A DNA stretch of 64,000 nt from Ilex aquifolium (Eukaryota; Streptophyta; Magnoliopsida; Aquifoliales; Aquifoliaceae), in assembly GCA_951799425.1 (NCBI GenBank), contig OX637394.1:37961001-38025000 (forward strand), given 5' to 3'. Position numbers and translations under genes: made by a program. The notes under the pieces are model-generated. The model had not been told where the DNA came from, ran no database searches, and was given only the letters and a program-made list of their open reading frames with translations. This document shows, piece after piece, positions 1 to 64,000 of the stretch (its first letter is position 1; each line of letters starts with the position of its first letter).

Positions 1-14
1 TAGATGGGATTGCC

Positions 15-2440
15 TGTAACACCCCAAAACACACCCTGGACGGCATTACATTCTAAAACCATTCATATCATGAGAGCACTAAAATAAACCCTTCATAAAT
101 AAGACTTCATAAAAATCATTCATAACACTTACATCATTATCCCAAAAGAATATGCCATCTTTGGCCTTTACATTTCAAAAATCAACTAATGTAGCGCAGC
201 GGAAATAACAAAAGAAAACTAGACTTCACAAGGTTCAAAATGAATATCCTAGTCTAGAACAAAAGAAAGCTACATCTCTAGATGTCCCACTCGGGATCCA
301 AGTATTCCTCTAGTGAAGCCTCTCCATGGCCCGGTTCATTAGCACCGAGCTCCTCCTCTGGCACCAAATCTGAAAAATGTTCAACTGTAGGGGGTGAGCA
401 CGAAGCTCTGTATAAAAATCCTCCCAAACCCAAACAAGGTTTAGAAAAGTATATAAAACGGTAGGTCTCATTTTCACAATTAAAATATATAATATTTGAA
501 GTAAAACCAGGACATTTAAGTAGATCTTGAGTTTAAGGAACAACAGTAATTGAATGATTAAGTGGAACCACTCTACAGTTAACAAACCATATCCGAATAT
601 AATCCAATCCACCATACACTGTTTCCACAAGTTCTCGCGGAATCTCATACTTCCCAAGACTCTTGTAGAAACCGTCTATGGTAGAATGAACAATGACCAT
701 TTCCAACTTTAAGCCATTTAGGAAGGGCGTCTTCCCATGCATTGTCTCATACCAATACACCGGCCAAGACGATCCAACCCATCATCCCATGTATATTGGT
801 TCATCCCCGTACCATGTATGTTGATTGCTTCTCATGAATCTACCCAACGATTATACCTAGTCCACCAACCACAATCACAATCACAAACACTTTAGGAAAG
901 GGGCGTCTACCATCCTAATGGCAGTGACGAGTCCCTTCCCAGGAAAAGTATACCATCCCTTGTTCGAACTCCAGTAAACGATAGTGGTCGCATTACCACA
1001 TGACAACCCACTACAAGTGTTAGGAAACCATCTCCCCCCACTCGGATAGACTAACCTCTAACACTCTACGGTATCTCTCGAAGACAATCCAAGTCCATCA
1101 CAGCAACCATACAAATGAGGAAACCAAAATATTCTCAATTCACCCTCAATTCCAAATAAAGACAAAATCCACAATTTCTCATTTTACAAGCATATCTCAA
1201 AAATCCCCAAATGTATAATGTGACAATTTCAATAACCAACAAAGAAAAATACATGAGATCACAATAACATCATTTTTCTACCCAACACAAAGCACTAAGG
1301 TTTCGAAAATCCATCATAAAGAAAGCATTCAAGAAGGAAATACATCACTCTCAAAAAATGAGGGTTTTAAAACTAGAGAAGAGATTTCATGGGTATTAAA
1401 CCCTAACTTTGTTCAAAACATGTAATCTTTGCCAAAAAACCTAAGAGAGGATGATTCCATAGCATATATATATACCATTGATAGCCAAAAAATACATATA
1501 TAAATACCCTAGCCTCAATGTAAGAGAGTGAAAGAAAACCCCTACCTTCTTCTTCCTTAGTGTTCTTTGAAAACTTGAAGTTTTGATCTTCTTCAAGGTG
1601 CAAATCCTCCTTTGATCTTGTGTTTTCCCTTTCTTTCCTCCTTTCTAAGTCTTCCTAGGGTTTGAAATGTTGAAATGGGACTAATGGAGGCATCCTTATG
1701 TATTTATAGGGTGAGAACTGGCCTCCTGTGCGCGATTATGAAATTCAGAATTCGTAACTCACGTTCGAACGTCATTGGCGTTCGAACATCACTAGTGCAA
1801 ATTATTGATTCACGTTCGAACGTCACTTTGGCTTTCGAACATTGGTTGCTCCCAGTACTTTTTCATTTCCATCAGAGCTCTGCGGACACCAAAGTACTGG
1901 GACTCCCTCACGTTCGAACGTCATCCCAGTTTCTACTGAAACTTCCAGTGAAGTTTTGGCCTATTTAGAGATTGATTTGGAAAATTTTCGTGAAATACTC
2001 TTTTGTAGCCCTAGAAGTATGCTATCTACTGTAAAAATTTCAGAGCCAAAGGACATTAGAATAAAACGTTATGATCAAAATACTAGGAAGTGTCCAAAAT
2101 CCTTTCTACCCAAGTTTTCTCTTAAATGTGTCTTTACTCTAAAATACTTCCTAACTTCCAATACACCTCATATTACCTCTCCCAAGGTTGTTCGACCTTC
2201 CGGATTCAATGAACACCTTATTTGGACCTAAAAATATTTAAAAATTCATCTAATCACCCTTTCCAAGTTTAAACGTCTTGGAAACTCCAACTTCCCAATC
2301 AATATGCATCTCTAGCATTTCTCCTACTATTACAATCTATATAGTTCATTCTTACATCATTCCACATATCCATATTTTTACAACAATTATTTACTATATA
2401 TCTATATACATATATATAAAAGAAAATGCGAGGTGTTACA
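15..2440 (-). mobile_element. Solo LTR, chromovirus (Tekay-like) type, inside element A
   Basis: The segment has perfect terminal inverted repeats TGTAACACC and GGTGTTACA and is flanked by the 5-bp direct repeat TTGCC (10-14 and 2441-2445). Outside it the DNA matches element B around 18060-18075 without interruption, which proves an insertion. No gag or pol is present, so it is best read as a solo LTR left by recombination between two LTRs. LTRs of this length starting TGTAACACC are typical of the Tekay lineage. The orientation is inferred from a TATA box (CCTATAAATA at 1710-1701) that reads on the minus strand. It holds a palindrome cluster just upstream of that TATA box. Confidence 0.85.
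1761..1921. repeat. Cluster of ACGTTCGAACGT palindromes
   Basis: Three perfect ACGTTCGAACGT copies (1761-1772, 1812-1823, 1910-1921) and two degenerate copies near 1779 and 1833 lie within 160 bp. In LTR orientation the cluster starts about 50 bp upstream of the TATA box at 1701-1710. Confidence 0.9.
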
Positions 2441-2445
2441 TTGCC

Positions 2446-4541
2446 CTTATAGAATTAAGGGAAGGTCTTCCAAGTAGGATGTTGTATGCAAAAAGTGCAT
2501 CAACCACTAGGAATTTTACGGTTGTGGTGGCTTGGCAAGGCGGGTCACCTAGGGTGAGCACAAGCTAGATTGAGCCCAGGGGGAGCACCCTTTCTCCTGA
2601 GAAACCTAGCAAATGAGTACTTACAAGTTCGAGTTTTTCCCTTCCTATGTCCATTTTGTCGAATGTAGGCGCAAAAATGATGTCTGTCGAGCTCCCGTTA
2701 TCGATCAGAACTCGATGAATGGTTCTGTTAGCTACCACGGCTCTTACCACCAATGGATCATCATGGGGGTATTGACATCCCTCCAAATCAGAACCTGAAA
2801 AAGTGATAGTTGTGTCTAAGCGTGGTGCTTTGGATACAGTATGCACTTCGAGAGCTTTTTCGACTCTGATTCGTCGGAGGTGAGCTTTCCTAGCTGAGAT
2901 GGATTCTCTGCCTCCCACAAATCCTCCAGATATTACTCTGATCTCACCTAGAGGCTGCTGATGTGGTGCAGGTGCTTGCTGTTGAGGTGGTGGCGGCGGA
3001 AGAGCTCGATTCTAGTTGTCATGGACCACAAAGCGACGTAATTGTCCTCGTTGGATTAAGAACTCGATCTCCTTTTTTAACTGAATGCAGTCATCGGTAT
3101 GGTGACCATGATCCCTGTGGTAGTCACAATACTTTGTGGGGTCTCTCTTTGCTGGATCCGCCTTCATCCGAGGTGGCCACCTTAAGAATTTCTCGTTCTA
3201 GACCTCATACAGAACTTGGGATACAGCGGCGGTGAGCGGGGTGAATCGCTGAGGTCCGTATCTAGGCTATAGCTCAGGATGCAGGGGGCCCAAGCGGTCT
3301 CTAACATTTCCTCTTCTCTTCGGGGAACGATCTCTATCCCTCATTGGAGACCTTTCTCGCCCTTTTTCTTTCTTGGGACTTTGGTCCCTCTTCTTTTCTT
3401 CTTTTTCCTTCTCCTTCCATGAGGATGCACTCCCCACCTTGGAAAAAAGTGCTTCTTCACCGTTTATGTACTTTTCTGCCTTGGCTAACACCTCAGCCAT
3501 GCTTGCTTGAGGGTTCTTCGATATAGAGAACATCAAATCCTTTGAATGCACTCCTAATCCTGCAATGAAAGCAGTAATGGCAAACTTTTCGTCCGGGACA
3601 TCTACCTTCAGAGATTCTGAATTAAATCTCTGTACATAGGATCGCAGGTTCTCATCAGGTCTTTGCTTTACATTTAATACATGATAGCTCGAATTCCTGT
3701 AGATCCGAGCTCCGATGAAGTGAGACACAAAGGAAATGGAGAGTTCTTTGAAAGAAGAGATCGAAGCTGGAGGAAGCCTATTGAACCATGCTAAGGCTGA
3801 CCCCTTCAGGGTGATGGCAAAGACCCTACAACGCACAGGATCCTGGTACCCATGCAGCTCCATCTGGTTTTTGTAGGTGTTGAGGTGATCTACTGGATCT
3901 TTTATCCCATCGAAAACCTCTATCTAAGGCACTCTGAATTTCAGAGGAAGAGGGAAATGCAGTACCCCGGGAGTGAATGGGGTTTCAGTTTGTTGCACCA
4001 AGACATCCATTGTTACTGAAGTTTTGACCTTCACTGCCTCTCTCTTGTGGCTGAGCTCTTGCTGGATGTCCTTGAAGCGGTGCTCCCAATACTGCTCCAT
4101 TCTCTCCTGTTGGAAAGGAAGTAAATCATTTCTCTCTAGCCCTTCGTTTTGGCTTTGTGCTTATTCATTAACCCCCCTCCTAGGCGGCTGCTGGGGTCCC
4201 TAATTGCTCTCCCCTCCTTCGTTCGCTTCCCTGAGGGGATCAAGGTATTGTCGTTCCCTGCGAGGAAGGTCATTCTGGCCTCGCTGGGCTGGTTGCGTAT
4301 GTTGAGGGCCTTGTAAGAACTTCATGAGCTCCTCGTTTTGTTGAAGTAAGCGTTGATTGACTAGACGAAGGGCGTCTAGTTCATTGTTGGCGGGAGGATC
4401 CACCGTAGGCGGGTCGTCTTCAGCGGGGGGTACGAAATCATGAAGGTTTTCCGGTTGCCTCCCACTAGTGACCTCTTGTAGATTCTGCACTCTTGGGAGA
4501 TTCATCTGACTTTTACTCATGTTTCGTGTAGAGACCATCAA
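2446..4541 (-). pseudogene. Gag and protease region of element A
   Basis: The gag start near 4541 encodes MVSTRNMSKSQMN, followed by a Gln- and Pro-rich linker. The capsid-like region (about 3270-3860) has the Tat-type pattern (LKGSALAWFNRLP) and an Arg- and Lys-rich tail. The protease region (2565-2918) has the aspartic protease signature LIDNGSS. Homology to element B runs along the whole stretch. The coding sequence is decayed, with a handful of breaks. Confidence 0.85.
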
Positions 4542-4573
4542 TCACTGAAAAATCAGTATATTTGTAACAAGAA

Positions 4574-4600
4574 CTGTCGTTCCCACAGACGGCGCCAAAC
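4574..4600 (-). promoter_or_regulatory. Primer-binding region of element A
   Basis: Directly inside the LTR the minus strand reads GTTTGGCGCCGTCTGTGGGA, the usual start of the internal region in plant Tat elements. It begins TGGCGCC, as expected for a site paired with a tRNA 3' end. I could not assign the tRNA by eye. Confidence 0.75.
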
Positions 4601-5161
4601 TGATGGTGTTATTTTACACGAATGAATAATGAGGTAGGGTTCAATTGTATGGGATAGATCAGAGCTACAAGGCTCATGAGTTGGTGGATGAATATTCTAA
4701 TTATCCGAGGTGTAATGAGTGTGATACAGTAGAAATATAATGGTTCACCGGCAGATGAGCTCGGCTAGTCCACTCTCTAATGAAGACTCTTGCTCCTTTC
4801 TCTTTATTGATCATCTTGGAATGATTACAGATAGTTTTTTTTCTCTCTCTCTTTCTCCTTGGGGTAATGTACAGTACTTATAATGTTATTCCTAACCTTA
4901 AGATATCTCTACCGAGATCCTTGCCCTTCGTTCATGGGATCCCCCTTAATTCTGGGAGGGAATCGTGGTCGGTTGAGGATTTTACGCCTGGGATGTTGCT
5001 TGGCTACTGTTTTGGGAGTGTCAGCTGTTATCCAGCTGTTTTCTTATCATTTCGACTACTATTCCGCTTGGGTGGAGCTCGAGCTTTGGAGCTTCGAACC
5101 GACCTCCGGACCTGATCTCCTGGGCTGAGCTCCTACTTAGGATTAATTTTGAGTACCATCA
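4601..5161 (-). repeat. 5' LTR of element A
   Basis: The 561 bp LTR has short inverted ends TGATGGT and ACCATCA. The block around the words GGTTCACCGG and AGCTCGGCTAGTCCACTCT is shared with the LTRs of element B; much of the rest is not. Confidence 0.85.
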
Positions 5162-5454
5162 AACCTAACAAATGATTAGTTCTATTGGCATAGTATACAG
5201 AAAATGTCTAGTTTTGTTTTATTTGTATTGTTTGGTCTAGTATTTTATGAATCTTTGCATAATCAGAGAATTTTTTTATATACTTGATTTTGTTATATTA
5301 CGTTTGTATGAGACTTGGAAATTAAATGGATGCATTACTAAGTAATGCCTACATCAATGTTTGATTTATAGTGATAAAATTTCATTTTTATTATCACATA
5401 ATGCCTAATTCTACAAATGTATGATTAATCATCAAATATAAGACAATATTGCCC

Positions 5455-5660
5455 CATTATCACCCCCATCGTCACCACCTCCACCATTCCACCACCATCC
5501 TATCATTGTAGCTAACCCTACTACCATCCTCTCCCAACAATCAATGCCACCCTCACGACCACCCCCACTGACCACCTTACTGCTACCTTCATCATCCCAC
5601 AACCGCCTTATCGTAGTGGGATGGAGGTGGTGGTGGTCTTGGTGGTGGTTGTGAGATCAA
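5455..5660. repeat. CCA-rich tract facing a GGT-rich tract
   Basis: A degenerate run of CCACC and CACC words (about 5460-5610) is followed by GGAGGTGGTGGTGG and GGTGGTGG (about 5620-5650). The two could fold back on each other. No gene is seen here. Confidence 0.5.
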
Positions 5661-6299
5661 AGGAAATAACTATAATTGTTGTAACATCATCTCATGCGTT
5701 TCAACTAAAGTTTATTTACTTCAGTGGAAAATAATTTATTCAACAGTCAAATGAATTGGCAATTTTATTATGACACTTAATCACATTTATTGTCAAACAT
5801 CAAAATAGTGATGTATTCATTTCATTCTCAAGTTAATTACGTTTTCACCTTCATTCCATTGTAAAAACTAGTTTGGATCACAAAATCCAAAGATCGGTTT
5901 TTACTATCTTGAAAATTAGTTTGTGACAATGTCATAATCCTTTTATTCTCACATTATGATATCATGCAATTATTTGGAATAAATTATCCTCATAAATAAT
6001 AGGTTCGCACGATAAGATAGTAGAAGCGGATAGTGAGTTAACACATTACTTTTGATTTAAGCTACATTTGTGATCTAATTTTGCAAAAATTTCACACTTT
6101 TTTAATTTCCTTTGGTCATCAAACTCACCCAACCAAATATCTTTAGCTATAAAATCATCACTCATCCTACAGCCCCATTTAGCTAATAAATATCAATTTC
6201 GTGGTCTTTTCAAATGCACTAAATGAATTGTCTATATATAAAGTCTTTTAGAAATCTAATGGGATACATAAAATTTTTAAAAATACTTATGGGGTATTA

Positions 6300-6420
6300 T
6301 AGATATTTTGAAAATGTGAGGGGGGCATGGCCCCTAAGCTCAATGGCAGAGCCACATGGGGCCAGGATGGGCACTGACCTACCCTCCATTTTAAAAAAAA
6401 AAATTATGTATATTTATATA
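6300..6420 (+). repeat. Short interspersed repeat fragment with an A-rich tail
   Basis: The words CAATGGCAGAGCCACATGG and GGCCAGGATGGGC followed by an A tract are a common plant repeat head. CTAAGCTCAATGGCAGAGC also resembles a tRNA-type A box. The family is uncertain. Confidence 0.45.
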
Positions 6421-6719
6421 TTAGTTATTTTTCGAGAAAAAAAATTGTGTCCATTCTATCATTTTCATATATACCCATATCTAATGAAGTATGAACATGT
6501 AACAGACTCTTTCGATTAAATATTGGACATATTATAGGTCATTTTGTATTTTTTAAGATTACGAGATTGTTTTGTTATTGCATAAAAATTAGAATTATTG
6601 TTTGACAATATTTATAAACATTAATCAAGTCAATAAAATTGCTTGGAATTGTATTTTTTATTGGCTTTTATTTTTTTATGATTGGTCTTTATGTGTGTAT
6701 ATATATATATTTATGAGTC

Positions 6720-6960
6720 TTTGGTCCAATAATACTCCTTGTCTTGTGAAGATTTTATCTTCTTGAGGTCAAGAGTTCAAGTTCTCATTTTCCCTCCTTC
6801 GTCTCCCCCCCCCCCCAAAAAAAAAAAAAGAGAGAAAAGAAAAAAATATGTAAATAAATATATATAAAGTATTATATTTTTATTAATTGAAAAAAGTAAA
6901 TTAAAATTAATTCTTAAAGTATCCACCCTAGACTTAATTCCTGACCCGCCACTATCTAAG
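6720..6960 (-). repeat. Short interspersed repeat, tRNA-like end, homopolymer inside
   Basis: On the minus strand the copy starts GTGGCGGGTCAGGAATTAAG and ends with words like a degenerate tRNA promoter (AACTTGAACTCTTGACCTC). The start resembles the copy at 7930-8150. A C run joined to an A run lies near 6806-6829 on the plus strand. Confidence 0.5.
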
Positions 6961-7247
6961 CCCTTTCTTAGTTCCGTCCATGATTCAGATCTAAAATCAT
7001 TATCGTGTACTAAACTCAACCGTAATATCTAAATTGAGTGGATTTTCAATCTCTGAGTAGCTAAACTATGAGTGGTGGAATTAAGTGGGAAACAAAACAG
7101 GTTATAGGTAAAAAAAAATGTTATTTGAACTAAATTTGTAACCTCATAAATCATAATTATTAAATTAGTAGTGAATTTCAACTAGTAGTTAATATATATA
7201 AGGTCAACAGATTAGCTCCAAATGATGTTGGCCTGCAGATAATTTAC

Positions 7248-7529
7248 CACGAAAGCGAAGCCGGTGACGGTGGCCCATGAGTTGGCAAGGGTGGAGCCGG
7301 CGAGCTCGAGCTCTCCAAGGTGACCTGCGAACATGAGGGCTGCAGAAGGAATAAAGTAGTAGCACGCATGTGTGAGTATCAACGGTAAGGCAAGCATGGC
7401 CTGTGTTTTGGATTCCTCCACGTCCAACACCTTCTTCCGCCACCACCACCACCTATTATTCTTTGCTTCACCTTCACCACCACCAGTCTCCGGCGGAGGA
7501 CCACCATCTGAACTAATGTTCACAGACAT
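7248..7529 (-). CDS. First exon of a MATE (DTX-type) efflux transporter gene
   Basis: The ATG at 7529 opens a frame of about 94 codons. It has a Gly- and Pro-rich start, four Trp in a row, KVLDVEES, then [15 protein letters not shown] and [20 protein letters not shown], which are the first two membrane segments of plant MATE transporters. These move organic compounds or toxins out of the cytosol in exchange for protons or Na+. After GFAFV the frame leaves the family pattern at a GTAAAT, a plausible splice donor at 7247. The rest of a roughly 480-residue protein (for example the LCGQ motif) is not seen to the left, so later exons lie beyond element A or are lost. A GA-rich leader precedes the ATG. 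Confidence 0.8.
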
Positions 7530-7570
7530 CTCTCTCTTTCTCTCTCTCTGGGTGTATGTGTGTCAATAAC
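7530..7570 (-). promoter_or_regulatory. GA-rich 5' leader of the MATE exon
   Basis: Directly upstream of the ATG the minus strand reads GAGAGAGAGAAAGAGAGAG after a CACACATACACC tract. GA-rich (TC-rich on the other strand) leaders are common just upstream of plant start codons. Confidence 0.5.
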
Positions 7571-8189
7571 TAATGATTCGGTACATTTTTTAGGCATTCC
7601 ACTATGATCGAGCTGCTTTTAGTTTAATCATGAAATAAAATATGTTGAACACATTCGGAGCTCACATACACACACACCCCAACACACATATATATAAACA
7701 GAATAATGTATCATGTACATCCACTTCTTTTGGGAAGGAACAGCAGATCGCAACATAGTAGCAAATGCAGATCCTATTTGTAATGGAAAAAAATAAAAAA
7801 AAAACTTCGTCTGAGCCAATCCCTCTGCTCCGTGGCAAACAAATCCGATCATATCCTTAATGGTTTCTGACTACTATTCAACTACTTCAACCAACCAATA
7901 AAATGAGGAGAACACTAATTTCGTATCCTAATGTCAAGGGCGGAGCCAGAAAATTCTTTTAGAGTGGACACTGTAATAAGTTTTAATTTTTTTATCCATT
8001 AATAAAAAGTTAGATGATATATTTTTATCATATTACATTATATTTGATACACAAAATTTCAATGGATATAAAAGGACCAAAAACGGAATACATCGTGTAA
8101 ACTAAGAAAGGAGCGCCCCTTTATCTCAATCTCTCTTTCTTAGGTGGTGGCCTGTTTTAGTCAGATTAAAATAATCTCATTAGATAAAT
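7571..8189. other. Upstream flank of the MATE exon
   Basis: A minus-strand frame of 74 codons (7628-7852) contains CA and TA simple repeats and matches no family I know. The right half (7930-8150) is an interspersed repeat. No promoter element could be assigned with confidence. Confidence 0.4.
7930..8150 (+). repeat. Short interspersed repeat, second copy
   Basis: The start GGGCGGAGCCAGAAAATTC, followed by an AT-rich body with CATTAATAAAAAG, aligns with the inverted copy at 6720-6960. This is a widespread plant repeat type; the class is not determined. Confidence 0.5.
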
Positions 8190-8194
8190 ATATT

Positions 8195-8924
8195 TGATGG
8201 TGTAAATCTACGTGAATGAGCTATAGAACAGGATTGATTCGTATGAGTGATATGCGTGGAGTTAAGTGTGGTATCTGAGCTGCAAGGCTCGTGTCTAGCA
8301 ATGCTAGTTGACGTTTAGGGAAATCAAGGAAAAGGGTGGTAACACAACAGAATTATAGTGGTTCACCGGCCAGAGCTCGGCTAGTCCACTCTGCAATGGA
8401 GTCTCTAGCTCCTCTTCTTTATTGATAGAGTTGAACGTATTACCGAATGGGAATCAGGGGATTAGGGTTTTTCTTTTGATGTCTATCTTGCCTCCCCCTA
8501 TGGGGGGGTCTATCCCCCCTTTCTTATAACCTCTTGCTTCCCTCTAATCCGATATTGCCTCCTATGATGGGGGGATCTTCTCCCCTCTCTCTCTCTTTGA
8601 TCCCTGAATTCCATATGGCTGGCTTTGATGGTCTATATCCCGAAATCTTTGCCTTCCTCCATGGGATCTTCCTACATGATGGAAAAGATCTTGGTTAGTT
8701 GAGGTTTTTACGCCTATGTTCCAGCTTGGTTCCTATTACGGAGGTATCTGCTGTCATCTTGCTGTCCTCCTGCCATTTCTCATTTCGTGTCTCTTGTGGG
8801 GAGCTCTGACCTCAGCTGGATGAGCTCAGACTATGGATTGAATGAGCTCTGCTTCCCTTCTCCGAGCTCCCGAGCTGAGCTCATTTCCTGAGCTCAGGTT
8901 TGGGGTTTATTTCAGGTATCATCA
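8195..8924 (-). repeat. 3' LTR of element B
   Basis: It begins (plus strand) TGATGGTGTAAATC and ends GGTATCATCA, 730 bp, and matches 20227-20957 almost base for base. Confidence 0.93.
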
Positions 8925-9587
8925 GTTGTCCCTCAGCTCTTGCCTTAAGTTAGCTTAGGCAGGGGCTGAACTGTTTCCCAAACCGAGCTAGATCTGCACG
9001 TGGCCACCCTTGGCTTCACACGTGACTGAAGCTTTTTGACGGTTTGCAGCAATCATGACTCTCTTCGATTCCCGCGCATGTCTCGGCCCACATCCCTCAA
9101 GCTTTAAATACCCAAACGGCTACCTGAACCGCTTCTTTACACTATTCATCTTCTCCTCTGTTTCTCCGAACTTCTTGCCTTTGCGAATTCTTGAATCCCT
9201 GTCTCGAAACTTTCTGATTCTTGCCCAAAATCGAGTCATTGTGTTCGAATTAAGGACCTGCGGTGCCTTCTCCCTTCAAATCTGCTCTGGATTGTCGCTC
9301 GTTTCCCATTCCTAGCTAGGTACGCTTTCCCTATTCTCTTTTCAGCTTTTCTAGTTCTGGATCCTTTAAGTTCGAGGTGGTTATTGCACTTTTGGTCTTT
9401 TCGGTTCTTCTATTGCTGGAATCGTGACTGTTGCCTATCCCCTCTCCCTCATTTTGTGGACTGGGGCTCCATCGTGCACATACTTGCTGTAGGTAGCTAC
9501 TGTGCTGACCCTAGGGTTATTAGAGAGAGTTTGATTAGTGTTCCCCCTCTTTATCGCTCTTTTAATCTTCCATTTTCTTGCCCAATT
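8925..9587 (+). promoter_or_regulatory. Probable promoter and leader of antisense gene 1 of element B
   Basis: Between the LTR and the first ATG of the antisense gene lies a TATA-like TTTAAATACCC near 9100-9115, then a TC-rich stretch typical of plant leaders. Several G-box-like CACGTG words occur around 8998-9025. The promoter role is inferred from position. Confidence 0.4.
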
Positions 9588-12190
9588 ATGTCTGCCTCTT
9601 CTGGTGCTACTCGTTCCTCTGTTTCCCTACTAGGGGATCGGTCTGAGGACACCGATTTAGGGGATGTAGGCGATGAAATTGATAATTTTCCTGGTGTGGA
9701 GGTTGTAGAAGCCGAGGTTGGCATCGAGGAACCTCCCTCTACATCATCTCCCATGCCCCCCAGACCTGACAAAGGCAAGGGCAAGGTGAGCGGAGTTGGG
9801 ATTGAAGAAAAAGCCTCATATTTGGGGCTTGCCTTCAGGTATGCCCAGTCTGTTGGCTATAGTAGAGAGGTCCCTGGGTTAATGAGAGCTTATAAAGCTC
9901 GATACGGTTTTCCTCCTGGGGTTGAGCCCTAGTGCCCAGATAAATCCATTTACTATGTAGAACAAGTGCGCCAGAGGGTCTGTTTCTTCCTGGCTGCCTT
10001 CGAGAACGGTCTCCGCTTTCCCCTGCATCCTTTTATTAAGGCTGTTCTGCAACACTTTAATGTATGCCCTTCCCAGCTCTTCCCCAACTTCTATGGCATT
10101 ATGGTAGGCCTCTTAGTCATCTTCAAGAAGCATAAACTCGGGGTTCCTAACATTTCTCTGCTTATGGAGCTTTTCAACGTCAAGCTGACCTCTTCCAAAG
10201 GTTTTCTATATATTTCTAAGCGAACTAATGCTAGGAAGATTATTACCGACCTCCCATCTTCTCACAAAGCGTGGAAAAAGCATTTCTTTTATATTGGGGG
10301 TACCAACTGGGAATACAATGCTGCGGATAAGACAGATACTCTTGGTATCCCTACGGCTTGGACTACCCCAGAAAATTTACGTGAGTCTTCACTCGAGCTG
10401 ATTGAGCCCTGATCTAGAACTTATGGGCCTCTTGCCTTTCTCTTACTTGTATATTTTTTCTTTTTAGGTGGTCGTCCTGAGCTCAGCCCTGAAGATAAGA
10501 AGGTGCTAGTGAAGTTGGGGAAATCAAGCCAGAGAGGTACGCTGATCTTATTGAGTCTCGGAATCTGGTGGAGCTAGGTCTGAGTCCCCCTTCGGCAACC
10601 TTAGCTATTCCAATATCTGTTATAGGAGCTGAAGAAGGTAATATCACTATCACTTTCTTTCTTTCCCTCTTTCGTTTTCTTTTTATACCTCCTGATTCCA
10701 TTCAGATCTTACAGGTCCTTCCACCATGAGGTCTACTCCTGAAGAGCTCAAGGCTAAGGTTGAGGAGCTGATGAAAGGTGGTAAGTCCAGTAAGCGGAAA
10801 GCCCAGGCCAGCTCTGGGAGTGGTTCAATCACCCGGGCTAAAATTCCAAGATTGGAGATGCCTTCACCCCTCTCATCTGCTAAAGAACCGGCTCCCATCA
10901 AGACACCGCTTTCCTCATCCGGCACTCCTCAAATTGCAGCCACCTCTTCCCCTCCAAAGGCCCAGCCTGCGTTGGTGCCAGCTCAAGTGGGGGATCAGGC
11001 TTCCCCTTCCTCCTCTGAGGTCGAGAAAGCTCTGGAACTGATTCCCGATCTCCAGCCCAGAAATTTCTCATACAGCACTTCTGGGAAGGTGGTTGAGAGA
11101 GAGAGAAAATCCGAAGAAGAAGATGAAGATTCCTTCTTCGATAACATGGACCTTGCTGCGGGAGCTGTTTCTTCTATTTTTTCTGAGTCTGATGTCTTTA
11201 AGGCTGCTTCTATGCCCCTTGAGGAATCCATCTCTTCAGCTCTTCAGGGAGCAGCTGCTGTAAGTGCTAGCATTTTTCCCTTTTTATTTACTTTTATTTC
11301 GTGGTCTCACGCAATTTGCTGAACTTCCTTTATATCCTCAGGCTGCCCTCCATGCGAAAGGTCTTCTGCACCGGATTCGGTCTCATGAGAGCTCTGTTAA
11401 GGCTCTGAAGACGTATAAGGTCAAAGTTATTGAATTGTCCCTTGAAAACGAGGACCTCAGAGCTCAGGTGCAAAGCCTTAAGGAGCAAACAGTGAAGCAA
11501 GCCTCCGACCTCAAACATACCTTGACCGTCAAGGTCAGAGCTGAGGAAGGGGAAAAGAAAGCTCGAGATGAGCTACGGCTAGTTAAAGAGGATCTGCAGC
11601 TCAAGACTGAGGCGTGGACCAAGGCCAGTCAAGAGGCTTTCGACGCCAAGAACTCCCTTATGCAGACAAGGCAAGAGTACCTCACTCTCAGCGAAGCCAA
11701 TGGCCAACTCTGTGAAGAGCTCGAAGGGCAGAAAGACCTGGTCAAACAGAGGGATGGCGAGGTAGCCTAGCTGAAAGATGAGGCTGCCACCTTGTGGGCT
11801 ACTGGGTGGCTCGCCTTTAGGCGCAAGGCTATCAAAGCTTTCCCTGACCTCGACTTCAACTTCCCAATCCCCACCGAAGAAGAAATGGAAGAGTCTGGCT
11901 CTGATAATGAGGAGGATGCCTCGGTCCCATCAGCTGAAACCTTGAGTCAAGACATACCTGTCACAGGGACTTCAGGAGCTCTTACCGTAGTTCCTGAGCT
12001 CCCAACTGCGACTCCTGAGCTCCCCACTGCAGCTCCTGCTGTTCTTGTCACTACACTGTTTTCAGCTGACTTGGTAACTGAGGCCCTTGCTCAAGATCCG
12101 GAATCAACGGAAGCAGGGACCCATGTGGCAGGCATTTCTGGAAACTCTTCCCTTGCTTCTGCTGCTGAGGGCTCATCTGCCAAGCTGTGA
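9588..12190 (+). CDS. Antisense accessory gene 1 of element B (gypsy-associated PF04195-like)
   Basis: This gene lies on the strand opposite to gag-pol. It opens with a Ser-rich and acidic N-terminus from 9588. A domain at about 9966-10410 has the pattern of the plant family annotated as putative gypsy-type transposon (PF04195): GLRFPLHPFIKAVLQHF, an LVIF core and LPSSHKAWKKHFFY. A Ser- and Pro-rich linker follows (10726-11250), then a long coiled coil (about 11370-11770) and an acidic Ala- and Thr-rich tail. Intron-like gaps seem to separate the parts. Antisense genes in the 3' region are known in Tat-lineage elements such as maize Grande. Its job is unknown. Confidence 0.6.
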
Positions 12191-12936
12191 GATCCTTCAA
12201 TTACTCCTTCTTTAGATACTTAGAGCTCTTTATGTGCTCATGTAGTTCTATCTTCTTCTTTTTCCTTTGTACTTCGAACTTGTGTTTTGGAATACAAACT
12301 TCATAAAGTGATTTCTGAATCTCGTTTTGAATTGTGATGTGCGATGTGTTGTGATTTGAGACATAACTCACATGGTTTTGTTGAGACATAACTCACATGG
12401 TTTTGTTTTTCTGAATTGTCTTATACTTCCCTTGCCCCCTTGCTTCGAGAAGTGCTTCAGTTCTTCTTGAAGCAATATTATGGATTTCACGAGCTGTCAA
12501 ATTCTTTTGAACTAAGGAACCCATTAGGGACTTCATCTTTCTGATGTGAGCAAGGTTCATGGAACTGAAGGTCTCAAATACTTACTGTAGAGGCGCTAGG
12601 TTGCCAACCGAGCTGAGCTCAACTATGAGGAATATTCTGTTTGGGTGGGGTCAGAACTCTCTTTGGTTGTTTTGAGTGCATTAGAAGGGGTAATCTTGCG
12701 CTGATTCCTTTTCCCGCCTTTTTTCCAACCGTTTTCCATAACCGTAACCACCTTTATTAATTAAGAAACCAAAAAGACAGCCGACTCCCTTTCGCGTGGC
12801 TCTTGGTTTCCTAAAAACTTACAACCTTCTTTAAGTCTCCTATCATCTGCTAAGTTTCTTTCTCTCTTGCGAAAAAATATTCCTGAGTTTCTTCTTGGCT
12901 CTTCGTGACCACTCTCTGTCTTTATCATAACCTTTA
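12191..12936. other. Spacer between the two antisense genes of element B
   Basis: It holds a 25-bp direct repeat (GAGACATAACTCACATGG words near 12358 and 12384) and a TC-rich leader-like stretch before the second gene. No open frame of note. Confidence 0.5.
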
Positions 12937-14027
12937 ATGACTGCCTCTACTTCTTCTTTGTTCAAGGAACGCACTTCCTTTGGAATCGAATGGAAGTGGC
13001 ATTGTCGCTACCTATCTCCTTCAACCTTAGAGCCCACTGATTTGAAAGCCATCAAGAAACGGTTTTTTCCTGATCTTGATTTGCCTTTGCGAGTCCCTAC
13101 CCCCGACGAGCCCTGCAACTACCTTCCTCGAGGGGAAGTCTGCTTTTTTGAAGGTGCCATGGACATGGGACTTCGCCTTCCCATTCATCCGGCCATAGGG
13201 CGAGTTCTTGCCTACTATGACCTATGCCCTTCTCGCCTTTCCCCACGAGGATGGGCCGCTATGGTAAGCTTCTTCCTGTTTTGGCGCCTACATGGCATCG
13301 GCAGGTTCCCCTATGTCTCCGAGTTTCTGTACTTCTTCGAGATCGAGAAAGACGATTCCCCCTGCTTCAGCTTCTTCCGTTGGAGGAATTTTAAATTACG
13401 TCCTTCGGTTCTAGGCCTTCCCTCCAATCCTGAAGGATGGTCTAAACGTTTCTTTTTTGCTTCTGGGGAGTCTTGGCGGTCCACTGAGGATCGTTGCTGT
13501 GAAGTTAGGATTCCACGGTCCTGGAAGAGCTTCTCTCGTATTGGTAGGTTCGATCTGAGCTCTCTTGAATATATACTTTTCTTGAAGATATATTCTTATT
13601 ATATTCTTGTTGCTCAGGTCCCCCTGATCTGGATGTGCCCGAGATGACAAACATTAATGAATTGCTGCTTGTTGAGCCTAGGTCTTACTCTGAGTTGATG
13701 ACGAGTGCAAACCTTTATTTGCTTGGGGCTGAGGCTACTGAATTTGAATTTTCCTCCGTTCCTTACTCTTCCTGGACCTCTTTCTCTGATTCTAACGAGG
13801 AAGGGGATTCTGACGAGGATGGGGACACTGGTGCGAGCTCAAAGAGGTGTAGGAGGGATGGCTCTTTCTCCCCTGATTCTCTGTCCACTATTTTCCTCAC
13901 CCCCGTAGGTCAGAAGCTTCTTGACTCACTCTTCAAGGCTGAGCAAGAAAGAGATTAGCTAAAGGAGGAGAGTGCTCGTCTGAAGGAGGAAGTGGTAGAG
14001 CTGAAGTCACAGCTTAAGAAGGATTAG
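12937..14027 (+). CDS. Antisense accessory gene 2 of element B (second PF04195-like)
   Basis: The first ATG at 12937 opens a frame of about 210 codons with FFEGAMDMGLRLPIHPAIG, LAYYDLCPSRLSP, MVSFFLFWRLHGIG and LPSNPEGWSKRFFF. This follows the same domain pattern as antisense gene 1 but is clearly diverged from it. A probable intron near 13550-13630 leads to an acidic, Ser-rich part (13635-13960) and a short heptad region. Two such genes in tandem on the antisense strand are unusual. Function unknown; an origin by duplication inside the element or by recombination between elements is possible. Confidence 0.55.
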
Positions 14028-14180
14028 GAGTTCTACCTCCTTGTACTCCCTTTCTTTCTTTGAATGATGCAAAACTATGTCTCTCGTTATATTTTCTTGA
14101 ACGCCTGTACTCTTGGATTTTTTGAATATCAGCTCTTTCTTTTTTGAATGTGCATGTCCATGTATGAGCTGAGGGGGTCA

Positions 14181-14404
14181 TCTCTTATGAGCTAAGGAGC
14201 TTATTCTGAATTCTGTAAATTTAGACACTGAGCTCTTCCAGCACATTCTCCGCGTTCAGAACACGAACGTGGATGGAAAACAGAAGGTCATGTCTCTTAT
14301 GAGCTAAGGAACTCATTCTGAATTCTATAGATTTAGACACTGAGCTCTTCCGGCACATTCTTCTCGTTCAGAACACGAACGTGGATGGAAAACAGAAGGT
14401 CATG
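14181..14404. repeat. 112-bp direct repeat, two copies
   Basis: Two units (14181-14292 and 14293-14404) share TCTCTTATGAGCTAAGGA, TTAGACACTGAGCTCTTCC and the inverted word CGTTCAGAACACGAACG. They differ at only a few bases. Confidence 0.85.
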
Positions 14405-14579
14405 TTTGTAATGACATCTTCTGTATTAGACATGAAGCTGAGAGATGATCTTTATCGTTCGGAGAAGGTCAGGAACTTCCGTGGTCTTCGTCAGTATTGG
14501 GGTCTTTGAGTGCGCGGGTAGCACACGAAGACTACTGGCCGTGGGGGAAAGACTATTGGTGTCTCCAAGAAGAGACCAG

Positions 14580-15082
14580 CTTGAATTTTATGAGCTTAGA
14601 AGCTTATTGCTTGTATACGAGCTGAAGAGCTCACCACGAATTTTATAAGCTGAGAAGCTTATTGATTGTATATGAGCTGAAGAGCTCATCTTGAATTTTA
14701 CAAGCTGAGAAGCTTATCGATTGTTTATGAGCTGAAGAGCTCATCTTGAATTTTATAAGCTGAGAAGCTTATCGTTTGTTTATGAGCTGAAGAGCTCATC
14801 TTGAATTTTATAAGCTGAGAAGCTTATCGTTTGTTTATGAGCTGAAGAGCTCATCTTTAGTTTTATAAGCTGAGAAGCTTATCGTTTGTTTATGAGCTGA
14901 ACAGCTCATCTTTAGTTTTATAAGCTGAGAAGCTTATCGTTTGTTTATGAGCTGAAGTGCTCATCTTTAGTTTTATAAGCTGAGAAGCTTATCGTTTGTT
15001 TATGAGATGAAGAGCTCATTTTGAATTTTATAAGCTGAGAAGCTTATCGTTTGTTTATGAGCTGAAGAGCTCATCTTTTTAC
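14580..15082. repeat. 55-bp tandem repeat with two small hairpins per unit
   Basis: About nine units of 55 bp each contain AAGCTGAGAAGCTT and GAGCTGAAGAGCTC, two 5-bp stems with 4-base loops. The array lies just downstream of the integrase end in the 3' region of element B. Tandem repeats in this position are known for Tat-lineage elements (Retand, Ogre) and can seed satellite DNA. Confidence 0.9.
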
Positions 15083-15154
15083 TTCGGAAATCATATGGGG
15101 ATGAATAAAAGACCTGTTTATTTTCATTGAAAATAGCTTTATTATATGAAAAAC

Positions 15155-18100
15155 TTACTGAAAGAACTTCTTAAGGTGCTCGGCATTCCAAGAGTGAGGT
15201 AGGATCTTTCCCTCCTCTATTTGTAGCTCGTAATTTCCTGGTCTGACTACCCTTGATACGATATAGGGTCCTTCCCAGTTGGGTCCCAGCTTCCCATGTG
15301 CGGGATCCTTCTTTGCAAGCAGAAGCCTCCTAAGTACCAAGTCTCCAACCTTGAAACTTCTGTGCCTCACCTTCCTGTCGTGGTATCTTGCAGTTTTCCT
15401 TTGATAAATTTGGACACGATGCAGAGCTCTGTCTCTTTTTTCATCCAGGAAATCGAGGTTCAATAGGAGAGACTCATCATTGTGCTCGGCATCTACAAAT
15501 TCCACCCTTGGTGACTGGAGCCCCACCTCAACAGGTGTCATCGCCTCGGTTCCAAAGGCTAAAGCAAACGGGGTTTCCTGAGTTGCAGATCTGACGGTGG
15601 TCCTGTAGGCCCACAAAACTTCAGGGATGTACTCCACCCATTTGCCCTTTAGGTTTTCTAGTTTGGTCTTCAGAGCTGTCTTTATGGTTCTGATTGTGAC
15701 CTCTGCTTGTCCATTGGATTGAGGATGTGCAGGAGCTGAGAAATAGTTTTTTATCCCGAGCTCAGCACAAAATTTTTAAATTTTGAGTTGTCAAACTGTT
15801 TCCCATTGTCAGACACGACTGCTCTGGGAACTCCAAACCTGCAAACTATTGATTTCCAAACGAAGTTTTGGACCTTTTGTTCGGTGATTGTTGCCAAAGG
15901 TTCAACCTCTACCCACTTGGTGAAGTAATCCACTCCTATGATAGCAAACTTGCATTGTCCTACACCGGTGGGAAGGGGTCCAAGAATGTCCAAATCCCAC
16001 TGTTGAAAGGGCCATGGGCTTACCACCGAGGTTAGCAGCTCGGGTGGACAGTGGGAAATATTGGCATGCTCCTGGCAAATCTTGCACCTTTTGACCAATT
16101 CGGTGGCATCTTTGAGCATGGTCGGCCAATAGTATCCCTGCCTTAGCGCCTTTCCTGCCAAGGCCCGAGCTCCAATGTGATTGCCACATATTCCCTCATG
16201 AACTTCTCTGAGTATATAATTGGCGTCTTCATCTCCTACGCATTTAAGGAGAGGAGCTGAAAATCCTCGTTTGTATAGATTTCCTTGCAGCACAGAGAAT
16301 CTGGCTGACCTAGCTTTGAGCTTAGAGGCTTCCTTAACATCGCCTGGCAAGGTTCCTTTCTGTAGGTATTCTACGATGGGGTCCATCCAGCTCGGCTGAG
16401 CTATGATTGGCAGCACGTCCTCCCTTTCAATGCTTACTGAGGCTCCGGAAGATATTCCACTGGTATTAGCCTATCCAGGTCTTCTTGTGAGGCAGTTGCT
16501 AACCTTGCCAGCGCATCTGCTCGTGAATTCTCTGCTCTGGGCACGTGTCTGACTTTAACCTGTACAAACAACTTTATTAGTTCTCGTACCTTTCTGAGAT
16601 AAAGGATCATTTTTTCGCCTCTCGCTTCGTAGGATTCCTCTATCTGTTTTACCACTAGCTGTGAGTCACTGCAAATCTCTAGCTGTTCTGCTTCCATAGA
16701 ATGAGCAAGATTGAGCCCAGCGATAACAGCTTCATATTCTGCCTCGTTATTTGAAGCTTTAAACCCAAATCTAAGGGCGTACTCGACATCTATTCCTTCT
16801 AGCGAGGTCAAGATTATACCTGCAGCGCTTCCCTGAGCGTTGGCAGCTCTATCCACTGAAAGCCTCCATATGGGGAGGTCCGGTACTAAATATGCGGTCT
16901 CCATAGGTGCTGCTGCTATGAACTCTGCGATGAAATCCGCCAGAATTTGCCCTTTAATGGCAGTTCTTGGCTTATATCTGATATCAAACTCACTAAGCTC
17001 TATGGCCCATTTAACCAACCTCCCCGCAGAATCTGGCTTATGTAGCACTTGTTTCATTGGCTGATCTGTTGGAACTTCGATAGTATGAGCCTGAAAATAT
17101 GGTCTAAGTCTCCTAGCTGTTGTAACCAAAGCTAAAACGAGTTTCTCCATCTTTGGATATCTCTTCTCTGCCCCCCTCAGAGCTCTGCTGCAGTAGTAGA
17201 CTGGTTGCTGAGCTCTGTCTCGCTCCCTAACTAGCGCTGCGCTTGTTGAAAAATCTGAAACTGCCAGGTAGAGAGTAAGGACTTCCCCTTCTAAAGGGCT
17301 CACCAAAATAGGAGGAGAGCTCATATAATTTTTCAGGGCTTTGAATGCTTCTTCGCATCTGGTATCCCACTGGAATGCTTTCTTCAAGACTTGAAAGAAT
17401 GATTGGCATTTATCGCTTGACCTGGACACAAAACGGCTCAGGGCAGCTATTCTACCTGTCAGGCGTTGTACCTCCCTTGTGTTGGATGGTGATTGCATAT
17501 CCAACACCGCCCTAACCTTCTCTGGGTTAGCTTCAATTCCTCAGCTGTTGACAAGAACCACATTTGCCAACCAGGTAGGGTAGTCAACTTCCCTGATGGC
17601 CTTGGCATGGAGGAGTTTCCTGACCTCCTCATTTATTGCCCTTTGTCTTTCCGAGGCAAAACTCATCCTCTTTTGTTTGACGGATTTGCAAGTTGGGTTC
17701 ACGCTTAGCTTATGGGTAATAACCGAAGAGTCAATACCTTCCATGTCTTCTTGCTTCCAATCAAACACCCCCATATTCTCCTTCAAGAACTGGATGAGGA
17801 GACCTTTGAGCTCATCGTTCAGCCTGGAACCTACATAAACGAGGTGCTCTGGCTCCCCATCAAGCTGAATCGGTTCCAGCTCTTCTGATGGCATTGGTCT
17901 TGTTTCCATTTCATCTCTCATGTCGAGTTCATCCAATTGGATGTTCTCAACCTCCTGCATCTTCACAGAAGCCATGTAGCATTCTCTTGCTACACGTTGG
18001 TCTCCTCGGACCGCTCCGATTCCATTTTCTGTAGGGAATTTAACGACCAAGTGATAGGCAGATGGGATTGCCTTCATAGAATTGAGGGATGGCCTTCCAA

Positions 18101-20167
18101 GCAAGATGTTGTATGCCGAAGGTGCATCGACCACTAGGAATTTTACGGTTGTTGTAGCTTGGCAAGGTGGGTCCCCTAGGGTGAGCACGAGTTGGATTGA
18201 GCCCAGGGGGAGCACCCTTTCTCCCGAGAATCCCAGCAAGTGAGTACTTACTGGTTCGAGTCTTCCCCGTCCTATGTCCATTTTGTCGAATGCAGGTGCA
18301 AAAATGATATCTGCGGAGCTCCCGTTATCGATCAGAACTCGATGAACGGTTCTATTAGCCACCACAGCTCGTACCACCAATGGATCATCGTGAGGGTACT
18401 GGCATCCCTCCAAATCAGAATCCGAAAAAGTGATAGTTGTATCTAAGCGTGGTGCTTTGGATACAGTGTGCACTTCGAGAGTTTCTTCGGCTCTGATTCG
18501 TCGGAGGTGTGCTTCCTGGCTGAACTGGACTCTCCACCTCCCGCGAATCCTCCAGATATTACTCTAATCTCACCTAGAGGCTGCTGATGCGGTGCAGGTG
18601 CCTGCCGTTGGGGTGGCGGAGGTGGAAGAGCTCGGTTCTGGTTGTCATGGGCTACAAAGCGACGTAACTATCCTCGCTGGATCAAGAACTCAATTTCCTT
18701 CTTTAGTTGAATGCAGTCATCAGTGTGGTGACCATGATCTCTGTGGTAATCGCAATACTTCGTGGGGTCTCTCTTAGCTGGATCTGCCTTCATCCGGGGT
18801 GGCCACTTTAGGAACTTCTCGTTTTGGACCTCATATAGAACCTGGGATACAGTAGCGGTGAGCGGAGTGTATCGCTGAGGTTCGTATCTAGGCTGTAGTT
18901 CAGGTTGCATAGGGCCCAAGCGGTCTCTAACATTTCCTCTTCTCTTTGGCGAGCGGTCTCTATCCCTCCTTGGAGACCTTTCTCTCCCTTTTTCCTTCCT
19001 GGGACTTCGGTCCCTTCTCTTTTCTTCTTTTTCCTTCTCCTTTCGTGAGGATGTACTCCCCACTTTGGAAAGGAGTGCCTCTTCACCGTTTATATATTTT
19101 TCTGCCTTGGCTAACACTTCAGTCATGCTTGCCTGAGGGTTTTTAGATACAGAGAACATCAAATCCTTTGACTGCACTCCTAATCCTGCAATGAAAGCAG
19201 TAATGGCAAACTTTTCATCAGGGATATCCACCTTCAGCGATTCTGAATTGAACCTTTGTACATAAGATCGCAGGTTCTCATCAGACCTCTGTCTTATATT
19301 TAATAAGTGATAGCTCGGCTTCCTATAGATCCGAGCTCCGATGAAGTGTGACACGAAGGAAATGGAGAGTTCTTTGAAAGAAGAAATCGAGGCTGGGGGG
19401 AGCCTATTGAACCATGCCAAGGCTGACCCTTTCAAGGTGATGGCGAAGGCCCTGCACCGCACAGGGTCCTGGTATCCGTGCAACTCCATTTGGTTTTTGT
19501 AGGTGTTGAGGTGATCCACAGGGTCTTTTGTCCCATCAAAGACCTCTATCTGAGCTACTCTGAACTTCGGAGGAAGGGGGAAAAGCAACACTCCAGAGGT
19601 GAATGGGGATTCAGTTTGCTGCACCAAGGCATTCATCGTTACTGGGGTTTTGACTTTCACTGCCTCTCTCATGTGGCTGAGCTCTTGCTGGATATCCTGG
19701 AAGCGGTGTTCCCAATATTGCTCCATTCTTTCCTGTTGGAAAGGAAGGAAATCATTCCTCTGTGGTCCTTCGTTATGGCTTTGAGCTTCTTCGTTGATTC
19801 CCCTTCTAGGCGGCTAACGAGGTGCTTGGCTGCTTTCTCCTCCTTCGTTTGTTTTCCTGAGGGGGTCAAGGCATTGCCGTTCCCTAGGAGGAAGATTGTT
19901 CGGGTCTTGCCGGGGTGGTTACGTCTGTTGAGGTCCTTGTAAGAGCTTCAAGAGCTCTTCATTTTGTTGGAGTAAACGTTGATTGACTAGGCGAAGTGCG
20001 TCTAGTTCATTGTTGGGGGGAGGATCCACCGTAGGATGGTCGTTTTCAGCAGTAGGGATGAAATCATGAAGGTTTTCCGGTTGTCTCCCACTGGTGACCT
20101 CCTGGGGATTCTGCGGTCTTGGGGGATTCATCTGACTTTTACTCATGTTTCGTGTAGAGACCATCAA
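15155..20167 (-). pseudogene. Gag-pol region of element B
   Basis: Gag (20167 to about 18660) starts MVSTRNMSKSQMN, has the capsid pattern LKGSALAWFNRLP, an Arg-rich block and a CX2H-type basic motif (KYCDYHRDHGHHTDDC). Protease (about 18400-18250) has LIDNGSS. Part of the reverse transcriptase follows, then RNase H with a second RNase H-like domain (about 17500-16450, SVDRAANAQGSAAG and EYEAVIAGL). Integrase (16416-15155) has the HHCC zinc region (ending CKICQEH), a WDLDILGPLP core and a C-terminal domain. The second RNase H-like domain fits the Tat lineage. The region is broken a few times. Confidence 0.88.
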
Positions 20168-20199
20168 TTACTGAAGAATCAGTATACTTGTAACAAGAA

Positions 20200-20226
20200 C
20201 TGTCGTTCCCACAAACGGCGCCAAAC
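20200..20226 (-). promoter_or_regulatory. Primer-binding region of element B
   Basis: Right inside the 5' LTR the minus strand reads GTTTGGCGCCGTTTGTGGGA, equivalent to the site in element A. Confidence 0.75.
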
Positions 20227-20957
20227 TGATGGTGTAAATCTACGTGAATGAGCTATAGAACATGATTGATTCGTATGAGTGATATGCGTGGAGTTAAGTG
20301 TGGTATCTGAGCTGCAAGGCTCGTGTCTAGCAATGCTAGTTGACGTTTAGGGAAATCAAGGAAAAGGGTGGTAACACAACAGAATTATAGTGGTTCACCG
20401 GCCAGAGCTCGGCTAGTCTACTCTGCAATGGAGTCTCTAGCTCCTCTTCTTTATTGATAAAGTTGAACGTATTACCGAATGGGAATCAGGGGATTAGGGT
20501 TTTTCTTTTGATGTCTATCTTGCCTCCCCCTATGGGGGGGTCTATCCCCCCTTTCTTATAGCCTCCTGCTTCCCTCTAATCCGATATTGCCTCCTATGAT
20601 GGGGGGATCTTCTCCCCTCTCTCTCTCTTTAATCCCTGAATTCCATATGGCTGGCTTTGATGGTCTATATCCCGAAATCTTTACCTTCCTCCATGGGATC
20701 TTCCTACATAATCGGAAAAGATCTTGGTTAGTTGAGGTTTTTACGCCTAGGTTCCAGCTTGGTTCCTATTACGGGGGTATCTGCTGTCATCTTGCTGTCC
20801 TCCTGCCATTTCTCATTTCGTGTCTCTTGTGGGGAGCTCTGACCTCAGCTGGATGAGCTCAGACTATGGATTGAATGAGCTCTGCTTCCCTTCTCCGAGC
20901 TCCCGAGCTGAGCTCATTTCCTGAGCTCAGGTTTGGGGTTTATTTCAGGTATCATCA
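20227..20957 (-). repeat. 5' LTR of element B
   Basis: 731 bp, the partner of 8195-8924. It ends GGTATCATCA and is followed by the ATATT duplication. Confidence 0.93.
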
Positions 20958-20962
20958 ATATT

Positions 20963-21919
20963 TATATTAGGATCTTTCTAACTCCAATTCATTATGAGAT
21001 TATAAGTTGTAACCCTAATTTTCATGTGCTTGTAATTGCGTGTAGTTGGACAGACGAACTTCCCCTCAATTGAAAATAGAGATCTTCCCCCATGCGCTAA
21101 TGCTGTGATTGAAAAGCTGTTAAACATATAAATTTTTAATAAAACACAAAATGACTCTAATATGTTTAGAACTTATTCAAGGATGTCTGTAAATGTCGGA
21201 AGCATGGCCAAAAGTTATTACCATTTGTTTATGATTTTATCCTAATTGGTATGATAAAATATAGTAGGGTAGGCATACTTAAGTATCCTCAATAAATATT
21301 TCAAACTTTTATGGCTTTAGTTACAACTTTTATGGATCATCTATAAGTGTTGAGGGTTATTTACGATTTGTTAGGATCAATCGCAAATAATCCTTAAAAA
21401 TTATAAATGATCCCTAAAACTTGTAAATAATCTTCAAAAATTATAAATGATCTTCAAATTTTGTTAGAAAATAAAAATCACAACATTTGTAATGACGGTA
21501 CATTACCGAAAAAGTACCGTAGACTTCTAAAATGAAGTTGGGTTTATATGTTGAGCATTACTTCTGGACTTATTTGAGATTTAATTCAAGTATATAATTC
21601 ATTATAATCCGCAGAATAACAATGGGTGTCAATGTTAGATGAGAGCCAAGAACTAGAATAGATTAGATAGGTCCTAAATCTTCCTATCCCAAGCGAGTTA
21701 GTGATAGTTGAATATTGATACATACGTAGTCGATCGAACACTAGTGCTCTTCTGGTCGGCTCTTGATGACATCCAAAACACAAGAAAGAAAACACGGGCG
21801 ATTGAAGGATAGCATCATTTGAACTAACACCACATAATTTTAAAATTACTTGTACAATAAGGATACATCATATATTTACACTTACAAAACACTTCAAGCA
21901 TATTTCAAGAAATGATATG
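20963..21919. other. AT-rich non-coding DNA between elements B and C
   Basis: No coding signal. A short degenerate repeat with the word AAAAATTATAAATGATC occurs near 21395 and 21435. The stretch 8180-8194 joined to 20958 onward is the pre-insertion site of element B. Confidence 0.6.
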
Positions 21920-21972
21920 GGATAAAATGCATGGATTTCTACATTCCACCTCGAATCATGCACCCGGATCGA
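21920..21972 (+). repeat. Left copy of a 53-bp repeat flanking element C
   Basis: AAAATGCATGG and CGAATCAT words here align with 29604-29656 just outside the other end of element C (roughly 80% identical). It is much longer than a normal 5-bp target duplication. Confidence 0.7.
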
Positions 21973-22564
21973 ATCATGCACTGCCACTCGGCAGCCTCTT
22001 AGGTAAGGGTCTGCCGGTAGGCACTTGTCCAAGGGAGGTCCTCGCTCGAGCCCACTAACAACCAGAAGCTTCCACGAGTCAGCTACTTCCTTACTACCTG
22101 AGTTGCTACGAACTCTCTCACCCACCTTTGCTAAGGACCAACTAGGAGGTAGAATCCTAGTCAAACACTCTTAACTTTGAGGAGCTGGTGATGAGGCACC
22201 AAGGAGTTAGAGTCCATGTAAAATGCTAATCCTAGCCACCAAGAGCTGGTGATAAGGACTTAGGAATAAAAGTCCTAATCTAACTCTAGGCTAATCAACC
22301 TAGAGTTCAGGTTCCTTTGAAACACATCTCCCTATTGCTATTAATAAAGGCCTACGGGTACTAGGTAAGGGATTCGATCCTAGCCTATACACTCCATATT
22401 TTTCTTTGACTTGCGATCTGACTTAAGTATCGGAGTCCCTTTGGCCGCCTCCGGCCATCGGTTCACCTAGGTATTCTCTTGTCTTGCAGGTTCCATGAGA
22501 CTTCTTCACCACCCTCTCCGTCTGTATGAGGTGGTTACTCTTTGTGTGAAATTATTCCCGTACA
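21973..22564 (+). repeat. 5' LTR of element C
   Basis: It aligns with the 3' LTR from about base 29000 on and ends TTATTCCCGTACA. Compared with the 3' LTR it appears shortened at its outer end. Confidence 0.75.
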
Positions 22565-23813
22565 ACTGGCGTCATCTATTGGTAAACGAATAAGTTTTCT
22601 ACCAATGAAGAAACCTTGAATCATGTCCGGCGAGAGAGCCCTCGTCCCGAGAACCAGTCGCACGACACTTCCACTACCTCCAATCCTTAAAAGACCCACT
22701 AACTATGACATCCAATTATCAGAGGATGTACTACTCCGTGATGGACAAAAGCACTCTAAAGAAAAACCTCATTCTCATCGCAACTAACCTGTCATTGGTG
22801 CAGAAGGGCGAGTTAGCTATTGAGATGGATTACTGTGAGGCAATAAGGAAGAAGACGGAGGAGTTAGAAGACCTCAAGCAAGGGCTCCTTCTCCAAAGGC
22901 GCAATAAACTTGCTAGTCAGGTTATACGTCCGTCTGGTCAAAGTGACCACCACAATGATCACTCACATAAGGCTCAATTAATCCAACTGTCACATGAGCA
23001 GGTCGCTAGCAATGAGCTATTTGACCCCTGATCGGCGTCAAGGCAGATATTCACTAAGACGCACTACTTCTCAATGTTTTCCTAGGGACCCTTCACCCAA
23101 ATGACACCCTCCTCATCATATGAAGAGGGGAGGCGAGTCACATAGGGAACGCCACCCTAGGGAGCATAGAGAAGGGCACGGGAGTTCAACTCATCACTCT
23201 ACACGAAATGATTGGTACGCCGATTATAGAAGAACAAAGCATAGGCACTCTGAACCAGCATGTGAAGTGGCTACCCGGCTGCAACACATCTTCGCTACAG
23301 ATGGCCTCATATATTCAGCGAAGGAGAAGGCAAGACAGACCCTTGTAAAAATGACCACTACTCCTTTTGTTCAGTCCATATGAGAAGTAAAACCCCCACA
23401 TAAGTTCTCTCTTCCATCCTTCAAGTTGTGTGATGAAAAGTCTGATCTCGTCATCCACATTGGGACTTTACTAATAAGATGGCCCTCTAGACGAGCAATG
23501 ATGCGTTGATGTGTAAGTTGTTTCCCTCCAGTTTGGAGATGCCAGCTCTTAAGTGGTTTCATGGGATGTGATGAGAGTATAATATTGCATATTATAAGCC
23601 TCATAACCATTCATCTTAGTTATTTTTGTCTCTTAATTCCTTTGTGTTAGTTAAGTTTTGTATTTTATAGTGATTTTGGGTGTATGCAGTTGAATTGGTG
23701 CAAAAGCATGAAATTACGGGTGTTTCAATGCCATGGAAGACTTGGGGCATGGGTTAAGAGGTCCAGGAGTGCAGCCAAGGACATTGCAAGCAAAATTGAG
23801 AAAAATACCACTT

Positions 23814-24047
23814 CTACCGGTAGGTCTTGTATTGGTACAACTGAAGCCAGAAAGAGGTTCTACCTGTAGGTTATCACTCCTACTGATAGGTGCAATCCAG
23901 AGAGTTGTCCTGCCGGTAGGTGGGTATTGTCCTACCAGCAGGTTGAAGACAGAAGGGTGTCCTACTAGTAGAAGAACAAAACAACTAGTAGGAGGAAAAT
24001 GGTGAACAATCCTACCGGTAGGTCGTTTTCTGCTTCCTATTGGTAGG
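23814..24047. repeat. Cluster of CTACCGGTAG palindromes in LTR 1
   Basis: About nine perfect or near copies of CTACCGGTAGG lie in 235 bp, perfect at 23814 and 24012. The last copy ends about 106 bp upstream of the TATA box. Confidence 0.88.
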
Positions 24048-24618
24048 TTCTTGTAAATATACTGCAAGGACAGATTTGAAAAGGCAATCTGCTGGTTTAT
24101 TTTAAAGGCCATGATTGGTGGATTAAAAAAAGAGAAATCAGCACAAGACTCCATATAAATACACAAGTCTAGCAAAAGAGAGTGGGTTCTCATTCCATCG
24201 TTTAATTCACCATTCTTCTTCTTCTCTCTCTTCTAGGGTTTTTAGTTTTCTTCTTTTTTTTAGTTCTTTCTCCATTGTTTACTTTACAAGCTCTCTTTAA
24301 ATTCAAGTCCTTAATTTCTGCAAAGCAATTACTTTTGTTGCTTTCGGCAAATGATTTCCTTTCATAGCAATTTCAATACAAGGTATTTACTTTACTTGCA
24401 ATTTCAATTCTTGTCTATTTGCTTTAATTTACATTATGCTTTCTTCAATCACTTTCAATTTATTTTCTGTCATGTGTGAGTAGTCGTTCACCAGTTTGAT
24501 CGGATGAAGTAGCCTCATCTGTGAATTGGGGATTTTGACTCAAAACTAGGGCTAGTCCACTGTCAAGTTGTTTGGGTCAATTGAAAAGGTTAATTAGGAA
24601 GATGTGCAATTGTATATC

Positions 24619-26421
24619 TGATTAGTAGTTAAAATTAGCATATTACTATGCCTTTTTTAGACTAATTATACTTTGATGGAGTTTAAATGATGACATTTCA
24701 GGACATAAATTGTATAAGGGCCCAAAGGCAATGAATATCAAACTTTCATGCAACACCAGCATGTTCTGGAAGAAAATTGAAGAAGCTTGAAACAAGGCAT
24801 GAACGTTCGAACGCCAATCCACGTTCGAACGTTCTCTTGAATTATTTGAAGACCAGACTGCTGAAATGCGAATACATGAAGTGTTGCAGCTAGGAAGGAA
24901 AACACAGAGGTACTTGAGTAGCACTTTTGAACGCCAATTCACGTTCGAACGTTGTCTTGAATTATTGAGGACCAGGTTGCTGAGTGCAAGGGCAATAGTA
25001 CATAACGTGTGGAATTTGCTCTCACAGAAGAACACAGGCCACTTGAGTAGGAGATTCAAACTCCATCTGGCGTTCGAACGCCCATCAAGCAAAAACAGGA
25101 GACAACATTCGAATGTGAATTGGCATTCGAACGTTGTCCCCAGACAGGCTGCAAAGTGGTTGATTTTCTATCCGGACCTTGGGGCACTCACTTGGACTTT
25201 GAAGGCCTTGCACTATTCCTTCACACTCCCTTGCCCACTCCTCCTTGACTATATATAATCTCATTGTAGGAGCTTCAGGGACTTACATTTTTTACATAGA
25301 GAACTAGAGCTAGTTGTAAAGTTAGACTTAGATTTACATTTACTTGCATAGAGGAAGATAGATCATCTTTTGGTTAAGGTGGAAACCCTCCAAAGGTGAC
25401 TAGTTTTCTTCTACTTTCATTATTAGTTTCGTTCGCTTCCATTGTTTGAGCTTCCTTATTCCCTTAGAGGAGTAAAACTCTTCCATTTTTCTAGAATTTT
25501 ACCAAAGTCGTGAAGGGTGGAACGTGATTCACTCATTCTTCGTCGAAGATCGGCTCCTTGTGTAGTGTGTTTTACCTTGTAACTCCTCTACTTGGAGGGA
25601 TGAGCATCACTCACTTTTCTAGCTTTACAAAAGCCATGAAGAGTGAGTAGTTTCTCATTCACTCTTTAGTAAGAGGTGATGGTCATGTATAAATCATCCG
25701 GAAGTTATATTTGTGCACTTCGTTTATGCTTAATGCTTTATATTTCACTTGTTTATTGAATGATTAAATGCATCTAGCAAAGCTAAGGTACTTTGTATAA
25801 CTGTGAGTACTTTCTATGACACATATGACTCTTGACATAGAAAGACTCATAGGTTCAAGGCAAGTACCCCGGCTAGATCTTCATGACTACAGTTCAATCT
25901 TCACCATTATTGTGCTTCATTTAAAGAATGGAATACTAATGTCATGGTTGGATGTCTTGTAGAAACACTTGTTTGTTTGTAGACGGGTTGAGTCTCGGCA
26001 CAGACAATTCTTGTAAACTTCTACAAAGACATCGGAATCGTGCTATTAATTCTCACAATCCATCTTTATCTTCCGATTAACTTCAGTTGACACGGTGGTT
26101 AATTGAGTTACCAAGCACAAGTATAATAAATCGGATGGTTAACTACATGTCCAGATCCTCGAGCTAAAGGGTGACTGTTATATTTGAGAAATTATTATAT
26201 TTTGTCTAGAAAATCCCCTTGGAAAGAATCTTAAATTCTGTCCAGCAAAATCCCTAAACATCACGACTTTAAATCTCAAGGGTTCCAGTCACTGTGGTCT
26301 CTATCACTGCTTACTTCGAAACACCAACATTAGTTCCCTGTGAATTCGACTTCGAACTTAACCGGATTATTACTACAGCTTGACCGCCTGCACTTGGGTG
26401 CATACATTTCGGATCAAGTCA
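24619..26421 (+). mobile_element. Solo LTR 2 (Athila, same family as element E) inside LTR 1
   Basis: It starts TGATTAGTAG, ends GGATCAAGTCA and is flanked by ATATC (24614-24618 and 26422-26426). Its 1803 bp and its 3' half match the LTRs of element E, including the block TGAAGGGTGGAACGTGATTC and the end CTTGGGTGCATACATTTCGG. Its U3 half differs from that of element E. Confidence 0.88.
24803..25133. repeat. Cluster of CGTTCGAACG palindromes in LTR 2
   Basis: About seven copies, four of them perfect 10-mers. Two occur as close pairs separated by CCAATCCA or CCAATTCA. The last ends about 116 bp upstream of a TATATATAA box at 25250. Confidence 0.88.
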
Positions 26422-27729
26422 ATATCTTCTTGCTTACTCGTTGACAACTAAGACTTGGCATAGGTAATTCTTGTAGTCGTTGCAATTGTATTAATTCTGC
26501 TAATCGATTCAATTGATTCTGACACACATTTGTTAATTAAATTGAGTGTTTAACGAATGTCTACCGCTTGGGTGAAGCCAGACTGTAAGCTCAAGTGAGT
26601 TATAGAATTTGAGTCAAAATACCTAATCATGGTGAGGTGATCTTTACCGATCAACCAATTCTTTTATTTAATTGTTATTTCGTTAATTAATTAAGTTTTC
26701 CAACTCTCAAATACTCTCAAAATTCCGAACTTTTATTTCTCATTGTTTTATCACCCTTTGAACCAACCGTCTTCCCTGAGGAGACGACTTCGGTAATCGA
26801 CCGAGTTACAAACGATACCCCTTCTTGCGCTTGAGAATTCCTGTTAATTGAATATAACTCTGAGGAGTAAGTAGGATGCCCATGAATTCGATCTTCTCTT
26901 AGGAATACCTCGTAGGGGAGTTCGTCTCTCGATTCATAGCCAATAGTCGAGAGCCAATGACAATTGACACACTCTTGGCGCTAAGCCAAAAATGTGGAGA
27001 GACTCTCCGTGAGTATGTCACGAGGTACTTGGAAACCTATACCGATATAGAAAAGTGCGATGAGAAGACTGTCGTTGTCTCTTTCCGTTTGGGCCTCCCC
27101 AAGGAAAGAGAATTTAGGAAGCACCTCACCCTATGGCCGCCCAGAAGTATACCACACTTGCAGGAGCATATCAAGAGGTATGTGAAGGCGGAGGACAACA
27201 ACAGACCAGTTGACTGGCTGCTAAAGAAGAATCAAATTGAGGAAGACAATACTCCCAACCCATCGAGAAGAGACAGGTCATCTAAGGGAACGAGGGACTC
27301 CTACCAAGGAACCAACACTGTCTTTAAGGAGCCTATCTATCAAGTCCTGAACCAAATCAAAGACAAAGAGAATTTTAGGTGGCCACCTAAGATGATAGGA
27401 TATCCATCAAAGTAGGACCAAAACCTCCATTGTTCCTATCACAAGAATAAAGGCCACCGGACGGAGAATTGTTTGGCACTCAAGTGCCACCTAGAAGAGT
27501 TGGTCAAGCAAGGCCACCTCTCTTGGTACATTGACAAAGAAAAGACTATCAACGAGCACAAAGAGCAACAAATCCAATCAGATGACCAACCAAATAACTA
27601 AGTTTTATTTTTAGCTTAGTTAACAACGTCTTATTTCAATAAGTCTTCAAAGACATTTGTTTCTTATTCTTGTTGATTAGTAAACAGAAGTTTATTTTTC
27701 ACAACTCTAAGTATTCCTCTATTTGTGAT

Positions 27730-28215
27730 TACAGCCAACCTCCATGGTTGCACCTCAAGTCAACCTCTGTGGTTGTACTGCAAGCCGACCTCTTTGGTTG
27801 CACCTCTAGCCAACCTCCATGGCTGCATCTCAAGCCAACCTCTATGGTTGGACCTATATCAGTCATTCGTGGTTGTACCTCAAGCTAACCTCCATGATTG
27901 CACCTCAAGCCGACCTCTTTGGTTGTACCTCCAGCCAACCTTTGTGGTTGCACCTTTAGCCAACCTCTATGGTTGCACCTCCAGCCAACCTCCGTGGTTG
28001 CACCTCCAGCCAACCTCCGTGGTTGCACCTCCAGCCAAACTCCGTGATTGCACCTTAATCCAACCTCTGTGGTTTCACCTTAATCTAATTTTCATGGTTG
28101 CACCTCAAGCCAACCTCCATGGTTGTACGTCAAGTCAACCTTCGTAGTTGCACCTCAATCCAACCTCCATGGTTGCACCTCACGATTCCTTCACCTCCAT
28201 GCGACCTCTAAGGTT
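27730..28215 (+). repeat. 24-bp minisatellite in element C
   Basis: About twenty units of the form AACCTCCATGGTTGCACCTC follow gag. Each unit has a short inverted word AACC and GGTT. The two open frames through it are products of the repeat and not genes. Confidence 0.9.
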
Positions 28216-28844
28216 GCCTTTCAGAGCTACTTAGTCTCCATGAAACCTTCATAGTTGCCCTTTAGGCTACTTCGACTCCATGCAACCTCTAAGGTTGCCC
28301 TCTAAGTTACTCAGCCTTCGACCGACGACCAGTAATTTCTACGATTGCTTATCAAGCTACTTAACCTTTCCTAAGAATTTTCCACCTCCGATTATCTGAC
28401 ACCTCAACTCATGACGACCTCCCTTCGGTCAGAACGGAGGGCACAAGTCATAGAAGACTCGGACCACCTCCACCAAGGAACTTCTCCATGATCTAAAGCA
28501 TCAAGAAGTCACTCTCAAGCCATGAAACGTTCTTCCAAACTGGATATGACCCATGAATCCCGACTTGATTCTCGAGCAACTCTTGTCACTCAACTAGCTC
28601 ATAAGCAAAGTAAGTCAGTCCCCCGTACAAGCAACAATGAGTGTTTCTCATTTCTTTATATCAGGTAAGCTCCAATTTTATGAACCAAGTGAAATAACAC
28701 AAAGAGAAATGATTAAAGAGGAGAAGAGAGAAAAGAAACTTAATTCCCTAATCCTTTAGGCAATAAAGGCTCAAAAAGCCTAAGTCCTCCGAAAACATAC
28801 CTCAATTAATTTCATTCATTGATTAATGAGGTATGGGGGGCCAT
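28216..28844 (+). other. 3' non-coding region of element C
   Basis: A few degenerate copies of the minisatellite (CATGCGACCTCTAAGGTTGCC words) extend to about 28350. The stretch ends in GGTATGGGGGGCCAT, the polypurine tract beside the 3' LTR. No coding signal. Confidence 0.6.
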
Positions 28845-29603
28845 TGTGGGGAACATGGCATTGAATGTTGGTCGGAACCCTCAAGACCAGGCATGTGACA
28901 GTCGGCACCAACAAGAAGGCTAGGCCCTCTACTGGTTGGCACTCACAAGACCAGGCAGCTGCCTACCAGCACTTACCTGGGAGGTTCACTCTCGAGTGGC
29001 AGCCTTATGTAAGGAACTGTCGGTCGACACTTGTCCAAGGGAGGTCCTCGCTTGAGCCCACTAACAACTAGAAGCTTCCATGAGTCAACTACCTCATTGT
29101 TATGTAAGTTGCTACGAGCTCTCTCACTGACATTTGCTAGGACCAACTAGGAGCTAGAATCCTAGTCAAACACTATTCCTAACTCTGAGGAGCTGGTGAT
29201 GAGGCACCAAGGAGTTAGAGTCCAAGTAAAATGCTAATCCTAGCAACCAAGAGCTAGTGATAAGGATCTAAGACCAAGAGTCCTAATCTAACTCTACCCC
29301 AAACTTCTAGGACCTGGTGACTAGGTTGAGCCAATCAACTTAGAGTTCAGGTTCCTTTGGAACAGATCTCCCTATTGCTATAAATAAAGGCCTCTAGGTA
29401 CCATGTAAGGGATTCAATCCTAGCCTGTTTACTCCATACTTTTCTCTGACTTGCAATCTGACTTAAGCATCAGAGTCCTTTTGGTCGCCTTCGGTCATCG
29501 GTTCACCTAGGTGTTCTCTTGTCTTGTAGGTTCATGAGGCTTATTCACCACCCTCTTCGTCCGTACAAGGTGGTTACTCTTTGTGTGAAATTATTCCCGC
29601 ACA
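28845..29603 (+). repeat. 3' LTR of element C
   Basis: 759 bp, starts TGTGGGGAACATGG and ends TTATTCCCGCACA, with a TATA box CTATAAATA near 29380. Confidence 0.85.
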
Positions 29604-30887
29604 GGACAAAATGCATGGCTTTCTACATTCGCCGCCGAATCATACACCCTAATCGAAGAGGGAAAGACTCTTAAGGCTTGGAGTAAAGATAGATAAGATT
29701 AGATTAAGGTATCAAGTCAATGAACTTTGTTCGGTATCTCGCTTGGTAAAGTGTATGAATGTTTTAACCCTAGAGGGTAGAATGACGGAGATAGGACCTA
29801 GTTGTACATTGTGACGTTCTGAGTCTAAAATTTGGCAAATCCTTTGGAGCCTGATCACGAGGGATTTATCTCCCTCATAAGATCTCTAGTTTCGGCATGG
29901 ATAGTCTGCCTTTAACCAGACCGAAAAAGGGATTAGTCAAGTTGCATGTAAACTGATCCGAACACCCGTAACTACAATACCCAAAAAAAAGTGTGTATAA
30001 AATCTTTTACATATGTTAGCCTTGTACCTTCACTTTACAAAATAATTCACTCTTTCTCTTCATCGAGATGTTGATCAATGTATGTTGTTGCCCAAGCTAA
30101 GTATGGAAAAAATTTGTTTGTACAAACGTATTAACTGGGTTCAAGGGTAAGAATACGCAAAAAATAATTAGGGGAAGGGTTAGGATCAGAACTATCAATA
30201 AGTTGTGCCATGTAATGTTTTTATATTGTACAAGTCATATCTTGTTAAAAAATTTTCAATTCATATCAGACTCATTTATAATCTTGTATTCTCAAATTCA
30301 TGTCATGTATATCCGATGTTTTATTAGATTTGTGTCGATCAATTAATTTTACGAGTTTGATGGGTGCCTTTTACCATCAAAACCCACTAATTTCATGTGG
30401 TTTCGTGGAGGATTCACATGTAGATGTAGTGCCTAAAATTACCAGGCCAGTTAGGATATTTTGATTTTGAAAATTACCTCAAGTTCACAATTTGTACAGT
30501 CAACTCAAGATTACCCCTTATTCTTTTCGAGCTATAGTTTTCATTCCTTAAGGGCCCTAACTCTATCCATAGATTAAGGTCGAATTGGAAATTCTTAATA
30601 TGACTATCAACATGATATAAAATCACCTCATACTTATCTAGTTTGAGTTTAGTCTTAATAGGTGTATAAGAACTGTGTGGATAACCCTTTGGGGTGGTTC
30701 AGTGGTTGAATTTGGTCTTTGGTAACCTAAAGGTCTCACTTTCAATCCCTTCACATATTCCCTAAGGATTATCCACCTTTGTTCCTTTAAAGGTGTGTTT
30801 GGTTTAAGCATTAGGAAGGATCGGATTGGACAAACCCGTCTATTCCATTCCCATCCATCTCGCCCTTGGACTAATTATAGTGATAAT
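29604..30887. other. Non-coding DNA between elements C and G
   Basis: It starts with the right copy of the 53-bp flanking repeat. No coding frame or terminal repeats could be assigned. A SINE-like segment lies near 30688-30800. Confidence 0.5.
30688..30800 (+). repeat. tRNA-derived SINE-like sequence
   Basis: GGGGTGGTTCAGTGGTTGAA resembles a polymerase III A box and GGTCTCACTTTCAATCCC about 45 bp later resembles a B box, the layout of plant tRNA-derived SINEs. The 3' end is not clear. Confidence 0.5.
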
Positions 30888-31470
30888 TGATGGGCCTGGC
30901 CCAAACTAAGCCCAGATCAAAGACGCAGACTAGACCCAGATCACAGATGCAAACCAGACATAGATCACAGATGCCGACCAGGCCCAGGTCACAGATGTAG
31001 AAGCTCATCACAATTTCAATTGAGCAAAGCACACTACCTTGGAAGACAAGTCTATTAGTAGCGCACGTGGGGATCTCCATCTTAAGAAGAGAATCATGGA
31101 ACGCAGTCGTCGAGGTGCACATTGTCAGCTTCACAAAATCACCTCGCCCGTTATAAGGATGACGTCGACCTCACGAAACTACCTCGCTCCCCATAATGGC
31201 GCATCAATCAAGGCTCCCTCGGAGTCCTTTGTGAAATTTTACTCGCTTATAAATTGTAAGCCCCGCCTATACATGGCGGACATCATATAAATCTCAGCAC
31301 TCTACACACCTTGAGTAATAAGATTCTCCGATCACCATAGCTATTCTCCATGGAGTAGGTCACTCAGACCGAACCACCTAATTTGTGTATTTTACTATGT
31401 TAAGCATACCCCATCACATACACCATCACATCTTTGATTGATTTTGCATAAATATATTTGCGCGTCATCA
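30888..31470 (+). repeat. Probable 5' LTR of element G with 24-bp repeats
   Basis: The ends TGATG and CATCA and the adjoining primer region suggest an LTR. Near 30905-31000 four degenerate 24-bp units share CCCAGATCACAGATGC. Confidence 0.6.
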
Positions 31471-31526
31471 GTTTGGCATCGTTTATGGGAACGACTTAGT
31501 TTTTACCCTATTGTATTCTCATTTTT

Positions 31527-32590
31527 ATGGCTATTACAACCAGAGCCATGAATCAACGAAGAGAAAATGATAATCAACCATGTCAGGACGAGGTCCCACC
31601 CCTATTGGAAAACTTCGTTGCTGAAATGCAACTACTAAACACTATACGGTTGTTGGTAAACCAAAACCAACAAATCCTCCAATTGATGCTCACTAGGCAC
31701 CTTGAATTCGTGCCCTAGTAGCCAGGAAGGGCAGCGCCTAGGCACCCCTAGTGCCTTGACCAGCTCGCCAAGGCATCCCACCTCACCAGGGCACCCCAAA
31801 CGTCCCACCTTACTGGCCCTGGCTTCCCTTTCTCGGGCGCCCGCTTAGTCCTCCCATGCTGACGACCTTCTTTTCCAAGAAGAAGATGGGAAAACCCAGC
31901 ATATAGATCATCAAAGCCACTACAACAACCCAGAAGGTGTCCCCAACCACTAGGATGAGAAGATCAAGGAAGTAGATAACATATTGGACGACGTTTTCAA
32001 TGCCATGAAGGCGAAAGAGCTAGAAACATTTAAGCACCCTATGAGACGTACTGATACGCCATTCGTAGTTGATGTGGCCTTCCACCAAAGTTCAGAATGC
32101 CAACTATGGAATATTTTGATGACTCAAAAGATGAACTAGACCACCTTGACACCTATAAATCTGTTATGCAGATGCATGACATACAAGACGAGATTATGTG
32201 AAGAGATTTCCCTACCACCCTCAAGGGGTCTGCATGATAGTGGTTCACAAAACTCAGACCAACGTCCATAAATTCTTTTGCTAAATTAAGCAAATCTTTC
32301 ATCTCCTACTTTATAGGGGGAGGCCAACACCAGAAGTCTCTTACCCATACTCGGCATCAAGCAAGACCAGGATGAAAATGAGTGAGCTAACTCCATATTA
32401 TAGAGCCAGACGACAAAGTCACCATGGCTACCTTTGCTCATCTAGTTTTCTATTTTCAGTTTTGAAGCGCCCGCCAAAGAGCATGCCAAATTTACTATCA
32501 GAAGCCCAGAAATACACGAACGTCGAGGATTCACCAAAGCCAAGCGAGGTGAGTCCTCACATGGAGGGGAGAAGAGAAAAGAGCCCGTGA
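31527..32590 (+). pseudogene. Gag remnant of element G
   Basis: It starts MAITTRAMNQRREN, the Tat gag type start (compare MVSTRNMSKS in element B), and later shows a capsid-like KLRPTSINSFAKL pattern. Strongly decayed. Confidence 0.6.
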
Positions 32591-32749
32591 ATAAAGTTTT
32601 GCAAATTCATCACAAAAATTGTCCTCATCATTTCACAAAAATTTTGGAAACAAAAGCCATTCCTACAAAAGTTAGAGCACAGTCGGAATCTTCCTAAAAA
32701 AAAGAGAAAACATAAGGGCAAAAGGACAAAATCTATCAAGCATCCTCAG

Positions 32750-33440
32750 CACTCTGGCTACCTTCACTACCATCGCCCTCCTCGCTACTACCTCACTAAC
32801 TCTTATCAGAATCCTCGCCATCATCATCACCACCTGAGTCTGGCTCCTCTTATGGGATAAATCACGTTGTGAAAAGCCGCTAAAGCCTTCCCATTGAACT
32901 CCTCGTAGCCATTAATAAAAGCACTTATGACGCGATCCTGCAGGTTATGGACAACCTTCTCTATAGCCTCCTTCTTCCTCTCAATCTCCTGGGAGTGAGC
33001 CTCTGTTCTGGTAGCCCTCTCATGAGTTACCCGCAACTCCACCTCAGCTTTGGTAGCCCTCTCACGAGCTACCCGCAGCTCTATCTCAGCTTTAGTAGCC
33101 CTCTAGTGAGCTACTCGCAACTTTGTCGTAACTAGTCTCAATCTCAGCTTCTAGCTTAGCAGTTCTCTCGCAAGTCACTAAAAGCTCAGCCTATTATGCC
33201 TATGCTCTCGTGTAAGAAGGCTCAGTCTCAGCCTCCAAATTTAGTGGCTCTCTCGCAAGTCACCCGCAGTTCCTCCTCTATAGCTTACTGTGTCTGCCTC
33301 TCCCTCATCAGAGTCCTCGATACCTGCTCATGCTGGTTGGCCCTCACAAATGTGTATGTCTCTCCCTCTTCAGAATCATTGATAACTGCTCATGTTGGTT
33401 GGCCCCCACAAATGTATCTGTCTTTCCCTCATTAGAGTCC
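32750..33440 (-). pseudogene. Antisense coiled-coil gene remnant of element G
   Basis: On the minus strand, 42-bp repeats (33008-33130) encode 14-residue units of the type ELRVAHERATRTEA, that is two heptads each, and further 61-63 bp repeats lie at 33324-33480. The strand is opposite to gag, as for the antisense genes of element B, whose first gene also carries a coiled coil. It is probably the 3' antisense gene of a Tat element. Only pieces remain. Confidence 0.5.
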
Positions 33441-33541
33441 TTGATACATGATCATGTTGGTTGGCCCTCATAAAAAACATGTAGCTGTAAAACCATGGTA
33501 AATTTGAAATTTTAATGCAAAAAGGGAAAATTTGGGCACAC

Positions 33542-33705
33542 CTACCGGTAGATGTGGTCCAGTAGGTAGCTTCTACCGGTAGGTCTAGCCGGTAGAAATT
33601 TTCCAGTAGGGTTCTCCTACCGAAAGAACGTCACTTTTTCTATTGGTAGAAGAATTCCAGTTGGTCATTTCTACCAGTAGAATCTTGAGCACTTCTACCT
33701 GTAGG
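33542..33705. repeat. Cluster of CTACCGGTAG palindromes in the LTR of element H
   Basis: About seven copies, perfect at 33542 and 33573. The last ends about 104 bp upstream of TATAAAGG at 33810. Confidence 0.85.
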
Positions 33706-33958
33706 TTTTCTCTAAACTTTAAATTTTTGAAATATTTTACTAAGCTCTTGGGCATCGATTCCTTGTGCTCAAGGAGGTTATATGGGATATTAATGCCTAT
33801 GATTTGATGTATAAAGGCCACACGTGTGGGTTAAGATCCTGGTTAAGGGGATGCTATTGACGTGACGTCGAGTTATGCGGCATTCGCAGATATTTTTGTG
33901 AGTTGATGAGTGATCAACGGGTTGACAAAGGACCCCTGGTTTTAGGGGCATCACAGCT

Positions 33959-33971
33959 TGGTATCAGAGCC
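33959..33971 (+). promoter_or_regulatory. Primer-binding site of element H (initiator Met-tRNA type)
   Basis: TGGTATCAGAGCC is complementary to the 3' end of initiator tRNA-Met, the usual primer of chromoviruses. It starts four bases after the LTR end. Confidence 0.85.
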
Positions 33972-34289
33972 TAGGTTCTCGATTTACCTAGGGCTTACGG
34001 GGCATGGGTTTAGACCATTGCATCCATTGTGCATTACATGTTATGTGATTTAAATGCTACATGTTATGTGAACAATATGCATGGTTAAATGCATATGAAA
34101 AAGAGACACTAGGGTTAGAGAACATAACTTTTGGGGTCGAAAAGAAAAGGAATGGGACGTTCAGTGTATAGATGTCTACTAGTGGTGGCAGATGCTCTAC
34201 TAGTGAGATAAAGAGAGAAATCTCAAATTTTGAACTTGATCCCTATCTTGGGATACTAAGTTAGTGCTCTATTGCGATTTGACATGTGT

Positions 34290-37200
34290 GTAGATGACAA
34301 ATAGAGGAAGAGGACGCGACTAAGGAGGTGGGCGGGATAGCAACCAACCACCACCGCTTTTTGAGCAAAAAACCTTTATGAAGGCTATTGGCACTATGGC
34401 GGCTACCTTTGCCCAAGCTAGCGCCAATTTGGGCCAAGGGGACTCCAGTAACCTCCAAAAGTTCAAGGCACACAAGCCTCTGAATTTTATGGGAGGGGCG
34501 GATCCGATAGTGGTCAACCATTGGTTCTAGCAAGTCGACAAGATCTTAGAGGCTATGGAGATCATCTCCGACACCACTAAGATAAGGCTAGCTGCATTCT
34601 AGCTAGAAGGAGAAGCCCATTTTTGGTGGGATTGGGCAAAGGTCTCGAAGAACTTAGAGGCGATAATATAGGGAGAGTTCCGGGAGCTCTTCATGGGCAA
34701 GTACTTCCCATCGGTTGTTCGACATGCGAAAGCCCAGAAATTCTTGAATTTGAACTAGGGGACTATGACGGTGATGGAATACGTGACTAAGTTCATTGAG
34801 TTAGCCCATTTTTTCGATGATTACGTGGCCACAGACATGGCCAAAGTGAGAAGGTTCGAGGATAGTATGAAATTATCCATCCGGGGGAAGATTGTGGGCC
34901 ACCGTCTACAAGATTTAGACTCAATGGTCGAGACGGCTATGGCCATTGAGAGGGAGGTCAATAACGCAAAGAGCATCCGGGAGGCAGGTTCTAAGGACAA
35001 GAAGAAGGAGGATCAATCATCTTCTTCTAGTTCGGGGAAGAATTAAAAGACTTCTACCCCACAAGAGTTTCAAGGACAGGGCCGCGGCTATCAAGGCCAA
35101 GGCCAAGGTCAATCCTCCCAAGGCGGGAGAAGCTTCAGGACCACCTATCAGGCAAGCCAGAGGATTTGTTACATATGCCACCAATCGGGTCATATGAAAT
35201 AGGATTGTCTTCAGAGACAAGGATCCCAGAGCTATGGGGCATCTCAGTCCCAGCCATCGATGGGGCATACACAGACTTGTTTCATTTCTCCCTACCCCAC
35301 CATGGGCTAGGGAAGCCAATATCAGTTCCAAGGTGTTGCACAGGCCCCTACTACTTCAGGTGCGGAGACTTTGCAATCAGGCTAGATGGGCCAGGGCATG
35401 GGTCGAGGCCGAGGACAAGGCTCACAAGCCAGGACTTCGAGGACCCAGGGGCGTGTCTACGCCATCACACCTCAGACTTAGTCAACAGATCAGTCGGTTA
35501 TTCAGGGTACATTTCTACTCTCTCACTTATGGGAAAGGGTATTATTTGACTTTAGTGCATCACATTCATTTATTTATGCATCATGTGTGAGAGATTTGAG
35601 CTTAGATGTTGAGACCTTGGAAGAGCCATTGTACATGAGTTATCTCCTAAGAGCTAGGGTGAGTATTGATCAGATATGTCGGGATTGTGAGTTAGAGATC
35701 TCGGAGATTCTACTCACCGTGGACCTTATGGTCATGGATATGTCAGAGTTTGATATCATCCCTGGGATTGATTGGTTGACGGCACACCGAGTTGTCATCG
35801 ATTGTGATCGAAAGAGGGTCATTGCCTACACACCGGAGGGTGTTTGTTTAAAATTTCAGGGGGAGAGACATGATGTTTTACCCTAAGTAGTGTATGATTC
35901 TCATTGGCACGGAGAGTTGATGGGTTAACTAGCAAGCCTTACCCTGGAAGACGAGGCGAGATAAGAGTTGGGTCTACCTCGAGTGATTTGTGAGTATGAG
36001 GACGTTTTTTTGGATGAACTATCGGGATTACCTCCACATAGGGATGTAGACTTCATTGTTGAGTTGTACCCCGATACATCGCCTATTTCTATGATTCCGC
36101 ATAGAATGACACCTGCAGAGTTGCAAGAACTAAAGCTCCAATTGTAAAAATTGAGGGACAATGATAAGACCCTTCGGTTATGTATAGACTATCGACAATT
36201 GAATAGGGTTATTATCAAGAATAAGTACCATTTGTCACGGATTGATGAGTTGTTTGATCAGCTAAGAGGGGCGCGGGTCTACTCCAAGATAAATCTCTGC
36301 ACGGGTTACCATCAATTGAGGAATAGGGAGGCAGATATCTCTAAGACAACGTTTAGGACATGGTATGGGCATTTCGAGTTCACAGTGATTCCATTTGGAT
36401 TGACTTCATGGATCTCATGCACAGGGTATTCCAACCCTACCTAGATCAGTTTGTTGTGGTCTTTGTTGATGACATCCTGGTCTACTCCAATTCTGAGGAG
36501 GAGCATGAGGGTCACTTGAGGGTTGTTCTCCAAACCTTGAGAAACCATCAGTTATACGCCAAGTTCAGCAAGTGTGAATTTTGGCTGACGAAGGTGAAAT
36601 TCCTAGGGCACGTGGTGTTGGCTTCATGGGTATCCGTGGACCCGGAGAAGGTTGAGACAGTCATAAGTTGGGAGAGGCTAAAGTCAGTCTTCGAGATACA
36701 TAGTTTCTTGGGATTGGCGGGGTATTACAGGAGGTTTATTGAGGAATTCTCCCGACTAGCTGCACCTATGACTAGACTGACCCAGAAGGAGGTCAAGTTT
36801 TAGTGGGATGACTCGTATGAGAAAGCATTCCAATAGTTGAAGGGGAGGCTTACTTCAGCTCCTATTTTGAAAGTCCTGGAGAGGGGATAGAGGTACACAG
36901 TGTACTGTGATGCCTCCAAGGACGGACTTGGTTTTGTTTTGATGCAGTCCGGGGGGTGGCTTATGGTTCTCGGTAGTTAAAGAGCCATGAGCAGAACTAT
37001 CCCACGCATGACATGGAGTTGGCAGTCATTGTCTTTGCTTTGAAGGCTTGGCACCACTACTTATATGGTGAGCAGTTTGAGGATCACAAGAGCCTAAAGT
37101 ATATCATTACACAGCGGGACCTCAATATAAGGCAACGCAGGTGGATGGAGTATTTAGAGGACTACAACTTCGATTTACACTACCATCCTGGTAAGGCAAA

Positions 37201-37677
37201 CGTGGTGGTTGATGCACTCAGCCGGAAGTCACGGGGAGTCTTGGCCAGTGTGGCTTCTCGGGAGTGGTACATGCTCTAGACTATGGGGCAGTTTGGGCTA
37301 CATTACATAAGTCAGGCTCAGTGCACTTTGGGGAGCTTAGTGGCTATGCCTTCCCTACTTAGCAAGGTGATCAAGTCTCAGGGGCAGGACATAGAGATAT
37401 TGTCAATCAGGGACCGGGTACAGTCGGGTACAAGTGACGAGGGTTGGGCCATTTACGCGGATGGTAGTCTTCGGTTAAGGGAAGAGTTGTAGTTTCCCAG
37501 TCTACGGATCTGAGAGAGGAGATCGTTAGGGAGTTTCATTGCTTCCATGTACATCCAGGTGGCACGAAAATGTACCATGATCTTCGTCGCCAGTACTACT
37601 GGAGTGGGATGAAGAGGCACGTTGGGAACTTTGTTATTCGATGCTTCCCGTGTTAGCAGTTCAAGGTTGAGCACCAG
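34290..37677 (+). pseudogene. Gag-pol region of element H
   Basis: Recognisable parts in order are gag (about 34300-35040, GEAHFWWDWAK), a zinc knuckle (CYICHQSGHMK, about 35170), protease (about 35540-35880, IIPGIDWLTAHR), reverse transcriptase (36150-36800, [20 protein letters not shown]), RNase H (about 36890-37260, [16 protein letters not shown]) and the integrase zinc region (37520-37677). The pattern is that of Tekay chromoviruses. Many breaks. Confidence 0.82.
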
Positions 37678-40225
37678 TGTAATAACCCGAGTTTCGATAA
37701 TTAGAAATCGTTGGGTGTGTGCGGTTAGGGGTTCGGAGTACAGATAGATAGACTGTAAATTAATGACTCTAGTGCGGTGCATAGATGCTCTAGAGATGGT
37801 TAGGAGTTCTGCTAGGTGTAGGAATGTGGTTGGTGAAAAAGAAATGAGTCGGGAAGCACAAATGGACGAAGTAAAATTAGTGTGTATCGATGAATTAGGA
37901 ATGCGGGAGTTGCATTAGCGGATCAAATTGGAGATCAATTCGATGTCCAAAACTTTAACATATAATTTTATAGTGCTTGATTTAATATATATGTAATTGT
38001 AAAAAAAAATATTATTTTTAATTAATTTTCGAAATTAGACAAAATTGGGAATTTGCCAAAATACCATTGAAGCTTCAAAGGTCTTCTACACATGCAAGGT
38101 GGTTGATGGAGGCTTGCTAGGTTGCATGGAGGACACCCAACTGCTTGGGGAAAGCTGAGTCAGCTACTTGGGGGGGGGATAAAATGGAGAGAGATCTGGT
38201 GGGAAGAGACAAAGGAAAAAGAGAAGTTAGAGAGAGAAAGTATAGACTTTGAAATTTTGGATTCTTGCAGAGACGACTTCGAACACTAAGAAGTATACTC
38301 ATGGCCTAATATGGATGTTAGGAACTCATTTATGTATTTAGATTTTGATTTGGTTTGGTATTTGTGCATGAATTTGTGTTTTAAAGTTTAGTGGGTTTTT
38401 AGATTTTGAAACGGGTTTGAGATTTCAGCATGATTTGGGTTAATTTTTTGGTATGGTTGATTTTGGGGGCTCTTGAGGAGTTGTTTAGTGGTGGTATGAT
38501 GGTTTTCCGTGGTGTGTGGTGGTGTAACAGTGGCGTGAGAGTTTGAGGAAGTGAAAATGTGATTTTGATAAAAACTTGTTTAAACTTCAAAAGGGGGCTT
38601 GGTTCTAGCTAATTTGGGGTCAAGGAATCCATTTTCGGTCTCGGAATTGGATTTAGAGGTCATTTTGAGGGTGAAACGGGCAGTTGCAGGTTTACTCTTG
38701 TGTTAAAAGTTAAAAAAAAATGTTTTTTGGCCAACTTTGACCAATAATTTGATGACGTTAGAATTCAATTCAAAGGTTGAGTCTAAGGGGGATTGAAATT
38801 AGGTTATCCAAAGAGTATGTGGATGCTGAAATCAAAGGAGATGGTGTACTTTAGTGGGAGAACTAGGGGGTCAAAGTGGGGTGGTTGAGCAGAAACTTCT
38901 GCACTTTGGGCAAAAGTCAAACAAACAAATGTTGAAGATGAAGTGGAGTGGGAGACACCAGTGGACTCCGACGGAAATTTTGGTCTCGTCTAACCTCTGA
39001 TCGACCTCTAGTTGGTTCCAAAATTTTCGTAACGCTTATGCGGAGGCCCCGATAAAATTTCAAGTCGATCCAACGACCGGATCAAACTGAGGAGTAAAAT
39101 GACTTTTCTGCCCTCCGGGGTCAATTTGACCTAGTTTTGAGTGATTTTGAGAAAATAAATTTTATATTCATTCTTAGGTAGGTTAATTGAGTATGAATAT
39201 TAAATTTCATCGAAAAAATAACATTGTTTAATTTTTGGTTATTTCAAATCAAAATACCGAACGGGTAGGGTTTCTCAATTCTGAAACAGGCGATACTTTT
39301 TCAACTTATTTCTAAATTATTCCAAAATTTTATTTATGATGCTTTAGCATGTTTTGAAATATCTAATTGGGTGTTTTGTATATTGAGTTGGATCCAGACC
39401 CGGATGCAGGGTTTTTGAGTGCAGTTTGCACTAATGTTTTGGAAATGATAGTATTGCTTGAACTGCTCGTATTGAATGAAACTCCAGGATCCTTTTTATG
39501 GAAATATAAGTGCACACGGTTCGAGTGACAAAAGGGTTTACATTCCAGTTTGAGGCCGTAGAGGGTACTCATTGAGTTTGTAAATGCCTGGGTGGCCCAA
39601 TTGGTTTTCGGACTTGGGTACTGATTTTTTATTAGGAAGCGTATCTTCCTCTGGGTAGAAGTCCCCCAAAAGGTTAGATCGTATGTTCGTATGGACCCTT
39701 AGTGGTCTATTAGGATGAATTGTCCACCAGTGTAGCACTGTACTTGAATTTCTAAACTCACTTTTACAGTTTTATTTAACTGTTACAGTTTCACATGAAA
39801 AATGATGTTTTTGCTGACATATATGTATCAAATGCTCGTTTGGATTTTGCCCAATCATGGCAAATTATGTTATTTTCAAACTCGTTTACTTGGAAATTGA
39901 GATACTCTACTGAGCTGTTGATGCTCACCCTACATTATTTCCCTTTTTTCAGATTAATATGTGACGAGGAAGCCTGTGAATGTTCGATCTATCAATGTTT
40001 TCTTTGTTTTCTTTAGTGAAGATTTGAAAATGTGTTATGTTATACGGATTGAGTTGAAAGAGTTTTATATCTGAGATGTGTAAGTTATAATAGTCTGGAA
40101 GTACAAGTTTGAAATATATATGGAATTGGTATCAGATTTTATTCATCATTTGGATATTGTATCATTTAGTGATTGTGAAGGTTATTAGCGCTCTGGATAT
40201 TACGTGATTGAATCGGGGTTTGACA
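37678..40225 (+). repeat. 5' LTR of element I
   Basis: A 2.55 kb LTR without a coding frame. It contains an AT-rich body and ends at TTTGACA before the primer site. Confidence 0.7.
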
Positions 40226-40564
40226 GTTTGGTATTAGAGCATAGGTTTGAGATTCTATAGACTGTCCTAGGTATAGTTACTTAGGATGACGACTTGTGAG
40301 TAGTGGAAGAAATTGATTTGTGATGAACATAAATTTATCATATTAAAGATTTTACCTATGATGATTTTATCAATCTGGTGGGGATCAAGGAAATCTGAGA
40401 TAGGGACGAGTGTATCAGATGACTGCGAAACCAATTGGCTAATGGGTCAAGGTAATTGTTTTCTTACTTTGGAAGCTTGAATAAGATACATTGATATCTT
40501 TTGTGAGTCCATAAGTGTAGCTAAGTAAATTTCGAGAACGAAATTTCTTTTAAGTTGGGTAGAC

Positions 40565-40884
40565 TGTAATAACCCGAGTTTCGGTAATTAGAAATCGTTG
40601 GGTGTGTGCGGTTAGGGGTTCAAAGTACGGATAGACGGACTGTAAATTGATGACTCTAGTGCAATGCATAAATGTTCTAGAGATGGTTAGGAGGTCAGCT
40701 AGGTGTAGGAATGTGGTTGGTGAAAAAGAAATGAGTCGGAAAGCACAAATGGGCGAAATAGAATTAGTGTGTATCAGTGAATTAGGAATGCGGGAGTTTC
40801 ATTAGCGGATCAAATTGGAGATCAATTCGATGTCCAAAACTTTAACAGATAATTTTATAGTGCTTGATTTAATATATATATATA
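40565..40884 (+). repeat. 3' LTR fragment of element I
   Basis: It matches 37678 to about 37994 with scattered differences and ends in a TA dinucleotide run. Confidence 0.8.
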
Positions 40885-40930
40885 TATACCAAAAATAGGC
40901 GGAAGGATGAAGATGATGAATATATGAAAT

Positions 40931-41190
40931 TTAAACAAATAAATTGACAAAGAAAGAATAAACCCACAGAACATAGGAAACTGGGGGAGTATCTTCTGTC
41001 CTTACTGTGACAGCTAAGACAGCATATTCATTTGAAGGAATAGCAAATTCACAAGGAATTTTATAAACTGAAATAGCCATAAGAATCACAAGCTGTAGAT
41101 ATAAACAAATTTTCAAATATATATATGAAAATTACAAACAGACAATACTTACAACACTAGCACTAGTGGGCTAGTGGAGGTAAGGTTGCA
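40931..41190 (-). CDS. Short hydrophobic protein module of element D, shared with element E
   Basis: The frame 41116-40931 encodes 61 residues with KIPCEFAIPSNEYAVLAVTV and a hydrophobic end SYVLWVYSFFVNLFV. A related 54-residue protein lies in element E (47186-47022). Upstream DNA is also shared, including a GTAAGT site followed about 80 bp later by CTACAG in both copies, which looks like a small intron. The end looks like a membrane anchor. No family recognised. Confidence 0.6.
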
Positions 41191-41199
41191 TTAGAGGAA

Positions 41200-41700
41200 T
41201 CAACATTGTAGGCATCACAGTAATAGCTCTTCATTTGAGGCTTTACAATTTTGAGAAGGTAGTGAGAGTATTTTCAAGGCTTGTAATAGTCTAACAAGAC
41301 TTAAGAAATAACTGAAATCAGAAATCCTTATATAGGCGTAAGGATTTTGGAAGCAATCATTTCTTTTTTGAAATCAACTCTGGGTAAAATGCTTTCACCT
41401 TCTGCTTTCGGCTGGAAAGGTGGAGTAAACTCCTTTTACTCAGGGTAAAGTTTGACAAAATGGCACTAGGGGGTCCAAAGGTTGTCAGGGAATCCGCTTT
41501 TGGTGGAAAAGCAAGGGTAGAATGCTTTTACTAGGGGAAAAGCAAACTGATTGGCAATTTATCTGGATTATGTCGGTTGCTTTACTAGGGGGAAAGCACC
41601 GGGTAAATTAAGTGATATCTTATCCTTACATGTGACATACAGCTTTTCCCTCTTGTGTGAGAAGAGAGTAGTGAGTGAAGCTGTCACAAGTAAAAACAAC
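41200..41700 (-). promoter_or_regulatory. Promoter region of pararetrovirus D with hairpin array
   Basis: The minus strand has CCTATATAAGG near 41332-41343, a typical caulimovirus TATA box. Upstream lie five short inverted repeats, for example GCTTTTGGTGGAAAAGC (41496-41512), GCTTTTACTAGGGGAAAAGC (41524-41543) and GCTTTACTAGGGGGAAAGC (41579-41597). The location after the last frame fits the intergenic promoter of a circular caulimovirid genome. Confidence 0.65.
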
Positions 41701-41701
41701 A

Positions 41702-42690
41702 TCACGGGGTGGTGATGTCTGCTTCATCAAGGTCATCATATCCTTCATATGGATCTTGGGCATCCTGGTATGGGTCCAGGGCTGGAGTAACAGATCCGGC
41801 TGAAGAGCTGGGAGATGATGAACTTTGGCTGGCAGCTTGCTGGATCAAATCCTGAGCCATTTTGAGAAGCTCCGCAGCTGACGGCTTAATTGGCTTACTG
41901 GAGTCCTTAGATGAGGACTTCTTCGGCTTCACTTTGGGGGGTCCTGTAGACTCTTTAGGTTTTTCTTCTGGGGAAACCCTTAGAGTAGGCAAGGCCTTCT
42001 TAGCTGGAGTAGAAGGATGTAAGGCAGTATGGACCACTACTGGGGTCGGCACCTTGACAGGAAAGTCCTTCTGAACATCAGCAATTATGGCATCATATTT
42101 AAATCTGGGCCACCATTTGACAGAGAACTGCCTGGCAACATAGTTAGAAATTATTCGCCATTGCCACCTGCAAATCCAAGCAATTTTGTACCTGCAAATA
42201 AATGTTAGCAAATTTGGAATAGGGAATAAGGACTGTTGTTTACTAGGATCATAAGCAGAGCAGAAGTAAGAATACTGATCTTGAAGATCAGCAGGAAAGA
42301 TTTCAAGTATGGGGCCGTGAACTTGCCACCACCTTACAAACCAGGAAGGAATCTGGCTTTTGAAATCTTTATCAAACTGAACGAACCAGGAATGAGTTAA
42401 TGACTCATCCTGATAGAGCATAAGAATAGTTCATGACTCAATGTAGTCATAGTAGTTGAACTTCTTATGGGTTCCTTCGAGATCTCTGAGCAAAGAAGGA
42501 TGAGATCCCCACTCTTTAATGGACAAAATCTTTTTAATAAAAAGAGAGTGATAAATTGTTTTACTGGGGTCATTCTTATCAGGAATAGGTTTGATATGAA
42601 TGGATCCAGTAAGAAATAGGATATCTTGGTAAAATTCAAAAGTCCTTTCCGGGTCATGAGGGACAAAAGTCCATCCTTCTCCAAGATAGG
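41702..42690 (-). pseudogene. Second-frame protein of pararetrovirus D, C-terminal part
   Basis: It contains SWFVRWWQVHGP, FPIPNLLTFICRYKIAWICRW and a Trp-rich IISNYVARQF pattern, then a Lys-, Pro- and Ser-rich region and an acidic end. I know this Trp-rich pattern from unnamed proteins next to caulimovirid polymerases in plant genomes. Function unknown. The N-terminal part lies at 56626-57054, on the other side of element E. Confidence 0.6.
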
Positions 42691-44487
42691 TGACTTGATC
42701 CGAAATGTATACACCCAAGTGCAGGCGGTCAAGTTGTAGTAATAATCTGGTTTGAGTCCAGAGTCGAATCCTCAGGGAACTATGGTTGGTGTTCTTTGAA
42801 GTAAATAGTGAGAAAGACTTGTAATTGGAAATATTATGATTTTGAAGTTGTGGGAAGTTTTGGATAGAATGTAAGATTCTTTCCAATGGGTATTTTGCTA
42901 GACAAAATATAAGATGATTAAATGTAACAAACACTCTTTGGTTCGGGAATCAGAATATGTAGTTGATTATCCGGTGCATTATGTTTATGCTTTATAACTC
43001 AATTAACTCCCGTGTCAACGGCAAATTAATCGGAAGATAGGAATGAAGTGCAATAATGGTGGACATTGAAAGTTTGTCATGAAGAGTTAGTTAGGGTACT
43101 TGCCTTGAATCAATGGATCTTTCCATGTAGGAGTCATCCATTTATCATAGAAAGATCCGTTGATTATACAAAGTACCTTTACTTTGCTAGGTGCATTCAA
43201 TCACCCAAAAATCAAGTGGAGTATAGAACATTTAAGCATAAAGGTGATACACAAACATAATGTCTGGATTAATCTTTTACATATCTATCATCCCTTCCCA
43301 AAGAGTGAATGAGGACTACTCACCCTTCATAGCTATGGTAAAGCTAGAATGATGAATGGTACTCATCCCCAAAAGGTGTTACAAAGTAAAATGCTCAAGC
43401 ACTAAAAGTGAAATGCTTTAAAGTAAAATAGCTAAACAAGGAGCCGATCTTCGACAAAGAATGAGTGAATCACGTTCCACCCTTCACGGCTTTGGTAAAG
43501 CTCTAGAAAAGTGGAAGAGTTTCACTCCTCTAAGGGGAAGAAGGAAGCTCCAACAATGGAAGTAAAAGAAAACAATACTTAAATTAAAAGAAAGCAATAA
43601 ATACTTGGTGTTTAATCCACAACCAAGAGATGATAATACATAAAAGAAAACAACAACTTCTTGGTGTTTAATTCACAACCAAGATCTAATAAAAAGAAAA
43701 CAACAACTTCTTGGTGTTTAATCCACAACCAAGATATAATAAAAACATAAAAGAAAACAATAACTTCTTGGTGTTTAATTCACAACCAAGATCTAAAACA
43801 TAAAAGAAAACAATAACTTCTTGGTGTTTAATTCACAACCAAGATCTAAAACATAAAAGAAAACAATAACTTCTTGGTGTTTAATTCACAACCAAGATCT
43901 AATAAAAAGAAAACAATAACTCAAGAAAGTAAATAAAGCAATAATACTTGAAAGATGATTCAAGAAAAAGATTCAAGACCTTTGGAGTGTTTTCCACTAG
44001 GAAGAAATGTTCTTTACAAGAAAAATGAAACAAGAGAAGGATGCCCATTACAAGCCCCCAAGGGGGGTATTTATAGGCATCCAAATTACAAATATCCTAA
44101 AAGATATTTATCCTAAAAGATATTTAATTACAAATATCCTAAAAGATATTTATCCTAAAAGATATTTAATTACAAATATCCTAAAAGATATTTATCCTAA
44201 AAGATATTTAATTACAAATATCAAGAAGATCTTGATTTACACTTTGATCTCCCTTTGTTTTGAGCTTTAATAATTTACACCCTATGCTTTGATAAGTTGC
44301 TCTCCATGCTTTGATAATTGGCTCCCGTCGTTTTGACGCATAAAAACCTGAAAAGAACAACATTCAATGCATTATCCTTAATTCACACATTAACCCTAAT
44401 TAGATTTATTTTGACTAGTTTAACTTTATTTAATTACACAATTGACCTTTTAATTTAATTACATTTTGCATTAATTAGGGTTAATCA
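42691..44487 (-). repeat. 3' LTR of element E
   Basis: In element orientation it starts TGATTAACCC and ends GGATCAAGTCA. It holds about six units of a 58-60 bp repeat (43570-43925) with the inverted words CTTGGT and ACCAAG, and three 42-bp AT-rich units (44094-44222). Confidence 0.95.
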
Positions 44488-44523
44488 CACCCCCCAACCT
44501 AAACATTACTAGTCCCTAGTAAT
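44488..44523 (-). promoter_or_regulatory. Polypurine tract and hairpin beside the 3' LTR of element E
   Basis: Minus strand: stem ATTACTAG, loop GGAC, stem TAGTAAT, then TAGGTTGGGGGGTG directly before the LTR. This is the plus-strand primer expected for an LTR element. Confidence 0.75.
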
Positions 44524-45289
44524 AAATAACAGCATAACAAAATCACTTTCGTAGATAACACGATTGCATTTAGCATATGCAATAAGCCGTTAAACCCCTA
44601 GGTGATTCCTAGTGGACGAGTTTTGTCTCGTGAAGGTTTTCAGTGAAGCTACCTACAAACTCCATTGTGAAAAAAAATGTGTATATGCATTAGCACCATG
44701 ATAGTTGAAATTTTTTTTTTTTTTTTTAGAACATAGAACACTTCTCTGTCATTGGTACGTAATATACGCAAAAATAAACACTTGTTATATTGGTATTTGA
44801 AATTCCCTATGTAGTAAGAATGATCATTCTAGCAACAAGAATTGTTATATAACAAACACTCCACTTTACTACCTTCCATGGATAGCTTCGATTTCACAAA
44901 CCTCTCGTAGAATGCTCTCAGCAAAAATTCACTCCGATTATAGTGACTTGTCTCTCACGGGGCATGTGATCAGAAGGTGGCCAATCGAAAAATCACATGC
45001 ACAATTAGGAAGGAAGTGAAGTTTACGGAAATAAACTAATCATGTTTGGCATAATCTCATGAAAGAATATTGATGCAATTTAAAGAAATACTATTTACCA
45101 TACCCCAATTTTGATTAACAACACACACATGTAACAGACTTGAGATCAATTAGGGCTTTTCATAGGTTGTAGCGTGGCCAGAGGTCAGTGGCTAATGAAA
45201 TGACGTCAGAGGTTTTCAAAAGCTATCTTTTCATTCTGTAATGTAGCACACTTCTTTCTAGCTTTTCGACATTTTGCCAAGAAATGATT

Positions 45290-45326
<37 letters not shown>

Positions 45327-45936
45327 CATTGATTCTCCTTATCATCGAAAAGTAATCTCCACAGTTTTCCCATTTCTTTGCATTTCTGTGTCATATTAAT
45401 TAATAAGAGTGTGCAAGAAAATTAGATAGCAATGGTGTGTCCAGTATGTTTTCTTGTGGCTTGGTAAATATTTGGGTTTATCAAAGAAGAAATCATACTT
45501 TGAGGGCTCAAACATGGCTGACTAGGGAAATAATTTTGCAGAAAAAATGGCTAAGGCTCAATATCAAATCAAAGATGGCCTAAAATCCTTTCTCAAGTAT
45601 GTGAACATGTATGTGTCGTATGAACAGATTTCTTGGGGATATGTCAACAGATTACCTTAGTTGCGTCAATCAAAGCAAATTTAATGAGATTATTCAAAAA
45701 TAGAGAATGAAAAACCTTACTTGAATAAATGTTAATTATCTCTCAAAAGTATGATAAGGCTCAAAACTTACCATGGTATTCTTTATCATCTCCACTGGTA
45801 ATGTCAGGTTTTTCATGGAATGTCGGTTATATACCGATTCTATTTTTGAGTCTGGTCATTCTTTACCTTAAGAATAACAAATAGCAATATACATTTGACA
45901 TTTAAGCATAGAGAAAATACCATTTTTCAAGGAAGT

Positions 45937-45975
<39 letters not shown>

Positions 45976-46381
45976 AACAAGAAAAATAAAATTCAAAATT
46001 ATAAACATACTCATTTATCTATGAAAATTGAAAGAAGACTAGATGCACCAATTAAACTTGAAAAACTATGGCGTCTCAGGATAAGTCCCTACCCACACTA
46101 CAGGTTGGCATTTTAGGACATTCCTTACTCCGCCCACATACTCATTTATCTATGAGAATTGAAAGAAGATAAAATGCACAAATTGAACTTGGAAATTTAT
46201 GGCGTCTCAGGATCAAATCCCTACCTACACTGTTAGTTGGTAGTTCGGGACGTTCCTTACTCGGCCCATATTTTTATTTCAACAACCAGACTTTGTACAA
46301 AAATATTTTACAAAAGAGTTCAGACCCTTAACCTTCATTCCAAAACACATTTTTCCACAGCTTTGTTTTTATAGTTAAAAT
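44524..46381 (-). other. Non-coding 3' part of the accessory region of element E
   Basis: No open frame of note. It holds sense-strand A tracts (45292-45326, 35 bases; 45939-45971, 33 bases; 44711-44727) and a 131-bp direct repeat. Confidence 0.6.
46010..46271. repeat. 131-bp direct repeat in element E
   Basis: Two units (46010-46140 and 46141-46271) share CTCATTTATCTATGA, ATTGAAAGAAGA and TATGGCGTCTCAGGAT, with scattered differences. The unit ends resemble the frame end of the p10-like genes (TTCCTTACTCGGCCCAT words), so they may be partial copies of that gene. Confidence 0.75.
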
Positions 46382-46807
46382 CTAATCCGAGTCATCGCTT
46401 GGATCTATGTCATTATCAGTGACCCTTCCAACTTCTTGTCGCACATAACTTGTAAGTCCCGGACTGGCATAAGATGGTGTGTCAGGATAATCCTTACTCA
46501 GCCCATACACTATCCAGTTTAATCGATCGGTTGCACGACCCGAAATTGGTTCAGAACACTGATTATGTTTTTTCATATGAAATATCCTGCCACAATGGTA
46601 ACAAGCACCCAGTCGTTTGGAACGACGATGTTTAGCAAAATTGCTTCTGCCACACAATGGTTGTTGTTGTTTCTCTCGGATCTCAATTTTTCTCATATCC
46701 CTTGCTTTTCTCATTATCACAGCATGCACATCAGATGGGAAAATGCGTAGAACTCCTAGACTAAACCAAAAAAGTTTAGGATCCATGCTTGCTAAGACTA
46801 AAGACAT
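46382..46807 (-). CDS. p10-like zinc-finger protein, copy 2 (element E accessory gene)
   Basis: A 141-residue frame. A hydrophobic N-terminal helix (LFWFSLGVLRIFPSDVHAVI) is followed by a basic stretch, then CGRSNFAKHRRSKRLGAC and a CX2CX4HX6C pattern at C69, C72, H77 and C84, the block CSEPISGRATDRLNWI, and an acidic end (SDDSD). Order and spacing (GRS-x-FAK-x-RR, Cys cluster, ISG, DRL, acidic end) resemble vitivirus p10 and, more distantly, carlavirus nucleic-acid-binding proteins, which bind RNA and can suppress silencing. That comparison is from memory. About two thirds identical to copy 1. A role in nucleic-acid binding is inferred. Confidence 0.75.
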   Translation of the reverse strand: MSLVLASMDPKLFWFSLGVLRIFPSDVHAVIMRKARDMRKIEIREKQQQPLCGRSNFAKHRRSKRLGACYHCGRIFHMKKHNQCSEPISGRATDRLNWIVYGLSKDYPDTPSYASPGLTSYVRQEVGRVTDNDIDPSDDSD

Positions 46808-46916
46808 TCTATCTGGTTCTTTAACGTCTACCAGTCACAAAGACAGTTGAAGCTGCATCCGATGTAATCATGAAATACAGGTACAAATACTAAAAAAAAC
46901 GCGATCCAAAAAAAAT

Positions 46917-46919
<3 letters not shown>

Positions 46920-46949
<30 letters not shown>
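46920..46949 (-). repeat. Sense-strand poly(A) tract of 30 bases before p10-like copy 2
   Basis: An uninterrupted T run on the plus strand reads as poly(A) in the direction of the element. It lies between the 54-residue protein (ends 47022) and p10-like copy 2 (starts 46807). Confidence 0.9.
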
Positions 46950-47021
46950 CAGATCTAAAACTAAAATTACAAATACGAAACTAGAGAAAATATACCAAAA
47001 TACAAGCGGAAGGAAGAAGAT

Positions 47022-47186
47022 TTAGGATGAAACAAACAAATTAACGAAGAAGGAATAAACCCAGAATACATAGGATTGAGGAGGATTATTTGGCAAATTA
47101 TCAGATCTTACTGTAACAGCAATTACAACATAGTCATTGGAGGGCATAGCAAATTCACAAGGAATCTTATAAAGACAAATAGCCAT
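47022..47186 (-). CDS. 54-residue hydrophobic protein (element E), homologous to a module in element D
   Basis: ATG at 47186, stop at 47022. It contains KIPCEFAMPSNDYVVIAVTV and a C-terminal hydrophobic stretch SYVFWVYSFFVNLFV. The copy in pararetrovirus D (41116-40931) is roughly 70% identical over the shared part, and DNA similarity extends upstream to about 47310. The layout (short hydrophobic start, PCEF, end anchor) suggests a small membrane-bound protein. A distant likeness to potexvirus TGBp3 (Pro-Cys followed by a beta-rich patch) is weak and not claimed. Confidence 0.6.
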   Translation of the reverse strand: MAICLYKIPCEFAMPSNDYVVIAVTVRSDNLPNNPPQSYVFWVYSFFVNLFVSS

Positions 47187-47352
47187 GAGAATCACAAGCT
47201 GTAGATATCAAATTTCAAATATATATATAAATGAAATTACAAACAAGCAATACTTACAACACTAGCACTAGTGGGCTAGTGGAGATAAGGTTGTAAGGTA
47301 CAGATCTGTTCATCTGCCGAAACCTACAAACAAAATACAACAATTACTCAAC

Positions 47353-47484
47353 TCAAGGAATATCTGGGTTTCTCTGGAAACTCCTCATCCTAAGTGTGAG
47401 AACACAAAGAGCACCCAGGTACACATACAAACATATAAGACAAATTATTAAACAAAAGACTGGATCGTCGGCGTATATGGTCAT
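47353..47484 (-). CDS. 43-residue membrane protein, copy 2 (element E)
   Basis: ATG at 47484, stop at 47353. It starts MTIYADDPV, has one membrane segment (about residues 9-30) and ends RNPDIP. It shares DDP, the membrane segment and the NPD-x-P end with the 48-residue protein at 48951-48805. Too short for a family call. A single-pass membrane protein is inferred. Confidence 0.55.
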   Translation of the reverse strand: MTIYADDPVFCLIICLICLYVYLGALCVLTLRMRSFQRNPDIP

Positions 47485-48049
47485 GGATTTACAGGGGGTG
47501 AGTTGTTTTTACAGAGAACAGAAAGAACGACGACGAAGAAGAAGAGAAGAAAAAGAAAGAGAAGAAGATAAGGGAAAGAGAAAAGGGGGGAACCAACACC
47601 GGTGATGGTGGAAGAAAAAGAAAAAGGTGGAAGGCCTAATAAAGGCATTCCTCAGATTTTTTTTTTTTTTTTTTAATATAAGAAAGTGTCGGCAGGAGCT
47701 GGCAGGCAGAAGAAAAGAAAAAAAAGAAGAAGAAAGGCAGTGGGAGGCCCCCCCTTTTTTTTTTCTAACTTTACTTTCGGCAGTGTCGGCAGGCGCAATA
47801 ATCGCAGCAGGCGCAATAATGGTGCATAGTAATAAAAATGAGTAGGGTAAGAGAACACCTCGCACTTGAGCTTTGACTCATGCACCAATATCTGAAACTA
47901 GGAACAACAAAATTATACAACAAAAGAAAGTGATATGCAAAAGAGTTTGTACAGAACATAAAAAAATAAAATAAAATAAAATAAAATAAAATTTACAGAC
48001 TCGGACCTTCAGCTCTCATTCCCAACCTCAGTACACTTTTCCACAGAGG
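47485..48049 (-). other. Simple-sequence spacer between accessory genes of element E
   Basis: Purine-rich and pyrimidine-rich runs give long Phe- and Ser-rich frames that I do not regard as genes. A sense-strand A tract lies at 47657-47674 and a TTTTA-type repeat (minus strand) at about 47960-47992. Confidence 0.55.
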
Positions 48050-48481
48050 TCAATCCGATTCCCCCTCCGTATCTGTGTAAAATGGACAACTAGTAACTCT
48101 CCCAACTTCCTCTCTCACAAATCGGTTAAGCACAGTACCGGAATAGCATGGCGTATCAGGGTAATCCTTACTCAGCCCATGTTTTATCCAGTTTAATCGA
48201 TCGGTTGCGCGACCGGAAATTGGTTCAGAACATTTGTTGTATCTTTTCTCATGAAAGTATCTGCCACACTGTTTACAGGCACCAAGTCGTGTAGCACGAC
48301 GACGTTTAGAATAACTGCTTCGGCCACAGAGGGGTTTCGCTTGTTTTTCTTTGATTTCAGCCTTCCTTACTAATCTTGCTTTTCTCATGATCATGGTATG
48401 TACATCAGATGGAAAAGTACGTAGGACTCCTAGACTAAACCAAAAAAGATTTACATCCATGATTGATACTCTATGACCCAT
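48050..48481 (-). CDS. p10-like zinc-finger protein, copy 1 (element E accessory gene)
   Basis: A 143-residue frame with the same plan as copy 2: hydrophobic helix (LFWFSLGVLRTFPSDVH), CGRSSYSKRRRATRLGAC, CX2CX4HX6C at C69, C72, H77 and C84, then CSEPISGRATDRLNWI, GLSKDYPDTP and an acidic end. About 89 of the first 130 residues match copy 2 without gaps, and the conserved residues are those expected for a binding domain, so both copies look under selection. The zinc pattern differs from the CX2CX4HX4C knuckle in the gag of the same element, so it is not a gag duplicate. Likely an RNA-binding or silencing-suppressor protein of viral type (inference). Confidence 0.75.
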   Translation of the reverse strand: MGHRVSIMDVNLFWFSLGVLRTFPSDVHTMIMRKARLVRKAEIKEKQAKPLCGRSSYSKRRRATRLGACKQCGRYFHEKRYNKCSEPISGRATDRLNWIKHGLSKDYPDTPCYSGTVLNRFVREEVGRVTSCPFYTDTEGESD

Positions 48482-48676
48482 TATCTGGTTTTTTTACGTC
48501 TTCCAGTCACAAAGACGATCAAAACTGACCCACAGATATTATCATTAATACAAGGTACATAATATGAACAGATACAACAATAAAAACAAAAAAAAATTTA
48601 CAGAAAATTTTACGGGTTCAACCTGCGCAGATCAACTACTGTAAACTGCAGATCAACTATTGTAAACTGTAGATCT

Positions 48677-48713
48677 CACCCCCCAACCTAGACTGAACAT
48701 TGTCCCCAATGTT
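48677..48713 (-). promoter_or_regulatory. Internal polypurine tract and hairpin of element E
   Basis: Minus strand: stem AACATTG, loop GGGA, stem CAATGTT, then CAGTC and TAGGTTGGGGGGTGAG. It repeats the arrangement beside the 3' LTR (44488-44523). It may mark the ancestral end of the element before the cassette was gained, or serve as a second priming site. Confidence 0.6.
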
Positions 48714-48804
48714 TCGAGTTTTTCGGTTTGTAGAGCTTGAATACGCAGTTAACTGTGGAGATCTGTTCAATCGCCGATGACCTATACCAAAAAAAAAACA
48801 TAGA

Positions 48805-48951
48805 TTAAGCATCTTTGGGGTGGTCTGGGTTTTCATTGGGACAAAAACCCTTGATCATCAGTGCGGCCCGAAGAAGAACAGCCATAAGTAAATAATACAA
48901 ACAAATGTAGATCATGAGAAGGAGGATAGGGTCATCGAAAAATGCAGACAT
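48805..48951 (-). CDS. 48-residue membrane protein, copy 1 (element E)
   Basis: It starts MSAFFDDPI at 48951, with a hydrophobic span of about 25 residues (LLLMIYICLYYLLMAVLL) and a polar end NPDHPKDA. A longer upstream frame exists but is Phe- and Ser-rich simple sequence. The similarity to 47484-47353 suggests a duplicated unit [membrane protein, p10-like]. Confidence 0.55.
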   Translation of the reverse strand: MSAFFDDPILLLMIYICLYYLLMAVLLRAALMIKGFCPNENPDHPKDA

Positions 48952-49103
48952 GGTACTGTTATGGGTTGGATCGTGGTACAGAAGACCAGATGCAGTGGAG
49001 AAGAAGAAGAAAAGAGAAGAAGCAGAAGAAGAAAAAGAAAAGAAAAGAGTAAAGGTGTGGTGAGGAAAAGAAAAAAAAAGAAAAAAAAAAAGCGATGGGA
49101 GCC

Positions 49104-52100
49104 TTATAAAGGCAGTCCATCGTGTCGGGTGTCTGACTGACCCGACCCTTTTTTGTGTCGGCAAGCGTAATCTCCGGAGTGATATCCGGAGATACTTTCT
49201 GGATCCATTAAAAAAATGGTCTCCACATTTTGGACAAAATTCTCCACAAAGGGTTTTAATCTCTGACCATTGACGGTAAAAATGTTACCGTTTGATGGGT
49301 TCTCCACTTCCACTGCCCCATGTTCAAATACCTTTTTAACAATGTATGGTCCAGTCCATCTTGATTTCAACTTACCAGGAAATAGGCGAAGTCTCGAATT
49401 GAAAAGTAGAACCTTTTGATCAGGTTCAAAAGATTTTCGCACTATGTTCTTGTCATGAAAAATTTTCATCCTGGTTTTTGCAATCTTAGCATTTTCATAT
49501 GCTTCATTTCTCAATTCCTCCAATTCATTAATCTGAAGCTTCCGTGACAGTCCAGCCTTGTCTAAGTCAAAATTCATTGCTTTAATAGCCCAGTATGCCC
49601 TATGTTCCAATTCCACAGGCAAGTGACATGGCTTTCCATAGACTAATCGATAGGGAGACATGCCCAAAATTGTTTTAAAAGCAGTTCGGTATGCCCAGAG
49701 CGCATCAGTTAGTCTTAATGACCAATCTTTGCGATCTGGGTTCACCGTTTTTTCCAAAATTAATTTGATCTCCCGATTAGCTAACTCAGCTTGTCCACTG
49801 GTCTGTGGATGATAAGGGGTTGCAATTTTGTGAAAAATCAAGTATTTTTTCATTAAATTCCAGAAGGGACGATTGCAAAAATGAGAACCCCCATCACTTA
49901 TAATGGATTTTGGAATTCCAAACCGAGATAAAATATTTTCTTTTAAAAACTTGATCACTGTTTGATGATCATTATTTCGGCATGGAATTGCTTCAACCCA
50001 TTTGGATACATAGTCTACGGCTACTAAAATGTATAGATAGCCAAAGGAGGGGGGAAATGGTCCCATAAAATCGATACCCCAACAGTTAAAAATTTCGATC
50101 ACCAAAATTGGGTTTAAGGGCATCATGTTTCTTTTTGAAATGTTTCCCAACCTTTGACATCTATCGCAAGTTACGCAAAAAGCATGGACATCGTGGAAAA
50201 GTGTGGGCCAGTAAAATCCACACTGCAAGATTTTTGCAGCGGTTTTTCGAGATGAAAAATGACCACCGCATGCTTCTGAATGACAAAATGTAATTACCTG
50301 TCTACTTTCCTGAGCGGGGATGCAACGTCTTATGATCTGATCCTTACAGTACTTGAATACGTAGGGATCTTCCCAAAAGAAATTGCGGACCTCCCTCAGA
50401 AACTTCTTTTTGTCCATGGGAGTGAAAAATGGAGGAAGTGTTCCGGTAGCAAGGAAATTAGCAATATCAGCGTACCATGGGGTTTCATCAATCCTGAATA
50501 GTTGTTCATCGGGGAATTTTTCATTGATTGGCAGTCCATCCTCATGAAATTCATAAGTTAATCTTGACAGATGATCTGCCACCACATTTTCCACACCCTT
50601 TTTGTCCTTAATGACTAAATCAAATTCTTGGAGCAAAAGGATCCATCTCAAGAGCCTTGGTTTGGCATCTTTTTTTGTAAGCAAAAATTTCAGTGCTGCA
50701 TGGTCAGTAAATACAGTAACAGAAGAACCAACCAGATAAGATCGAAATTTTTCCAATGCAAATACTACAGCAAGTAATTCCTTTTCAGTTGTTGAGTAAT
50801 TCATTTGGGCATCATTTAAAGTTTTACTTGCATAGTAAATCACATGTGGCTTCTTATCTTTTCTTTGTCCCAAAACAGCACCTACAGCATAGTCACTAGC
50901 ATCACACATCAATTCAAAGGGTAGAGTCCAGTCAGGAGGTTGCATTATTGGGGCAGAAATTAACATGCCTTTGAGTTTGTCAAAGGATTTTTGGCACGCT
51001 TCATTCCAGTCAAAAATGACATCCTGACTCAAAAGATGACACATAGGTTTTGCTATGGTGCTGAAGTCTTTTATGAACCTTCTGTAGAATCCTGCATGAC
51101 CTAAGAATGATCGAACATCCTTTACAACCCTAGGAGCAGGAAGATTCCTTATCAAATCAATTTTTGCTTTATCAACTTTCATGCCTTCAGACGACACAAT
51201 GTGACCCAAGACAATGCCTTGATTCACCATGAAATGACATTTCTCCCAGTTAAGCACCAGATTTGCCTCTTTGCATCTCATCAAAACTTTTTCTAGGTTA
51301 GCTAGACACAAATCAAATGAGTCACCATATACCGAGAAATCATCCATGAAAATTTCCAAAAAATTTTCGACCATGTCACTGAACAAGCTCAGCATACATC
51401 TTTGAAATGTTGCAGGAGCGTTACAAAGTCCGAATGGCATCCTTTTGAATGCAAAGGTGCCAAATGGACATGTGAATGTGGTCTTTTCTTGGTCATTCAG
51501 AGCTATCTCAATTTGATTGTATCCGGAATACCCATCCAGGAAACAGTAAAATTCATGGCCTGCTATTCTCTCGAGGACTTGGTCAAGGAAGGGAAGAGGA
51601 AAATGGTCTTTTCTAGTCACCAGATTGAGTTTTCGATAGTCAATGCACATTCGCCATCCTGTGACGACTCGTGTTGGCACGAGTTCATTTGCATCATTTT
51701 TGACTACTGTGACTCCAGATTTCTTTGGTACAACTTGGGTTGGACTAACCCATTTGCTATCGGAGATAGGAAAAATTATCCCTGCATCCAGGAGTTTGAG
51801 CACTTCCAGTCTCACAACCTCTTTCATGTGAGGATTCAATCGTCGCTGCATTTGACGAGAGGGTTTTGAGTCCTCTTCAAGGTATATGGCATGATTACAA
51901 ATTAACGGGCTTATACCTTTCAAATCAGCGATGGTCCACCCAATGGTGCTTTTGTGACTTTTAAGAACTTCAATTAATTGAGCTTCTTGCAAGTCTGTGA
52001 TTTTTGAAGAAATTACCACTGGGTAAGATTTATCCTCACCTAAAAATGCATACTTGAGATCAGATGGGAGCGGTTTCAGTTCAGGCTTTGGTGGCCTGTC

Positions 52101-54704
52101 ACTTGAAGATAGTGGTTTTGTACCACTTGATGAAATTTCTTCAAATTTAGGAGCCCATGTCCCCACATTGAAGGTAGGACACTCAATGGAGTTTTGTTCC
52201 AGAGAGTCAGATGAGTCAGATTTTGACAAAGTTGATTCACTAAGATCCTCACAGAATGAGTCATTCAGATGTGCTTGTATTAATGACTCAATGAAATTTA
52301 TTTCTCCTACCTCCTCGTACTCTCTTGGGTGTTTTGCAATGTCAAAGACGTTCATTTCGAGAGTCATATCCCCAAAAGTCAATTTCATAATACCATTCCT
52401 GCAATTGATTAGTGCATTGGAGGTTGCTAGAAAAGGTCGACCAAGAATGACAGGAATTGGAGTTTCTGAATGAACTTCTGGATGAGTATCTAGAACAATG
52501 AAGTCTACAGGGAAGACAAAATTATCCACTTGAACAAGTACATCTTCAACAATACCCCTAGGAATTTTTACAGATCTATCTGCCAATTGGAGTGTGGTGC
52601 AAGTGGGTTTCAGTTCACCTAAACCCAACTGCTGGTAGACAGAGAAAGGAAGCAAGTTGACACTAGCTCCAAGGTCTAACAATGCTTGCTCAATTTTGAA
52701 ATTTCCAATGACACATGACACAGTGGGGCATCCTGGATCTTCGCACTTTGAAGGAATTTTTTGTTGAAGTAGGGCACTGGCTTGTTCTGTGAAGAAGGCT
52801 CTTTTTTGAACATTTTGGCTTCTTTTGACTGTGCACAAGTCTTTTAGAAACTTGGCATAAGCTGGAACCTGTTGGATTGCATCCAGAAGTGGGATGTTGA
52901 TTTTTACTTGCTTGAAAAGCTCGTAAATTTCAGACTGATTGTTTGCTTTCTGTATGCTCTTGAGTCTATGAGGGAAAGGAGCAGGAATAGAACACGAGGG
53001 TTCTTCTTCCCTTGATGGCTCTGGTTCTTGTTCAATCATGGGATCACAGTCATTTTTTTTTTCAAGTTCTGGCTCACTTAATGGGTTGGCTGGAATTGAG
53101 ACTGGTTTTGGGTCTGGAATCAGCATGTTTCTGATGGACTTGTCAATCTTTTTGCCACTTCTCAATGTGGTGACAGTTTTGGCTTGGTCTTGTGGAGTTT
53201 CCATAGTTGATGGATTTCCCACCTGAAATTGGCCTTGTGGAGGCTTTGGTTGGGCAGGAAATTTTCCCTTCTCATGTGTGCTCATGGACTGGGTCAGCTT
53301 TTGAATGTGGCCTTTGAGATCCTCAAAAGATTGTGTGGTCTGGGCCTTGAAATCAATAAAAGCCTGAGTAGAACTATTGTTATAGCTCATTTGGGTTTGC
53401 ATGAATTGATTCAATGTATCTTCAAGGTTCCTTTTGTGTGGTGGTTGATATGGAGGATATTGTGGAGGTCCTTGAGGTGGTTGTGGTGGCCCTTGTGGAT
53501 GAGGATATTGTGGAGGTCCTTGAGGTGGTTGTTGTGGACTTTGTTGCTGATTCATGGGGGTTGGTTGTGTGTTTCTCCAACTGAAATTTGGGTGGTTCCG
53601 CCACCCTGGATTGTATGTTTCAGAGTATGGGTTGGAGTAAGGCTTGTTGAAATTGGAAATGGCATTTGTTTGTTCCAACAAAACTTCTTTGAATGCCGGA
53701 ATGGTCGGGCATTCCCCAGTAGGATGCCCTGTTAGTGCACAAATCCCACACACTTGTTCTGTGGGAGGGACAACATCAACTTGATGGACCTTTTTCATCT
53801 CTAAAGCTTCAAGCTTTCGAGACAAAGTGGACATTTTTGCTCTAAGATCATCATCTTCTCTCAAGACATACTTACCCCCTTGGAAAGTAGGTGGTTTGGC
53901 TTCTACAGTGGTAGGAGATGCTGAGTCCCACATTTGAGAACTGTCAGATATGGTATCAAAAAAATTGAATGCCTCCTCCAGACTTTTTCCCATGAACTCT
54001 CCTTGAGCCATCATTTCGACAAACTGTCGTAACCTAGTGGGCAAGGAGTCATAGAAAAATCCTACCAAAGTCCAATTTTCAAAAGCATGGTGTGGACAAG
54101 ATTGGAGAAGATCTTTGAATCTCTCCCAGCTTTGATAAAAAGTTTCCCCTTCTTTGATCGAAAAATTCATGATTTGTCTTTTGAGTGTATTAGTGCGGTG
54201 CAGAGGAAAGAATTTTCTGAAAAATTCATTCTGTAGAGCCTGCCAATTAGGGATTGAAAGAGATTTTAAAGAATGTAACCATTGTTTGGCTTTATCCCTC
54301 AAAGAGAAAGAAAACAATTTCATTTTTGTCAATTCAGAATTGTCTTGAAATGTTCCACACACTTCTTCGAAGTCTTTGATATGCAGATACGGATTTTCTG
54401 CATCTGATCCATGAAACACGGGCAATAACTGCACTGTCCCCGGCTTTACAGTAAAGAGGGGAGCATTTTCAGGAAAAATAAAACAAGAGGGGACACTATT
54501 CCTTGTGGGATGTAAGTAATCTCGCAATGTTCGAATGTTGGGTACTTCCCCCTCTCTCACATGATCTTCACCCTGCCTGTCAATATTTGCCATATTGAAG
54601 TTACAAGAATCGGCTTCTGATTTGGGTGAAAGTGGTTCAAGTTGATTTACAGACCCAGAAGATTCAGCAGGCAAATTTTGAAAGAGGCGATTGGTGTCAG
54701 TCAT
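49104..54704 (-). CDS. Gag-pol polyprotein of element E (Athila lineage)
   Basis: One uninterrupted frame of 1866 codons. Gag capsid region about residues 60-260; zinc knuckle CX2CX4HX4C ([14 protein letters not shown]) near 316-330; Gln- and Pro-rich linker; protease DLGAS near 673; reverse transcriptase with [12 protein letters not shown] and [12 protein letters not shown] near 1116; RNase H about 1250-1340 ([14 protein letters not shown]); integrase HHCC region near 1470-1520, core [11 protein letters not shown] and SIISDGG, and a C-terminal domain. It replicates the element through an RNA intermediate in cytoplasmic particles and inserts the DNA in the nucleus. Looks whole. Confidence 0.95.
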
Positions 54705-54804
54705 AAAACAAAATTATTCACAATAAGGCAAAAATATAAACAAAAAGAGAGGTTTTTTTTTTTTTTTTTTTTCACTTTTTTCTAAAAAAAACACCTTTTA
54801 TGAT

Positions 54805-54822
54805 TCCCCGGCAACGGCGCCA
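54805..54822 (-). promoter_or_regulatory. Primer-binding site of element E (tRNA-Asp type)
   Basis: Minus strand TGGCGCCGTTGCCGGGGA, fully complementary to the 3' end of plant tRNA-Asp, the primer known for Athila. Confidence 0.92.
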
Positions 54823-54828
54823 AAAACT

Positions 54829-56625
54829 TGACTTGATCCGAAATGTATACACCCAAGTGCAGGCGGTCAAGTTGTAGTAATAATCTGGTTTGAGTCCAGA
54901 GTCGAATCCTCAGGGAACTATGGTTGGTGTTCTTTGAAGTAAATAGTGAGAAAGACTTGTAATTGGAAATATTATGATTTTGAAGTTGTGGGAAGTTTTG
55001 GATAGAATGTAAGATTCTTTCCAATGGGTATTTTGCTAGACAAAATATAAGATGATTAAATGTAACAAACACTCTTTGGTTCGGGAATCAGAATATGTAG
55101 TTGATTATCCGGTGCATTATGTTTATGCTTTATAACTCAATTAACTCCCGTGTCAACGGCAAATTAATCGGAAGATAGGAATGAAGTGCAATAATGGTGG
55201 ACATTGAAAGTTTGTCATGAAGAGTTAGTTAGGGTACTTGCCTTGAATCAATGGATCTTTCCATGTAGGAGTCATCCATTTATCATAGAAAGATCCGTTG
55301 ATTATACAAAGTACCTTTACTTTGCTAGGTGCATTCAATCACCCAAAAATCAAGTGGAGTATAGAACATTTAAGCATAAAGGTGATACACAAACATAATG
55401 TCTGGATTAATCTTTTACATATCTATCATCCCTTCCCAAAGAGTGAATGAGGACTACTCACCCTTCATAGCTATGGTAAAGCTAGAATGATGAATGGTAC
55501 TCATCCCCAAAAGGTGTTACAAAGTAAAATGCTCAAGCACTAAAAGTGAAATGCTTTAAAGTAAAATAGCTAAACAAGGAGCCGATCTTCGACAAAGAAT
55601 GAGTGAATCACGTTCCACCCTTCACGGCTTTGGTAAAGCTCTAGAAAAGTGGAAGAGTTTCACTCCTCTAAGGGGAAGAAGGAAGCTCCAACAATGGAAG
55701 TAAAAGAAAACAATACTTAAATTAAAAGAAAGCAATAAATACTTGGTGTTTAATCCACAACCAAGAGATGATAATACATAAAAGAAAACAACAACTTCTT
55801 GGTGTTTAATTCACAACCAAGATCTAATAAAAAGAAAACAACAACTTCTTGGTGTTTAATCCACAACCAAGATATAATAAAAACATAAAAGAAAACAATA
55901 ACTTCTTGGTGTTTAATTCACAACCAAGATCTAAAACATAAAAGAAAACAATAACTTCTTGGTGTTTAATTCACAACCAAGATCTAAAACATAAAAGAAA
56001 ACAATAACTTCTTGGTGTTTAATTCACAACCAAGATCTAATAAAAAGAAAACAATAACTCAAGAAAGTAAATAAAGCAATAATACTTGAAAGATGATTCA
56101 AGAAAAAGATTCAAGACCTTTGGAGTGTTTTCCACTAGGAAGAAATGTTCTTTACAAGAAAAATGAAACAAGAGAAGGATGCCCATTACAAGCCCCCAAG
56201 GGGGGTATTTATAGGCATCCAAATTACAAATATCCTAAAAGATATTTATCCTAAAAGATATTTAATTACAAATATCCTAAAAGATATTTATCCTAAAAGA
56301 TATTTAATTACAAATATCCTAAAAGATATTTATCCTAAAAGATATTTAATTACAAATATCAAGAAGATCTTGATTTACACTTTGATCTCCCTTTGTTTTG
56401 AGCTTTAATAATTTACACCCTATGCTTTGATAAGTTGCTCTCCATGCTTTGATAATTGGCTCCCGTCGTTTTGACGCATAAAAACCTGAAAAGAACAACA
56501 TTCAATGCATTATCCTTAATTCACACATTAACCCTAATTAGATTTATTTTGACTAGTTTAACTTTATTTAATTACACAATTGACCTTTTAATTTAATTAC
56601 ATTTTGCATTAATTAGGGTTAATCA
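54829..56625 (-). repeat. 5' LTR of element E
   Basis: 1797 bp, same length as the 3' LTR and no difference seen. A constant offset of 12138 bp holds along the whole length. Confidence 0.95.
56205..56350 (-). promoter_or_regulatory. LTR promoter of element E: TATA box and six AATATCT sites
   Basis: Minus strand CCTATAAATACC near 56206-56217 is a canonical TATA box. Just upstream, the three 42-bp units carry six AATATCT words (at about 56240, 56256, 56282, 56298, 56324, 56340), the core of the evening element bound by CCA1/LHY and RVE proteins. Regulation by the clock is inference. The same array is at 44102-44208 in the other LTR. Confidence 0.6.
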
Positions 56626-57405
56626 ATAGGCTTTAAGAAGAATTTGGATATCATTAATGTGAGCATGGGCAGGCTCAATAGCAAAGACATTATGAAAATT
56701 GGGCTTGTCAATATATTCTGCCTTTGGGCCTTTTAGGGTTGGTCCATGGCGATAATAGGGATTAACAAGTAGGGTAGAATCTGGTGGAGGCATTTGGGCC
56801 ATTTGGGAGAAAGTAGCAACAGGGACAATAGTGGGCCTGAGATGGTGACTAACTGGTCTACCAAGAAGCTGGAATCTGTTGGCTATTTGAACGGCACTAG
56901 ATGGGCCAGGTAAATGGGCTAAGGCACTTGTTGGGCCTTGGATTTGGGAAATTGGTTTTGGGTTTGGAGGACCCAATGATAATGGTAATTTACGATCTCC
57001 CTTCCCCGGGTTTTTAGAGGAAGTACCGGATTTGTGGGACTTATTGTCCGCCATGTGGTTCCTGCAAAAATTCACGAGTTAGAAAATCAGGAATGCAGTT
57101 ATTACTGCCCTTAATATATTCTATGTCAAAATCAAAAATACTTAAAATAGCTTGCCATCGTGCAAAAATTTGCTTACTAGCAATGTTTTGAACATCTTTT
57201 TCAAGTACGTATTTAGCAGACTTGCAATCAACACGCACAAGAAATTTTTGATTTAAAATATCATCCTGGAATTTTGAGATACACAGGACAATAGCTAGAA
57301 TTTCTTTTTTAATAGTGCTATAATTGGCTTGTGCTTTGTTCCAAATACCGGAATGAAAGCGAAAAATTTGTTCAGGAGAATTAGGAGATTCTCGCTGAAG
57401 GAGAA
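56626..57405 (-). pseudogene. RNase H end and start of second frame of pararetrovirus D
   Basis: 57405-57041 carries ANYSTIKKEILAIVLCISKF, VRVDCKSAKYVL, IFARWQAILS and IPDFLTREFLQ, the RNase H signature of Caulimoviridae. A second frame overlaps its end from 57054 (MADNKSHKSGTSSK) and is Pro-rich. Overlap of the two frames is as in florendoviruses. Interrupted by element E at 56626 and by element F at 57405. Confidence 0.75.
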
Positions 57406-59137
57406 TGATTAACCTAATTAGTATGTAAATTAAAAAAAATCAAAAAACTCGAATTAGTATAATGAACGCACTAAAAATAAGTACTTAGAGTGAATTAGGG
57501 TTTGTGCGGGAATGATACTAGTTGTAACATTTTATTTAAAAGTTGCAGGACAAATGCTGAATAAACACAAGATGCAGGAGCAATGTCAAGAGAATGGAAC
57601 ATTGGAGGCCAAAGTGTAAATAACCATACGTGAAGAGTCAGCATGCATGCAAGTGGATTTTCTAGCAAAGCACCACCGTCCAGACGGTGGGACTGCCGTC
57701 CGGACGGTCACCCTTGTCAGACACAAGTTGATCTCCTTGCCCACTTGCCTTCCCACGCCTATAAAAAGGCTTCTCCACTTCAGCTTCAGAAGGCCGGACC
57801 AGAAGGAGAAATTAAGAAAGGAACTGAGAGAGATACGAGAGGAGTCTGAGAGTTCTGAAGCTTGTCCAAGCAAGTCAGAAGAGAGAAAAAGAGAGAAAGA
57901 AAAGAGAAAGCACGTTCCGGTCCGTGTTATATTTCAGTCCTACGTCCTGTACTGTTCTATTTTCATTGTATCTTTCCATTCGGATAGTTGAACTGCTGCC
58001 ACTTTTTTATCTTAATCAAGCATAAGAGTGGTTGTGTTTCAATCGTTCCCTGCGAAAGACATTTAAATTCCGCACTTTACTTTCTGTTATAATGACAACT
58101 GTTAGCTCTCCTTGCTTGTCTATAGCAATGGAGCGTGAGTAGTTCCGTATATCCTCCGGTTCGAGGGGAACACATGTATAATATTGATCTGTTTATGGAA
58201 TTGCTGATGTTTTATTTATACGTTTATTATATATATGAGACGGGCCAGCTAGAATGACCCCGGCGTTCCTACCGGTATGGTTAACCCTCCACCGGAATGC
58301 TGAGGAAGTTCCACTGACGCCTGGTATTACTATATATAATAATATTGCCTGCTAGAATAACCCCGGTGATCCTATCGGTATGGCTAGTCCTCCACCGGAA
58401 CGCTGAGGAAATTCTACTGTCAATATATATATTACAAGATAACCTATTGAATAATTCAAGTATTCTGTTGGAATGACTTCACTTTCTGGGTGACATATCT
58501 AAATACAGTTAGTCTAAGAAGCGGCTGTATTATGATTAACTACCACCGGTTGACCTGACAAGTTACCGGAAGATAGTCTATACCACCTGCGGATTCTGCT
58601 TGAATTAATCAATTGGACATCTATAACCAGTGTAGCCTAAGGAGCAGCTGAGTTATAATATATTACTACCACAATGAGCTTAAGAAGCTATTGTGTTCTT
58701 ATTTGTATACATCAGACCTGCCGATTGACTTACCAATAAAATGGAAGTTAATTGATGTAAGGTAGCAATTCCATAATACGACTAATCTAACGCATGTGGG
58801 ATCCTTGAACTGAAGGATATCTTTTATATTTCTGTCATTAATCTACTTTACTTACGCATTTCATTATTGTTGCAATTTAATTCCGTCTTTTACTTAAGTT
58901 AAGTTACTCGAACAGACTAAGCTCACACCACAAGCTATCAAACATCAAACTACCCTAAACAACCTTTTTATGGCTTTATTTTTATTTTATTGTTTTTATT
59001 TTATCTTTAACCTCTAATTACTAAAACTCTCTGTGGGATCGATACTTGGACTTAAAACCGAGAAAACTACAATTTGACCACTTATACTTGGGTGTAATAT
59101 AATAATATAATTCAGACACACTAAAAAGTGCGAATCA
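57406..59137 (+). repeat. 5' LTR of element F
   Basis: 1732 bp. It has CCGTCC palindromes at 57675-57707, a TATA box (CCTATAAAAAGG near 57760) and a series of ACCGG-rich words in the R-U5 part (about 58250-58420, CTACCGGTATGG type). Confidence 0.88.
57675..57707. repeat. CCGTCCGGACGG palindrome pair in the LTR of element F
   Basis: ACCGTCCAGACGGT (57675-57688) and CCGTCCGGACGG (57696-57707), ending 52 bp upstream of the TATA box. Confidence 0.85.
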
Positions 59138-59143
59138 AGTTTT

Positions 59144-59161
59144 TGGCGCCGTTGCCGGGGA
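59144..59161 (+). promoter_or_regulatory. Primer-binding site of element F (tRNA-Asp type)
   Basis: TGGCGCCGTTGCCGGGGA, identical to the site of element E, six bases after the LTR. Confidence 0.92.
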
Positions 59162-59271
59162 GTTACGGTAATTAAAAAAAATAATAATAAAAAATAAAAA
59201 TAAAAATAAAAATAAAAAAATAAAGTAGTTGTCTGTTTATAATTTGTTTCTGTTTATTTGTTTTATAGTTT

Positions 59272-62200
59272 ATGTCTGTACGGTCATCAGTAGGTTCAGT
59301 AAACCAGTCAGCTCAACCCTCATCTTCATCTTCTGCATCCACACAAGAATCGTTTGAATTAAGTATGGCTCGAAATGTACCTAGGGAAGAACCTCCTAGA
59401 GAACAAGAAGTCATCCAAAACATCCGACCTTTAAGAGAATATCTACATCCTACGCGAACAAATGTCCCATCCTGTTTCTCTTTTCCAGAAGACGCTCCAA
59501 ATATTAATATTAAATCAGGAACTATCCAGTTACTACCCCAATTCCATGGTTTGGAAGATGAAAATCCCTACATTCATATGAAAGAATTTGAAGAAGTCTG
59601 TGGAACGTTGCAAGATAACTCTGAAATGGTCAAACTAAAATTATTCTCATTTTCTTTAAAAGATAAAGCAAAACAATGGCTTAACACCTTAAGAGCCAAC
59701 TCCATCACAAATTGGCAAACTTTACAGACTGAGTTCTTTAAAAAATTCTTTCCTATACATCGTACTAACACGTTAAGACGTAAAATCATGAACTTTTCTG
59801 TAAAAGAAAATAAAACTTTTTATCAATGCTGGGAAAGATTCAAAGATCTTCTCCAAGCATGTCCACATCATGCATTCGAAGATTGGACCTTAGTCGGATT
59901 CTTTTATGATGCACTCCCATCTGCAATGCGACAGTTTGTTGAAATGATGGCACAGGGGGAGTTCATGAATAAAAGACCCGAAGAAGCATTCCAATTCTTT
60001 GATACTATTTCGGAAAGTTCCCAAATGTGGGACTCGACTTCACCTAACATAATAGAAAATAAGCCATCTACATCTGAAAGAGGAAAATATGTATTAAAAG
60101 AAGATGATGATCTAAGAGCTAAAATTGCTAGTTTATCTCGAAAACTAGAAGCTCTAGAAATGAAAAAACTTAAACAAGTGTCTGTTGTAACAACTACTGA
60201 ACAAATATGTGAAATTTGTGCGTTGTCAGGACATCCTGCAGCAGAATGTCCAACTATACCTGCATTCAAAGAAGTTCTGATAGAACAATCTAATGCAATG
60301 CCAACTTATAACAACAATAATAAGCCCTATATGAATCCCTATTCTGAAACTTACAATCCAGGATGGAGAAATCATCCGAATTTTAGTTGGAGAAACACGC
60401 AACCCACAAATCAAACACAAGGACCACCACAGGCACAAAATCAACAACAACAATACCAACCATATCAACCCCCACATAAAAGAACTCTCGAAGACACAAT
60501 GAACCAATTTATTCAAAATCAGATGAGTTTTAATAACCAAACAACTCAAGTTTTTAACGAATTTAAAACTCAAACTTCCCAGAGTATTGAAGATATCAAG
60601 GGTCATTTAGCTAAACTGACTCAATCCCTCAGTATACCCGAAAAAGGAAAATTTCCCTCCCAACCAAAACCTCCACAAAATCAAAATCAAATTAATTCTG
60701 TGACTTCTGATCCTTCCCCAAGCCAAGTACAATCTATTACAACACTAAGAAGTGGGAAAATCATAAATAAAACCATCAAACCTAAAATTGCAAAGAACAT
60801 ACGTAAATCAATTCCGGTAAATGAACCCCTTGAACCAGAACCTTCAAAACAATCAGAACCAGAAAAGGAAAAAGATCAACCATGTCCAATCCCTTTACCT
60901 TTCCCCCAAAGAATTAAGAAACTCACATCCGAAAAAAATCAAGCTGAGATCTTGGAAATATTTAAACAAGTCAAACTTAACATTCCATTACTAGATGCAA
61001 TTAAACGAGTTCCAGCATATGCTAAATTTCTAAAAGATCTTTGTACAAGAAAAAGAAGAACTAATGTACCAAAAAAGGCATTTTTAACTGAACAAGTTAA
61101 CACTATCATACAACATGAAACTCTTCTTAAATACAAAGACCCTGGTAATCCAACAGTTCCATGTATCATTGGAAATTTTTGAATCAATCGAGCCTTATTA
61201 GACCTCGGATCTAGTTCTAATCTAATGCCATATTCCGTCTATACCCAGCTAGGCTTAAGTGAACTAAAACCTTGCAAGGTCATATTACAACTAGCAGATA
61301 GATCGATCAGAGTTCCAAGAGGAATTGTGGAAGATATTATTATTCAAGTGGATCAATTCTATTTTCCAGCAGATTTTATTGTCATAGACACAGAACCAAC
61401 TTACGAAACATCTAGATCCATACCTCTAATCTTGGGCCGCCCGTTCCTAGCCACATCAAATGCCGTAATAAACTGTAGGAACGGAATAATGAAATTATCA
61501 TTTGGAAACATGACCATAGAATTAAATGTGTTTAACAGCTTAAAACGACCTAGAGAAGAAGAAAGTGATGAAGAAGAACCCTTTGAAACAAATTGTGTTA
61601 ATACACTGACTCAAAGTTTCTTTGAAAACACTTTTCTAAAAAAAGAAGAAGATATATTTGAGTTACAATCAATATCTGATACCGAATCTGAAGATAAATT
61701 TGTGGAAAATCCACCAGGTGAAAAATTACCAATATCTGAACCCGTAGCACCAAACATAAAAATTGCTAAGACAGACTTAAAACCACTCCCAACCAATCTA
61801 AAATACGTTTTTCTAGAAAAAAATAAAATTCATCCGGTAATCATATCAGCAAACTTATCTGAAAGACAAGAAAAAGAATTAACAGAAGTACTGAAAAATC
61901 ATCAAAATGTCCTTGGATGGACAATAGCAGATATCAAAGGTATAAGTCCACTCCTATGCACTCACTGTATATACCTGGAAGAAAATGCTAAACCATCTCG
62001 TCAAATGCAAAGAAGACTAAACCCATATCTAAAAGAAGTCGTTCGCAATGAAATACTCAAACTATTAGATGCAAAAATCATCTATCGTATATCTGACAGC
62101 AAATGGGTTAGTCCTACACAAGTCGTTCCAAAGAAATCAGGAATCACTGTAATACAAAATAAGGAAAATGAATTAGTCCCAATGCGTACAGTCACAGGCT

Positions 62201-64000
62201 GGCGAGTATGTATTGATTACAGAAAATTAAACTCTCTTACTAGGAAAGATCATTTTCCATTACCATTCTTAGATCAAGTCTTAGAAAGAATAGCTGGGCA
62301 TGCATACTATTGCTTTTTGGATGGATATTCAGGCTACAACCAAATTGAAATTGCAATAGATGATCAAGAAAAAACCACTTTTACATGTCCCTTTGGTACC
62401 TTTGCATATAAACGAATGCCATTCGGACTTTGTAATGCACCAGCTACCTTCCAACGTTGCATGTTGAGTATATTCAGTGATATGGTAGAAAGATATTTAG
62501 AAGTCTTCATGGACGATTTTTCAGTATATGGAAATTCATTTCAACTCTGTCTAGAAAATCTAGAAAAAGTTCTCATTCGATGTGAGGAAACAAATCTTGT
62601 CCTAAACTGGGAAAAATGTCATTTTATGGTAACACAAGGTATTGTTTTAGGCCACATAGTCTCCAAAAAAGGAATCGAAGTAGATAAGTAAAAAATCGAT
62701 CTAATAGCAAATCTGCCTCCACCAAAAACAGTAAAAGACATTCGCTCATTTTTAGGCCATGCAGGATTCTACAGAAGATTTATAAAAAATTTTAGTTCAA
62801 TCTCTAAGCCTATATGCAATCTATTATGTCAAGATACATCATTTGAATGGAGTGAGACATGTCAATCCGCATTTAACAAACTAAAAGACATGCTTATTTC
62901 TGCACTTATTATGCAATCTCCTGATTGGTCCTTACCCTTTGAAATAATGTGTGACGCAAGTGACTATGCAGTAGGAGCTGTATTAGGGCAAAGAAAAGAC
63001 AAGAAACCATACGTGATCTATTATGCAAGCAAAACCTTAAATGATACCCAAATAAACTATTCAACCACAGAAAAAGAACTACTTGCAGTCGTATTTGCTT
63101 TAGATAAATTTCGTTCATATCTGGTGGGGTCGTCTATTGTGGTATTTACAGATCATGTAGCCCTAAAATATCTACTCACAAAGAAAGACACTAAACCACG
63201 TCTCCTACGATGGATACTATTACTCCAAGAATTTGATCTTATAATCAAAGATAAAAAGGGAGTAGAAAACGTAGTAGCAGATCACTTGTCAAGATTAAAC
63301 TATGAAATAAAAGAAGAACCAATTCCAATCAAAGAAACATTTCCAGACGAACAACTTTTCGCAATAGCAGAAGTACCATGGTATGCGGATATAGCTAACT
63401 ATCTAGCTACTGGAGCTATACCTCCTAATTACACTAAATCTGATACAAACAAATTCCTAAGGGAAGTACGTAATTTTTTCTGGGATGACCCTTATTTGTT
63501 TAAATATTGTAAAGATCAAATAATAAGGCGTTGTATACCTAATCATGAAATAAATCAAGTAATTCAGTTCTGCCACTCTGAAGCATGCGGAGGCCATTTC
63601 GCTTCAAGAAAAACCGCTGCAAAAATCATGCAGTGTGGATTTTATTGGCCAACACTTTTTAAAGATACACATATCTTTTGTTTAAACTGTGACAGATGTC
63701 AAAGAATGGGAAATATTTCAAAAAGAAACATGATGCCTCTAAACCCTATTTTAATTATTGAAATTTTTGATTGCTGGGGCATCGATTTTATGGGTCCGTT
63801 CCCCCCATCGTTTGGCTATCTATATATTCTGGTCGCAGTTGACTATGTCTCTAAATGGATCGAGGCAGTTTCTTGTCGAAATAATGATCATAAAACAGTG
63901 ATCAGATTTTTAAAAGAAAATATTCTATCTAGATTTGGAATTCCTCGCACCATTATAAGCGACGGTGGATTACATTTTTGCAATAAAATTTTTGAAAACC
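59272..64000 (+). pseudogene. Gag-pol region of element F
   Basis: It starts MSVRSSVGSVNQS. Gag shows [14 protein letters not shown] and the knuckle CEICALSGHPAAEC. Protease, reverse transcriptase ([17 protein letters not shown]), RNase H ([14 protein letters not shown]) and integrase ([11 protein letters not shown]) follow in the order of element E and at similar spacing. A few breaks; the end lies outside the window. Confidence 0.88.

Follow-up and report, generated by a model that had tools for sequence, protein, structure and literature searches.

Element E of Ilex aquifolium is an Athila-type LTR retrotransposon that inserted recently and whose gag-pol is open; between gag-pol and its 3' LTR it carries two genes of the Viral_NABP family, NABP-I and NABP-II. 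As judged from its sequence, NABP is a probable RNA-binding protein. The family likeness suggests that a retrotransposon may have borrowed an anti-silencing weapon from viruses. It is possible, with the balance tilted somewhat against it, that a silencing suppressor passed from an RNA virus into a lineage of plant LTR elements, was duplicated along with a small membrane peptide and a conserved expression element, and has since been maintained by selection in several subfamilies. The DNA analyzed, referred to here as the window, is a stretch of 64,000 nucleotides (assembly GCA_951799425.1, contig OX637394.1, positions 37,961,001-38,025,000 of the forward strand).

Element E is made up of the following parts, outside the NABP region:

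56626..56630, no strand: target-site duplication ATAGG, 5' side, 5 bp
54829..56625, minus strand: 5' LTR, 1797 bp, 100% identical with 42691-44487
54806..54822, minus strand: primer binding site TGGCGCCGTTGCCGGGG, immediately internal to the 5' LTR, which we take to be of the Athila type
49104..54704, minus strand: gag-pol, a single ORF of 1866 aa with Pfam matches to Retrotrans_gag, Asp_protease_2, RVT_1, RT_RNaseH, Integrase_H2C2, and rve
48677..48688, minus strand: internal stretch resembling the polypurine tract (PPT), between pol and NABP-I, the same 12-mer as the 3' PPT
44488..44499, minus strand: PPT, GGTTGGGGGGTG, immediately before the 3' LTR
42691..44487, minus strand: 3' LTR, 1797 bp, 100% identical with 54829-56625
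42686..42690, no strand: target-site duplication ATAGG, 3' side, 5 bp

An earlier sequence-only reading had called the element young, and the full-length identity of the LTRs and the duplication on both sides bear this out. Its domains follow the Athila order gag-PR-RT-RH-INT, and the region between pol and the 3' LTR is long. A second, archaeal-type RNase H is absent among the Pfam matches of gag-pol; absence of this extra RNase H is given as an Athila criterion in the part of PMC6317226 available. An env-like or Transposase_32 gene was considered and rejected, with no such Pfam match in the eight ORFs scanned; between pol and the LTR, the Pfam scans covered the two NABP genes and the two short hydrophobic ORFs listed below. 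Across copies in the genome, a PPT-like stretch (loose pattern) occurs upstream of NABP in 19 of 20 type I, 10 of 33 type II, 21 of 25 type III-like, and 0 of 1 other copies.

The two NABP genes are:

48050..48481, minus strand: NABP-I, 143 aa, Viral_NABP family (PF05515 E 7.3e-11, PF01623 E 7.3e-6)
46382..46807, minus strand: NABP-II, 141 aa, Viral_NABP family (PF05515 E 1.3e-12, PF01623 E 5.4e-5)

Both frames are open, as the sequence-only reading had them, and its description of their products also holds. It put their identity at about two-thirds, and 89 of 130 positions are identical (68%, E 3e-69); C69, C72, H77, and C84 occur in the order claimed (CX2CX4HX6C). The family assignment that it proposed was upheld by the profile check, in which both frames score above the curated Pfam cut-offs for Viral_NABP and Carla_C4. 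For Viral_NABP (PF05515), NABP-I and NABP-II score 42.9 and 48.7 bits against a cut-off of 23 bits. The match spans profile positions 109-221 and 100-210 of 227, which is the C-terminal half of the model and most of NABP. For Carla_C4 (PF01623), with a cut-off of 20.9 bits, NABP-I scores 26.3 bits over 33 residues and NABP-II 23.5 bits over 48. A wider alignment was made of 33 rows picked by similarity to P0001 and P0002; the fragments P0013 and P0015 were excluded from it and from the tree. At E<=5e-5, PF05515 matches all 33 rows and PF01623 matches 29. The CX2CX4HX6C finger is complete in 32 rows, and all three cysteines are present in 33. Viral_NABP matches among the frames and the alignment members reach 7e-11 to 1e-13. 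Two AlphaFold2 runs gave low pLDDT values of 48 and 54, and a BFVD search with the latter model had the NABP of Coleus vein necrosis virus, a carlavirus, as its top match at a non-significant E of 0.51. The Arg-rich stretch is compatible with a nuclear signal, as in carlavirus proteins in the excerpts available.

Searches of 5.8 billion public protein sequences returned 15 relatives (P0003-P0017). The label "Viral nucleic acid binding" is attached to two of them, "ribosomal protein L37AE/L43A" to one, and "hypothetical protein" to another; the rest are unnamed. The ribosomal label, and a weak match of P0001 alone to PDB chains of that kind (E 0.005), would fit a generic zinc-ribbon likeness, for example to ribosomal protein eL43/L37Ae. 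This is barely credible, however. No ribosomal Pfam family is above cut-off, and only one of the 33 members reaches Ribosomal_L37e, at E 0.3. The relation to eL43/L37Ae was rejected after a search of the PDB with the 33-row profile found no chain reaching E 0.1.

The NABP core is basic, with a net charge of +15 across residues 33-80. This core, the conserved finger, and the position of the gene immediately behind pol in the same element could also belong to a nucleic-acid chaperone or packaging helper, which would coat element RNA or cDNA beside Gag and aid particle assembly, strand transfer, or nuclear import rather than act on silencing. The cysteine-rich protein of BSMV, from another virus family, shows Zn-dependent association with virions (PMC11213338, seen in part). 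A chaperone is nevertheless rather unlikely. Gag of element E retains a CX2CX4HX4C knuckle of its own in sequence, so NABP is not a mere stand-in for the nucleocapsid, and the members of the matching family are accessory proteins of viruses, which the available portions of the sources describe as pathogenicity factors and suppressors. By analogy with p12 of chrysanthemum virus B (CVB), NABP might instead be a nuclear regulator that activates the LTR or host genes, and the Arg-rich stretch would suit such a role. In the excerpts available, p12 showed no suppression in one assay and is reported to act as a transcription factor; suppression is thus not general in the family, a point against the preferred reading given below. 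A regulator of this kind is distinctly unlikely in element E.

The DNA ahead of the NABP genes contains four further features:

48805..48951, minus strand: sORF-I, hydrophobic ORF of 48 aa, 34% identical with sORF-II (pairwise E 2e-5)
48487..48516, minus strand: conserved leader ahead of NABP-I, 3 mismatches to a 30-nt motif
47353..47484, minus strand: sORF-II, hydrophobic ORF of 43 aa, 34% identical with sORF-I
46815..46844, minus strand: conserved leader ahead of NABP-II, 1 mismatch to the 30-nt motif

Each NABP copy is preceded by a hydrophobic ORF of 43-48 aa, and therefore a two-ORF module was duplicated. Duplication of the gene within the element had been claimed before and is borne out by the 68% identity of NABP-I and NABP-II; that the sORF and NABP were duplicated together goes beyond that claim. 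The sORF-I protein is 49% identical (pairwise E 2e-9) with the same ORF in copy L085, and a Pfam scan of sORF-I found no family above cut-off. The DNA of the two units aligns well across NABP and about 120 nt ahead of it, with a blastn piece pairing 46474-46844 with 48148-48516, and poorly elsewhere. Relatives in other public sequence suggest that the duplication is old.

The 30-nt leader motif was derived from loci of the same NABP family and had 0 matches in 100 shuffles. A leader of about 38 nt precedes 96 of 98 full-length NABP frames of all types. It is probably a cis element for NABP expression, by way of a spliced or internally started mRNA. A splice site was considered for the leader itself and rejected; some copies lack the AG, and upstream there is no conserved frame of any length. 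A possible hairpin in the leader, inspected by eye, showed no compensating changes. The block can also be read as the tail of a short frame, VFVTGRR-stop, in which some changes fall at third positions. An Rfam search over 44488-49300 returned five matches at E<=1, every one far below the gathering score.

The NABP genes are abundant in the 800-Mb genome. Among the best 150 of 4,098 candidates scored for NABP-I, protein identity is 100% in 90 and 99% in 60, with no internal stops. All of the best 150 of about 4,100 candidates for NABP-II are 98-100% identical, also with no stops. These lists are tilted to intact copies because scoring was limited to the top 150 in each case. Since the scored copies are nearly identical in protein and free of internal stops, the frames are not due to chance. 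In a genome scan with PF05515, all of the best 150 of 3,095 candidates scored above cut-off, three of them with an internal stop; none of 14 control genomes, which may include no plant, was positive. At least three NABP subfamilies are present. Of the 50 loci with enough flank to show it, 43 have Athila pol immediately upstream. The pol C-terminus is upstream in the same direction in all 20 type I loci and in 23 of 30 type III loci; the remaining seven type III loci have no detectable upstream pol.

The NABP tree has two clades with 100/100 support, and dS between types is near saturation, which marks NABP as old and diverse in Athila. The virus-profile match is also remote. Both points favor transfer in the reverse direction or from a third source, with an Athila-like element or a plant gene as the origin of the flexivirus NABP. 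This origin is unlikely; the name of the Pfam family is a viral one, and among the Pfam matches none to a plant gene family is better. Scans of viral contigs gave 22 pattern matches with a 13-row alignment and 43 with a 50-residue core, with no confirmed relative among them, a point against capture from a virus. The occurrence of NABP in Athila bears on the origin of the carlavirus and vitivirus NABP genes.

Selection was measured on NABP-like frames from the loci and the window (141 frames, 103 distinct, of which 64 were used, with 125-165 aa and an M or L start). The sequence-only reading had proposed dN/dS between the two copies as a check, and the value of 0.33 for NABP-I against NABP-II supports purifying selection. 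Synonymous changes number 44.2 at 92.2 sites and non-synonymous changes 70.8 at 330.8 sites (Fisher p 1.3e-6, rounded counts). These ratios stand without a pol yardstick because synonymous sites of pol and gag are saturated against the neighboring element. The pooled pN/pS of 0.84 among 22 type II copies would fit frames that are functionless passengers, either fossil viral insertions or duplicated sequence. Single copies may therefore drift freely; the type II value is inflated because the set was de-duplicated by protein. Against passengers, dN/dS between subfamilies has a median of 0.29 (range 0.13-0.72, 80 usable of 120 pairs), the pooled ratio of type III copies is 0.23, and the good DNA alignment of the two units is confined to NABP and the stretch ahead of it. 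The passenger reading is already disfavored by the selection test and is very improbable.

Capture from a virus, with a role against silencing, is the preferred reading. The chances are about even that NABP was captured by an Athila ancestor from an RNA virus of the flexivirus group and weakens post-transcriptional silencing. The ancestor may have acquired NABP from such a plus-strand virus by, for example, template switching in reverse transcription. NABP would bind element-derived or small RNAs, chiefly via its basic stretch. Weakened post-transcriptional silencing would then leave more element RNA for translation and reverse transcription.

The small-RNA machinery of plants silences retrotransposons and also acts against viruses. 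Extra 3' genes are a well-known feature of plant LTR elements. What is added here is an extra 3' gene from a family with reported suppressor members that is duplicated, selected, and very abundant. The presence of active anti-silencing proteins in plant transposons is therefore directly testable with simple assays. If the further-reaching reading given at the outset is true, in which the suppressor was duplicated and kept under selection, thousands of chromosomal copies bear a counter-defense gene of viral type.

The published systems compared below are described from excerpts of their sources. NABP resembles the Betaflexiviridae NABPs (carlavirus CRP and vitivirus p10) in a profile match of about 110 residues, an Arg-rich stretch, an adjacent cysteine finger, and small size. 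The positions are also alike, with the gene 3'-terminal in betaflexiviruses and the NABPs the last genes in element E. In contrast, the gene of element E is chromosomal, lies in an LTR retrotransposon, and has two copies per element. The finger is CX2CX4HX6C in 32 of 33 rows, whereas CX2CX9CX4C is quoted for the carlavirus PVH, a difference in spacing that counts against the preferred reading. Some of the corresponding carlavirus and vitivirus proteins are reported to bind nucleic acid and to suppress silencing. The CRPs of PVH and PVM suppress local silencing. GVA p10 is a reported suppressor with an Arg-rich unit and a zinc-finger unit, and its binding is unaffected by cysteine changes.

Athila elements with extra 3' ORFs (env-like; Athila ORF-1, Transposase_32) carry the extra gene in the same place, on the sense strand behind pol. 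Neumann et al. 2019 set a minimum of 250 codons for the extra ORFs in their survey, a threshold below which NABP frames of 134-143 codons would go uncounted. In the excerpts of open-access full-text literature, no LTR retrotransposon, Athila or other, was described as carrying a Viral_NABP gene. Tekay LTR elements of sunflower (PMC11728184) also have an extra protein, for which an RNA-silencing role was already proposed. They differ in belonging to the chromovirus clade and in having a 402-aa ORF on the 5' side, with a structure like plant dsRNA-binding proteins and from a non-viral family. A Ty3/Gypsy family of orchids (PMC9289625) has an AlkB RNA demethylase ORF, so that it too has gained a domain acting on RNA, of a type likewise present in Betaflexiviridae; that domain is nearest to cellular demethylases, and the protein is unrelated to NABP. 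CsFRLS1 of cucumber (PMC3136472), an endogenous betaflexivirus-like replicase, shows that plant chromosomes can take up sequence from betaflexiviruses, but it is part of a replicase, reported as an endogenized sequence and not as a retrotransposon gene. The R1/TRAS LINEs of insects (PMC4686597) are retrotransposons with an acquired RNA-virus gene, an SF1 helicase like that of plant viruses. These are non-LTR elements of insects with the helicase domain fused to ORF2, unlike element E; silencing suppression has been proposed for the helicase, with indirect experimental support.

Element E is a complete LTR retrotransposon on the minus strand. From right to left it consists of the 5' LTR, primer binding site, gag-pol, two extra frames, polypurine tract, and 3' LTR, with ATAGG at both ends. 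The two extra frames claimed by the sequence-only reading, NABP-I (48050-48481) and NABP-II (46382-46807), are present exactly there, on the minus strand inside this element. The remaining features are as follows.

54829-56625, minus strand: 5' LTR of E, identical to the 3' LTR over 1797 bp
54806-54822, minus strand: primer binding site of E
49104-54704, minus strand: gag-pol of E, a single 1866-aa ORF with gag, protease, RT, RNase H, and integrase domains
48805-48951, minus strand: sORF-I, hydrophobic, 48 aa, precedes NABP-I
48677-48688, minus strand: polypurine-tract-like stretch between pol and NABP-I, 12 bases identical to the tract at the 3' LTR
48487-48516, minus strand: leader before NABP-I
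47353-47484, minus strand: sORF-II, hydrophobic, 43 aa, precedes NABP-II
46815-46844, minus strand: leader before NABP-II
44488-44499, minus strand: polypurine tract of E
42691-44487, minus strand: 3' LTR of E, identical to the 5' LTR over 1797 bp
59272-64000, plus strand: second Athila, gag-pol approximately 69% identical to E, continues past the window edge

The element had been described as young, and its LTRs are without a single difference. Assuming 7e-9 substitutions per site and year, the insertion is therefore probably less than about 0.1 million years old. The predicted domain content fits the Athila clade as given in the available part of PMC6317226; no second RNase H was found among the domain matches of E pol. 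Each LTR contains tandem repeats with a 53-54-bp unit (43582-43972 and 55720-56110). Open frames lacking a Pfam match flank E on the same strand (minus) at 41702-42421 and 56623-57075, and E may have inserted within a gene of another element. Elsewhere in the window are long direct repeats (2440-4625 with 18067-20251, 87%; 8195-8924 with 20227-20957, 98.5%), which are probably LTRs of other, nested elements, and Gypsy-like pol remnants at 15158-17555 (minus) and 36175-37225 (plus).

Both extra proteins had been likened to viral nucleic-acid-binding proteins, and the profile scores agree. NABP-I and NABP-II score 42.9 and 48.7 bits with Viral_NABP (curated cut-off 23), and 26.3 and 23.5 bits with Carla_C4 (cut-off 20.9). 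In a wider alignment of 33 rows, picked by similarity to NABP-I and NABP-II, PF05515 matches 33 rows and PF01623 29 at E<=5e-5, and each matches all 33 at E<=1. No other Pfam family matches any of the rows at E 5e-5. The proposed CX2CX4HX6C finger is intact in 32 of the 33, and residues 33-80 of NABP-I carry a net charge of +15. Searched singly, one sequence resembled a ribosomal zinc ribbon (E 0.005); this similarity vanished with the profile, which gave no chain at E<=0.1.

The 800 Mb assembly was searched and the best 150 candidates per query were scored; the candidate totals overlap across queries and are not copy numbers. For frame I, 90 of the best 150 of 4,098 candidates are identical in protein and the other 60 are at 99%, with no internal stops. 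For frame II, the best 150 of 4,093 are at 98-100%, none with a stop. The best 150 of 3,095 candidates for the PF05515 model are all over the cut-off, three with a stop, and this model matched 0 of 14 control genomes, which may include no plant. The Carla_C4 model gave 130 matches among 150 scored. A third type was disclosed by a public protein, P0014; the best 150 of 3,844 type III candidates show 82-94% identity to this protein, and stops occur in some of them.

A pol lies upstream in the same direction at all 20 type I loci and at 23 of the 30 type III loci; decay or nesting may account for the other seven. A type II frame is found within 1.5 kb of flank in 16 of the 20 type I loci. The window itself holds two NABP frames only. 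A type III place lies about 1 kb beyond its edge (G000:C4:38026077-38026412), where the pol of the second Athila should end, and that element seems to have a type III NABP immediately outside the window.

Of 98 full-length frames, covering every type, 96 have a leader of approximately 38 nucleotides, CGTCTTTGTGACTGGCAGACGTTAAAGAACCRGATA, just ahead of the NABP start, at a distance of 0 (directly adjacent) to about 60 nucleotides. It occurs in 100 of the 105 fetched loci, with a mean column identity of 91% (15 chosen rows), and types that are nearly saturated at synonymous sites (dS 1.8-2.8) still have it in common. The motif matches twice in the window and never in 100 shuffles, which is no independent test because it was derived from the same loci. 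Possible roles of the leader are those of a promoter or of an element for splicing or translation; it might also be where a mini-exon ends. The stretch at 48677-48688 may mark a former 3' end of E that predates the capture, or may be a central PPT.

The dN/dS between the two copies, a check named in the sequence-only reading, is 0.33 (Fisher p 1.3e-6, counts rounded), with 44.2 differences over 92.2 synonymous sites and 70.8 over 330.8 non-synonymous sites. Codon positions 1, 2, and 3 differ 37, 27, and 51 times among 141 codons. Across subfamilies the median is 0.29 (range 0.13-0.72; 80 of 120 pairs of 16 representatives with usable dS of 0.1-1.5), raised by the decayed copies among the representatives. 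Pooled pN/pS within groups is 0.23 in 22 type III copies and 0.84 in 22 type II copies. Removing protein duplicates from these sets inflates the ratios, but 0.84 would also be consistent with free drift of young type II copies. The pol of E and that of the neighboring element are saturated in dS and hence offer no yardstick. Our reading is that selection acts on NABP in the replicating lineages, as expected of a gene useful to the element.

In a midpoint-rooted maximum-likelihood tree of 35 proteins, type III (16 rows) forms one clade and types I and II together (19 rows) another, each supported at 100/100. Inside the second clade, type II (8 rows, 87/88) and type I (11 rows, 94/71) part at support values under the tool's own threshold. 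Public proteins are spread over all three groups; should these derive from other species, the separation of I from II predates those species. Two of them, P0006 from type I and the type II fragment P0015, have the same source and are both reported with a 2,941-base longest contig, a hint but no proof that the tandem order recurs elsewhere.

Neither the leader nor the hydrophobic ORFs figured in the sequence-only reading. sORF-I and sORF-II are 34% identical (pairwise E 2e-5), and sORF-I shares 49% identity with its counterpart in another locus, L085 (pairwise E 2e-9). In the fetched loci, which may overlap, a motif-based script selected 70 such ORFs with 22 distinct sequences. Constraint on them is weak or unproven because their dN/dS of 0.38-1.08 (six pairs of four representatives) rests on few sites. 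No Pfam family was above cut-off, and a hydropathy filter found no hydrophobic ORF within 1.3 kb upstream in 27 of 30 type III loci. Their products could be small membrane proteins.

Among the open-access papers listed by full-text searches, no description of Viral_NABP genes in LTR retrotransposons came up. Extra ORFs are common in plant LTR elements, according to the accessible portions of PMC7264820, PMC11728184, PMC11963269, and PMC6317226, and a silencing role was already proposed for one in sunflower Tekay elements (PMC11728184, in part). The 2019 survey of extra ORFs, as excerpted, had a minimum of 250 codons, a simple reason why the NABP gene could escape notice. Insect retrotransposons with RNA-virus genes are already known from the available text of PMC4686597. 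Since that text and part of PMC5177903 describe acquisition of RNA-virus sequence by other retrotransposons, it is plausible that template switching captured the NABP gene from an RNA virus, and transfer could have run in either direction.

Judged by family, the most likely role of NABP would be suppression of post-transcriptional silencing to the benefit of the element. In the excerpts available, the CRPs of potato virus H and potato virus M are suppressors of local silencing, and the carlavirus CRP, with an Arg-rich nuclear signal next to its finger, is a pathogenicity determinant and suppressor. Grapevine virus A p10, with Arg-rich and finger units, is likewise a reported suppressor in the text available; its cysteine changes left binding unaffected. 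An RNA chaperone would be the next candidate, and a nuclear regulator the third; chrysanthemum virus B p12, in the text available, acts as a transcription factor and showed no silencing suppression in one study. The E proteins are classed here as members of the Pfam family, not as carlavirus proteins. The carlavirus label is withheld because the finger geometry differs: CX2CX4HX6C in the E proteins, CX2CX9CX4C in potato virus H, a carlavirus, as quoted.
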